Positions 1 through 53,850 of a stretch of 53,850 nucleotides of DNA are shown here, one piece after another (the first letter of the stretch is position 1; every line of letters starts with the position of its first letter). The DNA is taken from positions 1 to 53,850 of the forward strand of contig JAHCBA010000044.1 in assembly GCA_019634625.1 (NCBI GenBank), given 5' to 3'. The position numbers and the translations under genes were made by a program. The stretch comes from Verrucomicrobiia bacterium. Lineage in GTDB: Bacteria > Verrucomicrobiota > Verrucomicrobiia > Limisphaerales > CAIMTB01. The notes beneath the pieces were generated by a model that searched no databases, was not told where the DNA came from, and saw only the letters and a program-made list of their open reading frames with translations.

Positions 1-1
1 C

Positions 2-349
2 TTTCTGGGCGCAGTCGACTGGAGCACGGCGTCAGCAAAATATCGCCTGGCCCTCTATGTGATTGGCGGGACGTCGGGACGGAGCGACAAGCGGGTGCTG
101 GAACCGGAGGCGATCCGGGCGGAACTGGCGCGGGGCGGTCAACTACCGCTGGGGCAGATCCTGCGGTTAAGGATCCGGCACATGACCGACGGGGTGTTCC
201 TGGGCTCGAAGGAGTTCGTGAACCAGATGTGGGAGCGGCACCGGGACAAGTTCGGCAAGCGGCGGAAGAGCGGCGCCCGCATCATTCGCGGCGCCCCCAT
301 ACCTGGGCTCACCGTCCTGCGAGATCTGCAAGTCGACGCGGTGGAGTAA
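2..349 (+). CDS. REP-associated tyrosine transposase (RAYT)-like protein, C-terminal part, cut by window edge
   Basis: The frame is open from the first base of the window, so this is the 3' end of a longer gene whose start lies outside. The visible ~115 residues end with a pattern (DGVFLGSKEFVNQMWE, then FGKRRKSGARIIRG and a final LRDLQVD) that I recognise from the C-terminus of verrucomicrobial RAYT/IS200-like transposases. The catalytic HUH and Tyr motifs would lie upstream and cannot be checked. RAYTs are single-strand transposases that act on REP-type palindromes, and palindromic elements occur later in this window (around 48824-48957). No function can be confirmed from this fragment, and it may be intact or decayed. 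Confidence 0.6.
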   Translation, partial: FLGAVDWSTASAKYRLALYVIGGTSGRSDKRVLEPEAIRAELARGGQLPLGQILRLRIRHMTDGVFLGSKEFVNQMWERHRDKFGKRRKSGARIIRGAPIPGLTVLRDLQVDAVE

Positions 350-833
350 GTCGCACCGCCTGAGGCGAAGGCATTGGATTCATCCACTTGTCCGGTGCCC
401 CACCACATTTTGTCAAGGATCCCGACGTTTCGAGGCGCTTCATGCTCCATCATGGCCACGCAACTGCATGACCGCGTGGTGATTGGAGGTGCCGCGTTGA
501 AATGTAAACCAGACCGACAATTCGGCGGCGTGATCACCGCTCTCCCCATGGCGAACAGACCCCGACGGGCGTCCTGACCTGCCGGGCCAACAGACTTGAC
601 CCGATCCCGGGACGGCAACCCGCCCCTTCCTGAGGCGTAAAGAACGTGGTGAACGGGCTTGGCCAGGCTGAACCGCCGATTTCCACCTGAACCCGTTCGC
701 GAATGTTCTTCAAGGCATCAAAAATGCTCGCCAAAGACGCTTCCCGCTCCCGACACGCCCAGCTCGGCTGGGATTGTATTCATTGGGGTCCTGGTGCAGG
801 AGCAATTCCCAAGGTTGGTCCACTGATCCAAAC
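350..833. other. Intergenic stretch without a supported gene
   Basis: These 484 bp lie between the RAYT tail and the VPDSG-CTERM gene. Short frames exist on both strands, but none shows a recognisable domain, signal peptide or coherent composition. No clear promoter, terminator or repeat was seen. Confidence 0.5.
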
Positions 834-1538
834 ATGAAGAAGTCCATAACGGCAATCCATGGCGCGTGTGCCCTGATGTTGGCGGCGCCTTTATTGCATG
901 CAGTACCCACTCCGGTCGGACCGCCGCTGGCGGGATCGGGCGACGGTTTGAATTCACGGTGGGTGGTGGTCGATCCCTCCATCAAGCCGGATACCATCGC
1001 GCAAGCCGAGGCGGTGCTGGCAATGGGTCCCGGAGATGCGGGATTCGTTTCCCAAACCGAAGCCATCGTTCCCAACATCGCATTCTACGACGGCATCGGC
1101 GGTTATTCGGATTCGGGCTTTCCCATGCCTGATCCGGCGACCGACCCGCGGTATGCCGTCCGGTACACGGGGTTCCTGAACATCGTCACCGGCGGAGACT
1201 ACCGGTTCTTCTCGTTCACGGATGACGGGTTCCGTTTTGACCTCGGGGGAGAGACCATCTCGTCCTTCGATGGCAATCGCGGACCGGATGTGAGCGTCAG
1301 CGGCCTCTATTCCCTTGGAGCGGGTCTTTATCCAATCGCCTTTCTGGGTTGGGAACAGGGCGGCGTCTTTGTCACCGAACTGTCCTGGTCCCTGGATGGA
1401 GCACCGGAGTCCATCATCCCCCAAAGCGCCTTCTTCTCCAGGCGTCCCTCGACCGGGGTGCCGGACGCCGGCTCCACCCTTGTCCTGCTGATGGTGGGAG
1501 TCGTCGCGGGCCGCGCCCTGCTCGGCCGGTTTCCCTGA
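834..1538 (+). CDS. VPDSG-CTERM sorting-signal protein with PA14-like fold
   Basis: This 234-residue exported protein starts at the ATG that begins MKKSITAIHG. That start gives a clean Sec signal peptide ending near HAVPT; an in-frame start 60 bp upstream has no signal-like N-terminus. The middle (about residues 90-190) contains YTGFLNIVTGGDYRFFSFTD and a following glycine-rich strand pattern, typical of PA14-like carbohydrate-binding beta domains. The last 26 residues are VPDAGST, a hydrophobic helix and an Arg near the end. This is the VPDSG-CTERM variant of PEP-CTERM signals, handled by exosortase-type enzymes and common in Verrucomicrobia. No exosortase is present in the window. The likely location is the cell surface or exopolysaccharide matrix. 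The ligand is unknown. Confidence 0.75.
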   Translation: MKKSITAIHGACALMLAAPLLHAVPTPVGPPLAGSGDGLNSRWVVVDPSIKPDTIAQAEAVLAMGPGDAGFVSQTEAIVPNIAFYDGIGGYSDSGFPMPDPATDPRYAVRYTGFLNIVTGGDYRFFSFTDDGFRFDLGGETISSFDGNRGPDVSVSGLYSLGAGLYPIAFLGWEQGGVFVTELSWSLDGAPESIIPQSAFFSRRPSTGVPDAGSTLVLLMVGVVAGRALLGRFP

Positions 1539-1621
1539 GGGACTGAAGTCTGGCGCCATGCCAGGATGTTGGCCGAACGCGGAGTACTCTCCTCCGCCTC
1601 GACGCGTCCTGGACATCGACA

Positions 1622-1659
1622 CGGGGGATGGACGGACCCACGAACCGCTCCATCCCCCG
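1622..1659. terminator. Stem-loop downstream of the VPDSG-CTERM gene
   Basis: An 11-bp perfect inverted repeat (CGGGGGATGGA at 1622-1632 and TCCATCCCCCG at 1649-1659) has a 16-nt loop and begins 84 bp after the stop at 1538. No T-run follows, so it is not a canonical intrinsic terminator. It could stop or stabilise the upstream transcript. Confidence 0.35.
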
Positions 1660-1704
1660 CATTGACATCCCCCGCCCGATGCAAGGCATAACAGGGGTCG
1701 CCGC

Positions 1705-1872
1705 ATGGGACTCTTTGGGAGCCGCCAGAAGAAACACGGGCTGTACTACCTGCTGCCAGGGATGACCCGCGCCAACCGCAACAAGCGCCGACGCGTCTTT
1801 CGCTGGGCCATCGTGGTCGGCCTCTTCGCAAGCGCCCTGATCGCCTCCATCCTCTGGCTCTTCAATCGCTGA
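1705..1872 (+). CDS. Small single-span membrane protein (55 aa)
   Basis: A short ATG-to-TGA frame encodes 55 residues. A polar N-terminus (MGLFGSRQKKHGLYYLLPG) is followed by a highly basic stretch (RANRNKRRRVFRWA) and then one hydrophobic helix (IVVGLFASALIASILWLF) ending in NR. The order of basic cluster before helix predicts the N-terminus in the cytoplasm. The organised layout and its position 57 bp before the response regulator suggest a real gene. I do not recognise a named family. It may be a small regulator or membrane-anchored partner, but the sequence does not say. Confidence 0.6.
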   Translation: MGLFGSRQKKHGLYYLLPGMTRANRNKRRRVFRWAIVVGLFASALIASILWLFNR

Positions 1873-1929
1873 TCCAACCGCTCGTTTGAGGGTTGCGCCA
1901 CCCGGCACCCGTTCGGAGCATGCCCGCGC

Positions 1930-2592
1930 ATGTCGGGTTTGGATCCCCAGATCGCCATCGCCGTCGTGGATGATGACCCGGCGGTGCGCGAGGTCCTCGG
2001 CGAGTTCATTGCCGCCGCCCCGGACATGCTCTGCGCCGGGGTCTTCCCCACCGGCGAGGCGTTCCTCCGCGCCCTGCCCGATCTCCCGGTTCAGATCGTC
2101 CTCATGGACATCCAGTTGCCCGGCATGTCCGGCATCGACTGCATCCGCCGCATCAAGGAACTCCAGCCCGCGATCCAGGTCCTGATGCTCACCGTTTTCG
2201 AGGATCACGATCGCATCTTCCGTTCCCTTGCCGCCGGGGCCACCGGGTACCTGCTCAAGCAGACACCGCCCGATCGACTGCTCGAGTCCATCCGCGAACT
2301 CCATCGGGGTGGAACTCCCCTGTCCGCCCAAGTCGCCCGCCGCGTCGTCGAGACCTTCCAGCAACCCGCCCCCGCCCCCGCTCCAGCCGGACTATCCGTC
2401 CTCTCCCCCAGGGAACAGCAGATCCTCGCCCTCCTTGCCCAGGGCCGGCTCTACAAGGAGATCGCCGCCACCCTCAGCCTCAGCCTGGACACCGTCCGCA
2501 CCCACCTCCGCAATATCTACGCCAAACTCGAAGTCCGCAGCCGCACCGAAGCGGTCATGAAGGTGTACGGCCGCAGACCGCCGGAGCCGTGA
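1930..2592 (+). CDS. NarL/FixJ-family two-component response regulator
   Basis: This 220-residue cytoplasmic protein has a receiver domain (about 8-122) and a LuxR/NarL helix-turn-helix domain (about 155-215). The acidic pocket is VVDDD (14-16), the phospho-acceptor is D60 in VLMDIQLPG, the switch residue is T88 and the conserved Lys is K110. The C-terminal block LSPREQQILALLAQG...YKEIAATLSLSLDTVRTHL is the canonical GerE-type DNA-binding motif. No kinase is adjacent. The nearest candidate partner is the HisKA_3 sensor kinase at 6925-10809; HisKA_3 kinases normally pair with NarL-type regulators, so partnership is a reasonable inference. Targets are unknown. Confidence 0.9.
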   Translation: MSGLDPQIAIAVVDDDPAVREVLGEFIAAAPDMLCAGVFPTGEAFLRALPDLPVQIVLMDIQLPGMSGIDCIRRIKELQPAIQVLMLTVFEDHDRIFRSLAAGATGYLLKQTPPDRLLESIRELHRGGTPLSAQVARRVVETFQQPAPAPAPAGLSVLSPREQQILALLAQGRLYKEIAATLSLSLDTVRTHLRNIYAKLEVRSRTEAVMKVYGRRPPEP

Positions 2593-2733
2593 GGTGGCAG
2601 CAGACCCCCTTTTCGCCCGGTTCCTCGACGCAAACCATCGGAATCCCACCGCCATATACGGTGACGGGCCCCGTCGGGAGACATCTGCCCAGCCTCTATG
2701 CCTGCCTGCCCTTCACGCTTCCACCCGCCCATG

Positions 2734-5700
2734 CTACAGACGTCGCCCCCGGATGATTCCCGTCGTGCCATCCGTGAAGGTCGCCCGGATGGCCAGGTCA
2801 CCGTACTGGTTCATCGGGTCCCACAGTGTTCCGCTGGAGAAAACCCTGGACGTCTCCCCCACCTCCATCCCCTCCCGGACGACCGGGGTAACGCTGATGG
2901 GAACGATCCTCAAGTCCCGGGGTTCCCCTGATGGCGCCACATCCCGGATCACGACGTCCACGGCGTAGATCCCCGCCTGCCCGTGACGCGTGCCCGAGAA
3001 CGCAAGGGTTACCTTCTGATCCACCAGGGGACTGCCCTGCGAAAGCACGGCGGTGCGGTCGGTCGCACTGAACGCCTCGAATCCCAGCGTCGCGCCGATG
3101 ACATTGGACAGCACCACCCAACTCCGGACCGCCAGGGGATCCAGGACCGCCAGATGCAGGCTGACGCCGTCGCCGCTGTCCCTCAGGAATGCCAGCGTGC
3201 TGCCGTCCGGCGAAATCCCCGGCGCCTCCCCCGCGGCATGGGTCGCGACGGTCTCCAAGGCGGCGGTTGGGTAGCGGCATACCACAATGTTCGATCCCTG
3301 ATTCCGGAGCACGATGTGATCCGAATTCGACAGCTGCGGCCGCACAATAGGAAGCGGTCCGCCCACCGCCAGATCCGTAAGCCGCACCGGCGGTTCGGAA
3401 ATCCCCGCGAAGAGGGATAGGGTCGTGCTGCCATCCGTCAGGGCGGTGAAGGTGACCACCCCGTTATCATTGATATCCAGATAGAAGGTCGCCGAATTGA
3501 AGTAAGTCGGTGACCGCCCAATGGTCGTCGCCCCCAGGGATCCGTCCTCGGGCCAGCTTCGAACAAAAAACGTCGGCGGAGTCCCGCTGACGCGGTCCCG
3601 ACTGGCCACCCTTGCCGGACTCGCATTGTTGATGGCCGCCCCGCCGAAGGTGCGCGTCGAACTGAAGAAACTCACACTCGATACCACGCCATTAGTGGGA
3701 ACCACGAACACCTTGCTGAAACCCGACTCGAACCCGGTGAAGGCAATGGTCCCGGCGTCGTTGATTCCCACGTTCGGCTCGATGAACGAGAGATCGCCTC
3801 CCGACGTCACCGCCAGGCTCAGCTCATACCCGCCCGCGTCCAGAGGTGGCCGCGTGGTCCCCGCGTAGAAACCCGGCATGTGCAGATAGTACGCAAGGAT
3901 CTGGGCGTCGGTGAGCGCCAGCTCGTTGAACAGCACTTCCGTATCTCCGATCTGCATCCAGACCGAGGGGGAGAAGTGCGATTCCCTGTACTGCGTCGAG
4001 TCCTGCCGGTCCAGGTCGAAGCGATCCGTCCGGAATCCTCCCGTGAATCCATCCCCGTTGAGGTCATACCGCGAATAATCGCGGGTCGCAGGCACCTTGT
4101 GAAAGGGGGCCATGGGAACGCCCGCAACCTCATGAAAGTAATTGCTCATGAACCGGGAGACATCGTGCTCGTTGAAAACCCCGTTCTCGTGGGCATCCAT
4201 GAGGGAATGGCGCACCGGCGCGCTGGTGGGCGTGGGATCCGTGGCCTCGTCGATCGAGAGCACCGCCGCGTAGGCGTCGATGAACCGGAGCCCGGCCCCG
4301 TTCGTGCGGCTGGTCGCCAGGATGCAGTCCCGGGTCCTCGAACTCGGCAGATCGATCAACCGGTTGCCTGGCAACGCCTGCGAGACCGTCAGCAGGTAGG
4401 CCGCCAAACCGGCAACCTGGGGTGCGGCGAAGCTCGTGCCACTGTTCGTTCGAGCTCCGCCACCAGGCAATTGCCCGACAGCCACAGCCTCGCCGACTGC
4501 CACCACATCGGGGGTTTCGTCCGAGAACGTCGATTCCAGAAATGCGTCAATGTCGTCCAGATCAACTTGCTGGATGCTTCCCACCACCAAGGTGTTCTCC
4601 GCGGGGGGGATCAGGTCGAGTCCGGCGGACGTCACACTGGCTTCCAATGCGGCGGCCGCCGCTGGGCTGGCAGTCACGTCCGGTTCGTCGCGGTTGGTTG
4701 ACCTCCAAAGGGGATCGCTGGCAGCCCAGGCGAAGGTCGGGTCGCTCAAGGTGACCGCCGACAGCGGATTGGAGTAGTGTGCCGTGCGTGCTCCTTCGTA
4801 CACCAACCCACCCTCCCGACTCCGATAGTTCCCGGCTGCGACGGTTGCGACAAAATTGGACCACATTCCGGAAGTGCGACGTTTCCATTCGGCGGAGTGC
4901 CTGGCCCGCTCAATGGGAACATTTCCAAGAGGCAGGTCTTCTCCATACTCGAGCGAGGCATTAAGCACAAACTTGCTCCCGGAGGCACTGAGCGCGTACA
5001 CAACCCTGGTGAGATGTTTGATGAGGTCCCCCCACCCAAAACCGGCAACTTGGAGTCCGCGCAGATTGAGGTGTGCGCTCCCATCGAAGCCAAAAGGGTG
5101 AGCTCCTATCGGCGGGTTGGGGGTCCAATCGGATGCCACGACCGCCGTCACCTCATAACCATGGCTGTAGCTGCCGGTGGAGGGATGCGTCATGGAAAAG
5201 TACGGCACCTTGCTGGGGAACCAAGCTGGCGGGGAGGCTCCGAAAAAGTCCACCACCACCACTGGGATGGGGTTGGGTTGTTGCAGGACCAGGTAACCAA
5301 GGTTCCATGCCGCAGGAAACCTTCCTGAGAGTAGGTGGTCTAAATCGGCCTGCGTACCAGCGGTTACCTCGTAAGGCACCCTTCCGCTGCTCGCCATTCT
5401 CGAAACGAAGACGGCATCGATCCCGGGCTGCGAGGAGAGCAGGTCCGCCAGGGCCGCCATACTGTCCGCATCCGGTTGCCTCGGCACGGAGACGACCAGG
5501 GTCGGGGCACCGGGGAGCATGTCGAGGATTCGGGCTCCAATGGCTGCAAGCGCACGATTCACATCGTCCACAGTCGCATCCTCCAGGAAATGGACGTCGA
5601 GACGATCCAGGAGGACTCCATCGACCAGGTCTTCCGGGGTCGCAGCGCGCCCTGGCAAATCGATGATGACATCAAGAGCGCGCCCCGCCGGCGGACCCCC

Positions 5701-6639
5701 GAGCAAGGCGCCATCCACGGTCACATCCCACACCAGGGCGGATGGATCGAAGGGAAACAGGCGGTCATGGCGCAGGGTGAAGGTGTTCAATCCCAGCCGC
5801 GACTGACCCGCCGCCAGATCTCCGAACGAAACCGTGTCCTCGACGAGGGTTGTGTGGGGCGAGGTGCTGAACACCGTGGCGCGAAGTCCGAAGAAGTCCG
5901 TGGGATGGGGGTTGGTCAGTCGCACCGTGTAGGTGTATTCGATCTCGGTCCGACCCACCCGGCGCGAACTGACCAGCGCCTCCCGGGCGACCTCGATCCC
6001 GGGAATCTCAGCGCGGCCGGTCGTCGGTCCCCCGGCAAGCCCTGCCGCCATGAGAATCCCCCCCACGACCCCGGCCCGACGCCATCGTCCCCGCCCGCCG
6101 GCCAGCGCCCAGCCCAGCACCAGCACCGCCATCGCCACGGCAACCGCCGGCTCGGGAACGGCCGCCGTGGTTCCCGAGGCGACCACCTGGTACTCGGGGA
6201 CCAGACGGTAGATTTCGAAGTCCTGGGAACCCGGTTGACCGACGCCCCGCCACACGAAGTCGATGACGAACGGGTCGGCCAGCGAGGCCGCCCCGGGTCC
6301 CACCCGGATGCTCAACGCGTCGTAGAAACCCCGGTCGGGAATCTCCAGGTCGGGCTGAACCGCCAGCACATCCCAGTCCGAATTCACGAACGGCGGAGGA
6401 CTCTGCAGATCGGAATAACTCGCGGGATCGAAATAGACGGCAAACCCGGTGTCCGCGAGAAACTCATACCCACTGACCCGATACTCATAGCGCCACAAAT
6501 CCGACCCCTCGGCGACATCGGTGAGATTGATGGCCTGGAACAGGATCGCCTGGCCCGCCGCTGGCAGCCCGGGCAGCAGAATCATCAGTGTCAGAAATGT
6601 GGCCAGTGCCTGTCTCAAAATTGAAAAATTCCAGGTCAT
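2734..6639 (-). CDS. Subtilase-family (S8) protein preceded in frame by a PEP-CTERM module
   Basis: The chosen ATG at 6639 gives 1301 residues and a signal peptide at once (ILRQALATFLTLMILLPGLPAAGQA); a start 66 bp upstream adds only polar residues. Residues ~30-160 form a small beta-rich domain ending in a complete PEP-CTERM-like signal: VPEP at 161-164, a hydrophobic helix and RGRWRR at 183-188. A second signal-peptide-like helix follows immediately, with a possible cut after A210. Then come a propeptide-like region (about 345-415) and an S8 catalytic domain with D464 (VVVVDFFG), H493 (SHGYEVTAVVA), N604 (VAAGN) and S736 (NSGTSFAAPQVAG). Further on are an EF-hand/dockerin-like patch (DLNGDGFTGG) and repeated beta-strand modules like those in choice-of-anchor proteins. 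It looks like two surface-protein genes fused in frame. Confidence 0.8.
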   Translation of the reverse strand: MTWNFSILRQALATFLTLMILLPGLPAAGQAILFQAINLTDVAEGSDLWRYEYRVSGYEFLADTGFAVYFDPASYSDLQSPPPFVNSDWDVLAVQPDLEIPDRGFYDALSIRVGPGAASLADPFVIDFVWRGVGQPGSQDFEIYRLVPEYQVVASGTTAAVPEPAVAVAMAVLVLGWALAGGRGRWRRAGVVGGILMAAGLAGGPTTGRAEIPGIEVAREALVSSRRVGRTEIEYTYTVRLTNPHPTDFFGLRATVFSTSPHTTLVEDTVSFGDLAAGQSRLGLNTFTLRHDRLFPFDPSALVWDVTVDGALLGGPPAGRALDVIIDLPGRAATPEDLVDGVLLDRLDVHFLEDATVDDVNRALAAIGARILDMLPGAPTLVVSVPRQPDADSMAALADLLSSQPGIDAVFVSRMASSGRVPYEVTAGTQADLDHLLSGRFPAAWNLGYLVLQQPNPIPVVVVDFFGASPPAWFPSKVPYFSMTHPSTGSYSHGYEVTAVVASDWTPNPPIGAHPFGFDGSAHLNLRGLQVAGFGWGDLIKHLTRVVYALSASGSKFVLNASLEYGEDLPLGNVPIERARHSAEWKRRTSGMWSNFVATVAAGNYRSREGGLVYEGARTAHYSNPLSAVTLSDPTFAWAASDPLWRSTNRDEPDVTASPAAAAALEASVTSAGLDLIPPAENTLVVGSIQQVDLDDIDAFLESTFSDETPDVVAVGEAVAVGQLPGGGARTNSGTSFAAPQVAGLAAYLLTVSQALPGNRLIDLPSSRTRDCILATSRTNGAGLRFIDAYAAVLSIDEATDPTPTSAPVRHSLMDAHENGVFNEHDVSRFMSNYFHEVAGVPMAPFHKVPATRDYSRYDLNGDGFTGGFRTDRFDLDRQDSTQYRESHFSPSVWMQIGDTEVLFNELALTDAQILAYYLHMPGFYAGTTRPPLDAGGYELSLAVTSGGDLSFIEPNVGINDAGTIAFTGFESGFSKVFVVPTNGVVSSVSFFSSTRTFGGAAINNASPARVASRDRVSGTPPTFFVRSWPEDGSLGATTIGRSPTYFNSATFYLDINDNGVVTFTALTDGSTTLSLFAGISEPPVRLTDLAVGGPLPIVRPQLSNSDHIVLRNQGSNIVVCRYPTAALETVATHAAGEAPGISPDGSTLAFLRDSGDGVSLHLAVLDPLAVRSWVVLSNVIGATLGFEAFSATDRTAVLSQGSPLVDQKVTLAFSGTRHGQAGIYAVDVVIRDVAPSGEPRDLRIVPISVTPVVREGMEVGETSRVFSSGTLWDPMNQYGDLAIRATFTDGTTGIIRGRRL

Positions 6640-6648
6640 GAGACCTGG
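6631..6648. promoter_or_regulatory. Hairpin overlapping the subtilase start codon
   Basis: CCAGGTC and GACCTGG form a perfect 7-bp inverted repeat around a 4-nt loop that lies over the ATG at 6637-6639. In the mRNA this would sequester the start codon; in DNA it could be an operator. The half-site CCAGGTCA recurs in the palindrome at 10818-10832. Confidence 0.35.
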
Positions 6649-6924
6649 CTTGCGGACCGACTGGCGTTCTGGGCACGGGCCAACACGTGGAGTTTCGACG
6701 GACATGGTGGGTGACAGACTTGGAGGTTGTTACGCAATGGGCACGCGATCCGCGCCTCGGGGAGCACCTGGTGTCGCGCCGACTCAACAGCACGGTGCTG
6801 TTTCATGAGTACGAACCGAACGACGAACCCAGCCTGACCCGAACCCGAGCCCCGTGCCTACTCGCACAAAGGTGGTAGGCGCCGGGGGTGGCGGACGCCT
6901 GCCCGCCCATGGCAAACTTCGGAG

Positions 6925-9900
6925 GTGAGCGTCTGCGGACAACGATGGGACGGCCGCGCCCGCGGGCCGGGGACGCCCGACTTTCCCGTCGCGGTCGGGG
7001 AGGTCGCGTTCAGGCGCCTCGGCCTGACCCTGGCCCTGTTGACGTTCGTTCTCGGCAATGGGCGGGCCCGGGCAAGCGTTCCCGATCCTCCCCACCCGGA
7101 AGCACCCGCCGGCCTCGTCCGCTGGTGGCCCAATCCATGGAATGCCCGCGAAGTCCTCAGCGGGCGCATGGGGGTGGTCATGGGCATCCTGCCGGAGACC
7201 GGGTCCGAGGACACAGATCCCCGGTTCGGGGAGGAGACCGGATGGGTCCAGCTCCGACCGCCCCTGCCATCCGGCCCGTTCACGCTCGCGCTCTGGGTGA
7301 GGAGCCTGGACGGTTACCACGCCCCGATGCTGTCGCAGCAGGCCGGCGCGCGGTCGTGGCGCATCGTTCAACAATCGCACCGCGGATCCGGAGCCTTCGT
7401 GGCGGGCCCCGGAAGTCCAGACGACCCGGAGGGATTCGATGGGTTCGTGCTCACTCCCGAGGTCTGGCATCACCTGGTCATCGCCCAGCGCCCGGACCGC
7501 ACGCTGCGCATCTGGGTGGACGGCTTGCCGACCCTCGACGGAACGACGTCCCGCGAACTGCCGCCCGAGACGGAATGGCTGTGTCTCGGCAACGACCCGA
7601 AGGGCGACGGCACCTGGCGCGGACATCTCCGGGATGTGCGGGTGTACAACCGGGTCCTTTCGGACGGGGAAGTCCGGGAACTCCACGGTCGGGGACTGCC
7701 GCCTCCGGCCCCGCTCCTCGACACCACGCCACGGGCCGCCCGCCTGGGAAGTCCGTGGCTGACGACCGTTTCCAACCTCAACACCGCGCCCCTCGATGTC
7801 CTGTACCGCCGCTACACGGCGGAGGACGGACTGCCCGCCAACAGTGTGCAATGCGTGCTTCAGGGGCGTTCAGGGCACCTCTGGGTGGGGACCGAGTTGG
7901 GACTGACCCGCTTCGATGGCCGCAGCTTCCGGGTGTTCGACGAGGGCAACACCCCGGCCCTGGCGACCCTCGGATCCGACATCAGCTGTCTCGCCGAATC
8001 GGAGGACGGCACGCTCTGGGCTGGTGTGTATGGCGGGTTGCTCCGTGCCCGCGGCACCGAGTTCACGGCGTTCACCAACGGCCTGCCCGAGCGGTTCATA
8101 TTGCGCGCCGTGCCGGACAGGGACGGGACGGTCTGGGTCGCCGGGTTCAGCGTCAATCACACCGATCGGGGCATCTGCCGGGTCCGCCGCTACGATCCCG
8201 TCACGCAGACGTCCCTTTCCGAGGTGCCGCTGCCGGGCCAACCGCGTCATCTCCTGCCCGGTCGGGCGGGGTTATGGATGGCCACGGAAGAGCCCAACGC
8301 CATCTGGCTCTGGCGCGAGGACTGGGAGACACCCGTGCGGGTCGCATCCATCCTTCCCACGGCGCCATGGATCCGTGTGACGGCGCGATTGTCGGAATTC
8401 CCTGGCGTAACCCTGCGTGCCGGGACCGGCAATGAAGGCGAACTGCAGTGGGTCGAGTTCCAACCGGAGGCCGGCCTGCCCGGATTCGTGTACCGGATCC
8501 AGCGCGGCAGCCTTCCCATTGCGCCCAATCCCTGGAGCGGCCCGCCGTCCACCCCGCTGTGGATCGCCGGCCGGACAGGCCTCAGTCGCGTCGATGCGGA
8601 AGGCACCCGCGCCGTGCGGATCCCGGGGGCCATCCAGGCCCCGCGCATCGAATGCCTGACCGCGAACCGCGAAGGCGGGATCTGGTTCGGAACCAGCGAG
8701 GACGGACTTCACCTCGTTCGCGAGCGCAGTGTCACGCTCCTGACCACGGCGGACGGGTTGCCTTCCGACGACGTTCGCTCGGTCAGTCTCGCCTCCGATG
8801 GCACCCTGTGGGTGGCAACGCGCAACGGCCCGGCACGACGCGGATCAGGGACGACCGGGTGGGAGACGGTCGCCTCCTACCGCGGCATCAGCGTGATCGC
8901 CAGCCACGGGGGCCTGCCTCTCGTCGCCAGCACCGGCTTCGGGGAGGACGCCCTTTGGGGCCTCTTCCAAGGCGGTCCCCCCGCCCCGGTGCTGCCCGGC
9001 CTTCCGTGGAAGTTCCCGACCTCCCTGCATCCAGCCCGTGATGGAAGCGTCTGGGTCGCCTGCGACCTCGGGTTGACCCGCCTCGGGCCCTCCCTGCTTC
9101 GATCGGACCGCCACCCTTCCGACACCGACGCCGCGACGGAAGCGGAGCATCGCCACTGGGTCCGATGGCGCGTAGGTCATGAGATTCCCCAGACCGTTCC
9201 CATCGGGGTGGTGCAGGATCGGGACGGTTCCATCTGGTGCGGCTCCAAAGGCGCGGGCCTCCTGCATGTCCGCACCAACGGGGTCGGGATCCTCACCTTG
9301 AGCGACGGACTCCCGTCGCTCCATTGTGCTGCCCTGCTGGCCGAGGACGACGGATCGATCTGGCTTATCACCGAGGCTGGACTGGCCCGACGCCGCGACG
9401 GGCGGTTCGCCGTGTTGGATCCCGAAAAGGGCCTTCCGGACCGGGCCATCGCGGCCATGATCACCGATCGGCAGGGCAACTATTGGTTGGGCGGACAGCG
9501 GGGCATCCACCGCCTTGCGCGGTCCGAAGTCGAGGCCGTCCTCGCCGGAGAAATCCCCCGCCTGACCAGCCTCACGCTCGGCGTCGCCGAAGGACTGCGC
9601 ACACCCGAATGTTCCATCGGTGTTCAACCCGCCATCGCCCGAACCCCCGACGGCCGCATCTGGGTCGCCACCCGCGGCGGCCTTGCCTCATTGGATCCCG
9701 AATCGATCCAAGGGCGGCTGCAACCCACGGAAACCTGGATCGAATCCCTCCGTGCCAACGGCGACGACATCGACCTGCGCCCGGCCGGAAACCGCTCCCC
9801 TGGCCCCGCCCAGCCGGTCCTCCTCCCCCCCGGTTCGGGAACAGGCCTCGAAATCGAGTTCTCCGCCGTCAGCCTCAACGATGCCGCCGCCCTCCGCTTC

Positions 9901-10809
9901 CGTTACCGCCTCGATGGGCACGACCGCGATTGGTCGCCCACCACCGACCGTCGTTTCGCCGTCTACACCAACCTGCGGCCCGGCCCGTACCGGTTTCGGG
10001 TCCAGGCCACCCGCTGGAACGACCGCTGGCATCCCGAGGAAACCGTACTGCCCTTCCACATCCAGCCTCACTTCTGGGAGACCCCCTCCTTCCGCCTCCT
10101 CACGGTCCTCTCAGCCGCCGCCCTTATCGGCCTCCTCCATCGTCGCCGGCTCGTTGGCCTGCGCCGGTTCGAGCAACTCCGGCGTCAGGAGGCTCTCGCC
10201 AGCGAACGCGCCCGCATCGCCGCTGACCTCCACGACGACCTCGGCGCCGCCCTCACCCAGATCTCCATGTTCGGAGAACTCGCCAAGGCCAAATCCCCCG
10301 CCGACAGCCCCGCCCGCCGCGCCCTCGACCGCGCCCTCGAAGTCTCCCGTGAAACCACCGCGCGCATGGGGGATCTCATCTGGTCCACCAACCCCGACTC
10401 GGACTCCCTCGATCAACTCATCGCCCACCTGCGCGAACAGGTGGCCCGCCAGTTGGATGCCGCCGGGAAGACCTTCCTTCCCTGCTTCCCCGACACCGTC
10501 CCCAAATGCCACCTGTCCGCCATCTTCCGCCGCAACCTCCTCCTCGTCGTCAAGGAGGCCGTCCACAACGCCCTCAAACACGGCGACGCAGACCGGATCG
10601 AAGTCACTGTCGATGCCCATCCGGCCGCCCTGTCGATCCGCATCGCGGACAACGGGTGCGGTTTCGTTCCCGCCGTCCGCGCCCACGCCGGACACGGCTT
10701 GAACAACATGCGCCGCCGCATCCTGGAACTCGGCGGACAATTCGAACTCACCGCCGCCCCCGGCAACGGCACCCGCGTCGCCCTTCAGGTCCCCCTGCCC
10801 CGGTCATGA
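6925..10809 (+). CDS. LamG / Reg_prop beta-propeller / Y_Y_Y sensor histidine kinase (HisKA_3 type)
   Basis: This 1294-residue membrane sensor has an N-terminal hydrophobic segment (LGLTLALLTFVLG) that serves as signal or anchor, then a LamG/concanavalin-like domain (about 60-230; WHHLVIAQRPDRTLRIWVDG). Next is a two-component-regulator propeller with many Reg_prop repeats (about 290-960; DGLPANSVQCVLQGRSGHLW), and a Y_Y_Y domain (about 975-1050). One transmembrane helix (~1056-1072) leads to a cytoplasmic kinase. H1103 in DLHDDLGAALTQ is the phospho-accepting His. The ATPase has an N box at HNALKHG (1214-1220), DNGCGF (1242-1247) and GHGLNNM. There is no receiver domain, so it is not a one-protein hybrid. 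The GTG start at 6925 overlaps a GGAGG; another start is possible. It points towards the amidase run and may sense its substrate, but that is inference. Confidence 0.88.
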   Translation: MSVCGQRWDGRARGPGTPDFPVAVGEVAFRRLGLTLALLTFVLGNGRARASVPDPPHPEAPAGLVRWWPNPWNAREVLSGRMGVVMGILPETGSEDTDPRFGEETGWVQLRPPLPSGPFTLALWVRSLDGYHAPMLSQQAGARSWRIVQQSHRGSGAFVAGPGSPDDPEGFDGFVLTPEVWHHLVIAQRPDRTLRIWVDGLPTLDGTTSRELPPETEWLCLGNDPKGDGTWRGHLRDVRVYNRVLSDGEVRELHGRGLPPPAPLLDTTPRAARLGSPWLTTVSNLNTAPLDVLYRRYTAEDGLPANSVQCVLQGRSGHLWVGTELGLTRFDGRSFRVFDEGNTPALATLGSDISCLAESEDGTLWAGVYGGLLRARGTEFTAFTNGLPERFILRAVPDRDGTVWVAGFSVNHTDRGICRVRRYDPVTQTSLSEVPLPGQPRHLLPGRAGLWMATEEPNAIWLWREDWETPVRVASILPTAPWIRVTARLSEFPGVTLRAGTGNEGELQWVEFQPEAGLPGFVYRIQRGSLPIAPNPWSGPPSTPLWIAGRTGLSRVDAEGTRAVRIPGAIQAPRIECLTANREGGIWFGTSEDGLHLVRERSVTLLTTADGLPSDDVRSVSLASDGTLWVATRNGPARRGSGTTGWETVASYRGISVIASHGGLPLVASTGFGEDALWGLFQGGPPAPVLPGLPWKFPTSLHPARDGSVWVACDLGLTRLGPSLLRSDRHPSDTDAATEAEHRHWVRWRVGHEIPQTVPIGVVQDRDGSIWCGSKGAGLLHVRTNGVGILTLSDGLPSLHCAALLAEDDGSIWLITEAGLARRRDGRFAVLDPEKGLPDRAIAAMITDRQGNYWLGGQRGIHRLARSEVEAVLAGEIPRLTSLTLGVAEGLRTPECSIGVQPAIARTPDGRIWVATRGGLASLDPESIQGRLQPTETWIESLRANGDDIDLRPAGNRSPGPAQPVLLPPGSGTGLEIEFSAVSLNDAAALRFRYRLDGHDRDWSPTTDRRFAVYTNLRPGPYRFRVQATRWNDRWHPEETVLPFHIQPHFWETPSFRLLTVLSAAALIGLLHRRRLVGLRRFEQLRRQEALASERARIAADLHDDLGAALTQISMFGELAKAKSPADSPARRALDRALEVSRETTARMGDLIWSTNPDSDSLDQLIAHLREQVARQLDAAGKTFLPCFPDTVPKCHLSAIFRRNLLLVVKEAVHNALKHGDADRIEVTVDAHPAALSIRIADNGCGFVPAVRAHAGHGLNNMRRRILELGGQFELTAAPGNGTRVALQVPLPRS

Positions 10810-10817
10810 CACGGGCC

Positions 10818-10832
10818 TGACCTGCCAGGTCA
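10818..10832. promoter_or_regulatory. 15-bp perfect palindrome between convergent genes
   Basis: TGACCTG-C-CAGGTCA lies just after the kinase stop, in the 94-bp gap to the convergent amidase. It has no T-run and could be a weak bidirectional terminator. It shares CCAGGTCA with the hairpin over the subtilase start at 6631-6648, so a common binding site is also possible. Confidence 0.3.
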
Positions 10833-10903
10833 ATACCGGCGCCTGAATCCGACGCCAAGAGTCATCACGCTGGCGTCCCACCCGGGAGTCACCACCCCGC
10901 AAG

Positions 10904-12490
10904 TCAGAACGCCTCCCCCTCCAACGCCGGGGTCGTCGGTGGGGAACGCCGCACCTTCGAAGCCTGCTCGTAGGCGTGCGCGATCCGGAACAGGACGGGT
11001 TCGGAGAAAGGCCGTCCGAGAAACTCGATCCCGATGGGCCCGTTCGATTCCCGCGTGTACCCCGCCGGAACCAGCACCGCCGGAAGTCCGGTCACGGCAC
11101 TGAACGGATTGTCCTTTTCCGTCTGGGTCGCCAGGTGCGGCTCGGGCGGCACCGACTTGAACGGATGCACCAGGCAATCGAGCTGGTACTGATCCATCAA
11201 CCGCACCGCGGCGGCCCGCAGCGTCTCGCGCGTCTTGAGCCGCGCCAGGTAATCCGGATGGTGCATCAGCGAATGAACTTCCCGGGTGGCCTTGACGATG
11301 TTGCTCTTCACCAGGCTGCCGCCCTTGGCCAGGAGTTCCTCGACGCTCCGGATCGGGGCGTCCGGCCCGAGCCTCCTGAAATAGACCTCATAGGAAAACG
11401 GTCCCTCGTAGTAGTTCAGCCGCGCGTCGGTCATCAGGGCGAACAGATCGAATCCCAGGGTCAACGGGTCGAGGATCACCGCACCCTGCGCCTTCATCGC
11501 GGCAATGGCCTGCTCGACCAGCGCCACGCCCTCCTCGTGCTGCGGGCCCTTGCGGAACAGATCCCGAAACACCCCGATGCGTGCGCCCCGCAACCCGTCG
11601 GCCCGCAGAAACGAGGTGTAGGGCTGCGCCGGCAGCCGCCCCAACGATTGCGCGGTGAGCAGATCCTCCGCATCGAACCCCGCCACCACATCGGTCAAGG
11701 CCGCGACATCATAAACGCTGCGCCCCATCGGACCGCAGCGTTCCTGGTGGAACGAGGTCATGGTCTGGCCCGCGCGGCTGATCAACCCTTCGGTCGGCGC
11801 AAGGCCCACCAGGCTGTTGTTCGCGGTCGGATTGCGAATCGAGACGCCCGTCTCGCTCCCCAGGCCGCCCTGCGCAAACCACGCGGCCAGGGCGGCCCCG
11901 GTCCCGCCGCTCGATCCGCCCGGAGTGAGGTCGAGGTTGTAAGGGTTGAGCGTCCGGCCCAGCACGGTGCTCTGGTTCCCCCGCGGCGGCACACCGAACC
12001 AGTCGCTCATGTTGACCTTGGCCAGAATGATCGCGCCAGCCTCGCGCAACCGGGCGACGACGAACGCGTCGTGGATCGGCTGCGAATCCTTCATCGGCAG
12101 GAACCCGCAGGTCGTCGGCATATCCCTCGTGTCGAAGAGATCCTTCAACACCACCGGCACCCCATGGTACGGCGACCGGGGCCCGCGGGTGCGCCGTTCC
12201 TCGTCCAGCGCCCGGGCCTCCTCAAGCGCACGCGGATTCAGGTGGATCACCGAGTTGATCGCCGGCCCCTGCCGGTCGTAGGCCTCGATCCGGCGCAGGT
12301 ACATCCCCACGAGCTTTTCCGAGGTCAACCGCCCCTCGTCCATCGCCCGTTGAAGATCCGCCACCGTGGCATCCTCCAGACGCACCGTGGGGGCGGCAGC
12401 CCGGGCTTGAGGCGAACCCAACCCCGGTCCTGACAAGCCCGCGAGCAGGGCGAGAGCAACCATCGTAGGGAGAACTGGAATGCGTTTCAT
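10904..12490 (-). CDS. Exported amidase-signature enzyme, Sec-type peptide-amidase-like (amidase 1, last gene of the run)
   Basis: This 528-residue enzyme has a Sec signal peptide (MKRIPVLPTMVALALLAGLS, cut near ARAAA). The amidase-signature catalytic set is complete: K116 (VPVVLKD), cis-Ser S193 (PGGSSGGTGAA) and nucleophile S217 (GSETGVSIRNP). The residue before the nucleophile is Val where the family normally has Gly, a change in the oxyanion-hole loop. The N-terminal pattern (LTSEKLVGMYLRRIEAYDRQGP) and the ending TPALEGEAF match amidases 4, 5 and 6 of this locus and recall bacterial peptide amidase. It should hydrolyse C-N amide bonds in the periplasm or at the surface. It is the only amidase downstream of the RND genes, 103 bp after the permease stop. 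It is not GatA: it has a signal peptide and no gatB or gatC nearby. Confidence 0.88.
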   Translation of the reverse strand: MKRIPVLPTMVALALLAGLSGPGLGSPQARAAAPTVRLEDATVADLQRAMDEGRLTSEKLVGMYLRRIEAYDRQGPAINSVIHLNPRALEEARALDEERRTRGPRSPYHGVPVVLKDLFDTRDMPTTCGFLPMKDSQPIHDAFVVARLREAGAIILAKVNMSDWFGVPPRGNQSTVLGRTLNPYNLDLTPGGSSGGTGAALAAWFAQGGLGSETGVSIRNPTANNSLVGLAPTEGLISRAGQTMTSFHQERCGPMGRSVYDVAALTDVVAGFDAEDLLTAQSLGRLPAQPYTSFLRADGLRGARIGVFRDLFRKGPQHEEGVALVEQAIAAMKAQGAVILDPLTLGFDLFALMTDARLNYYEGPFSYEVYFRRLGPDAPIRSVEELLAKGGSLVKSNIVKATREVHSLMHHPDYLARLKTRETLRAAAVRLMDQYQLDCLVHPFKSVPPEPHLATQTEKDNPFSAVTGLPAVLVPAGYTRESNGPIGIEFLGRPFSEPVLFRIAHAYEQASKVRRSPPTTPALEGEAF

Positions 12491-12593
12491 AGTGAGTGCG
12501 GGTCGGGAGAGATCTGATTCACAGCGCCTTCAGAGGAAGCGTTTCCACAAGTCCGGGCCACCCCACGGCTTCGACGGGTCCTGCTTCTCCCGT

Positions 12594-15500
12594 TCATGTC
12601 GCAGCGGGCACCGAGGAACCCATCCGCCCGGATTCGGAGGCGACGGCCACGGGCTCCAACGCGGGTCCGGAAATCGCCGCCTTCCGCCGCGACAGGAACG
12701 AATACATCGCCGGAATGACAAACAGCGTCAGCGCACCGCCGCTGATCAAACCCCCGATCACGGCGATGCCCATCGACACCCGGCTCTCCGAACCCGCCCC
12801 GATGGCGAGGGCGATCGGCAGGATGCCAAGGATGGTCGAGAGCGTGGTCATCAGGATCGGCCGCAACCGTGCGGTCGCCGCCTGATGCGCGGCCACCAGG
12901 GCCGACGGCGCGCCCGCATCCCGGCGCTGATTGGCGAACTCGACGATGAGGATGCCGTTCTTGGCCACCAACCCGATCAGCATGATCAGACCGATCTGGG
13001 AGAAAATGTTCAGCGACTGCCCGAACATCCACAACCCCAGCAGCGCCCCGGCGATGGCCAGGGGCACGGTCAGCAGGATGACAAACGGATCGAGGAAGCT
13101 CTCGAACTGCGCAGCCAGCACCAGGTAGATCAGGATCAGCGCCAGGAGGAACACCCAGCCGAGCGACGAGGAACTCTCGACGAAATCCCTCGCACCGCCG
13201 GTCAAGGACGTGGTGAACCGGTCGTCCAGGGTCGCCCGTGCCACCTCTTCGAACACGGCGATCCCCTCGCCCATGGTGCGCCCGTGGGCCAGGGTCCCGG
13301 CCACGGTGGCCGCGCTGTACCGGTTGTACCGATACAACTCGGGCGGCGCGCTGCTCTCCTCGAGGGTCACCAGGTTGTCCAGCCGCACCACGCTCGAACC
13401 GTCCGCGGTGGGGACCACAATGGTGCCCAGATCGCGCGGCCTCGACCGGTAATCCCGGGTGAACTGCCCGATCACATCGTACTGCTTCCCTTCGTGAATG
13501 AAGTACCCGAAGCGCTGCCCGCTCAACGCCGCCTGGAGCGCCTCCGCAATGTCCAGCGCGCTCACCCCAAGCATCTGCGCCTTGTCCCGCTCGATCCGCA
13601 CCTGCACCTCGGGCTTGCTGAAGCGCAGATCCGCATCGACGAAGGTGAACACCGGACTCCGCCGCGCCGCCTCGAGAAAGGCGGGCAGCACCTCCCGCAA
13701 GGGCTCCAGTCCGGTCGCCTGGATCACGAATTGCACCCCGCTCTGCGTCGAGCGCCGTTCCCCGATGCTGGCCTCCTGCGTGATGTTGAGCCGGGCCCCC
13801 GTGAACTCCGCTCCCAGCCCCTGAAGATCCGCCGCAATCTCCTGCTGCGAACGGCTCCGCGTTTCCTTGTCCGTCAGAAACAACCGCACAAACCCCGTGT
13901 TGATCGCCCCCTGGATTCCCGGCCCCCCCCCCGACCCGGGCACCTGGGTCATGGTCACCGGCGCTTCGGGCACCCGCTCCATCACCGCCTTGGCGACATC
14001 ATCCATGTAGTTCTGCATGTAGTCGTAGCTGACCCCCTCGGGAGCCGTCGCCCGGACCCAGATGCGTCCCCGATCCTCGAGGGGTGACAGCTCCCGGGGT
14101 AGGACCTGGAACACCGTGTGAATCGCGAAGGCCGCCCCCACCAGCACCGCCAGACCCAGCCAGCGCCACCTCAGGAACCCGTCCAGCAGCCGCCCGTACC
14201 CCGCCTCGATCGCCTGGAAGAACGGCTCGGTTGTCCTCATCAGCCACCCGTGCCGTTCCCGCCGCCTCAGCAGCCGCGAACTCACCATCGGCGCCAGCGT
14301 CAATGCCACGATCGCCGAGATCACCACCGCCCCGGCAATGGTCACCCCGAACTCCCGGAACAACCGCCCGGACAGTCCCCCCATGAACAGCAGCGGCAGG
14401 AACACCACCACCAGCGAGGCCGTGGTCGCCAGGATGGCCAGGAAGATCTCCCTCAACCCCGCGATGGCCGCCTCGATCGGCGGCATGCCCTGCTCGACCT
14501 TGGCGTAGATGTTCTCCAGCACGACGATCGCGTCGTCCACCACCAGGCCGATCGCCAGCACCATCCCCAGCAGCGTGAGCGTGTTGATCGAAAACCCCGC
14601 CGCCGCCATCACCGCAAACCCGCCCACAATCGACACCGGAATCGCCAGCACCGGAATCAGCGTGGTCCGCCACTCCCGGAAGAAGGCGAACACCACCAGC
14701 ACCACCAGCACGAAGGCGATGCCCAGCGTCTCGGTGACCTCCCGCAACGAACGCCTCACGTACTGCGTGTTGTCGAAGGCGATCTCCATCTGGATGTCCT
14801 CCGGCAGTTCCCGTCGCACCCGGTCCAGCCGCCGATGCAGTTCGTCCACAATCTCGATCTGGTTGGCCCCGGGTTGCGGACGGAAGTACAGCCCCGCGAT
14901 CGGAAACTCCCCCATCTTGAGCGCCCCGCGCTCGTTCTGCGGTCCCAACTCGGCATACCCGACGTCGCGAAACCGCACGATCCCCTCGGGGCCGCGCTTG
15001 ATCACCAGCGCATTGAACTCGGCCGGCGTGTTCAGCCGGGAGAAGGTCTTCACCGGCAGCTCGATCGACTCGCCCTCGATCCGTCCGGACGGCAGCTCGA
15101 TGCTCTCCCGCTGCAACGCCCGCCGGATGTCCACGGGCGACAGGTTGTAGGCCGCGATCTTCTCCGGATCCATCCACAGCCGCATCGCGTACCGCTTCTC
15201 GGCCGGTTGATCGACCGAGGCGATGCCGGGCACCGTCTGCAACCGTTCCCTCAGCGCATTCGCGTAGGCGCCCAGCTCGAGCTGCGAACGCCGCTCGCTC
15301 CGCAACGCAATCCCGAAGATCGGACTCGAATCCGCATGCGCCTTGTTGAGCACCGGAGGGTTCACGTCCGGCGGAAGGTTCCGCACCGCCCGCGCCACCT
15401 GGTCCCGCACATCGCTCGCGGCGGCATCCAGATCGGTGTCGAGGCTGAACTCCGCACTGACCTGGCTCACGCCCTCGCGGCTCGTCGAGGTCAGGGTCCG

Positions 15501-15731
15501 GATGCCCGCCACGGTGTTGATGGCCTCCTCGATCGGCTCGGTGATCTGCGCCTGCACCACCTCGGCCGCCGCGCCCACATACGAGGTGTTGATCGACAAG
15601 GTCGGAGGATCCACCGCCGGATACTCGCGCACCCCGAGCTGCGTCAACCCGATGATCCCCGCGATGACGATCAGCAGGGCGATGACGATCGTGAGCACCG
15701 GCCTTCGGATGCCAATCTCGGCGGCGGTCAT
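12594..15731 (-). CDS. RND-family efflux permease (HAE1/AcrB-like)
   Basis: This 1045-residue inner-membrane proton-driven transporter has the standard length of tripartite RND pumps. It begins MTAAEIGIRRPVLTIVIALLI (TM1), with two large periplasmic loops and two six-helix bundles. Proton-relay residues are intact: D399-D400 in GLVVDDAIVVLEN and K924 in GLVAKNGILIVEF. Its ATG overlaps the stop of the upstream adaptor gene by 4 bp (ATGA), so the two are translationally coupled. No outer-membrane TolC-like gene is in the window, so a channel must be supplied from elsewhere. The coding strand contains a run of nine G (complement of 13923-13931) in a Gly-rich loop. Likely cargo is a product, intermediate or toxic compound linked to the amidase locus; this is inference. 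Confidence 0.93.
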   Translation of the reverse strand: MTAAEIGIRRPVLTIVIALLIVIAGIIGLTQLGVREYPAVDPPTLSINTSYVGAAAEVVQAQITEPIEEAINTVAGIRTLTSTSREGVSQVSAEFSLDTDLDAAASDVRDQVARAVRNLPPDVNPPVLNKAHADSSPIFGIALRSERRSQLELGAYANALRERLQTVPGIASVDQPAEKRYAMRLWMDPEKIAAYNLSPVDIRRALQRESIELPSGRIEGESIELPVKTFSRLNTPAEFNALVIKRGPEGIVRFRDVGYAELGPQNERGALKMGEFPIAGLYFRPQPGANQIEIVDELHRRLDRVRRELPEDIQMEIAFDNTQYVRRSLREVTETLGIAFVLVVLVVFAFFREWRTTLIPVLAIPVSIVGGFAVMAAAGFSINTLTLLGMVLAIGLVVDDAIVVLENIYAKVEQGMPPIEAAIAGLREIFLAILATTASLVVVFLPLLFMGGLSGRLFREFGVTIAGAVVISAIVALTLAPMVSSRLLRRRERHGWLMRTTEPFFQAIEAGYGRLLDGFLRWRWLGLAVLVGAAFAIHTVFQVLPRELSPLEDRGRIWVRATAPEGVSYDYMQNYMDDVAKAVMERVPEAPVTMTQVPGSGGGPGIQGAINTGFVRLFLTDKETRSRSQQEIAADLQGLGAEFTGARLNITQEASIGERRSTQSGVQFVIQATGLEPLREVLPAFLEAARRSPVFTFVDADLRFSKPEVQVRIERDKAQMLGVSALDIAEALQAALSGQRFGYFIHEGKQYDVIGQFTRDYRSRPRDLGTIVVPTADGSSVVRLDNLVTLEESSAPPELYRYNRYSAATVAGTLAHGRTMGEGIAVFEEVARATLDDRFTTSLTGGARDFVESSSSLGWVFLLALILIYLVLAAQFESFLDPFVILLTVPLAIAGALLGLWMFGQSLNIFSQIGLIMLIGLVAKNGILIVEFANQRRDAGAPSALVAAHQAATARLRPILMTTLSTILGILPIALAIGAGSESRVSMGIAVIGGLISGGALTLFVIPAMYSFLSRRKAAISGPALEPVAVASESGRMGSSVPAAT

Positions 15732-16834
15732 GACGAAGGGCCGTTCCCGTTGGCAAACATCGGCTGGACCGCGAGGCCGGCCCGCATCTGCTGGATTCCC
15801 GAGGTGAGCACGATGTCCCCCGGCTTCAGTCCGGAAAGGATCTGCACGGCAACCTCGGTCCGGGTGCCCGTTTCCACCGCACGCCGCTCGGCCCTGCCAT
15901 CCACCGCCACAAACACGTTCTTCTCGACCAGGCCCGGCACCACCGCCACCGACGGCACCAGGATCGCATCCTCGAGCCGGTCCAGCGTGAACTCGACGCT
16001 GGCAAAGGCGCCCGGCAGGAGCCGGCCCCGCGGATTCGGACAGACCGCGCGGAGCAGCAGCGTGCGCGTGCTGCTCTCGATCCGCGGATCGAACGCGTAG
16101 ATCTCCCCTTGGAACCGCTCCTCGAATCCGACCACCGAAAACCGGATCGGACTGCCCACCTGGATCCGGCCCGCGTACCGCTCGGGCACCGAAAAATCCA
16201 CCTTGAGGTGATCGATGTTCTGCAACGTGGCGATCCGCGTGTTCGCGCTCACGAAGGCGCCCAGGCTCACGTACCGCAGTCCCACGATGCCATCGAACGG
16301 CGCCCGGATCTCCGTCTTGGCAATCTGCGCCTCGATCAGCGTCAGGTCCGCTTCCAGGACGTCCAGCTCGCTCATCACGGTGTCGTACTCCTCCTGGTTG
16401 CTGATCCCCTCCTGCAGCAGCAACGCCATCCGCCGCTCCCGCCTCGACGTGAGTTCCTTTCGGAATGTCACCCGCGCATGCGAGGCCTGCAGGTCGGCGT
16501 CGTTCAGTTTCACCAGCAGGTCTCCGGCCTTCACCCGTGACCCCTCGGTGAAGTGGATGCCCACCACCTTCCCGTTGATCTCCGCCTGCAACTCCACCCC
16601 CTCATCCGCTCGCAGCGTACCCGTCGACGTCACCACCTCCGCCAGCAGCGTCGGTCGCACCACCACCGCCGAAACCCGCATCGGCGGTCGGGATGCCGCC
16701 GGAGCCCCAACGGCCGGGCCCTGGGCCCCCGGTGCTGGTGCCGGGGATCGCAGTCCCCAACGGGCTCCCCAGAACACCGCCACCCCGATCCCCACCACGG
16801 CGGCCATCACCACGAATTTCCGAACGGGCTTCAT
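15728..16834 (-). CDS. RND efflux periplasmic adaptor (membrane fusion protein)
   Basis: This 368-residue adaptor has an N-terminal anchor (FVVMAAVVGIGVAVFWGA) and then a low-complexity Ala/Pro/Gly linker. A barrel-sandwich lipoyl half (GTLRADEGVELQAEINGKVV) leads into an alpha-helical hairpin (ASHARVTFRKELTSRRERRM...EADLTLIEAQIAKTEI). The second lipoyl half (RAPFDGIVGLRYVSLGAFV) and the beta-barrel/membrane-proximal domains follow (SGLKPGDIVLTSGIQQM). It would couple the inner-membrane permease encoded next, which it overlaps by 4 bp, to an outer-membrane channel. It starts 17 bp after the asparaginase-like gene, so the pump lies inside the hydrolase transcription unit rather than beside it. 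Confidence 0.93.
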   Translation of the reverse strand: MKPVRKFVVMAAVVGIGVAVFWGARWGLRSPAPAPGAQGPAVGAPAASRPPMRVSAVVVRPTLLAEVVTSTGTLRADEGVELQAEINGKVVGIHFTEGSRVKAGDLLVKLNDADLQASHARVTFRKELTSRRERRMALLLQEGISNQEEYDTVMSELDVLEADLTLIEAQIAKTEIRAPFDGIVGLRYVSLGAFVSANTRIATLQNIDHLKVDFSVPERYAGRIQVGSPIRFSVVGFEERFQGEIYAFDPRIESSTRTLLLRAVCPNPRGRLLPGAFASVEFTLDRLEDAILVPSVAVVPGLVEKNVFVAVDGRAERRAVETGTRTEVAVQILSGLKPGDIVLTSGIQQMRAGLAVQPMFANGNGPSS

Positions 16835-16851
16835 GGAATCGAATGGGAACG

Positions 16852-18591
16852 TCAGTGGGTGTCGAAGATCCGCTGGTACTCCGCAATCCTGCCCAGGATC
16901 GCGCGGCGCTCCGCCTCCGTCGGTCGCATCGGATCCACCGCCGGAGGCAGGGCCCCGAGCTTCAGCAACGAGGCCATCAGCAGGAGCCGCGCCTTGGTGG
17001 CGGTCAGGTTCCCGCCTTCGATGTAGAGATCGTTCGCGTTCCGCCGCATGAAGCCCTCGGGATTCCCCCGGTTCACCTTGACCAGGGGGAACCCGGAGAA
17101 CACCGCCCGCTCGAGCGCCGCCTGCACCGGCATCGTCAGCCCCCCGCCGGTCACCCCTTCCTGGACGAACCCAGCCAGGGCTTCACCCCGAAGGTTCGCC
17201 TCGATCCGTGACAACACCTCGACCTCGTCGTCGCCGTTCGCGAACGGATCCGGATCCCGCCACCGCGATGCCTTCACAATGCTGACGTTCGGAATCGATT
17301 CAGGAACCAGGTTCCCAGCGGTGTCCTTCACCCGCACCGCCCGCGTCGCAATCCGCGTTCCGTCGCGCCGCACGCCCGTCACCGTTTCCGGCAGGGCACT
17401 GATCCGCACTTCCGAACGGTGGGTGTGGAGCCGGTTCGGGAGGAAGGTGATGGTGGTGTCGTAGCCGACGCTCCCGAGCACCCCGCCGAACCCGCCGGTG
17501 GCCACATAACCGCCCGGCCGCGCATCGCCCTTCTGCACCTCGCGTGCCGAGAACACCACCTGGTCCACGATCAACACCCCGCCCAGGCGGTCCCGGCCGC
17601 GCTCATCCGCCCACAGCCCGGACAGGATGTACTGGACGCCGTCCACAATGTTGCGGTCGCCGTCGGCGCTCAGATACCCGCGCGCCCGCTGCGCACTGTG
17701 GCAGACGATCGGGCGCGTCGTGTCGATGAGGAGGTTCAACCAGTAGGCCGACTCCTCGACGTTCGGACTTCCCTCGAGCCAGATCCCGCCCGCGTATTCC
17801 CCGCCCGCCATCGCCTCCTGCACAATCCGCGTCGCCACCGCCAGCCGCCCGCGCGGCGCGTCGGCACGATGCTCGCCGTACCGGAAGAAGTCCCGCCCCA
17901 GCCGCTCCGGCGGCACATCGCCGGTGCCATGATCCGTGCGCCGTCCCGCCGGAAGCCCTTTGGTATATCCCCCCGACGGCGCCGGCCGGTAGAAGTGGTA
18001 CTCGGCCTTGCCGTAGAGCGATCCCCCCGACCGTTCGATCTCCTCGAAGATCCGCGACCCGTCCGGATAAAAGGTCTGCCGGGTCTGCTCGAACGGCGCC
18101 CCGGGAAACGCCCCCGCGGCGTCCCACGCCTTCCCGTCCCGTTGCCGGGCCACATAGGGCAGCGGATACAATCCATCCTCCGGCCGCAGTTCCACCGCGT
18201 ACACCGGCCGGTCGTCCGGTCCCGTCCGCTGCTCCCGAAACCGGCCGTCCCGGTCCAGATAACCGTCCGGCGGTGCGTACAGCTCCGCCGCATCCGACTC
18301 GAGGGGGTGCGCGGAGAACGCCTCGATATACACCGTCACCGGCGCCGCCAGGCGCTGGGCATACAGCCGGTCGAAGGCCAGCGGCCGGCCGTCCGGCCCG
18401 TTCAGCAGCGGCAACCCGTGCTGATGCCGCGCCTTGTTCCCGGTGATCAGCGGATAGGCGTTCTGGATGGTCGCCGTCGGCCCCGAAAACACCGCGATCT
18501 TCGGCAAGGGCACCTCCGCCGACGCCACGTGCATCATCGAGCACGTCGTCATGACGACTCCGATCCCGGCCCGGAGGGTTTGTGTGGTCAT
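16852..18591 (-). CDS. Divergent, enlarged asparaginase-family protein, probably exported
   Basis: The start at 18591 gives 579 residues with a signal peptide ending HVASA-EVP; longer in-frame starts lack one. It is unusually long: typical asparaginases have ~330-350 residues. Three blocks match the asparaginase fold: KIAVFSGPTATIQN (family GGTI loop; T41 aligns with the first catalytic Thr), WLEGSPNVEESAYWLNLLID with LSADGDRNI, and a C-terminal TATKARLLLMASLL resembling the family's PQKARILLQLAL. The second active-site loop, normally HGTD, reads EGSPN (273-277), so the second Thr is Ser and the catalytic Asp is Pro. About 150 extra residues sit between the first and second loops. It may have a different substrate, or be a binding or inactive member. 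It lies 89 bp after amidase 2 and 17 bp before the RND adaptor. Confidence 0.6.
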   Translation of the reverse strand: MTTQTLRAGIGVVMTTCSMMHVASAEVPLPKIAVFSGPTATIQNAYPLITGNKARHQHGLPLLNGPDGRPLAFDRLYAQRLAAPVTVYIEAFSAHPLESDAAELYAPPDGYLDRDGRFREQRTGPDDRPVYAVELRPEDGLYPLPYVARQRDGKAWDAAGAFPGAPFEQTRQTFYPDGSRIFEEIERSGGSLYGKAEYHFYRPAPSGGYTKGLPAGRRTDHGTGDVPPERLGRDFFRYGEHRADAPRGRLAVATRIVQEAMAGGEYAGGIWLEGSPNVEESAYWLNLLIDTTRPIVCHSAQRARGYLSADGDRNIVDGVQYILSGLWADERGRDRLGGVLIVDQVVFSAREVQKGDARPGGYVATGGFGGVLGSVGYDTTITFLPNRLHTHRSEVRISALPETVTGVRRDGTRIATRAVRVKDTAGNLVPESIPNVSIVKASRWRDPDPFANGDDEVEVLSRIEANLRGEALAGFVQEGVTGGGLTMPVQAALERAVFSGFPLVKVNRGNPEGFMRRNANDLYIEGGNLTATKARLLLMASLLKLGALPPAVDPMRPTEAERRAILGRIAEYQRIFDTH

Positions 18592-18680
18592 GCAGGAAAG
18601 TCGCCCCTTCAAGCCAGACCGCGTCATCGGGGGGACGGCAGGCCCATCACCCGCGTCCGCGCGCGTACCCGATCGTCTCC

Positions 18681-20267
18681 TCACAGGGTCACCCTTTGGT
18701 ATCCGCCCAGCTTCTTCTCGAGATGCGCCATGGCCGCGAACACGACGTGCTCACACCACGGCTGGCCGACCACCTGCACCCCGATGGGAAGCTGGTTCCG
18801 GCAGCTTCCGCCGCGCACCACCCCGGCGGGATAGCCCGTCAGGTTGTAGATCGAGGTGAAGCTCGCACCCGGCAGGCTCCCCACATCGTCCGGATCCCCG
18901 ATCGGTGGGAGCGGCGTCGCCCGCACCGGGCAGATCAGGACATCGTAGTTCTCCATGAAGGTCAGGATCTCGGTCCGGATGGCGTCCTGGCGCTCGAGCA
19001 TCGCCACGAACTCCGCCACGGGAACCTGCGGCTGGTCGAACCGGCGCGCCGGACCGGGCACGATGGTCCCGTAGCGTTCGGTCAACCGCTTCTGCCAGGC
19101 ATTGCCGTCGCCCCGCGTCAACCGGCCCCGCAACTCGACCGCCTCCATGATGTGGGGCGGCACGGCCTCGGCGACGGCACATCCGGCGTCGGACAGCGCC
19201 TTCACCGCCGCCTGAATCACCGACACCACTTCGCTCGAGGCGCCGGCCGCCCCCGGACCCTGCTGCGTGTAGAACCCGATCCGCAGTCTCGGCAGTTCAA
19301 CCTCCGCAGGATCGCCCAGCGGAACGTCGTGAATCGCGGCGTCGATGTAGTCCGGACCGCTGACGATCGGCAGTAGGGTCACCAGATCCTCGACCCGGCG
19401 CGCCATGGGCCCGAGCTGCTGGTAGTAGTCGAAGGTGCCGCCGTAATCGATGATGTGTCCGGTGCGCGGAATGCGGCCCGAGGTCGGCTTGATCCCCGCG
19501 ATCCCGCACGCATGCGACGGACCGCGAATGCTCCCTCCAAAGTCGCTCCCGATGTCGAACGAGGCCCCGCCCGCCGCCACGATCGCCCCCGCGCCTCCGC
19601 TCGATCCATAGGTCGTGTAGCGCGGGTTGTACGGGTTCCGCGTCATCCCGTAGAGGATGTTCGCGGTGGTGCCCAACCCGGACACGCCGCCCGTGGTGAA
19701 CTCCGGCGTGTTCGTCTTTCCCAGCAGAATGGCACCGGCAGCACGCAGCCGGGCAACGGAGGTCGCGTCGCGCGGAGGAATGAAGTGCGAGCGACCCTGC
19801 GTGCCGCCGGTGGAAATCACCCCCTCGGTGTCGAGGGAATCCTTGAGGGTCATCGGCACCCCGTGCAGCGCCCCCTTGATCTCGCCCCGCGCCAGCGCCT
19901 CGTCCGCCGCCTTCGCCTCGCGCAGCGCCCGGTCGAAGCAGGGCATGACCACGGCGTTCAGAATCGGATCCACCTTCTGGATCCGGTCGATGTGCAGCCG
20001 CACAACCTCAGAGGCCGAGACCTTCTTCGTTCGAATCCACTGCGCCAGCTTGGTCGCCGACATGAACAGCGGATCGTCGCTCGAATCCGTCGAGGTCCGA
20101 TAGGCGGCCGTCGCCGTTCGGAGGATGGCCGGCGCCATCGCCAGCCCGGCGGCTACCGCCCCCAGGGTGCGATGGCGGCGCGGCTGGAACCACTGGCGAC
20201 GCGACACGCCCCGCGCGGCGGGAACATGGCGGGATTCGGGCACTACGGGGGAAATGGAGGAGTTCAT
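18681..20267 (-). CDS. Exported amidase-signature enzyme, Tat-type (amidase 2)
   Basis: This 528-residue enzyme has a twin-arginine leader (SRRQWFQPRRHRTLGAVAAG, hydrophobic to residue ~55). The catalytic triad is K142 (MTLKDSLDTEG), S222 (YGSSGGAGAIVAAGG) and S246 (GSDFGGSIRGP), followed by HACGIAGIKPTSGR. The block FDYYQQLGPMARRVEDL is shared with amidases 3, 7, 8 and 9. Its variable substrate-side region (TQQGPGAAGASSEVV) differs from all siblings, so it probably has its own specificity. It should cleave amides in the periplasm after folded export. It lies 30 bp downstream of amidase 3 and 89 bp upstream of the divergent asparaginase-like gene. Confidence 0.9.
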   Translation of the reverse strand: MNSSISPVVPESRHVPAARGVSRRQWFQPRRHRTLGAVAAGLAMAPAILRTATAAYRTSTDSSDDPLFMSATKLAQWIRTKKVSASEVVRLHIDRIQKVDPILNAVVMPCFDRALREAKAADEALARGEIKGALHGVPMTLKDSLDTEGVISTGGTQGRSHFIPPRDATSVARLRAAGAILLGKTNTPEFTTGGVSGLGTTANILYGMTRNPYNPRYTTYGSSGGAGAIVAAGGASFDIGSDFGGSIRGPSHACGIAGIKPTSGRIPRTGHIIDYGGTFDYYQQLGPMARRVEDLVTLLPIVSGPDYIDAAIHDVPLGDPAEVELPRLRIGFYTQQGPGAAGASSEVVSVIQAAVKALSDAGCAVAEAVPPHIMEAVELRGRLTRGDGNAWQKRLTERYGTIVPGPARRFDQPQVPVAEFVAMLERQDAIRTEILTFMENYDVLICPVRATPLPPIGDPDDVGSLPGASFTSIYNLTGYPAGVVRGGSCRNQLPIGVQVVGQPWCEHVVFAAMAHLEKKLGGYQRVTL

Positions 20268-20297
20268 AGAGTTTCGTCGGTTGAAGGCTCGGGAGTT

Positions 20298-21884
20298 TCA
20301 AAGGGAGGCCAGCAGCATCGAGGGCGCCTTCCAGCCGCCCGTCTTTTCCAGGAATTGTCCGACCGCGAAGATGTGATCCTCACGCCATGGCTGACCGACA
20401 ATCTGGAGACCGAGCGGCAGCCCTTCCGCAGATGTCCCGTACCGCACCACGCACGCGGGCCAGGTGGTCAGGTTGTAGATCGAGGTGTACCCCGCCGACT
20501 GCGGCACCGGCCGGTCATGCGCCGGCGCCGGGAAGGCGTTGGTCGGACACAGGATGATGTCGTAGTTCTTCATCCACCCCAGCAACCGGCTGCGCAGGGC
20601 GTCCTGCCGTTCCATGTAATCGGTGAACTCAGAGGTCGGGATGGTGTTGCCCGTCAGGTTCCGCCGGATGCCCGGCGATGGCTCGGTGGTCCCCGCCTTG
20701 TCCAGCAACCGCTGGTACCACGCCCCCCCGTCCGCCCGCGTCAGCTTCTGCCGGATCTCGTTCCCCTCGGCGTCGCCCCCATGAAAATCCTCCTTCACCA
20801 TCGCCCCCGCCTCGCTCATCGCCCGCGCCGCGGCCCGCACCATGGCCTGCGTCTCCGGTGTCGGCGTCACCACCCCGTTGTCCGTGTAAAACGCCACCCG
20901 CAGGGATTTCAGATCCACCTTCGCCGGATCCCCCAGCGGCGCCGGCACCGCCGCGGCATCCCGGAAGTCCGGCCCCGAAACGATCGGCAGGAGGGTGATC
21001 ATATCGACCATCCATCGCGCCATCGGCCCCAACTGCTGGTAGGAATCAAACGCCCCCCCGTATCCCGGCCAGTGTCCCGTCCGCGGAACGCGACCCGTCG
21101 TCGGCTTGACCCCGGCAATGCCGCAGGCGTGGGCCGGGGACCGGATGCTGCCCCCGAAGTCGCTCCCGATGTCGAAGGGCGATCCGCAGGCCGCCACGAT
21201 CGCCCCCGCCCCGCCGCTCGATCCCCGCGGCGTGTGCGCGGTGTTGTAGGGATTGTTGGTCTGGCCAAAGACCAGGTTGTAGGTCCCCCGGTTGAAGCCG
21301 CCCAGGGTGAACTCCGGGGTGTTGGTCTTGCCCAGCAGGATGGCCCCGGCCTTCCGCAACCGCGCCGCCACCGTGGCGTCCTTCGTGGGAACCCAGCTCC
21401 GCAGTCCCAGCGACCCCGCCGTCGTCACCACCCCCTCCGTCTCGATCGAATCCTTCAGCGTGAACGGCACCCCGTGCAGCGGTCCTGCAACGTCGCCCCG
21501 CGCCAGCCGCGAGTCGGCCATCTTCGCTTCCGCCATCGCCCGGTCCCCGCACACGGTCACCACCGCGTTCAACATCGGGTGCAGCGACTCGATCCGGCGC
21601 AGGCAGGCCTCGACGATCTCCACCGACGAGATCTCCTTCTTCCGGATCCGCGACGCCAGTTCGGTGGCGGACTGCGTCAGGAGTTCGGACGGTGCCGCGC
21701 CCCAGCTCACACTGGCCAGGCGCCCGGAGGCCAGCACACCGCCCGCCATGGCGCCCGCGGCGAGAAACTGCCGTCGTGACCAGGTTTCAGACCGGGTTCG
21801 GCGGCAACCGGATCGGGAGGCGGTGGCGGGAAGGTCACTCTCGAGGACGGGGGTGGATTCCGACATGGGATGCGTTGGATTCAT
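20298..21884 (-). CDS. Exported amidase-signature enzyme, Tat-type (amidase 3)
   Basis: This 528-residue enzyme has a clear Tat signal (WSRRQFLAAGAMAGGVLASG, residues 35-54) after a 34-residue polar leader. The catalytic residues are K144 (FTLKDSIETEG), S222 (RGSSGGAGAIVAACG) and S246 (GSDFGGSIRSP). The variable region (YTDNGVVTPTPETQAMV and KEDFHGGD) is closest to that of amidase 9, with which it also shares FGQTxNPYN. These two look like a recent pair within the Tat-type clade. It is an amide hydrolase of the periplasm; the natural substrate is unknown. It sits 21 bp after amidase 4 and 30 bp before amidase 2. Confidence 0.9.
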   Translation of the reverse strand: MNPTHPMSESTPVLESDLPATASRSGCRRTRSETWSRRQFLAAGAMAGGVLASGRLASVSWGAAPSELLTQSATELASRIRKKEISSVEIVEACLRRIESLHPMLNAVVTVCGDRAMAEAKMADSRLARGDVAGPLHGVPFTLKDSIETEGVVTTAGSLGLRSWVPTKDATVAARLRKAGAILLGKTNTPEFTLGGFNRGTYNLVFGQTNNPYNTAHTPRGSSGGAGAIVAACGSPFDIGSDFGGSIRSPAHACGIAGVKPTTGRVPRTGHWPGYGGAFDSYQQLGPMARWMVDMITLLPIVSGPDFRDAAAVPAPLGDPAKVDLKSLRVAFYTDNGVVTPTPETQAMVRAAARAMSEAGAMVKEDFHGGDAEGNEIRQKLTRADGGAWYQRLLDKAGTTEPSPGIRRNLTGNTIPTSEFTDYMERQDALRSRLLGWMKNYDIILCPTNAFPAPAHDRPVPQSAGYTSIYNLTTWPACVVRYGTSAEGLPLGLQIVGQPWREDHIFAVGQFLEKTGGWKAPSMLLASL

Positions 21885-21905
21885 GGGGTTGAGGTTGGCT
21901 GCGGG

Positions 21906-23531
21906 TTAGTAGGTGAAAGTCTCCCCCTCGATCGGCGGGGTGCTGGCCGGCGGGCGCAACTGCGGGTACACCGCCTCGAAACCCGCCGCCAACCGGATCA
22001 ACTGCGGCTCCGACCACGGGCGCCCGAGGATCTCGATGCCGATCGGCAGCTCCTGCGGCGTGAACCCGGCCGGAGCGACAAAGGCCGGCAACCCGGTGAC
22101 CGGGCTGAGCTGATTCGGCGTGTACTGGCTGGTCGGCGCGCTCCTCGGACCAATGACCAGCGGACCGTGCAGCTTGTGCGGATAGATGAGGGCGTCGAGG
22201 CGGTATCGATCCATCAGTTCCACCACCCGCTCCCGCAATGCCTCCTTGGCTTCGAGCACGGCCCGGTACTCGGGATCGCGGTCCAGATCCCGCGGCTTCG
22301 CGGCGGCCGCAATGATCTCCGGACGCACCGGATGGATCGTGTTGGCCATCATCTCGCCGACGTTCCTGAACCTGGCGTCCGGGCCCTGGCGGGCGAGATA
22401 GCGGTTGATGGCCTCAATCCGCTCGAACCGGCTGGGGGACCCCTCGCGCAGATACTTCGGCAGATCGATCCCCAGGCTCACATCGCGCACCAGTCGCGCT
22501 CCCGCCGACTCCATCGCCGCATACGCCCGCTCGAACATCTCCGCCGCCCCGTTCTCGACCGGACTGAAATCGTACGCCTCCTTCAGCACGCCCAACCGCG
22601 CCCCGCGCAGCCCGTTCGTCACGACGAAATCCGTGTACGGCTGCATCGGCATCTTCCCCAGACTCCGCGCCGTCCACAAATCCGCCGAATCGAACCCGGC
22701 GATCGCTTCGAGCATCACCGCCACGTCGTACACCGAACGCGCCATCGGACCGCCCCGCTCGCCCGTGATGTAGCTCCACATCTGCCCGTCCCGGCTGATT
22801 AATCCCGATGTCGTGGATAGCCCGAACAGGTTGCCGTCGGACGTCGGCGTCCGGATCGAAAACCCGGTCTCGCTGCCCAGACCCAGCGGAGAAAACCATG
22901 CCGCCAACCCCGCCGAGGTCCCGCTGCTCGACCAGCCGGGCGTGCGATCCAGCGCATGGGGATTGAGACTCGATCCCCCGAGGCTGCTGCTGGCCACGAT
23001 GTCGGTCGCCCCGTACCAGTCGCTCTGATTGACCTTGGCCAGGATGATCGCGCCGGCCTCGCGCAGCCTGGCCACAACGAACGCATCTTTCGGCGGTTGC
23101 GCGTCGGCCATCGCCTTGAACCCGCCCGTGGTCGGCATGTCGAAGGTGTCGAACACGTCCTTCACAATCACCGGAATCCCATGCAGCGGTCCGCGAGGAC
23201 CCCGTTCCCGCCTCTCCACATCCAGCGCCCGGGCCGTGTCGATCGCCTTCGGATTGAGATTGAGTACGGCCCGGATGGACGGTCCCTGCCGGTCGTACGC
23301 CTCGATCCGTCGCAGATACATCCCCACCAGCTTCTCCGAGGTCAGCGCCCCGGCCCCCATGGCAGCCTGCATGTCGGCCACCGTCGCGCGGGACAGGTCG
23401 AAGGTCGTTCCCGCCAGGGTCGCGCTGGTCCCCGGCAGGAGCGCCCCACCCAGCAGGGCGACGAGAATGAGGAGGCGGCGTCCCGGGAGGACCCGGCGTT
23501 CAGTACTCACGGAAGATGCGTTGGAGGTCAT
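21906..23531 (-). CDS. Exported amidase-signature enzyme, Sec-type (amidase 4)
   Basis: This 541-residue enzyme has an N-terminal signal (RRLLILVALLGGALLPGTSA). The catalytic residues are K124 (IPVIVKDVFDT), S201 (GWSSSGTSAGLAAW) and S225 (GSETGFSIRTP). Two signature positions are unusual: the GGSSGG loop reads GWSSSG, and the residue before the nucleophile is Phe instead of Gly. Overall it is nearest to amidase 1 (shared SEKLVGMYLRRIEAYDRQGP). The ATG at 23531 overlaps the upstream asparaginase gene by 32 bp. A GTG at 23510 would give an 11-bp overlap, the same geometry seen between the two asparaginase genes, and is an equally good start. Translational coupling is likely either way. Confidence 0.87.
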   Translation of the reverse strand: MTSNASSVSTERRVLPGRRLLILVALLGGALLPGTSATLAGTTFDLSRATVADMQAAMGAGALTSEKLVGMYLRRIEAYDRQGPSIRAVLNLNPKAIDTARALDVERRERGPRGPLHGIPVIVKDVFDTFDMPTTGGFKAMADAQPPKDAFVVARLREAGAIILAKVNQSDWYGATDIVASSSLGGSSLNPHALDRTPGWSSSGTSAGLAAWFSPLGLGSETGFSIRTPTSDGNLFGLSTTSGLISRDGQMWSYITGERGGPMARSVYDVAVMLEAIAGFDSADLWTARSLGKMPMQPYTDFVVTNGLRGARLGVLKEAYDFSPVENGAAEMFERAYAAMESAGARLVRDVSLGIDLPKYLREGSPSRFERIEAINRYLARQGPDARFRNVGEMMANTIHPVRPEIIAAAAKPRDLDRDPEYRAVLEAKEALRERVVELMDRYRLDALIYPHKLHGPLVIGPRSAPTSQYTPNQLSPVTGLPAFVAPAGFTPQELPIGIEILGRPWSEPQLIRLAAGFEAVYPQLRPPASTPPIEGETFTY

Positions 23532-24669
23532 CGGGGGAACGGGGGGTGGTCAGTGCGAATTGAAGGAGGATGCGCGCCTTCTCCGGCTGGAGATTGTCTC
23601 CGGGCACAATCCCCGCCTCGCGCCGGCGTGGGGTGTCCTGAACGCGGCCGCCCCGGGTGCGGGCCGTGGCCACCACAACCACGCCCTTCTCCTGGGCACG
23701 CTTGAGGGCCTCGGACTGGCCGCCCCCGGGACTGCCCGCCCCGGTGCCGTCGATCACGATCCCTTTCACCCCGTGACCCACCAGCGCGTCCACCAGGTAG
23801 CCGGGTGATTCCATGTAGGCGTACAGCACTTCCACCGCCGGCAGCACCGGCGGCGATGGAAGTCGCGCCAGGTGAAACTCCGACCGGTACGTGTGCCGCT
23901 GAAGAGGTTCCATGTAGAACACGACCCGGTCCGGATCGACGGATCCCAGCACGCCCAGGTCCGGACTGCGGAAGGTGTCCACCCGGTACGCGTTGGTCTT
24001 CATCACGTCGCGGATGGTGTTGATGTTCTGGTTCATCACGTGAAGCACCCCCTTCCCCGCCGCCGCCGGAGCGGCCGCCACCCGCACTGCGTCACACAGG
24101 TTCAACGGACCGTCCCCGCTGATCCCGGTCCATGGCCGTTGCGCCCCGACAAACACGACCGGCTTGCGGGTGTTCAGAACGAGGTTCATCAACCACCCCG
24201 TCTCCGCCATGGTGTTGGTCCCGTGCGTCACCACTAGGCCGTCCACAGCCGGATCGTCCGCCAGCCCCTGAATCCTCGCCGCAGCCTTGAACAGGTGATC
24301 CGCCGTCATCCCGCCCCGCGTCCCAGCCGGTTCCTCCGGCGGACGCAAATCGACAGGGGTGACCCGGGCGATCCTCGCCAGCTCCGGCAGCGCCTCGATC
24401 CAGACTTCGGGGCCCACGCGGTTCCCGGGGCCGCCGTAGTTGTTGAGGTTGAGCCGGGTGTCTCCGCGGCTGGCGATCGTGCCCCCGAGAGAAACCAGCA
24501 CGACGTGCGGGAGCTTCACTCCCGGAGGCAGTCCAGGCGGGATCTCCTGGGTAAGCGCCTGCCGCGCCCATCCGGCCGCGGCAGGCACCCCCAGTCCCAG
24601 CGAAGTCAGCACCCGGCGGCGGCTGATGGGCGCCCCGGCAACACGGAGTCCGAAAGTTTCAGTATTCAT
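23500..24669 (-). CDS. Tat-exported asparaginase-family protein (asparaginase A)
   Basis: This 389-residue protein has a Tat leader (ISRRRVLTSLGLGVPAAAGW). It has the type I/II L-asparaginase fold: T64 in SLGGTIASRG is the first catalytic Thr and T151 in THGTNTMAETGW the second. The residue after T151 is Asn152 where the E. coli periplasmic enzyme has catalytic Asp90. The position equivalent to its Lys162 is Pro201 (AAAPAAAGKGVL). The C-terminus LQPEKARILLQFALTTPRS is canonical. It may deamidate asparagine-like or other amides, but the altered pair makes classical L-asparaginase activity uncertain. The gene overlaps its upstream neighbour by 11 bp (ATGAATACTGA) and the downstream amidase by 32 or 11 bp. 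Confidence 0.85.
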   Translation of the reverse strand: MNTETFGLRVAGAPISRRRVLTSLGLGVPAAAGWARQALTQEIPPGLPPGVKLPHVVLVSLGGTIASRGDTRLNLNNYGGPGNRVGPEVWIEALPELARIARVTPVDLRPPEEPAGTRGGMTADHLFKAAARIQGLADDPAVDGLVVTHGTNTMAETGWLMNLVLNTRKPVVFVGAQRPWTGISGDGPLNLCDAVRVAAAPAAAGKGVLHVMNQNINTIRDVMKTNAYRVDTFRSPDLGVLGSVDPDRVVFYMEPLQRHTYRSEFHLARLPSPPVLPAVEVLYAYMESPGYLVDALVGHGVKGIVIDGTGAGSPGGGQSEALKRAQEKGVVVVATARTRGGRVQDTPRRREAGIVPGDNLQPEKARILLQFALTTPRSPDDLQRIFREY

Positions 24670-25723
24670 GGAAGATCCGTTGGAGTTCCCGGGGATCCCG
24701 GGTCTGGCTCAGGGCGAGACGCAGCAGAATCCGCGCCTTCTGCGGATTGAGATTGTCCGCCGTGACGATCCCGCGTCCGGCCTGACGTTCGGTGTGCAGC
24801 ACGCGACCCGATCCCTTGCGGTCGCTGCGCACGATGACGACGCCCTTCGACAACGCACCCTGCACGGACAGCGCCACGCCCGGCGGCATGTCCGCCGTCA
24901 CCACCCCGGCCACCCCGGAGGCCACCAGCGCGTCGAGCGGCACCCGCGACGCCTCCTGATACCCGTACACGATCTCGACCGGCGGCAGATTGGTGATCGA
25001 CGACACATCGAACTCCGACCGTGTCGTGTGCCGCGTCAGAGGAGACCGGTAGAACACCACCCGGTCGGAATCCGCGTACCCCAGCGGCCCGATCTCCCGC
25101 GATACGAAGGTCTCCACCCGCGTGGTGTTTCCCTTGGTCACGAACCGGGCCGAATGGATGGTGTCGTTCAACAACACCAGCACACCGCGCCCCCTCGCCT
25201 CGGGTGTCGTCGCCGTCCGGACGGCATTGTAGAGATTCAGCGGACCGTCGCGGCTGATGGCGGACCACGGGCGCATGGCACCGACCACCACAACCGGCTT
25301 GTCCGATCGCACGGTCAGATGAAGGAAGTACGCCGTCTCCTCCAGGGACCCCGTCCCGTGCGTCACCACCGCCCCGGCCACACCGGGCCGCGCCAGCGCC
25401 GCGTTGAGACCGCGCGCCAGGCGCAGCATCAGCTCGGTCGTCATGTTCCCGCTGCCGATGTTGCTGATCTCGGTCAACTCGATCCGGGCCAGCGATCGCA
25501 GCTCCGGCAGATCCTCCAGCAGCTCGATGGGAGTCACCCGGCTGTCGCTGTACTCCGTCAGCTTCTGGCGGTGATCGCCCCTGCTCTGGATCGTTCCGCC
25601 GGTGGTGAAGAGCGCCACCCTCGGCAACTCCTCCGCCAGCGCCGTTCCAGCCGGGAGCCAGGCGCCCGCGCCCACCGCACAGGCGAGCCCCCACACCGCC
25701 CACGTTCGTTGAAGGGTTCTCAT
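24659..25723 (-). CDS. Sec-exported asparaginase-family protein (asparaginase B)
   Basis: This 354-residue protein has a Sec signal (RTWAVWGLACAVGAGAWLPA, cut near TALA-EEL). It follows the type II asparaginase layout closely: T44 (TTGGTIQSRGD), T124 (THGTGSLEETAYFL), GAMRPWSAISRDGPLNLYNA, and the C-terminus LNPQKARILLRLALSQTRDP. The residue after T124 is Gly125 instead of catalytic Asp, and the Lys162 equivalent is Pro174 (ATTPEARGRGVL). Loss of both residues of the T-K-D set predicts altered chemistry or substrate. It starts 28 bp after amidase 5 and overlaps asparaginase A by 11 bp. A and B look like a tandem duplication that acquired different export routes. Confidence 0.85.
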   Translation of the reverse strand: MRTLQRTWAVWGLACAVGAGAWLPAGTALAEELPRVALFTTGGTIQSRGDHRQKLTEYSDSRVTPIELLEDLPELRSLARIELTEISNIGSGNMTTELMLRLARGLNAALARPGVAGAVVTHGTGSLEETAYFLHLTVRSDKPVVVVGAMRPWSAISRDGPLNLYNAVRTATTPEARGRGVLVLLNDTIHSARFVTKGNTTRVETFVSREIGPLGYADSDRVVFYRSPLTRHTTRSEFDVSSITNLPPVEIVYGYQEASRVPLDALVASGVAGVVTADMPPGVALSVQGALSKGVVIVRSDRKGSGRVLHTERQAGRGIVTADNLNPQKARILLRLALSQTRDPRELQRIFHEY

Positions 25724-25751
25724 GATCTTCGGGATCCCGCTCGCAAGGTCT

Positions 25752-27344
25752 TCAATACGCCAGGATCTCCCCCGCCAGCGGCGGCGTGCTCGCCGGGGCC
25801 CGGCGATGTCGCGTCCGTGCCTCGTACCCCGAGGCGACCCGGATCAGCGTGGGCTCCGAAAACGGCCTGCCGAGGAGCTGCACCCCGAACGGCATGCCGT
25901 CCGAAGGGAAGAAGCCGCCAGGCACGATGATCGTGGGAAGACCGGTGTAGGAACTGAGGTTGTTCCGGATGTCCGGCGGCCGGTTGGTTCCCACCGGAAT
26001 CTCCTCGGTGATCATCGTCCGGAACGGCAGGACCAGCGCATCCAGCCGGAACTGGTCCATCAACCCCACCAGCGCGCTGCGGATCATGTCCTTCTGCCGG
26101 ATCGCGGCGAACAGCTCCTTGTGATGGTCCAGCGACTCGATCTTCGCCGCCTCGATGATGGTCGGCTTCACGATGTCGCCGCCCTTTTCAATCATCTCCT
26201 TCACCGATCGGATCGGTGCATTGGGACCGAGTCCGGCGAGATAGTGGTCGATGGCAAAGGCCCTCTCGAAGGTGGCCGAACCGGCGTGCACCTGGGCTTC
26301 GATCAAATGAATCCCGGTGCGAACCGGATCCACCAACACGGCCCCGCCGGCCCGAAGATCCGCCAGGGTCTGGTCCATCAGTGCCAGTCCCTCGCGGTGT
26401 TGTTCGCCGCTCCGAAACATCTCCCGCAACACCCCGATCCGGGCACCCACCAATCCCTCCGCCGAAACGAACGAGGTGTAGGGCTGGTCCGGGATCTTCC
26501 CCAGACTTTGCAGCGTCACCAGATCCGCCGGATCGAACCCGGCAATCGCGTCCAGCACCGCCGCGCAATCGTACACCGACCTTCCCATCGGCCCCCCGTT
26601 CTCCTGCATCGGCGAGCTCCACATCATGCCGGTCCGGCTGACCAGCCCGTGCGTCGAGGAGATGCCGACGTTGTTGTTGAGGGTGGCCGGGATGACGATC
26701 GATCCGCCGGTGTCGGACCCGAGGCCCACCGTGCCGAACCAGGCGGCCATCGCGGCGCCCGTTCCCGAACTCGAACCCCCGGCAAACTTCCGGGGATTGT
26801 ACGGACTCAGCACCTGTCCCCCAAGGGTGCTGCCACCCGTGGGCGCCACACCGTACCAGTCGGATTGATTCAGCTTCGCCAGGATGATGGCGCCCGCCTT
26901 GCGCAACCGGGCGATGACGAACGAGTCGCGCACCGGCTGCGAAGTCGCCATCGGCTTGAACCCGCCACTGGTGGGCATCTCGACCGTGTCGAAGACGTCC
27001 TTGGCCAGGATCGGAATCCCGTGCAGCGGCGACCGCGGCCCCTTCTCGCGCCGTTCGGCATCGAGTTCTCGGGCGATCTCAACCGCCCTCGGATTCAAAG
27101 CCAGCACCGTGTTCAGAGCAGGCCCCTTCTTGTCGTAGGCCTCGATGCGCGCGAGATACAACCGGACCAGCCGCTCCGAGGTCAGTGTCCCGGCGTCCAT
27201 CGCCCGTTGCAGGTCGGCGATGGTGGCCGTCGAAAGGTCCACTTCAGCCAGCCCCTCCCGAGGCCCCAACACCGCCAGCGCCAGACCCGCCATCAGGCCC
27301 AGCCGCCCGATTCCGCCCGTCTTCCGCAAGATGGTATCGCTCAT
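25752..27344 (-). CDS. Exported amidase-signature enzyme, Sec-type (amidase 5)
   Basis: This 530-residue enzyme has a Sec signal (IGRLGLMAGLALAVLGPREG, cut near GLAEV). The catalytic residues are K115 (IPILAKDVFDT), S191 (GGSSSGTGAAMAAW) and S215 (GSDTGGSIVIP); here the Gly before the nucleophile is retained. The N-terminal LTSERLVRLYLARIEAYDKK and the ending STPPLAGEILAY mark it as one of the four Sec-type peptide-amidase-like members. It should act in the periplasm on amides or peptide amides. Its ATG overlaps the stop of amidase 6 by 4 bp, and asparaginase B follows after 28 bp, so the three are probably co-translated. Confidence 0.9.
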   Translation of the reverse strand: MSDTILRKTGGIGRLGLMAGLALAVLGPREGLAEVDLSTATIADLQRAMDAGTLTSERLVRLYLARIEAYDKKGPALNTVLALNPRAVEIARELDAERREKGPRSPLHGIPILAKDVFDTVEMPTSGGFKPMATSQPVRDSFVIARLRKAGAIILAKLNQSDWYGVAPTGGSTLGGQVLSPYNPRKFAGGSSSGTGAAMAAWFGTVGLGSDTGGSIVIPATLNNNVGISSTHGLVSRTGMMWSSPMQENGGPMGRSVYDCAAVLDAIAGFDPADLVTLQSLGKIPDQPYTSFVSAEGLVGARIGVLREMFRSGEQHREGLALMDQTLADLRAGGAVLVDPVRTGIHLIEAQVHAGSATFERAFAIDHYLAGLGPNAPIRSVKEMIEKGGDIVKPTIIEAAKIESLDHHKELFAAIRQKDMIRSALVGLMDQFRLDALVLPFRTMITEEIPVGTNRPPDIRNNLSSYTGLPTIIVPGGFFPSDGMPFGVQLLGRPFSEPTLIRVASGYEARTRHRRAPASTPPLAGEILAY

Positions 27345-28939
27345 CGCCGGGAGAGATTGAGGTTGTTGTACTCGAACGACTCACCCGGCAGAGGCGGGGT
27401 GCTCTCAGGCGTCTTCCGGCGCCGGCTGACCTGCTCGTACGCGTGGGCGACCCGCAGCAGCTTCAGGTCGTCGAACATCTTCCCGACGAACTGGATTCCC
27501 ACCGGCAGATTGTCGCTCGTGTAGCCGCCCGGCATGATGATCCCCGGCAACCCGGTGGTGGAGGTCAGGTTGTTGAGCGACGGCACCACCGGCGCCGCCG
27601 GACCCGACGGCGCGTTCGCCAGCGGAGGCGTCGAGCGGTACAGCAGCACGAAGGCGTCCAGGTCGTGCCGGTCGATCAATCCCTCGATCAGGTCGCGAAC
27701 CGCCTTCCGGGCCCGGAACCGGGCGTGGAAATCCTCCGTCTCGTCCGGTGGCGGCAGCGTCAGCCCGTTGACATACCGCTCGCTGAATTTCTCCGGACCC
27801 ACCTTCGCGATGAACTCGGCCATCGTCTTGTACGGCCGGTTGGGCCCGAGCCGGCTGAGATACACGTCCCCCGAGGAGATCATCTCGTAACTGGCCACAC
27901 TGCTGACCGCCCCCGACGACTGATGCCGGATGTCGATGCCGGTCAGCACCGGATCCACAATCTGCGCCCCGCCCTTCCTCAAGTCCTCGACCGCCCGTTC
28001 AAACAGCACCCGGGCCGGCGCATCTTCCGGGGCCGTGCTGACCATCTCCCGCAGCACCCCGATGCGCAGTCCTACCAGATTCGTCCTCGTCAACTGGCTC
28101 ACCCACTCGAACTTCGGGAAGTGCCCGATGCCCTGGTAGGTGTCCAGATCCTCCGCGTCCCAGCCCGACATCGCCGCCAGCAGCACCGCGGTGTCATACA
28201 CACTCCGGGTCATCGGACCCGCCCGGTCATGAGTCGGTCCGCGCGGCACGATGCCCGTCCGGCTGCTCAATCCCTGCGACGCCACCATCCCCACCAGACT
28301 GCAGTAGGCCGCCGGGTTCTGAACCGATCCCCCGGTGTCCGTCCCGATCCCCACCGCGGCGAAGTACGCCGCGATCGCCGCGCCTGTTCCATTGCTGGAA
28401 CCGCCCGGCTGATGCAGCGCGTTGTAGGGATTCAGCGTCGCCCCGATTGGATGCGTCGTGCTGAACCCGTCGTTCCCAAACCAGTTCACCGTCGCCACCT
28501 TGGCCAGAATGATCCCGCCCGCCGCCTTCACCCGGGCAACCACCCCCGCATCCCGCTCGGGAATCGGACTGCCGAACGGTGTGAATCCCGCCGTGGTCGG
28601 CAACCCCTCCATGTCGATCAGGTCCTTGATCACCACCGGGATCCCATGCAGCGGCGACCGGCGTCCCGTCTCAAGCCGCTCGCGATCCAGGGCCCGGGCC
28701 TCCTCGATGGCCTTCGGATTCATGGTGATGACCGAATTGATCTTCGGTCCCTTCCGGTCATAGGCATCGATCCGGGCGAGATACAGTTCGACCAGCTTCT
28801 CCGAGGACAACGCCCCGTGGTCGATGGCCTTCTGAATGTCGGCGATGGTGGCGGTGGCCAGATCGAACCGATGCGCCGCCGGGGCGACCGGTCCGACGGC
28901 CATCAACAGGCCGGCCAGGAGGAGTGAGTTGGGCTTCAT
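27341..28939 (-). CDS. Exported amidase-signature enzyme, Sec-type (amidase 6)
   Basis: This 532-residue enzyme has a short Sec signal (MKPNSLLLAGLLMAVGPVAP). The catalytic residues are K105 (IPVVIKDLIDM), S181 (GGSSNGTGAAIAAY) and S205 (GTDTGGSVQNP). It has LSSEKLVELYLARIDAYDRK near the N-terminus and STPPLPGESFEY near the C-terminus, as in amidases 1, 4 and 5. Its middle contains a divergent segment (GFSTTHPIGATLNPYNALHQ) and a C-terminal-half insertion (NGLTLPPPDETEDFH) not seen in siblings, which suggests a distinct pocket. It is preceded by 83 bp after amidase 7, one of the larger gaps in the run and a possible place for an internal promoter, and it overlaps amidase 5 by 4 bp. Confidence 0.9.
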   Translation of the reverse strand: MKPNSLLLAGLLMAVGPVAPAAHRFDLATATIADIQKAIDHGALSSEKLVELYLARIDAYDRKGPKINSVITMNPKAIEEARALDRERLETGRRSPLHGIPVVIKDLIDMEGLPTTAGFTPFGSPIPERDAGVVARVKAAGGIILAKVATVNWFGNDGFSTTHPIGATLNPYNALHQPGGSSNGTGAAIAAYFAAVGIGTDTGGSVQNPAAYCSLVGMVASQGLSSRTGIVPRGPTHDRAGPMTRSVYDTAVLLAAMSGWDAEDLDTYQGIGHFPKFEWVSQLTRTNLVGLRIGVLREMVSTAPEDAPARVLFERAVEDLRKGGAQIVDPVLTGIDIRHQSSGAVSSVASYEMISSGDVYLSRLGPNRPYKTMAEFIAKVGPEKFSERYVNGLTLPPPDETEDFHARFRARKAVRDLIEGLIDRHDLDAFVLLYRSTPPLANAPSGPAAPVVPSLNNLTSTTGLPGIIMPGGYTSDNLPVGIQFVGKMFDDLKLLRVAHAYEQVSRRRKTPESTPPLPGESFEYNNLNLSRR

Positions 28940-29022
28940 GCAGGGATTGTGTTTTTTAGGGTCTTGGGAGGAAGAGTTGCCGGCACGCCTTCAGGCCCGC
29001 TCGGCGAAGTACGGATTCCATG

Positions 29023-30579
29023 TCAGCCAGCCAGCAGTCCCGGCCGGGTCCAGCCGCCCATCGCCGCCTCCAGATGCAGGCCGGCCGCGACGGCCACGTC
29101 CTCACGCCAGGGCCGCGCCACAATCTGCAAACCCAGCGGCATGCCCTCCGGTGACGTCCCGGCCCGGACAATCAAGGCCGGCCATCCGGTGACATTGAAC
29201 AGGCTCCGATAACTGGTGGTCGCCGGCGCCCGCTCGCCAATCACCCGCGCCGGCGAGGCGTCGGTCGGACATACCAGCAGGTCGTACCTCGAAAACCAGG
29301 TCTGCAGCCGGGACCGCATTTCGTCCTGCTGCTCCAGCAGGGTCTCGAATTCCGGCACCGACCGCATCGGACCGTCGAACACCCGCCCCGGAGACGGCGG
29401 ATGCGTGCCCACCCGGCGGTTCACCCGGCCCAGCCAGGCCCCGCCGTCCGCATCCCGCACCTGCGGCAGCAGGGCGTAGGTCTCGAGGTATCCCGACGGG
29501 GCGGATTCCTCGACCACGCACCCCGCCTCCTGCAGCACCTTCGCCGCCGACCGCACCATGGCCACCGTCTCGGCACTCGGTCCGTGGTATCCATTCACGT
29601 CAGTGAAGAACGCCACCCGCAACGCCCCGACCTTCACCGTCGCCGGATCCCCCATCGGCATCGGCGCAATCGCCGCGTCGTCGTCGTCCGGACCGGAGAT
29701 GATCGAGAGAATGGGATGGATGTCCTCGACCCACCGTGCCAGCGGCCCCAACTGCTGATAGCTGTCGTACACCCCGCCGAACCCGACCACGTGCCCGGTC
29801 CGCGGCACCCGCCCCGAGGTGGGCTTGATCCCCGCCACACCGTTGCAGTGGGCCGGATTCCGAATGCTGCCGCCAAAGTCGCTCCCAATGTCGAAGGCGG
29901 CCCCGCACGCGGCGGTGATCGCCCCCGATCCGCCGCTGCTTCCACCACAGGAGCGCGCCGGGTTGTAGGGATTGCGGCTGACCCCGAAGAGGACGTTGAC
30001 CGTGGTCCCCAGTCCGCGCAGCCCGGGGCTCCCCAACGTCCACTCCGGTGTGTTGGTCTTCCCCAGCAGGATCGCCCCGGCGGCGCGCAATCGCGCCACC
30101 GCCGTGGCGTCCTGGTCCGGCACCCGGGTCAACCACCCCAGGGTGCCGCCAGTCGTTCGAACCCCCGCCGTGTCGAGGGAGTCCTTGATCGTCATGGGCA
30201 CGCCATGCAGCGGCCCCACCGGCAGGCCCTTCGCCAGCCGCTCGTCCGCCAGTCGCGCCTCCAGCAACGCCCGGTCCGCGCACAGGGTCACCACGGCATT
30301 GATGGACGGGTTCACCCGCTCAATCCGGCCGAGATACGCCCGCACCGCCTCCTCCGCCGAGACTTCCTTCCGCCGGATCGCCTTCGCCAGCGCCATCGCC
30401 GACATCGCAGTGAGATCGCCGTCATGCTTGCGCGCCGGACCCGATGGCAGGCCGGTCACCGCACGGGCCGCCCGTGCGCCCCCGGCCGTGGCCGCCAGGG
30501 CCATCATGCCGGGAAGGGTTCGAAACAGGTCACGACGGCTCCGCGCACGCCGGACAGGGGATTCAAGGGTCTGGGTCAT
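29023..30579 (-). CDS. Exported amidase-signature enzyme, Tat-type (amidase 7)
   Basis: The ATG at 30579 gives 518 residues and places a Tat-like leader (ARSRRDLFRTLPGMMALAAT) at the N-terminus. The frame is open 219 bp further upstream, but that part overlaps amidase 8 and has no signal. The catalytic residues are K132 (MTIKDSLDTAG), S214 (CGGSSGGSGAITAACG) and S238 (GSDFGGSIRNP). Its region FFTDVNGYHGPSAETVAMV and VFDGPM is closest to amidases 8 and 10, so these three form a sub-clade. It should be a periplasmic amide hydrolase. It lies 16 bp after amidase 8 and 83 bp before amidase 6. Confidence 0.9.
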   Translation of the reverse strand: MTQTLESPVRRARSRRDLFRTLPGMMALAATAGGARAARAVTGLPSGPARKHDGDLTAMSAMALAKAIRRKEVSAEEAVRAYLGRIERVNPSINAVVTLCADRALLEARLADERLAKGLPVGPLHGVPMTIKDSLDTAGVRTTGGTLGWLTRVPDQDATAVARLRAAGAILLGKTNTPEWTLGSPGLRGLGTTVNVLFGVSRNPYNPARSCGGSSGGSGAITAACGAAFDIGSDFGGSIRNPAHCNGVAGIKPTSGRVPRTGHVVGFGGVYDSYQQLGPLARWVEDIHPILSIISGPDDDDAAIAPMPMGDPATVKVGALRVAFFTDVNGYHGPSAETVAMVRSAAKVLQEAGCVVEESAPSGYLETYALLPQVRDADGGAWLGRVNRRVGTHPPSPGRVFDGPMRSVPEFETLLEQQDEMRSRLQTWFSRYDLLVCPTDASPARVIGERAPATTSYRSLFNVTGWPALIVRAGTSPEGMPLGLQIVARPWREDVAVAAGLHLEAAMGGWTRPGLLAG

Positions 30580-30595
30580 GGGTGTTCCTAAGGGT

Positions 30596-32182
30596 TCAAA
30601 TCGCCGGGGGCCGCCATCCGCCAAACACGGACTCGAGGTGCTCCGCCACCGCAAAGGCCACGTCCTCCCGGAACGGCCTCGCCACCACTTGCAGTCCGAT
30701 CGGCAGTTCACCGGCCGACCCGCAACGCACCACCACCGAAGGCCAGCCGGTGAGGTTGTAGATCGTCGTGTAACCGGCTCCGGGCGCTGCGTCCTCACCG
30801 ATCACTCGGGCTGGAGAGGCGTTGGTGGGACAGATCAGGACATCGTACTTCTGAAACCACTGGAGATACTTCCGCTTCAGCCGGTCCCGTTCCTCGATCA
30901 ACGCACTCAGCTCGGGCACCGTCAGCATCGGCCCGTCGAACCGCCGCCCGGCCGCCGGAAAGTTCGTTCCCACCCGGTCCGCAATCCGCTTGATCCACTG
31001 GCTGCTGTCCGCAAACCGCAGCTTCGGATACAGCGCCCAGATGGCCACATACTCGTCCGGAGCCGATTCCTCGACCGACCGGCACGCCGACTGCAATGCC
31101 CGCGCCGCGCGGGTCACGGTGGCCACCGTCTCCGGCGTCGACTTGTGATGCCCCTCGACATCGGAGAAGAACGCGACCTTCAACCCCTTCAGATCCACCG
31201 CCGCCGCATCCCGGAACGGCGCCGGCACCAGCGCCGCGTCCAGCGAGTCCGGCCCGGCCATCAAGGGAGTCAGCAGGATCAAATCCTCCACCCGGCGCGC
31301 CATCGGTCCAAGCTGCTGCTGGCTGTCGTAGATCCCACCGTAGTCCACGGAATGACCCGTCCGTGACACCCGCCCCGCCGTGGCCTTGATGCCCGCAATC
31401 CCGTTGTTGTGGCATGGAGACCGGATGCTCCCGCCAAAGTCGCTCCCGATGTCGAACCCGGTCCCGTGCGCCGCCACGATCGCCCCCGCGCCGCCGCTGC
31501 TCCCCGCCGCGCTGCGTCGCGTGTCGTATGGGTTGCGCGTCAATCCGAACACCAGGTTCATCGACGTGCCCACCGAGTAGGAACCGCTCCCAATCGTGAA
31601 CTCAGGGGTGTTGGTCTTCCCCAACAGAATCGCCCCCGCCGCCCGGGACCGCGCCACCACGGTCGCGTCCTTGTCAGGCACATGATCGAACCGCCCCAGC
31701 GTCCCCCAGGTCGTCCGCACGCCCGCAGTGTCGATCGAATCCTTCACGGTCATCGGCACCCCGTGCAGCGGTCCGAGTAACCTTCCCTGCGCCAGCGCCG
31801 TGTCCGCCGCGTGCGCCTCCTGAAGCGCCCGCTCATACGACTTCGTCACCACGGCGTTGAGGTGCGGATTCACCCGCTCGATCCGCTCGATGTAGGCGTT
31901 CACCAGCTCAACCGCCGACACCTTCTTCTCCCGGATCAGTTCGGCCAGCCGCGTGGCGGAACTCTCGGTCAGAACATCGGTCTTGTGCTTCGAGGCCAGG
32001 TAACGCACGCCGGTCGAAGCCGAAGCGGCCCGTGCTGTCATCACGGCCACCGTAGGCGCCACCCAGCGCCCCGCGGTTGCCAGGAACCGCCGGCGACTGG
32101 ACCGCGCCACGGAGCCCGTCGTCGCGCTTCGTGAGGCGCTGTCTGTGGGCCCTTCAGAGGTCTGCAATTCGGAGGGAATCAT
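30596..32182 (-). CDS. Exported amidase-signature enzyme, Tat-type (amidase 8)
   Basis: The ATG at 32182 gives 528 residues with a Tat leader (SSRRRFLATAGRWVAPTVAV). A longer frame reaching 32347 would overlap amidase 9 and encodes glycine-rich shadow sequence. The catalytic residues are K147 (MTVKDSIDTAG), S228 (AGSSGGAGAIVAAHG) and S252 (GSDFGGSIRSP). One normally conserved stretch, GIKPTSGR, reads GIKATAGR here. It is nearest to amidase 7 (VAFFSDVEGHHKSTPETVA, FDGPM). The tight 11-bp and 16-bp gaps to its neighbours support one transcript. Confidence 0.9.
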   Translation of the reverse strand: MIPSELQTSEGPTDSASRSATTGSVARSSRRRFLATAGRWVAPTVAVMTARAASASTGVRYLASKHKTDVLTESSATRLAELIREKKVSAVELVNAYIERIERVNPHLNAVVTKSYERALQEAHAADTALAQGRLLGPLHGVPMTVKDSIDTAGVRTTWGTLGRFDHVPDKDATVVARSRAAGAILLGKTNTPEFTIGSGSYSVGTSMNLVFGLTRNPYDTRRSAAGSSGGAGAIVAAHGTGFDIGSDFGGSIRSPCHNNGIAGIKATAGRVSRTGHSVDYGGIYDSQQQLGPMARRVEDLILLTPLMAGPDSLDAALVPAPFRDAAAVDLKGLKVAFFSDVEGHHKSTPETVATVTRAARALQSACRSVEESAPDEYVAIWALYPKLRFADSSQWIKRIADRVGTNFPAAGRRFDGPMLTVPELSALIEERDRLKRKYLQWFQKYDVLICPTNASPARVIGEDAAPGAGYTTIYNLTGWPSVVVRCGSAGELPIGLQVVARPFREDVAFAVAEHLESVFGGWRPPAI

Positions 32183-32193
32183 GTTGGGGGGTC

Positions 32194-33756
32194 TTAGAGA
32201 TTGGGTTTCTTCCAGCCGCCGGTCCGGTCCTCGATGAACCGGGCCACCGCCATCGCCACATCGTCCCGCCACGGGGCCGCCACCACCTGGATGCCCAGGG
32301 GCAATCCCTCGGGACTCGTGCCCGCCCGCACCACCGCCGCCGGCCACCCCGACACGTTGTAGTGCCGCGTGTAATTCACATTCCTCGGAGGAGGGTTATC
32401 CAGACGCGCCGCCGCGTAAGGACTCACCGGACACAGCACCACGTCATAGTTCCGCATCCACTGCAGCATCCCGCTCCTGGCCAGATCGACTTCCTCCATC
32501 AGCCGGATAAGATCGGGTGTCGTTGCGTACTTCCCGCTGATCCGCGCCCGCAGCCCGGGATCCGCCACCGCGGTGCCGTACCGCTTCAGCAACCGCTCCT
32601 GCCACGCCCCGCCCTCGGCTTCCCGCGCCTGAGTGAACAATTCGTGCTGCTCGACATAGTTCGGGTGGATGTCCTCCTGAACCCACGCCCCGGCCTCCCC
32701 CAGCCAGCCCGCCGCGTCCCGGACCAGGCGGCGAATCTCCGGAATCGGCGGCGCCACTCCGTTGTCCGTGTAATACGCCACCCGCAGCCGCCCCACCGCC
32801 ACCTTCCCGGGATCTCCCATCGGGACGTCATAACAAAACGCATCATCGAGATCCTCGCCGCAGATGATGGGCATCAAGAGCTCGATGTCCTCCATCCGCC
32901 GCGCCATCGGCCCAAGCTGCTGCCACGAATCAAACAGTCCTCCGTATCCGGGCACATGCCCCGTCCGCGGTGTCCGCCCCGAGGTCGGCTTGATTCCGGC
33001 AATGCCGTTGGCATGACACGGTCCGCGAACACTTCCCCCAAGATCGCTCCCGATGTCGAAGGCCGCCCCGCACGCCGCCACAATCGCCCCCGCCCCCCCG
33101 GAACTCCCCGCCGGCGAATGCGCCAGGTTGTACGGATTGTAAGTCTGTCCAAACAACAGATTCGCCGTGCCCCGGGACCCTCCGCCCATCGTGAACTCCG
33201 GCGTGTTCGACTTGCCCAGAAGGATCGCCCCGGCCGCCCGCAGTCGCGCCACCACCGTCGCATCCTTCTCCGGCACATACAGTGCCCGACCCAGCGTTCC
33301 CGAGGTGCTCACCACCCCGGCCGTCTCCAGGGAGTCCTTGATGGTGAACGGCACCCCGTGCAGTGGTCCCATCACCTTCCCCGCCGCCAGCGCTTCGTCC
33401 GCCCTCCGCGCCTCCAGCCGTGCCCGGTCGGCGCAGAGCGTCACCACCGCGTTGATCTTCGGATTCACCTCCTCGATCCGGTCCAGATACGCCTGCACCG
33501 CCGCCCGCGCAGTGACTTCCCGGCGCCGGATCTTCTCCGCAAGCTGCTTCGCCGACAGTTCGATCAAGGGCACGTCACCCGCCGGGGTCAACGAGCCCCG
33601 AAGCCGGGGACTGGCCATCACCCCCGCAGCCATCGCCAGCCCGGCGCTCGACTTGAGAAAGGTCCGCCGGCGCCACCCGCGCCCGCTACCCGTACCCGCT
33701 CTCCCGTTCAGGACCGCTTCGCGGCCCGCCTTGGTTTTGGATGTCATGGAATTCAT
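32194..33756 (-). CDS. Exported amidase-signature enzyme, Tat-type (amidase 9)
   Basis: This 520-residue enzyme has a Tat leader (GWRRRTFLKSSAGLAMAAGV). The catalytic residues are K140 (FTIKDSLETAG), S218 (AGSSGGAGAIVAACG) and S242 (GSDLGGSVRGP); Leu and Val replace the Phe and Ile usual for this clade. Its variable region (YYTDNGVAPPIPEIRRLV, VQEDIHPNYVE) pairs with amidase 3. The two are separated by seven genes, so they did not arise from the most recent local duplication or have since been shuffled. The gaps are 9 bp after amidase 10 and 11 bp before amidase 8. Confidence 0.9.
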   Translation of the reverse strand: MNSMTSKTKAGREAVLNGRAGTGSGRGWRRRTFLKSSAGLAMAAGVMASPRLRGSLTPAGDVPLIELSAKQLAEKIRRREVTARAAVQAYLDRIEEVNPKINAVVTLCADRARLEARRADEALAAGKVMGPLHGVPFTIKDSLETAGVVSTSGTLGRALYVPEKDATVVARLRAAGAILLGKSNTPEFTMGGGSRGTANLLFGQTYNPYNLAHSPAGSSGGAGAIVAACGAAFDIGSDLGGSVRGPCHANGIAGIKPTSGRTPRTGHVPGYGGLFDSWQQLGPMARRMEDIELLMPIICGEDLDDAFCYDVPMGDPGKVAVGRLRVAYYTDNGVAPPIPEIRRLVRDAAGWLGEAGAWVQEDIHPNYVEQHELFTQAREAEGGAWQERLLKRYGTAVADPGLRARISGKYATTPDLIRLMEEVDLARSGMLQWMRNYDVVLCPVSPYAAARLDNPPPRNVNYTRHYNVSGWPAAVVRAGTSPEGLPLGIQVVAAPWRDDVAMAVARFIEDRTGGWKKPNL

Positions 33757-33765
33757 GGGTTCGGA

Positions 33766-35304
33766 TTAAATCGCCGGCGCCTTCCAACCTCCGGTCATGG
33801 ACTCGATCGCCGCCATCACCGCGAAGACGACGTCCTCGCGCCACGGGTGCCCAATGACCTGGATCCCCATCGGCATGCCCTCGGGCGAAGTCCCCGCCCG
33901 GACCACCCCGGCCGGCCATCCATTCAGGTTGTAGATGGTCCGGTAGCTCGATGAACCCGGGTTCGGCGCCCCATGCAGAGGCGCCCCATACGCCTGGGTC
34001 GGACAGACGATCACGTCGTAATCCCTGAACCACCTCGCCTGCTCCTGCCGGATGCGATCCTGCTCCTCCAGCAGATGCGTGAACTCAGCCGCCGTGGAGG
34101 TCTTGCCAGTGACTCGCGCCTGGACCGTCGGATACAGCGTCTCCGTACCCCATCGCTTCGCTGTCCGCTGGATGTGACTGCCACCCCCGGCCGCCCTCGC
34201 CTTCTGCATGATCGCAATCCCCTCCGGAATGGCCGGCGGCGCACTCTCCGTGATCGATGCCACCTCACCTTCCAACCCCCCAAGCACCCGCTTCACCATC
34301 GCCACCGTCTCCGGCCGCGGCTGATGATACCCTTCCGTGTCCGTATAGAAGGCCACCCGCAGACCCTTCAGCTTCACATCCGCTGTCCCGCCCAGCGGAA
34401 CATCAGTCACATGCGTGTCCACGTCGTCGGAACCCATGATGATCCGCAGCACAAGGTCCACGTCGCTCACGGTCCGTGCCAGGGGCCCGATCTGGGTGCG
34501 CCGGTTGAAGATCCCGTGCAGATCCACAATGTGACCCGTCCTCGGAACCCGGCAGTTGGTCGGCTTGATCCCGGCCACGCCGTTGTAATGGCATGGCGAT
34601 CGGATGCTTCCCCCGGTGTCTGAACCCAGATCAAAGGGCACCCCGCCCGCCGCCACGATCGCCCCGGACCCACCGCTGCTCCCCCCGGGAATCCGTGTCA
34701 GGTCATAGGGGTTGTTGGTCCGCCCATAGACAAGGTTGTCCGTGAATGAGCCCATCGTGAATTCAGGCGTGTTGGTCTTCCCCACCAGGATCGCCCCCGC
34801 CGCACGCAACCGCGCCGTCACGGTGGCGTCCTTCCCGGGTACGAACCCCTTCCGCCCCAGCGTGCAACCCGTCGTCACCACGCCCTCGCTGTCGATCGAG
34901 TCCTTCAAGGACATCGGCACCCCATGCAGCGCCCCAAGTCTCTCCCCCCGCGCCTGCCGCTCGTCGGCCATCCGCGCCTCGGCCCGGGCCCGATCGTAAC
35001 ACGCCATCACCAGCGCATTGAGCTTCGGATTCACCGCCTCGATCCGGCGGATGCACGCGTCCACGGCCTCCCGGGCGGAGACCTCGCGCCGCCGGATCAT
35101 GGACGCCATCACCGTCGCCGGGAGATAGTGCAGTTCCGAACCGCCACCCCGCCCTGCCCCGGACTGCGCCCGGGCCCCCATTCGATGTCCGGCCATCAGG
35201 ACCGCTCCGGCCATCCCGGCCCGTGTTCCTGTCGCCAGGAACTCACGCCGGTCGAGGCCGGTTCCTGTTGTCTTCACGTTCGTACTCCGTTCGGTGCTTC
35301 TCAT
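33766..35304 (-). CDS. Exported amidase-signature enzyme, Tat-type (amidase 10, first hydrolase of the run)
   Basis: The ATG at 35304 gives 512 residues with a Tat leader at once (LDRREFLATGTRAGMAGAVL). Starts at 35355 or 35409 are possible but add only polar residues. The catalytic residues are K134 (MSLKDSIDSEG), S209 (PGGSSGGSGAIVAAGG) and S233 (GSDTGGSIRSP). It differs from the other Tat-type members by having NRRTQIGPLARTVSD where they have a QQLGPxAR motif, and DT rather than DF or DL before GGS, so it sits at the base of the clade. It follows the TonB-dependent receptor by 114 bp, the largest gap in the run. Confidence 0.88.
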   Translation of the reverse strand: MRSTERSTNVKTTGTGLDRREFLATGTRAGMAGAVLMAGHRMGARAQSGAGRGGGSELHYLPATVMASMIRRREVSAREAVDACIRRIEAVNPKLNALVMACYDRARAEARMADERQARGERLGALHGVPMSLKDSIDSEGVVTTGCTLGRKGFVPGKDATVTARLRAAGAILVGKTNTPEFTMGSFTDNLVYGRTNNPYDLTRIPGGSSGGSGAIVAAGGVPFDLGSDTGGSIRSPCHYNGVAGIKPTNCRVPRTGHIVDLHGIFNRRTQIGPLARTVSDVDLVLRIIMGSDDVDTHVTDVPLGGTADVKLKGLRVAFYTDTEGYHQPRPETVAMVKRVLGGLEGEVASITESAPPAIPEGIAIMQKARAAGGGSHIQRTAKRWGTETLYPTVQARVTGKTSTAAEFTHLLEEQDRIRQEQARWFRDYDVIVCPTQAYGAPLHGAPNPGSSSYRTIYNLNGWPAGVVRAGTSPEGMPMGIQVIGHPWREDVVFAVMAAIESMTGGWKAPAI

Positions 35305-35418
35305 GGATGTTCCAGATCGGCTCTCGCCAGTTGCTTGGGTCAGTTCCGCGCTCATGCAGTTCCACCCGGTTCTCCGTTCCTCGGCGTCCATCGGTGGATC
35401 TCCCTGCATTCCCGCCTC

Positions 35419-38079
35419 TCAGAAGGTCCGCGCCAGGGTCGCCTCGACATTGAAGGGCTGTCGCACCCCGACCATCATCCCGGCGTTCGCACCGCGGACG
35501 AAATACTGCTCGTTGGTCAGGTTGTTCAGGTCCAGCTTCGCCTGCCACGGACCCTTGTTGTAAAACAGGGTCGAGTTGAGCGTCGTCGCCGCCGGCAGGT
35601 TCCATATCAGCGTCCGATCCGCCGCGAATCCACCCTGGTGACTCACCCCGAAGCCCGCCCCGAACCCGCTGCTGTGCGTGTAAGTCGCAAACAGGTTGAA
35701 AATCCGGTCCGGGATCCCCGGCACCTCGCTGTAAATGCCGCCGTGCGGAATGTTGACCTGCGGCTTGCCACCCCACCCGAACGCCTCCGCGGGCACGATG
35801 ACCTGTCCCGTCGCCGGATCGATCACGTCCGAGAAGCCCACGTACCGGCCATTGACCTGCTGGCTCCCCCCGGAAAGGAAGTTCGCCCGGCTGAACACCG
35901 CCGATCCCACGATGCTGACACTCCGGGTCGGGGCGTACCGCACCTCGAACTCAATCCCGCGGCTCACCGTCGCGTCCACCGATTCCACGCCGTCGTCCAG
36001 CGAGAATGAGGTCCGGTTCTGCTCGAAGTACGCCAGCGCCGCAAACAGCCGGTTGTCAAGGAAGGTTCCCTTCAACCCCACCTCCACAATTTCCGACCTG
36101 GCATAGGGACCCCGGTTCCAACTGCTGGGCGCAATCGACGCATCCGACGTGTCCACCAGCAGCGCCGCCTGCTGGGCCACCGTGACATAGGGCCGCAGGT
36201 TGTACGGCGCCAGATAGCTCATGCTGGCACTCCAGGAGAAGTCATGATCGTTCCCGCTCGCCTCCACCGGCGTCGTGCTCAACCGGTTCTCGATGTTCTC
36301 GGTCAACCCGAAGTTGGCCGCATTCTTGCCCTTGAATACACCGGGCGGTTCGTAGTACCGCCCGTCCACATAGTCGAACCGGCCGCCCACGATGAAATTC
36401 ACCTTCTCCAGCAGGGTCTGGTCCGTCAGCATTCCCACCCCCGCCTCCCAGTACTGCGAATCGTTGATCCGCGTGATGGCACTGCCGTCCAGGCCGCGCC
36501 GGTCCAGAAAACTGTAGAAGGTGTCGTTCGGGCTGAATCCCCCGTTCGGCCCCGACATCAGGTCCCGCCGCTGGTCGTAGTCGGAGTTGGTCGTGTTTTC
36601 CCGGTAGGTGTCCGTGTAACGCCCGTTCACCGACGCCAGGAAAGTCCCCTGCAACCAGTCCGGCTGCCAGTCCGCCTCGTGCGACACCGTGAACTTGTTC
36701 TCAAACGTCGTCGGCCTCTGAATCTGCGAGAATGGGTTCCTCCCGTCCTTCACCTGATCATAGGTGTGGAAGTACATCTGGTTCTTCATCGTGAGTTCGG
36801 GGTTCACGTCGTTGATGACGTCGAAGTACACGTCGAAGATGGTGGCGTCGTAAAAGTCCTCTCCCAGCGTCCTCCGGAAGTTGTAGTCCACCAGTTCCCA
36901 CGAATCGTAGTCGAGCTGCCAGGGCTCGGGCAGATTGGTGAGCGCCGCCGCCCCCGAACCGATGACCGCCCCGGTGTCCACCCGCCGCACCGGCCCGATC
37001 GGCCGCCCTGTCTCGTCCACCTCCTGCTTGAATGTCGGCGTTCCCGTGACGGTGCCGAAGTTGACGAAGATCGGGTTGTACGCAGCGTCAGCCCGCCGTG
37101 ACGCAAACAACTCCCGGTCCGAGATCTTCCCGTCCCCGTTCGCGTCCAGCGGCACAGAGAACCCTCCGCTCCAGTACTTGCCCTGTGTGAACAGGTCCTG
37201 GGTCACCCGGTTCACCCCGCCGTTGAGTCCGCCGCGGGAGTCCTGAATCACAATGCCGGTCTCAGCCCGCCACACATCGTTGATGTCCGCCGACACCGCC
37301 AGCTGACCGACGAGGTGCTTGTCAAAGTTGGTCTCGTAATAGGATCCCGAATCCTCGAAGAACCCGTAGAAGTAGAATCCCGCCTTCCGCTCGGACCCGA
37401 AGACCTTCACCGGCCCGCCGTATTCCGCCTGCGCCACCCGCTTGTCCCACGAGCCGATCGTCATGCTCAGCTTGCCCTCGTTCGACTCCATGTACTTCCC
37501 CGTCACGCTCCGCGCGGTCTTCGGGTTGAAGTTGAGATAGCCGCCGATCCGCCCGCCGCCGAAGATCGGGGACGCCGGCCCGCGCACCACCTCGATCGAG
37601 TCGAACGCCGTGAAAATGGTCCGGTAATTCCCCTGGGGATCGGGCTTCTTCATGCCCCGGAAATAGTAGTCTCCGGACTGGTTGCGCACGTTGATGCCGC
37701 CCTGAAGACCAAACCGGAAGTTGGTGTAGGTGCTGGGCGCGACACGGTACAGGTCCTCGACGTGCTCCACCCCGGCGGCGGTAAGCAGTTCGGCACTTAA
37801 CACGGTCACGGACCGGGGCGTGTCCAGAATGGACTTGTTGAAGCCGATGACGCTTTCCACCGGCGTCGTGGGCAGGATGAAGGTCGGGTCACTGCCTCCC
37901 ATCGCCTCCAAAGCTTCCACTTCCCCGGCGGCGCCCTCCATGTCGCTGCTGGCCGTGGTGCTGCCCTCTCCGGTCCGCTGCGCTTTGGCATCCAGGATCA
38001 GATCCGGCGTCTGGGTGAGAACCCCCAGGACCAGCAGGGCACGAATGGAACGTAGTAGTGAGTTGTTGGTGGGATTCAT
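35419..38079 (-). CDS. TonB-dependent outer-membrane receptor with an EF-hand-like loop
   Basis: The ATG at 38079 gives 886 residues with an N-terminal hydrophobic segment (LLRSIRALLVLGVLTQTPD) as the export signal; a frame open 183 bp upstream adds only a low-complexity Arg/Pro-rich segment. The plug domain covers about 65-190 (ILDTPRSVTVLSAELL, IEVVRGPASPIFGGGRIGG), followed by a beta-barrel ending in Phe (NVEATLARTF). A canonical EF-hand calcium loop, DANGDGKISDRE, lies at 312-323 (37111-37146), in a region expected to be extracellular. No clear TonB box was found. It should import a ligand too large for porins, energised by the divergent ExbB-ExbD-TonB operon. It is the promoter-proximal gene of the 16-gene run, so its ligand is probably the amidase substrate or a breakdown product. 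Confidence 0.9.
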   Translation of the reverse strand: MNPTNNSLLRSIRALLVLGVLTQTPDLILDAKAQRTGEGSTTASSDMEGAAGEVEALEAMGGSDPTFILPTTPVESVIGFNKSILDTPRSVTVLSAELLTAAGVEHVEDLYRVAPSTYTNFRFGLQGGINVRNQSGDYYFRGMKKPDPQGNYRTIFTAFDSIEVVRGPASPIFGGGRIGGYLNFNPKTARSVTGKYMESNEGKLSMTIGSWDKRVAQAEYGGPVKVFGSERKAGFYFYGFFEDSGSYYETNFDKHLVGQLAVSADINDVWRAETGIVIQDSRGGLNGGVNRVTQDLFTQGKYWSGGFSVPLDANGDGKISDRELFASRRADAAYNPIFVNFGTVTGTPTFKQEVDETGRPIGPVRRVDTGAVIGSGAAALTNLPEPWQLDYDSWELVDYNFRRTLGEDFYDATIFDVYFDVINDVNPELTMKNQMYFHTYDQVKDGRNPFSQIQRPTTFENKFTVSHEADWQPDWLQGTFLASVNGRYTDTYRENTTNSDYDQRRDLMSGPNGGFSPNDTFYSFLDRRGLDGSAITRINDSQYWEAGVGMLTDQTLLEKVNFIVGGRFDYVDGRYYEPPGVFKGKNAANFGLTENIENRLSTTPVEASGNDHDFSWSASMSYLAPYNLRPYVTVAQQAALLVDTSDASIAPSSWNRGPYARSEIVEVGLKGTFLDNRLFAALAYFEQNRTSFSLDDGVESVDATVSRGIEFEVRYAPTRSVSIVGSAVFSRANFLSGGSQQVNGRYVGFSDVIDPATGQVIVPAEAFGWGGKPQVNIPHGGIYSEVPGIPDRIFNLFATYTHSSGFGAGFGVSHQGGFAADRTLIWNLPAATTLNSTLFYNKGPWQAKLDLNNLTNEQYFVRGANAGMMVGVRQPFNVEATLARTF

Positions 38080-38271
38080 GTTGTGGAGTTTCCGGGGTGC
38101 GTCGGGCGTCCTGCGCCGCAACACTCCTCGACTCACTCGGGGGGATCGGGAATCGGAGGAGCCGCGCCCCGGCGCACCGCACCTAGCACCGGGCATGCCA
38201 GGCGATGCGCCCCGGTTCCTGTCACTTCCCCAGGCCGGCCGCCTGGCCGTTTCAGGCGACACATTACGGAG

Positions 38272-38294
38272 TCAGGCATCCCTGCCATGCCTGA
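38272..38294. promoter_or_regulatory. Inverted repeat upstream of the TonB-dependent receptor
   Basis: TCAGGCAT (38272-38279) and ATGCCTGA (38287-38294) are perfect 8-bp arms with a 7-nt spacer, about 190 bp upstream of the receptor ATG. It could be an operator or a leader hairpin. Confidence 0.4.
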
Positions 38295-38389
38295 AACCGA
38301 TCCATCCGTGAGTTCATCCTCGACTCAGCCATGAATGGATTGGCATCCGTCACCGTTCCGGCCCCTGGATGAATTCCAACAGACCGCTG

Positions 38390-38408
38390 GCATGAGCAGT
38401 GCTCATGC
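38390..38408. promoter_or_regulatory. Perfect 19-bp dyad with LysR-type T-N11-A box
   Basis: GCATGAGCAGTGCTCATGC has 9-bp arms around one central base. T38393 and A38405 are separated by 11 nt inside the dyad, the classical LysR-regulator signature. It lies between the divergent transcription units, 310 bp from the receptor ATG and 407 bp from the DUF3450 ATG. The LysR gene that could bind it is the last gene of the plus-strand operon (44377-45354). Confidence 0.55.
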
Positions 38409-38724
38409 TTCCTTGGCAGCCGGCCGGATGGTGGATTGGTTCGTTCTTGATCAGTCGGCGGGTGTTTGTGCACAGGCTGACCACTTTTCGCCCCGTCCGG
38501 CCCCGCCTGCCCCGTTCCGGTCCCGCCCAGCCCTGTTCCTCATCCATCGTGAACGGAGTTCGAGGAGTGCGGGCAGCTGGTTTCTGGGGGACGACAAGCC
38601 TGGCCGCCCTTGCGGACCCACACCGGGGAACTCTGGCACAGTGGGTGCTAGGCGGATGGCGGTTGCGCTGGGCGGCAGTGCTTCTCTCCGGGATCAGCCC
38701 GGGGAATCCCCTGGAGCATGAGCC

Positions 38725-38736
38725 GGTGCGCGCACC
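38725..38736. promoter_or_regulatory. 12-bp palindrome upstream of the TonB operon
   Basis: GGTGCGCGCACC is a perfect palindrome 79 bp before the DUF3450 ATG. It could be an operator for the plus-strand operon, but short GC-rich palindromes also occur by chance in DNA of this composition. Confidence 0.25.
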
Positions 38737-38815
38737 CTCGATGGCACGGATGCCGGCGGGCGTGTCCGTTCCTCAATGATCACCATCAACTGTCGTTCCC
38801 ACGCCCCAAGCCCCT

Positions 38816-39586
38816 ATGAAGTCGCCATTCCGTCTCCTGCTGTGCTCCCTCGTCACCGCTGCCGCCCTGTCCTCCCACGCAACCTCGCCCATCGAGGAGG
38901 TGCGCAACCTCTGGAAGGAATGGTCCAACGTCAAGGCCACCATCTCCGAGGAACGTAATGCCTGGGCCCGCGAACAGCAGGCGATCGCCGATGCCCTCGC
39001 CGTTTCCACCCAGGAAATCGAACTCCTCACCAGCCGGCTTTCCACCCTCGACGACGCGTCGTCCGGCACCGAGCAGGCCCGCTCGGAACTCCTCGAGAAG
39101 ATCGCCGCCTCGAAGACCCAGGTGGTGATCTTCAACGAGGCCATCGACCGGTTCGAGAATGCGATGCGTTCCCTCGTTCCCGCCCTTCCACCCCACCTTC
39201 GCACCGAACTCGGCCCCGTCCTCATGCGCCTTCCCGCCGCCGGCCGACCCAATCCCCTCCCCGTCTCCCAGCGCCTGCAGACGGTCGTCGCCTTCCTCGC
39301 CCAGCTCGACCGGTTCAACTCCACCCCGTCCCTGGTCAGCGAGGTGCGTGAAGTCGAACCCGGTCGCTCCATGGAGGTCCGCACCCTCTACTTCGGCCTC
39401 GGCATCGCCTACTTCAGCGATCCAAGCGCCCAGTACGCGGGCTTCGGACAACCTTCCGCCGACGGCTGGACCTGGACGCGCGCCGAAGGCCCGGCCGCAC
39501 TCCGCATTGCCGACGCCATCGCCGTCCAACGCAACGAGAAGCAACCCGCATTCGTGTCCCTTCCCGCCAGGCTGGCGGTCCGCTGA
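38816..39586 (+). CDS. DUF3450 family periplasmic coiled-coil protein
   Basis: This 256-residue protein has a signal peptide (MKSPFRLLLCSLVTAAALSS). A long predicted coiled coil follows (about 25-115, rich in Glu/Gln/Ala/Leu heptads, for example EQARSELLEKIAASK), then a globular C-terminal region with RTLYFGLGIAYFSD. This matches DUF3450 proteins, which are typically the first gene of TonB2-type operons ahead of a TtpC-like ExbB. A role in contacting the TonB complex is presumed from family context only. It is the first gene of the plus-strand operon, and the next gene starts 50 bp later. Confidence 0.75.
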   Translation: MKSPFRLLLCSLVTAAALSSHATSPIEEVRNLWKEWSNVKATISEERNAWAREQQAIADALAVSTQEIELLTSRLSTLDDASSGTEQARSELLEKIAASKTQVVIFNEAIDRFENAMRSLVPALPPHLRTELGPVLMRLPAAGRPNPLPVSQRLQTVVAFLAQLDRFNSTPSLVSEVREVEPGRSMEVRTLYFGLGIAYFSDPSAQYAGFGQPSADGWTWTRAEGPAALRIADAIAVQRNEKQPAFVSLPARLAVR

Positions 39587-39636
39587 TCCGTCCCGACCTC
39601 CGCCCCCCCCGACCTGTCCAACCCACGTTCCCGCTC

Positions 39637-41076
39637 ATGAAGAAGCTCCTCACCCTCACTTCCCTCTGCCTGGCGGCAGCCTCCCTCCAGGCGCAAACCG
39701 CCTCCGGCCCCCTCTCTCCGGCACCCGCACGTGCCCAACTGGTCGAAGCCCAGCAGGAACTCTCCCGCCTCCGCGACCAGATCACCGCCGCCAAAATCCC
39801 CCTCGCCGTCGCCCTCCGGGAAGCCGAAACCGAACTCCTCGCCAAACGCCGCGAAGCCGAACGCCTCCAACGCCTCGCCGACAATCGCAGCGTGGATCTC
39901 CGCAATCTCGAGACCGAGGAGAAGATGCGCGCAGACGAGATCGACTACATCTCGACGCTGCTCACCGACTACACCAGCCGCCTCAACTCCACCATCGACT
40001 CCAGCGAAATCCAGATCTACGGCAGGCAACTCACCCACCTCCTCAACCTCGCCGAAAATCCCGACCTTCCCCGCGAAGAGGTCCTCCGCTCCAAGGTCGC
40101 CGTCCTCGACCTCGGCTTCGAACGGCTCCTCGCCCGGCTCGGCGGGGCCCGCTTCGACGGCCGCGCCATCCTTCCCGACGGCTCCGTCGAGCCCGGCACC
40201 TTCGCCCTCCTCGGTCCCCTCTCCTACTTCCGTACCGCCGATGGCAAACAAGCCGGTCTCGTCGAGCGCGGCGCCGCCGAGCACCCGAAGATCACCGTCT
40301 TCTCCCGCACCGAAATCCCCGCCATCGCCGGCTTCATCGCCGCCGGCGATGGACCCCTCCCCGTGGACCCCACCCTCGGCAAAGCCAAGGCCATCGTCAC
40401 CAGCAAGGAATCCCTCGGCGAGCATATCCAGAAGGGCGGCCTCTGGATGTTCCCCATCCTCGGCTTCGGCGCCGCCGCCGTCGTCATGGCCCTCTTCAAA
40501 CTCTGGGAACTCTCCAGTGTCAAACGCCTCCCCAAGACCGTGCTCCGTGAGGTCCTCGCCCTCCTCGGTCAGGGCAAGGCCAGCGAAGCCGCAAAAACCC
40601 TGCGCACCCATACCAGCCCCGCCTCCCGCATGCTCAACGAGGCCATCCACAACCTCAAACTCCCCAAGGAGGTCCTCGACGAAATGATGTTCGAAACCAT
40701 GCTCGAAGTGCAGCCCAGGCTCGAACGCGGCCTCTCCTTCATCTCCGTCACCGCCGCCGTCGCCCCGCTCCTCGGCCTCCTCGGCACCGTCACCGGCATG
40801 ATGACCACCTTCAACCTCATCACCCTCTTCGGCACCGGCGATGCCAAATCCCTCTCGTCCGGCATCTCCGAGGCCCTCATCACCACCGAGTTCGGCCTCA
40901 TCGTCGCCATCCCCTCCCTCCTCCTCTACGGCTACCTCTCCCGTCGGGTCAACGGAGTCATGGGTGACATGGAACAGATCTCCACCGCCTTCAGCAACGG
41001 CGTCGCCGCCATCCGATCCCGTCAACCGGATCTCGACCTCAGCCTCGCCGGCTCCCCCGAACCGGTCGCCGCCTGA
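39637..41076 (+). CDS. MotA/TolQ/ExbB-family proton channel with long periplasmic N-terminus (TtpC-like)
   Basis: This 479-residue protein has a signal peptide (MKKLLTLTSLCLAAASLQA), a periplasmic coiled coil (about 28-120) and a globular part to ~260. The ExbB module follows: TM1 at ~268-290 (WMFPILGFGAAAVVMALFK), TM2 at ~368-392 (AVAPLLGLLGTVTGMMTTF) and TM3 at ~410-435 (EALITTEFGLIVAIPSLLLY). This layout is that of Vibrio TtpC, an extra component of TonB2 systems. Together with the shorter ExbB and the ExbD encoded next, it should use the proton gradient to drive TonB. The gene symbol is left open because the homology is at family level. Confidence 0.88.
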   Translation: MKKLLTLTSLCLAAASLQAQTASGPLSPAPARAQLVEAQQELSRLRDQITAAKIPLAVALREAETELLAKRREAERLQRLADNRSVDLRNLETEEKMRADEIDYISTLLTDYTSRLNSTIDSSEIQIYGRQLTHLLNLAENPDLPREEVLRSKVAVLDLGFERLLARLGGARFDGRAILPDGSVEPGTFALLGPLSYFRTADGKQAGLVERGAAEHPKITVFSRTEIPAIAGFIAAGDGPLPVDPTLGKAKAIVTSKESLGEHIQKGGLWMFPILGFGAAAVVMALFKLWELSSVKRLPKTVLREVLALLGQGKASEAAKTLRTHTSPASRMLNEAIHNLKLPKEVLDEMMFETMLEVQPRLERGLSFISVTAAVAPLLGLLGTVTGMMTTFNLITLFGTGDAKSLSSGISEALITTEFGLIVAIPSLLLYGYLSRRVNGVMGDMEQISTAFSNGVAAIRSRQPDLDLSLAGSPEPVAA

Positions 41077-41110
41077 ACCTTCCCGCCCTCACCCCCCCTC
41101 CCCGCACCCC

Positions 41111-41833
41111 ATGCTGACCGCCGATTTCACCCAGCAGGTCCTCCAGCTCTGGACCAATGGCGGGTTCCTCATGATCCCGCTGGCCCTCCAGTGCCTCGCC
41201 ATCTACTACGTCGTCTTCGACCTCTACTTCGATCTTCGTGGCAAGGACTTCCTCCACACCGACGAAAATCGATGGGGCCACTGGATCGACCAGCCGGCCG
41301 ACGCCACCGGTGAGATGGCCGACATCGTCCGCTATACCCAGGACGGCGTCCGCTCGCTGGCGGACATCCGCGAGCGCTTCGCCGAGGTGAAGGCCACCTA
41401 CCTCCCCGCCCTCGACCGCCGCCTTCGCTGGGTCGTCATGATCATCAGCACCGCCCCCCTCACCGGCCTCCTCGGCACCGTCACCGGCATGCTCGCCACC
41501 TTCGCCGGCATCTCCGGTGGCGGTGGCGGCAAGGATACCGTGGACCTCGTGGCCGGCGGCATCTCCGAAGCCCTCATCACCACCCAGACCGGCCTCGTCA
41601 TCGCCATCCCCGGTTATGTCGTGGTCTCCCGCGTCCGGCGCCTCCGCGACCGCCTCGATCTCTTCCTTCGTCGCGCCGAAAACCTCACCCTCAAACGCTT
41701 CGCCCGGCTCCTCCCCGAAGGAACCGGCCCGGATCAACCCGCCCCGCCCGCCCCGCCCGCCCCAATCCCCCCCTCCCATCCCGCCGCGCCCCAACCGGAT
41801 GCCTTCGGCGGTCTGGCCCCTGCCACCTCCTAA
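41111..41833 (+). CDS. exbB: ExbB-like biopolymer transport protein
   Basis: The ATG at 41111 gives 240 residues. An upstream frame reaching 40841 is shadow sequence within the previous gene. TM1 lies near the N-terminus (GGFLMIPLALQCLAIYYVVF). TM2 (TAPLTGLLGTVTGMLATFAG) and TM3 (SEALITTQTGLVIAIPGYVV) carry the MotA/TolQ/ExbB signature. A Pro/Ala-rich tail of about 35 residues is unusual for ExbB. It should form the pentameric inner-membrane proton channel with ExbD. It begins 34 bp after the TtpC-like gene and ends 12 bp before exbD. Confidence 0.9.
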   Translation: MLTADFTQQVLQLWTNGGFLMIPLALQCLAIYYVVFDLYFDLRGKDFLHTDENRWGHWIDQPADATGEMADIVRYTQDGVRSLADIRERFAEVKATYLPALDRRLRWVVMIISTAPLTGLLGTVTGMLATFAGISGGGGGKDTVDLVAGGISEALITTQTGLVIAIPGYVVVSRVRRLRDRLDLFLRRAENLTLKRFARLLPEGTGPDQPAPPAPPAPIPPSHPAAPQPDAFGGLAPATS

Positions 41834-41845
41834 CCCCCTCCCCCC

Positions 41846-42256
41846 ATGCCACGCCGATCCCTTGCCCGCGCCATCCCCGTCAGCGACGAAATCAACATCT
41901 CGCCGCTCATCGACATGGTCTTCATCCTCCTCATCTTCTTCATCGTCACCACGGTCTTCGTCGAGGAAACCGGTGTCCAGGTGAGCAAGCCCGAGGCGAC
42001 CGCCGCCCTGCCCCTCGAATCCAACAGCATCCTCATCGCCATCACCTCCAACGGCAAGGTCGTGTACGGCGGCCGTGAGGTCGGCGTCGGTGGCGTCCGC
42101 TCCGTCGTCCGCCGCCTCACCCAGGGAAACCCCGACATGCCCGCCATCCTCCAGGCGGACAAATCGGTCCCCACCGAACTCCTCGTCAAGGTCATCGACG
42201 AGGCCAAACTCGGCGGCGCCAAGGCCGTCAGCATCTCCACCGAAGGCAACCGCTGA
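41846..42256 (+). CDS. exbD: ExbD biopolymer transport protein
   Basis: This 136-residue protein has a short cytoplasmic N-terminus and one TM helix with the ExbD signature [20 protein letters not shown]. The Asp in PLIDM is the conserved proton-carrying residue. The periplasmic domain ends in [20 protein letters not shown], typical of the family. It works with ExbB to energise TonB. It lies 12 bp after exbB and 7 bp before tonB. Confidence 0.95.
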
Positions 42257-42263
42257 CTCACGC

Positions 42264-42947
42264 ATGAGGACTCCCAAGGATCGCTTCCTCGCCCCGTTCG
42301 CGCCCAAGGGCGCCTCGCGCCGTCGCATGGCCCCGTTCGCCGCCATGGGCCTCTGCGCCGCCGCCACCTTCCTCCTCCTCCCCTTCACCACCCTCCTCTC
42401 CGCCAGCGGCAAAACCCGCGAGGAACTTCGCATGGTCGAGGTAAGCCTCCCCCCGCCCCCACCCCCGCCCCCAGACTTCGAACCCCCGCCGGAGGATACC
42501 CCGCCGCCCGAACCCGAACCGCCCGACACCTCCGCCCAGCCCCTCTCCCTCGCCCAGATGGAGATCGCCCTCAATCCCGGCTTCGGCGACGCCCTCGCCG
42601 GCGGGTTCAATATCGACTCCTTCGCCACCCAGACCGAGGCCACCACCGTCGCCGATCTCCAGATCTTCGATGTCCAGGACCTCGACCGCCCTCCAGCCCG
42701 CATCCGTACCGTCACCCCCACCTATCCCCTCGAACTCCGACGCGCCCGCGTCCAGGGCACCGTCGTCCTCCTGCTCATCATCGACCAATCGGGTCGTGTC
42801 ACCGTGGACCGCGTCCTCGAATCCTCCGTCCGCGAGTTCGTGCAACCCGCCGTGGCCGCGGCGGAACAATGCCTCTTCGAACCCCCCATGAAGGGCGGAC
42901 AACCCGTCCGTGCCCGCTATCGCATGCAGGTCCCCTTCCGACTGTGA
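42264..42947 (+). CDS. tonB: TonB-family energy transducer
   Basis: The ATG at 42264 gives 227 residues; an upstream frame into exbD is shadow. It has a cytoplasmic basic N-terminus and one TM helix (about 24-46, MAPFAAMGLCAAATFLLLPF). A proline-rich spacer follows (62-88, PPPPPPPP then PPPEPEPP), and then the TonB C-terminal domain (about 147-227; TPTYPLELRRARVQGTVVLL, with DQSGRVTVDRVLESS). It should contact the TonB box of outer-membrane receptors, most likely including the divergently encoded receptor at 35419-38079. The Pro-rich spacer is short for spanning a full periplasm. Confidence 0.93.
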   Translation: MRTPKDRFLAPFAPKGASRRRMAPFAAMGLCAAATFLLLPFTTLLSASGKTREELRMVEVSLPPPPPPPPDFEPPPEDTPPPEPEPPDTSAQPLSLAQMEIALNPGFGDALAGGFNIDSFATQTEATTVADLQIFDVQDLDRPPARIRTVTPTYPLELRRARVQGTVVLLLIIDQSGRVTVDRVLESSVREFVQPAVAAAEQCLFEPPMKGGQPVRARYRMQVPFRL

Positions 42948-42997
42948 ACCCCCAGCCATCATCCCCTCGCAACCCGGTAATCCTCACCCCTCTGCCC

Positions 42998-44362
42998 ATG
43001 AAACGTCGTATCCCCCTCATCGCCTGTCTCTCCCTCTCCCTCGCCGCGCTCCACGCCGCCGAACCCGGCCGCCCCCTCTTCGAGAACTCCTGGAGCAATC
43101 CCCAGTTCGTCTCCCGCTTCCTCGGTACCTACGGCTTCGATAGCGGCCTCAACCCCGGCATCTCCGCCGAGGAAAAGGCCCTCTTCGAAAAACTCGTCCC
43201 CGTCATCCAGTCCCAGCCCGCCAACGCCATCACCCAGCTCCGCGCCGCCATCAAACCCACCAGCAGCGGCGCCCTCGACTTCACCCTGGGCAATCTCCTC
43301 TTCCAAACCGGCAACCTCGACGAGGCCGCCGCCGCCTACCAGGCCGCCCTCCAGAAGTTCCCCACCTTCCTCCGGGCCCACAAAAACATCGGCCGGCTCT
43401 ACGTTCAGCAGGGCCGTCCCCGCGACGCCCTCCCCCACCTTCTCCGCTGCATCGAACTCGGTGGCGGCGAGGGCGACATCTATGGACTGGTCGGCTACTG
43501 CTATCTCCAGGACAACGCCGTCAGCAGCGCCCTCGACGCCTATCGCACCGCCCTCCTGTTCGCCCCCAAAAGCCGTGACTGGCGCCTCGGCAAGGTCCAG
43601 TGCCTGATCAACCTCGGACAACACGGCGAGGCCGTCGGACTCCTCGACGAACTCATCTCCGAAAACCCCGCCGAAGCCAGCCTCTGGCTCCTTCAGGCCA
43701 ATGCCTTCGTCGCCAATGGCCGCCCCGCCGATGCCGCCGTGAATCTCGAAGTCGTCCGCCAGATGGGTCAGGCCACCCCCATCTCCCTCGCCCTCCTCGG
43801 CGACATCTACATCAACGCCAACCAGCCCGACCTCGCCGTCGAGGCCTATTCCGACCTCCTCAAAGGCCAGACCACGGACATGGAACGTGCCCTCCGTGCC
43901 GCCCGGATTCTTGCCTCCCGCTCCGCCTGGGCCGAAGCCGAGGTCTATCTCAAACGCCTCCAGGAACGCCTCACCGACCGTCTTCCGCCCAACGATCAGT
44001 TCGAAGTCCTCGGTCTCCTCGCCAAGGTCGCGCTTGCCCGCGGCCAGAACGACGAAGCCGCCAGCCTCCTCCAGCAGGTCCTCGCCCGGGATCCCCTCAA
44101 CGGTCGCGCCCTTCTCCTCCTCGCCGACTACTACTGGAAAAAGAACGATCGCGAACGCGCCGAACTCCACTTCGTCCGTGCCGCCAATGTCGAGGACGTC
44201 CGGGTCGAGGCCCTTATCCAGCACGCCCGCCTCTGCGTCGCCCACCGCGACTTCGCCGCCGCTTCCCGCCTCCTCAACCGGGCCCAGGGCCTCCAACCCC
44301 AACCCCATGTCGGTGACTTCCTCGCCAAGGTCGAAGCCGCAGCCCGTGCCGCGCGCCTCTGA
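42998..44362 (+). CDS. Exported TPR-repeat protein of the TonB operon
   Basis: The ATG at 42998 gives 454 residues with a signal peptide (MKRRIPLIACLSLSLAALHA-AEP). The rest is a run of tetratricopeptide-like repeats, for example LGNLLFQTGNLDEAAAAYQA, HKNIGRLYVQQGRPRDALPH and LLADYYWKKNDRERAELHFV. A TPR protein after tonB is a common feature of TonB2-type operons, where it probably scaffolds the complex in the periplasm. It lies 50 bp after tonB and 14 bp before the LysR gene. Confidence 0.85.
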   Translation: MKRRIPLIACLSLSLAALHAAEPGRPLFENSWSNPQFVSRFLGTYGFDSGLNPGISAEEKALFEKLVPVIQSQPANAITQLRAAIKPTSSGALDFTLGNLLFQTGNLDEAAAAYQAALQKFPTFLRAHKNIGRLYVQQGRPRDALPHLLRCIELGGGEGDIYGLVGYCYLQDNAVSSALDAYRTALLFAPKSRDWRLGKVQCLINLGQHGEAVGLLDELISENPAEASLWLLQANAFVANGRPADAAVNLEVVRQMGQATPISLALLGDIYINANQPDLAVEAYSDLLKGQTTDMERALRAARILASRSAWAEAEVYLKRLQERLTDRLPPNDQFEVLGLLAKVALARGQNDEAASLLQQVLARDPLNGRALLLLADYYWKKNDRERAELHFVRAANVEDVRVEALIQHARLCVAHRDFAAASRLLNRAQGLQPQPHVGDFLAKVEAAARAARL

Positions 44363-44376
44363 CCCTCGCGCCCCCT

Positions 44377-45354
44377 ATGCAGCCCCTCTTCGACAGCCGC
44401 CAGCTCCTCGCCTTCTCCGTCCTCGCCCAGACCGGCAGCTTCACCCAGACCGCCCGCGAACTTCAGGTCTCCCAGAGCGCGATCAGCCATGCCATCCGCG
44501 CCCTCGAAAACCGGGTCGGCTGCCGGCTGTTCGAACGGAACAGCCGCCAGGTCCTGCTCACCCCCGCTGGCGAGCAGTTCCTCCATCACGTCGGGAAGAT
44601 CAATCACGAGATGGCGGCCGCCCACGCCGCCCTCCAACTCCTCCGCAACTGGGGCCAGTTCCAGCTCCGCATCGCCGCCCCGGGCTCCGTCTGCGACCTC
44701 CTCCTCCCCCCCTGCCTTGCCGAAATCCGGCGCCAGTACCCCAACGCCGTCATCAGCCTCACCGCCGCCGACCGCCACGAGGCCCTCGCCGAACTTCTTG
44801 CCGGTCGCGTGGACCTCGCCGTGGTCCTCGGCACCGAACCCGACGAACGCTTCGAATACCATCCCCTCTTCGAGGACGAACTCTCCTTCGTCACCCCCCT
44901 CGATCATCCCTGGGCCACCCACGCCCCCATCGACCCCGCCGCCATTGGCTCCCAACCCCTCCTCACCTACCGCCGCCAGTCCTACACCTGGCACCTCATC
45001 AACGACTACTTCGCCGCCGACGGCATCCAGCCCACCGTCATCCTCGAATGCGACAGCTACACCGCCATCCGCCGCATGGTCGCCCTCGGCATGGGTGTCG
45101 GCATCCTCGCCGGCTGGGTCGCCGCCACCGACCTCGCCGGCGATCGCCTCACCTGCGTGCCCCTCGGTCCCCGCCGCCTCACCCGCCGCTGGGGCACCCT
45201 CTCCCTCCGCACCAAACGCCTCTCCCTCCCCCAGACCCTCTTCATCGAGCACACCCGCCAGGCCGGCCTCGGCCTGCTCGCCTCCCTCACCCGCCCGGAC
45301 CCCCGCATCCAATCCCCCTGCCCCAACCCGTTGTCGCCGTCCCCCTCCCATTAG
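44377..45354 (+). CDS. LysR-family transcriptional regulator
   Basis: This 325-residue cytoplasmic regulator has a winged helix-turn-helix at about 5-65 (SFTQTARELQVSQSAISHAI, ALENRVGCRLFERNSR) and a LysR substrate-binding domain to ~300 (LLAGRVDLAVVLGTEPDE, MGVGILAGWV). The last ~20 residues are proline/serine-rich. It lies 14 bp after the TPR gene and so is probably co-transcribed with the TonB module. A T-N11-A dyad at 38390-38408 lies at the head of this operon and of the divergent amidase run, so the protein is the best candidate for regulating both and itself. The inducer is unknown and could be an amide or degradation product. Confidence 0.92.
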   Translation: MQPLFDSRQLLAFSVLAQTGSFTQTARELQVSQSAISHAIRALENRVGCRLFERNSRQVLLTPAGEQFLHHVGKINHEMAAAHAALQLLRNWGQFQLRIAAPGSVCDLLLPPCLAEIRRQYPNAVISLTAADRHEALAELLAGRVDLAVVLGTEPDERFEYHPLFEDELSFVTPLDHPWATHAPIDPAAIGSQPLLTYRRQSYTWHLINDYFAADGIQPTVILECDSYTAIRRMVALGMGVGILAGWVAATDLAGDRLTCVPLGPRRLTRRWGTLSLRTKRLSLPQTLFIEHTRQAGLGLLASLTRPDPRIQSPCPNPLSPSPSH

Positions 45355-45397
45355 CCTTCTCCATGCAGTCAGGAGGAAGGCGATGGCGCCGCAGAGC

Positions 45398-45477
45398 TTC
45401 GGGCAGGACGGGGAGTGAGCGAGGCGCGTATCGGAACCGGGATACGGTACGAGTGAACGACGAAGCTCTTGCCCGAA
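45398..45477. terminator. Structured region between convergent genes
   Basis: The 158-bp gap between the LysR stop and the end of the DUF2064 gene contains an outer inverted repeat (TTCGGGCA at 45398-45405, TGCCCGAA at 45470-45477) and an inner hairpin (CGTATC/GATACG, 45427-45446, 8-nt loop). It has no T-run, so a bidirectional terminator is only a suggestion. It could also be a repeat element. Confidence 0.35.
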
Positions 45478-45512
45478 AAGATCATGCCAGCGCGCCCAAC
45501 CTTATTGCATGG

Positions 45513-46196
45513 CTACGGCTTGGCCAGCTCACCGCTCCCGGCCCCCGCCGGGCCAGCCTCCTCCCCGCCCCCTCGCAACCACCGTCGCCAGTCCGCCAAG
45601 GTATCCACATCCGCCCGTTCCCCGAGCAGCGCCACCCGCAAGCCCGCACCCTCCGCCTGCATCCGGGTCACGGCCAGCACCCGGTCCGTACTCCAAGGAA
45701 TGTCCCGAAACAGGACCGGCCACACCCCCCGCATCCCGATCAGCCAGTAGCCGCCATCCGTCGCCGGACCCAGCACCACATCGTGCCCCTCCAACGCCCG
45801 CATGGCCTCCTGGAAATCGGACGCGCCCAGTTCCGGACAATCCGTCCCCACCACCAGCACCTGCTCCGCACCCCCCGCCCCAGCCTCCGTCACCGCCCTC
45901 GTCAGCCGGGCACCCAGATCCCCCCCGCCCTGGGCCGCCATCCGCCATCCGGGACGCAGCCACGGCAGGATCTCCGCCCCCGCCTCGTCGGGCGTGTACC
46001 GCAGTTCGACGTCCGCCACCCCCGACTCCAGCACCACCGACAGCGTCCGCTCAACCAGCACCCGGTAGATGGCCGCCGCCGCCGCCGCATCGAGATCGGC
46101 GGCCAGTCGCGTCTTCACCTCTCCCGGGCGGGGCGCCTTCAGAAAGACCACCACCCGGTGCGTCCCCCCGGCCCCCGGCGCGGGCACCCGTGGCAC
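45513..46196 (-). CDS. DUF2064 / TIGR04282-type glycosyltransferase-like protein
   Basis: This 227-residue protein from a GTG start carries VVVFLKAPRPGEVKTRLAAD near the N-terminus, GTDCPELGASDFQEAM in the middle, and VLGPATDGGYWLIGM. These are the nucleotide- and metal-binding motifs of the rSAM/selenodomain-associated transferase 1 family, which has a GT-A-like nucleotidyl/glycosyl-transferase fold. It is cytoplasmic. The substrate is unknown, and the usual selenodomain or rSAM partners are absent here. It starts 3 bp after the stop of the upstream minus-strand gene, so the two form a small operon. Confidence 0.85.
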   Translation of the reverse strand: MPRVPAPGAGGTHRVVVFLKAPRPGEVKTRLAADLDAAAAAAIYRVLVERTLSVVLESGVADVELRYTPDEAGAEILPWLRPGWRMAAQGGGDLGARLTRAVTEAGAGGAEQVLVVGTDCPELGASDFQEAMRALEGHDVVLGPATDGGYWLIGMRGVWPVLFRDIPWSTDRVLAVTRMQAEGAGLRVALLGERADVDTLADWRRWLRGGGEEAGPAGAGSGELAKP

Positions 46197-46199
46197 CGG

Positions 46200-46751
46200 T
46201 CAGTCCTCCCCCTTCGAGGTGAACTGATCCTCCTTCCGCCGGAACAGCACGTTGAACGTCGTCATCGACCCGTAACAACGCGTGATGTACCCCTGCCAGT
46301 CGAACTTCTCCGTGTCGGTCAGCCGCGGGCTGGAATTCAACTTCTGTTCCAGGGTTCGCAGGTTGTTCCGCATCATCACGATCTTGTGGAAAAACGTGTC
46401 CAGCGGCACCTCCTTGGTCTGCAGCGTCGGGTCGTTGGGATGCAAAATCATCCGGCCCCCGTGCCAGCGCGACGCCAGCTCGTCCCGCACCACCTCCGGC
46501 TGCTCGATCCCCAACCGGTCCACCACCGCCCGCACCGTCTCCTCGACGAACTGCTGCAGCGTCACCGTGAGCCCGCTCACCGCCGCATGCGCCTCCGCCG
46601 GCTGCAACCCGCTCGCCTCCGGCGACACCTCCCGCCGCACCCCGTCGTCGAACTGCACCGTCGCCGACTGCTCATCGATCGCCTTCACCGTCCCCGTCCC
46701 GCAATTCGGATGCCGGACCCGCATCCCCACATGAAGCGCTGTGACGTTCAT
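46200..46751 (-). CDS. DUF3553-like tudor-fold protein with conserved C-terminal helical region
   Basis: The ATG at 46751 gives 183 residues; an open frame reaching 46880 encodes only Arg/Gly-rich shadow. The N-terminus (LHVGMRVRHPNCGTGTVKAI, then ATVQFDDGVRREV) is the small beta-barrel of DUF3553/CarD-UvrD-tail type, which binds RNA polymerase or nucleic-acid enzymes in other proteins. The C-terminal two thirds (LDTFFHKIVMMRNNLRTLEQ, DWQGYITRCYGSMTTFNVLF) is helical and I do not recognise it. It is probably a cytoplasmic housekeeping protein. The downstream DUF2064 gene begins 3 bp later. Confidence 0.65.
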   Translation of the reverse strand: MNVTALHVGMRVRHPNCGTGTVKAIDEQSATVQFDDGVRREVSPEASGLQPAEAHAAVSGLTVTLQQFVEETVRAVVDRLGIEQPEVVRDELASRWHGGRMILHPNDPTLQTKEVPLDTFFHKIVMMRNNLRTLEQKLNSSPRLTDTEKFDWQGYITRCYGSMTTFNVLFRRKEDQFTSKGED

Positions 46752-47150
46752 CCCCGCGACCCTATCGCCCGCCCGTCCGCGCGCCAAGCCGCCCCGCCCG
46801 GGCGAACCGGGCGGCGGTGCATCCCGGAGTTGTGGGTGAGGAGGCAGCACATCGGAGGGACGAGCTCTGCGAGTCCTCAACCCAACTCCCCCCCGACGAT
46901 CCCCGGTAGGCGCGGACGTCAGGACTCGAACCTTTCAACGCTCCACACCGTTGCGGCCTCGTGGAACTCGGCCCTCCGAAGCGACGCTTGGCGAAGTTCG
47001 CACCTCTCCCCACAACTCCGGGATGCACGGGGGGCGACCTGGAACCGCCCATTCGAGTTGCCATCCTGACGATTCCCGGTATGGCAGTGGGCCCGTTCGG
47101 CAGTCGATTCCCACTCCTTCATCCGACCCCCCAATCCATCCGCCCTGCGC
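46752..47150. other. 399-bp non-coding stretch holding a MITE-like element
   Basis: This lies between divergent genes (DUF3553-like minus, AbgT plus). Most of it is the 212-bp element at 46817-47028, described separately. The remaining 122 bp before the AbgT ATG shows no clear promoter motif. Confidence 0.5.
46817..47028. repeat. 212-bp MITE-like element with perfect 20-bp terminal inverted repeats
   Basis: GTGCATCCCGGAGTTGTGGG at 46817-46836 reappears as its exact reverse complement at 47009-47028. Inside, CGGAGGG-CGAG segments and a second imperfect copy of GGAGTTG-GGTGAGG on the opposite strand (about 46874-46890) give more internal symmetry. No long open frame with a recognisable domain lies inside, and no clear target-site duplication was seen. 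It looks like a non-autonomous mobile repeat or an extended palindromic repeat family. Confidence 0.55.
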
Positions 47151-48728
47151 ATGTCCTCCGACTCCGCCTCCTCATCCGTCCCCCACGGCTGGGTGGCCCG
47201 CTTCCTGAACGGCATCGAGCGCATCGGCAATCGCCTGCCCGAACCCGTCGTCCTCTTCGTCGTCATCGCCGTCGTCATCCCGCTCGCCAGCGCCCTCGCG
47301 GCCACCGCCGGCTGGACCCTCATCCATCCCGGCACCGGCGAACCCCTCCAGGCGGTCAATCTCCTCACCCCGCCGTATCTCCAGCGCATGCTCACCGAGG
47401 CGGTCTCCAAGTTCGTCAACTTCCCCCCGCTCGGCGTCGTTCTCGTCGCCCTGCTCGGCGTCGGACTCGCCGAAAAGAGCGGACTTCTCGCCGTCCTCCT
47501 CCGGCTCCTTGTCGATGCCCTGCCCCGACGGATCGTCACCGCCGGCGTGGTCTTCGCCGGCATGCTCAGCAATGTGGCCTCCGACGCCGGCTACGTCGTG
47601 CTCGTCCCCCTCGCCGGAGCCGTGTTCGCCAGCGTCGGACGCCATCCGGTCGCCGGGATCTGCGCCGCCTTCGCCGGCGTGTCCGGGGGATTCTCGGCCA
47701 ACCTCCTCATTGGCACCGTGGACCCCATGCTGGCGGGTTTCACCGAGTCCGCCGCCCAGCTTGTCGATCCCGCCCTGCGCGTCAACGCGGTCGCCAACTA
47801 CTACTTCATGGCCGCCTCGACCCTCGTCCTCACCGTGGTCGGCACCCTCGTCTCCGAACGTCTTGTCGAACCGCGGCTCGGCCCCTGGCCGCCAACCGCC
47901 CCTCCAGTCCCCGCTCAGGCCCCCTCCCCGGGAAACCCAGCCCCGCCGGCCACCCCGGCCCTCTCCCCCCTCGAACGCTCCGCCGCCCGCTGGGCCATCC
48001 TCACCGTCTTCCTCGTCGTCGCCGCCATCGTCGCCCTCACCGCGCCGGCCGACGGTTTCCTTCGTGGCCCCGAAGGTTCGTTCGATCCCTTCTACCGCTC
48101 GATCGTCCCCCTCATGGCCGTCGCCTTCCTCCTGCCCGGCGCCGTGTACGGACGCCTCACCGGCTCCGTCCCGTCGGCCCGCATCGCCTACCGCATGCTT
48201 TCCGAGACCATGGCCTCGATGGGCGGCTACATCGTCCTCGCCTTCGTCGCCGCCCAGTTCATCGCCTATTTCAAGTGGTCCAATCTCGGCCTCATGCTGG
48301 CTGTCTCCGGCGCTGACCTCCTCAAAACCTCCGGCCTGCCCACCCCTCTGCTGCTCATCGGCGTCGTCCTCGTCGGGGCCTCGGTCAACCTCTTCATCGG
48401 CTCGGCCTCCGCCAAGTGGGCCCTCATGTCCCCCGTGCTCGTCCCCCTCATGATGAGCCTCGGTCTCTCCCCTGAAATGGCCCAGGCCTCCTACCGCGTC
48501 GGCGATTCCGTCACCAACATCGTCACCCCCCTCATGCCCTATTTCCCCATCGTCCTCGCCTTCGCCCAGCAATGGACCCCGGGACTGCGCCTCGGAACCT
48601 TCCTCGCCGCCATGATTCCCTTCTCCCTCGCCTTCCTCCTCGCCTGGTGCGCACTCCTCCTCGGCTGGTACGCACTCGACCTGCCCCTGGGCCCCGGCGC
48701 CAACGTCCTCTACCCCACCGCGCCCTGA
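47151..48728 (+). CDS. AbgT-family transporter (p-aminobenzoyl-glutamate type)
   Basis: This 525-residue polytopic inner-membrane protein has roughly a dozen hydrophobic segments, beginning LPEPVVLFVVIAVVIPLASA. The AbgT signature SNVASDAGYVVLVPLAGAVF, GGFSANLLIGTVDP and the C-terminal SVTNIVTPLMPYFPIVLAFA are present. A Pro/Ala-rich cytoplasmic loop (about 248-273) divides the halves. Known members import p-aminobenzoyl-glutamate or export sulfonamides. The usual companion hydrolases AbgA/AbgB are not in the window. Import of an amide-linked aryl-glutamate would fit beside an amidase locus, but the gene lies outside the operons and the link is speculative. Confidence 0.9.
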   Translation: MSSDSASSSVPHGWVARFLNGIERIGNRLPEPVVLFVVIAVVIPLASALAATAGWTLIHPGTGEPLQAVNLLTPPYLQRMLTEAVSKFVNFPPLGVVLVALLGVGLAEKSGLLAVLLRLLVDALPRRIVTAGVVFAGMLSNVASDAGYVVLVPLAGAVFASVGRHPVAGICAAFAGVSGGFSANLLIGTVDPMLAGFTESAAQLVDPALRVNAVANYYFMAASTLVLTVVGTLVSERLVEPRLGPWPPTAPPVPAQAPSPGNPAPPATPALSPLERSAARWAILTVFLVVAAIVALTAPADGFLRGPEGSFDPFYRSIVPLMAVAFLLPGAVYGRLTGSVPSARIAYRMLSETMASMGGYIVLAFVAAQFIAYFKWSNLGLMLAVSGADLLKTSGLPTPLLLIGVVLVGASVNLFIGSASAKWALMSPVLVPLMMSLGLSPEMAQASYRVGDSVTNIVTPLMPYFPIVLAFAQQWTPGLRLGTFLAAMIPFSLAFLLAWCALLLGWYALDLPLGPGANVLYPTAP

Positions 48729-48823
48729 CCCCACGCGCCCCCCTCCCCGATCCCCCGACCTGGATCGGTTGGAAACGTTGGATCTGCCCACCCTCCAGAC
48801 CTCTGGCTTCGCTCCACCGCCGC

Positions 48824-48861
48824 CGTTCCCCCGCGGGAAAGCATCCCGCAGCAGGGGAACG
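48824..48861. repeat. Strong two-part hairpin (REP-like or terminator)
   Basis: An 8-bp outer stem (CGTTCCCC 48824-48831 with GGGGAACG 48854-48861) encloses a 6-bp inner stem (GCGGGA 48833-48838 with TCCCGC 48844-48849) and a 5-nt loop. It lies 95 bp after the AbgT stop. It could act as a transcription barrier or belong to a REP family. Confidence 0.45.
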
Positions 48862-48876
48862 AAGAATCGCCGTTGG

Positions 48877-48957
48877 GTGTCCGCGCTTTAGCGTGTCGGC
48901 GCCTGGGATCGCAGCAGGAAATCGCGACACGGCTCTGACCCGCTGAAGCCGGGACAT
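48877..48957. repeat. 81-bp palindromic element with imperfect terminal inverted repeats
   Basis: The ends GTGTCCGCGCTTTAGCG (48877-48893) and the reverse complement of 48941-48957 agree at 13-14 of 17 positions. Nested inside are CGTGTCG (48892-48898) and CGACACG (48925-48931). This is the architecture of REP/BIME-type elements that RAYT transposases act on, and a RAYT fragment lies at the start of the window. The gctttagcg/cgctgaagc ends resemble repeats I associate with verrucomicrobial genomes. Confidence 0.5.
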
Positions 48958-48989
48958 CACCCCGGGAAGGCCAAACCCCATTGGATCCG

Positions 48990-49052
48990 CGTCAACATTA
49001 CTGTGCCCGTCTCATTGCATCGCCTCGTCAACATTACTGTGCCCGTCTTATT
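48990..49052. repeat. 27-bp direct repeat, two copies at 36-bp period
   Basis: Copies at 48990-49016 and 49026-49052 begin CGTCAACATTACTGTGCCCG and differ at one position, with 9 bp between them. The composition differs from the surrounding GC-rich DNA. It could be a tandem protein-binding site for nadA, or a remnant duplication. Two copies with a 9-bp spacer do not make a CRISPR. Confidence 0.55.
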
Positions 49053-49255
49053 ATTAGACTTCTCCTTCTCCTTCTCCTTCTCGCTCCAGCCCGGCCCACC
49101 CTCCCCCACCCCCAGCGAGATGCCGCCCAACCGCGGTGGGGATGCACTTGTCGCGAGCCGTCAACAATCAACAGTACAATGCCGGTCCCATTATCTGTTT
49201 CCTCGGGCGCCTCGCGGCGGTTGCCCCGCCGTCCCCCGAAGTCCACACTCCCCTC

Positions 49256-50281
49256 ATGATTGATGTCGCCGATCCCCTCGCCGCCGGCACGGATCGCTTC
49301 CCCACCCGGGCGGTCCTCCCTCCCGAGCGCCTCGATGCCCTCTCCCGCGAAATCCTCGCCCTCAAGCAAAGCCGCAACGCCGTCATCCTCGCCCACAACT
49401 ACCAGGTCCCCGAAATCCAGGACGTCGCCGATTACGTCGGCGATTCCCTCGGCCTTTCCCAGCAGGCGGCCCGGACCTCCGCCGAGGTCATCGTCTTCTG
49501 TGGTGTCCATTTCATGGCGGAAACCGCCAAGATCCTGAACCCCGGCAAGATCGTCGTCCTGCCCGACCGCGATGCCGGTTGTTCCCTCGAGGAAAGCTGC
49601 CCCGCCGACCGCCTCGCCGCCTTCCAACAGACCCTCGGCAACCCCTACACCATCGCCTACATCAACTGCTCCGCTGCGGTCAAAGCCCTCAGTGACGTCA
49701 TCTGCACCAGCGGCAACGCCGTCCGCATCGTCGAAGCCGCCCCCGCCGATCGCCCTCTCCTCTTCGTCCCCGACGAAAACCTTGGAGGCTGGGTCATGGA
49801 ACAGACCGGCCGCCCCATGACGCTCTGGAAAGGCAACTGCTACGTCCACGTCGAGTGGACCCACCGCGCCATCACCGAGATCCGCGCCCGCCACCCCGGC
49901 GCCCCCCTTGTCGCCCACCCCGAATGCACCAAGGCCGTCCGCATGCTCGCCGACGAAGTCTGTTCCACCGAGAAAATGGTGTCCTGGTGCAAGGCCACCC
50001 CGGCCTCCTCCATCATCATCGCCACCGAAGCCGGCATGCTGCACCGCCTCAAGAAGGAGTGCCCGGACAAGACGTTCATCGCGGCCCCCACCGAGAACTG
50101 CCGTTGCAACGAGTGCCGCTTCATGAAGCTGAATACCCTCGAAAAACTCCACGACTGCCTCGACCGCCTCGAACCCCGAGTCGAACTCGACCCGGCCCTC
50201 ATGGACCGCGCCCGCCTTCCCATCGAACGGATGCTCCAGCTCTCCGCCACCCCGCCCATCCCGCAGGCCACCGCCGCCTGA
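49256..50281 (+). CDS. nadA: Quinolinate synthase
   Basis: The ATG at 49256 gives 341 residues, the usual length; a frame from 49136 adds a segment rich in Pro and Val with no similarity. The enzyme condenses iminoaspartate with dihydroxyacetone phosphate to quinolinate in NAD synthesis, in the cytoplasm, using a 4Fe-4S cluster. Cluster cysteines are C82 (VFCGVHFMAE), C195 (WKGNCYVHVEW) and C287 (NCRCNECRFM, with a further C284 two residues earlier as in some NadA). Other family blocks are AHNYQVPEIQDVADYVGDSL and AHPECTKAVRMLAD. It is not adjacent to nadB or nadC. Repeats lie directly upstream. Confidence 0.97.
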   Translation: MIDVADPLAAGTDRFPTRAVLPPERLDALSREILALKQSRNAVILAHNYQVPEIQDVADYVGDSLGLSQQAARTSAEVIVFCGVHFMAETAKILNPGKIVVLPDRDAGCSLEESCPADRLAAFQQTLGNPYTIAYINCSAAVKALSDVICTSGNAVRIVEAAPADRPLLFVPDENLGGWVMEQTGRPMTLWKGNCYVHVEWTHRAITEIRARHPGAPLVAHPECTKAVRMLADEVCSTEKMVSWCKATPASSIIIATEAGMLHRLKKECPDKTFIAAPTENCRCNECRFMKLNTLEKLHDCLDRLEPRVELDPALMDRARLPIERMLQLSATPPIPQATAA

Positions 50282-50324
50282 ACACTGCCGCCTGAACGCC
50301 GCCCGCACCCAGGCCCCCCCATCC

Positions 50325-50900
50325 ATGCGTCATCCTCCCTCCCTCGAAGGCCCGCACCTCGCAACACAGCCAGGTTCCCTCCGCCTCCCGTCTGCCGCCT
50401 CCCGCCGCACCTGGCTGCGTCGTGCCGCCCTGTCCCTCGCAGGCCTCCTGCCCGCCATCGCCCCATCCGCGGAAGCCCAAACGGCCGCCGCCCGAACCTC
50501 CCGACCCGAACCCCGCCTCCTCAAGGTTCTCCCCCACTTCCTGGACCTCGACGGACGCCACACCGTCAACCCCAGCCTGTTCGATCGCGACGCCTACCAG
50601 GCCGAACTGCGACTCCACCCGGAACGCCGCTCGGGCATGCGCTTCGACATCCTCTGGAGACCGCCCCGCGGCGGCCCCTACGCCTTCGATCTCTCCCTCG
50701 AACTCCGCGGTTCCCTCGCCCCCGCCGCCGCCCCCGTCATCCTCTCCGCCCGCGCCACCTCCCGCGCCCGGTTCACCCAGTGGACCCGCGTCCCGCTCGT
50801 TGGCCCCGACTACGCCGCCCTGGGCGAACTCCTCTCCTGGCGCATCCGTCTCCTCCGCGACGACCAACCCGTCGCCGAAATGACCTCCTTCCTCTGGTAA
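50325..50900 (+). CDS. Small exported protein of unknown function
   Basis: This 191-residue protein has a Tat-like leader (SRRTWLRRAALSLAGLLPAI, cut near AEA-QTA). The mature part begins RLLKVLPHFLDLDGRHTVNP and continues with beta-strand-rich sequence (GGPYAFDLSLELRGSL, FTQWTRVPLVGP). The LPHFLDLxGRH pattern looks like a conserved verrucomicrobial hypothetical, but I know no function. It starts 43 bp after nadA. Two starts upstream of the leader are possible. Confidence 0.65.
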   Translation: MRHPPSLEGPHLATQPGSLRLPSAASRRTWLRRAALSLAGLLPAIAPSAEAQTAAARTSRPEPRLLKVLPHFLDLDGRHTVNPSLFDRDAYQAELRLHPERRSGMRFDILWRPPRGGPYAFDLSLELRGSLAPAAAPVILSARATSRARFTQWTRVPLVGPDYAALGELLSWRIRLLRDDQPVAEMTSFLW

Positions 50901-50929
50901 CCCCCTTCCTCAGCCCCCCGGCCCCCTGT

Positions 50930-51006
50930 CTTCAGGCTTCAGGCTTCAGGCTTCAGGCTTCAGGCTTCAGGCTTCAGGCTTCAGGCTTCAGGTCTCAGGT
51001 TTCAGG
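50930..51006. repeat. Heptanucleotide tandem repeat (CTTCAGG), 11 units
   Basis: Nine perfect CTTCAGG units (50930-50992) are followed by two degenerate ones (TCTCAGG, TTTCAGG). The tract is non-coding, 29 bp after the previous stop and 77 bp before the clpB ATG. A 7-bp unit is not frame-neutral but lies outside genes, so length variation would alter spacing rather than frame. Confidence 0.9.
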
Positions 51007-51018
51007 TCTCCTCCCTCA

Positions 51019-51042
51019 CCCCCCCGCCCCCCCGCCCCCCCG
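51019..51042. repeat. CCCCCCCG octamer, three perfect copies
   Basis: Three seven-C tracts separated by single G lie 41 bp before the clpB ATG. The opposite strand carries three G7 tracts, which could take part in G-quadruplex formation, with an i-motif on this strand. Confidence 0.85.
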
Positions 51043-51083
51043 CGCCTCTTGACGCCCGGCTCCGACCCGGTAGTTGAAAGGCC

Positions 51084-53690
<2,607 letters not shown>

Positions 53691-53850
53691 CGTCCGGGCG
53701 AAGGGCGAATCAGGAATTGAGGTGACCCTCCCACGGACCAGGGGCACCGTACGCACCCCGAGGATGAGAACAGAGAGTGTCCACCCTGCATCCATTTGGA
53801 GCGCGGACAGCCCAGTCCGCACCGACCCCGGCAAAGTCACAGGACACGCA

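Follow-up and report, generated by a model that had tools for sequence, protein, structure and literature searches.

How two divergently oriented gene sets, one comprising a TonB-dependent receptor and amidases and the other a TonB module, are controlled from the 736-bp gap between them is the question raised by this locus, which lies in a 53.8-kb stretch (hereafter the window, meaning the whole stretch of DNA that was analysed) of a 6.74-Mb Verrucomicrobiota genome. The original prediction offered an answer: an exact 19-bp inverted repeat in the gap, bound by the LysR-type regulator encoded at the end of the plus-strand set, could serve as a single switch for both sides. Its description of the locus was borne out. 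The repeat (38390-38408, GCATGAGCAGTGCTCATGC) has 9-bp perfectly complementary arms around a 1-bp centre, so that "19-bp exact" is to be read as 9+1+9; T-N11-A spacing is present inside this interrupted dyad (T at 38393, A at 38405); the gap extends from the receptor start at 38079 to the DUF3450 start at 38816; and the plus-strand set is closed by a gene with HTH_1 and LysR_substrate domains. The genes concerned are the following:
29023-32347: further amidase open reading frames
32194-33756 and 33766-35409 (span 32194-35409), minus strand: two amidase-signature genes of the minus-strand set
35419-38079, minus strand: TonB-dependent receptor with a plug domain, first gene of the minus-strand set, its ATG at 38079 read from the sequence
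38816-44362, plus strand: TonB module, comprising DUF3450, ExbB, ExbB, ExbD, TonB and a TPR protein
44377-45354, plus strand: LysR-type regulator, 14 bp past the TPR gene

The locus is shared, to differing extents, by relatives of the source genome (G000). The same-genus relative G003 (Verrucomicrobiota bacterium isolate KLAP45, CAUJJW010000274) carries the entire locus in the same gene order, with 68% identity for the receptor and 65% for the LysR protein. In G288 and G290, which belong to another family of the same order, the receptor and amidases are divergent from a TonB-ExbB-ExbD-coiled-coil-LysR set whose LysR protein is 50% identical, and in G107 the receptor and the DUF3450/ExbB set are present on a contig that ends inside the operon. 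Linkage of the LysR gene to the module is found in four genomes (G000, G003, G288 and G290) from two families. The amidase-signature genes form a tandem run beside the receptor in the window (29023-35409), and at least six amidase-like stretches occur in the G290 locus (L069). Downstream of the LysR gene, an AbgT-family transporter gene occupies 47151-48728 of the window; none was seen in those parts of the G003, G288 and G290 loci that were retrieved. A role of the locus in nitrogen metabolism is suggested by the amidases, the transporter partners of the LysR clade and the proposed dependence on sigma-54 described below, and the 736-bp region is probably the control region of a nitrogen-scavenging locus. 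Rfam and tRNA scans of the window gave no matches, and neither intrinsic terminators nor sigma-70-like promoters were found in the control region. The region also holds a second inverted repeat at 38272-38294 (TCAGGCAT-N7-ATGCCTGA), of which no counterpart was found in G003.

Taken alone, the symmetry of the dyad is weak evidence and does not exceed chance in 53.8 kb, because about 0.9 perfect dyads with arms of at least 9 bp and a spacer of 0-1 bp are expected over this length (two are seen, the other at 30460). A shuffled gap would hold one in about 1% of cases. The latter value is scaled to spacers of 0-1 bp from the roughly 7% of shuffled 736-bp regions that contain a perfect dyad with arms of at least 9 bp and a spacer of up to 16 bp; the occurrence of the dyad within the gap is, by itself, mildly unusual. 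The dyad is single-copy in the 6.74-Mb genome, even with two mismatches allowed. Its weight is borne not by symmetry, but by its match to the box of the LysR clade and its match to the sigma-54 consensus.

The sigma-54 match is part of a wider arrangement. When the window was scanned (107,668 positions) using a -24/-12 matrix composed after the published sigma-54 consensus, the sites ranked 1, 2 and 4 all fell inside the 736-bp gap:
38185-38201, minus strand: -24/-12 element CTGGCATGCCCGGTGCT, rank 4, 106 bp before the receptor start; G003 counterpart at L058:10325
38387-38403, plus strand: -24/-12 element CTGGCATGAGCAGTGCT, rank 1, overlapping the dyad and directed at the exbB/TonB operon; retained in G003 as GTGGCATGACTGGTGCT
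38633-38649, plus strand: -24/-12 element CTGGCACAGTGGGTGCT, rank 2, with the DUF3450 start 167 bp further on; G003 has a positional counterpart (L058:10730)

All three contain GG and GC at -24/-12 spacing within TGGCAYR-N5-TGCW. The outer two face outwards at distances from their genes (106 and 167 bp) suitable for a promoter, and the middle one is followed by 413 bp before DUF3450, with no gene starting soon after it. The same three sites are found in G003 with order and strands unchanged; in G288 and G290 each side has a single outward site, those of G290 being two of only four strict matches in 3.8 Mb. The word TGGCAYR-N5-TGCT is present in nearly all of the control regions compared at the relatives' loci. 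It is this outward sigma-54 pair, kept in the dyad-less G288 and G290, that proved to be the shared and most strongly conserved feature, and the notion of one site and one regulator as the common switch was not supported; the original prediction had overlooked the divergent sigma-54 promoters and thereby misread the region as a one-regulator switch.

The whole genome contains 15 copies of the strict pattern YTGGCAYRN5TGCW, of which three lie within the 736-bp region; a reversed control also gives 15, so that there is no genome-wide enrichment. With the 4-bp spacer, the control regions of five loci gave 11 hits scoring 13 bits or more, compared with 0-2 for any other spacer, none for the reversed matrix and at most one for permuted matrices. 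Genes of the flgB, fliW and rtcA type are commonly sigma-54-dependent elsewhere, and because strict matches precede flgB in the source genome, fliW (twice) in G288 and rtcA in G107, where the site is beside an enhancer-binding-protein gene, use of the motif as a sigma-54 promoter in these bacteria is supported. The element at 38185-38201 differs by one mismatch from that before flgB in the same genome, and RpoN was found in every genome tested for it. Both outward gene sets appear to be driven by sigma-54 promoters. Separately, strict sites lie before a Ro60/TROVE-like gene (G003:C27, L092) as well as before rtcA (G107:C111, L112), and these are probably Rtc-type RNA repair loci in the order.

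Enhancer-binding proteins are present at the genome level, none of them adjoining the locus, and no gene for one was found on the locus contigs; a match at 52896 was rejected, as it sits in an AAA/Clp-type protein. A search for an enhancer site (UAS) shared across all loci yielded no 8-mer common to all. The word ATTCGAT is enriched only in G288 and G290, where four repeats in G288 and two, plus near matches, in G290 lie between the outward sigma-54 sites (L066:11760-12130, L067:13170-13600) against an expectation of 0.1-0.2; these are candidate enhancer or shifted LysR sites.

Evidence on the LysR side of the dyad comes from relatives of the regulator. Homologs of the locus LysR (about 44% identical) occur in many genera of the order, and those examined are divergent from NMT1-like or MFS transporter genes. 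In most of 44 such homologs, a 15-bp box, ATGAA-N5-TTCAT, itself a T-N11-A dyad, ends 2 bp before the start codon; matches of at least 9/10 were found in 32 of the 44, with 1.2-1.9 bits in the box columns. A symmetric matrix was built from 32 distinct boxes of relatives, with the window and the G003 locus left out of training, and it bears on two sites in the window:
38371-38385: second LysR box ATGAATTCCAACAGA, degenerate (just its left half-site) and weak in the window, aligned with a full G003 box ATGAACCAATCCCAT
38392-38406: proposed LysR box ATGAGCAGTGCTCAT, ATGAR-N5-YTCAT with T-N11-A spacing, the dyad core, rank 3 of 53,836

The dyad half-sites ATGAG/CTCAT match the clade's ATGAA-N5-TTCAT box, and the core is the best LysR-box site of the intergenic region. 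Exact ATGAR-N5-YTCAT occurs six times in the 6.74-Mb genome, the dyad core being one of these, and not at all for the reversed control. The top three of 19,887 positions in G003 all fall in its 675-bp control region; they include the dyad ortholog ATGACTGGTGCTCAT at 10500 and, 23 bp from it, another box at 10477, which are the two best sites of that region. A shuffle test used a slightly stricter training set, to which boxes of the G000 and G003 paralogs (L141, L142) were added and from which this locus was excluded: the best box score was reached by 18 of 1000 shuffled regions for the window (1.8%) and by 36 of 1000 for G003 (3.6%), and two boxes as good as the G003 pair appeared in 0.3% of shuffles. 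As an observation on the clade itself, a rigid layout precedes the LysR homologs across the order (L030-L047, L117-L141) where they are divergent from NMT1-like or MFS transporters, with -24/-12-like elements about 83 bp (minus strand) and about 56 bp (plus strand) upstream of the LysR start and the ATGAA-N5-TTCAT box at 17 bp.

The proposal that the dyad is a LysR site has consequently gained ground from the relatives' box, which matches its half-sites, and from the linkage of the LysR gene in four genomes and two families, and it stands as a predicted site. Conservation of the dyad in relatives sharing the locus, the criterion set by the original prediction, was mixed: G003 keeps the T-N11-A half-sites (ATGAC-N5-CTCAT) but only 5 of the 9 arm pairs, and no LysR box was found in G288 or G290, where, outside the genus, the dyad is absent. 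The recognition helix of the LysR protein also differs in these two genomes (ALTARISQSAVS versus ARELxxSQSAxS), and LysR specificity may have shifted in their family. The dyad is most likely a docking site of a LysR-type regulator, and probably the box of the locus LysR in this genus. The conserved architecture would be that of divergent sigma-54 promoters, with the dyad as a lineage-specific LysR box.

The LysR box (38392-38406) and the middle -24/-12 element (38387-38403) have 12 bp in common, and their conservation is not fully separable because most letters are shared. In several LysR homologs, including the source-genome paralog L141 (before an NMT1-like gene), there is likewise a LysR box that overlaps a TGGC-N9-GCT element, at a constant 31 bp upstream of the main box. 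Because a similar arrangement recurs before LysR homologs, the overlap may be a used design and not an accident. Perhaps, too, just one of these two elements functions at the dyad. We give a real but minor chance to the view that the dyad is merely a third sigma-54 promoter, its symmetry being coincidental and helped along by the core of the -24/-12 consensus, GCA...TGC, with LysR acting elsewhere. The site is the best sigma-54 match of the window, G003 keeps the sigma-54 letters and loses four arm pairs (the outermost and three inner ones), and chance alone should give roughly one perfect dyad of such size in 53.8 kb; however, G003 also retains CATG after the -12 element, which falls outside the sigma-54 consensus and inside the right LysR half-site, and the relatives' box matrix places the site third of 53,836. 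The converse, an ordinary LysR box whose overlapping -24/-12 match does not act as a promoter and from which LysR controls the flanking promoters from mid-region, is unlikely. The relatives' ATGAA-N5-TTCAT box, the matrix rank, the shuffle results and the 413 bp without a gene start between the middle element and DUF3450 are consistent with it, but the overlapping match is the window's best and is kept in G003, and the dyad is separated from each outer promoter by some 190-240 bp, well away from where LysR proteins usually bind to activate.

That same mid-position, at a plausible enhancer distance from both outer promoters (about 190-240 bp), would suit an enhancer site (UAS) for an enhancer-binding protein firing both of them, a reading made very improbable by the retention of both outer promoters in G288 and G290 without the dyad and by the overlap with a -24/-12 element; the locus contigs also offer no enhancer-binding-protein gene for comparison. 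A further alternative concerns the TGGC-N9-GCT elements as a whole, which might be operators of the LysR clade or of another nitrogen regulator and not sigma-54 promoters. Before the LysR homologs of many genera they do stand at fixed places (-83 on the minus strand, -56 on the plus strand), back to back and about 10 bp apart, but the same strict pattern precedes flgB, fliW and rtcA, the spacing matches that of the sigma-54 GG/GC pair exactly, and the sites at this locus face outwards with TGGCA fitting at every one, so that we consider the operator interpretation improbable.

The arrangement we favour, with roughly an even chance of being correct, is a divergent sigma-54 control region with two outward promoters and, in the middle, a LysR box (the dyad) superimposed on a third -24/-12 element, through which the LysR protein exerts feedback. 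It starts from what sequence comparison provides, namely the sites, their ranks and conservation, the presence of RpoN, the box of the LysR clade and the linkage, and would add to these the identity of the bound protein, repression rather than activation and a nitrogen signal. One outward -24/-12 promoter would serve the TonB-dependent receptor and amidases and the other the DUF3450-ExbB-ExbD-TonB-TPR-LysR operon, and an enhancer-binding protein acting in trans would activate the two at once. The LysR protein, as the last product of the TonB operon, would most likely bind the dyad as a dimer and compete with, or gate, sigma-54 polymerase at the middle promoter (38387-38403, plus strand), resulting in feedback on the TonB/LysR operon. 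On the best reading, sigma-54 is the conserved switch of both operons. More tentatively, it is possible that LysR-type regulators control sigma-54 promoters directly by occupying the -24/-12 element, a mode that this LysR clade may use, throughout an order of Verrucomicrobiota, at two loci related to nitrogen, one with the TonB receptor and amidases and one with the NMT1-like transporter.

Parts of this arrangement have counterparts in known systems. Both MetR and Nac, two LysR-type regulators, act at sigma-70 promoters, and in Klebsiella the nac gene is itself read from a sigma-54 promoter under NtrC-sigma-54 nitrogen control. The present locus resembles nac in that a LysR regulator gene would be transcribed, in connection with nitrogen, from a sigma-54 promoter, and differs in the placement of the LysR box on a sigma-54 element and in an enhancer-binding protein that is only postulated. 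The LysR/NMT1-like divergent regions of the order share homologous LysR proteins, the same box and -24/-12-like elements that sometimes overlap it, whereas their target is an NMT1-like (nitrate/sulfonate-type) transporter and the main box abuts the LysR start codon. The MetR site is TGAA-N5-TTCA (PMC13393422), and enterobacterial MetR, like the system described here, pairs a LysR-type protein with a dyad of 13-15 bp that has this half-site and an N5 centre, and shows tandem boxes within a divergent region as well as autoregulation (PMC13393422, PMC5002191); unlike in MetR, the box described here coincides in part with a sigma-54 element, and a 7-gene operon ends with the regulator gene. The Burkholderia cenocepacia porin BCAL3473 is reported to have a sigma-54 promoter, a response to nitrogen depletion and a LysR regulator, and it is likewise an outer-membrane uptake gene for nitrogen compounds; it is a porin and not a TonB-dependent receptor, and a superimposed LysR box is not described in the available portion of the source (PMC10117139). 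A survey of sigma-54 regulon predictions left TonB control by sigma-54 in Flavobacteriia unconfirmed, with LysR unmentioned in its text (PMC12316311). The literature searched contained no direct precedent for LysR boxes overlapping sigma-54 promoters or for LysR/nrtA in Verrucomicrobiota.

If the proposed arrangement is true, a TonB-dependent uptake module and amidases would be under sigma-54 control in Verrucomicrobiota. To our knowledge, little is known of the sigma-54 regulon of this phylum. The arrangement, for which exact DNA boxes are given for both LysR and sigma-54, predicts a LysR protein that would act on a sigma-54 rather than a sigma-70 promoter.
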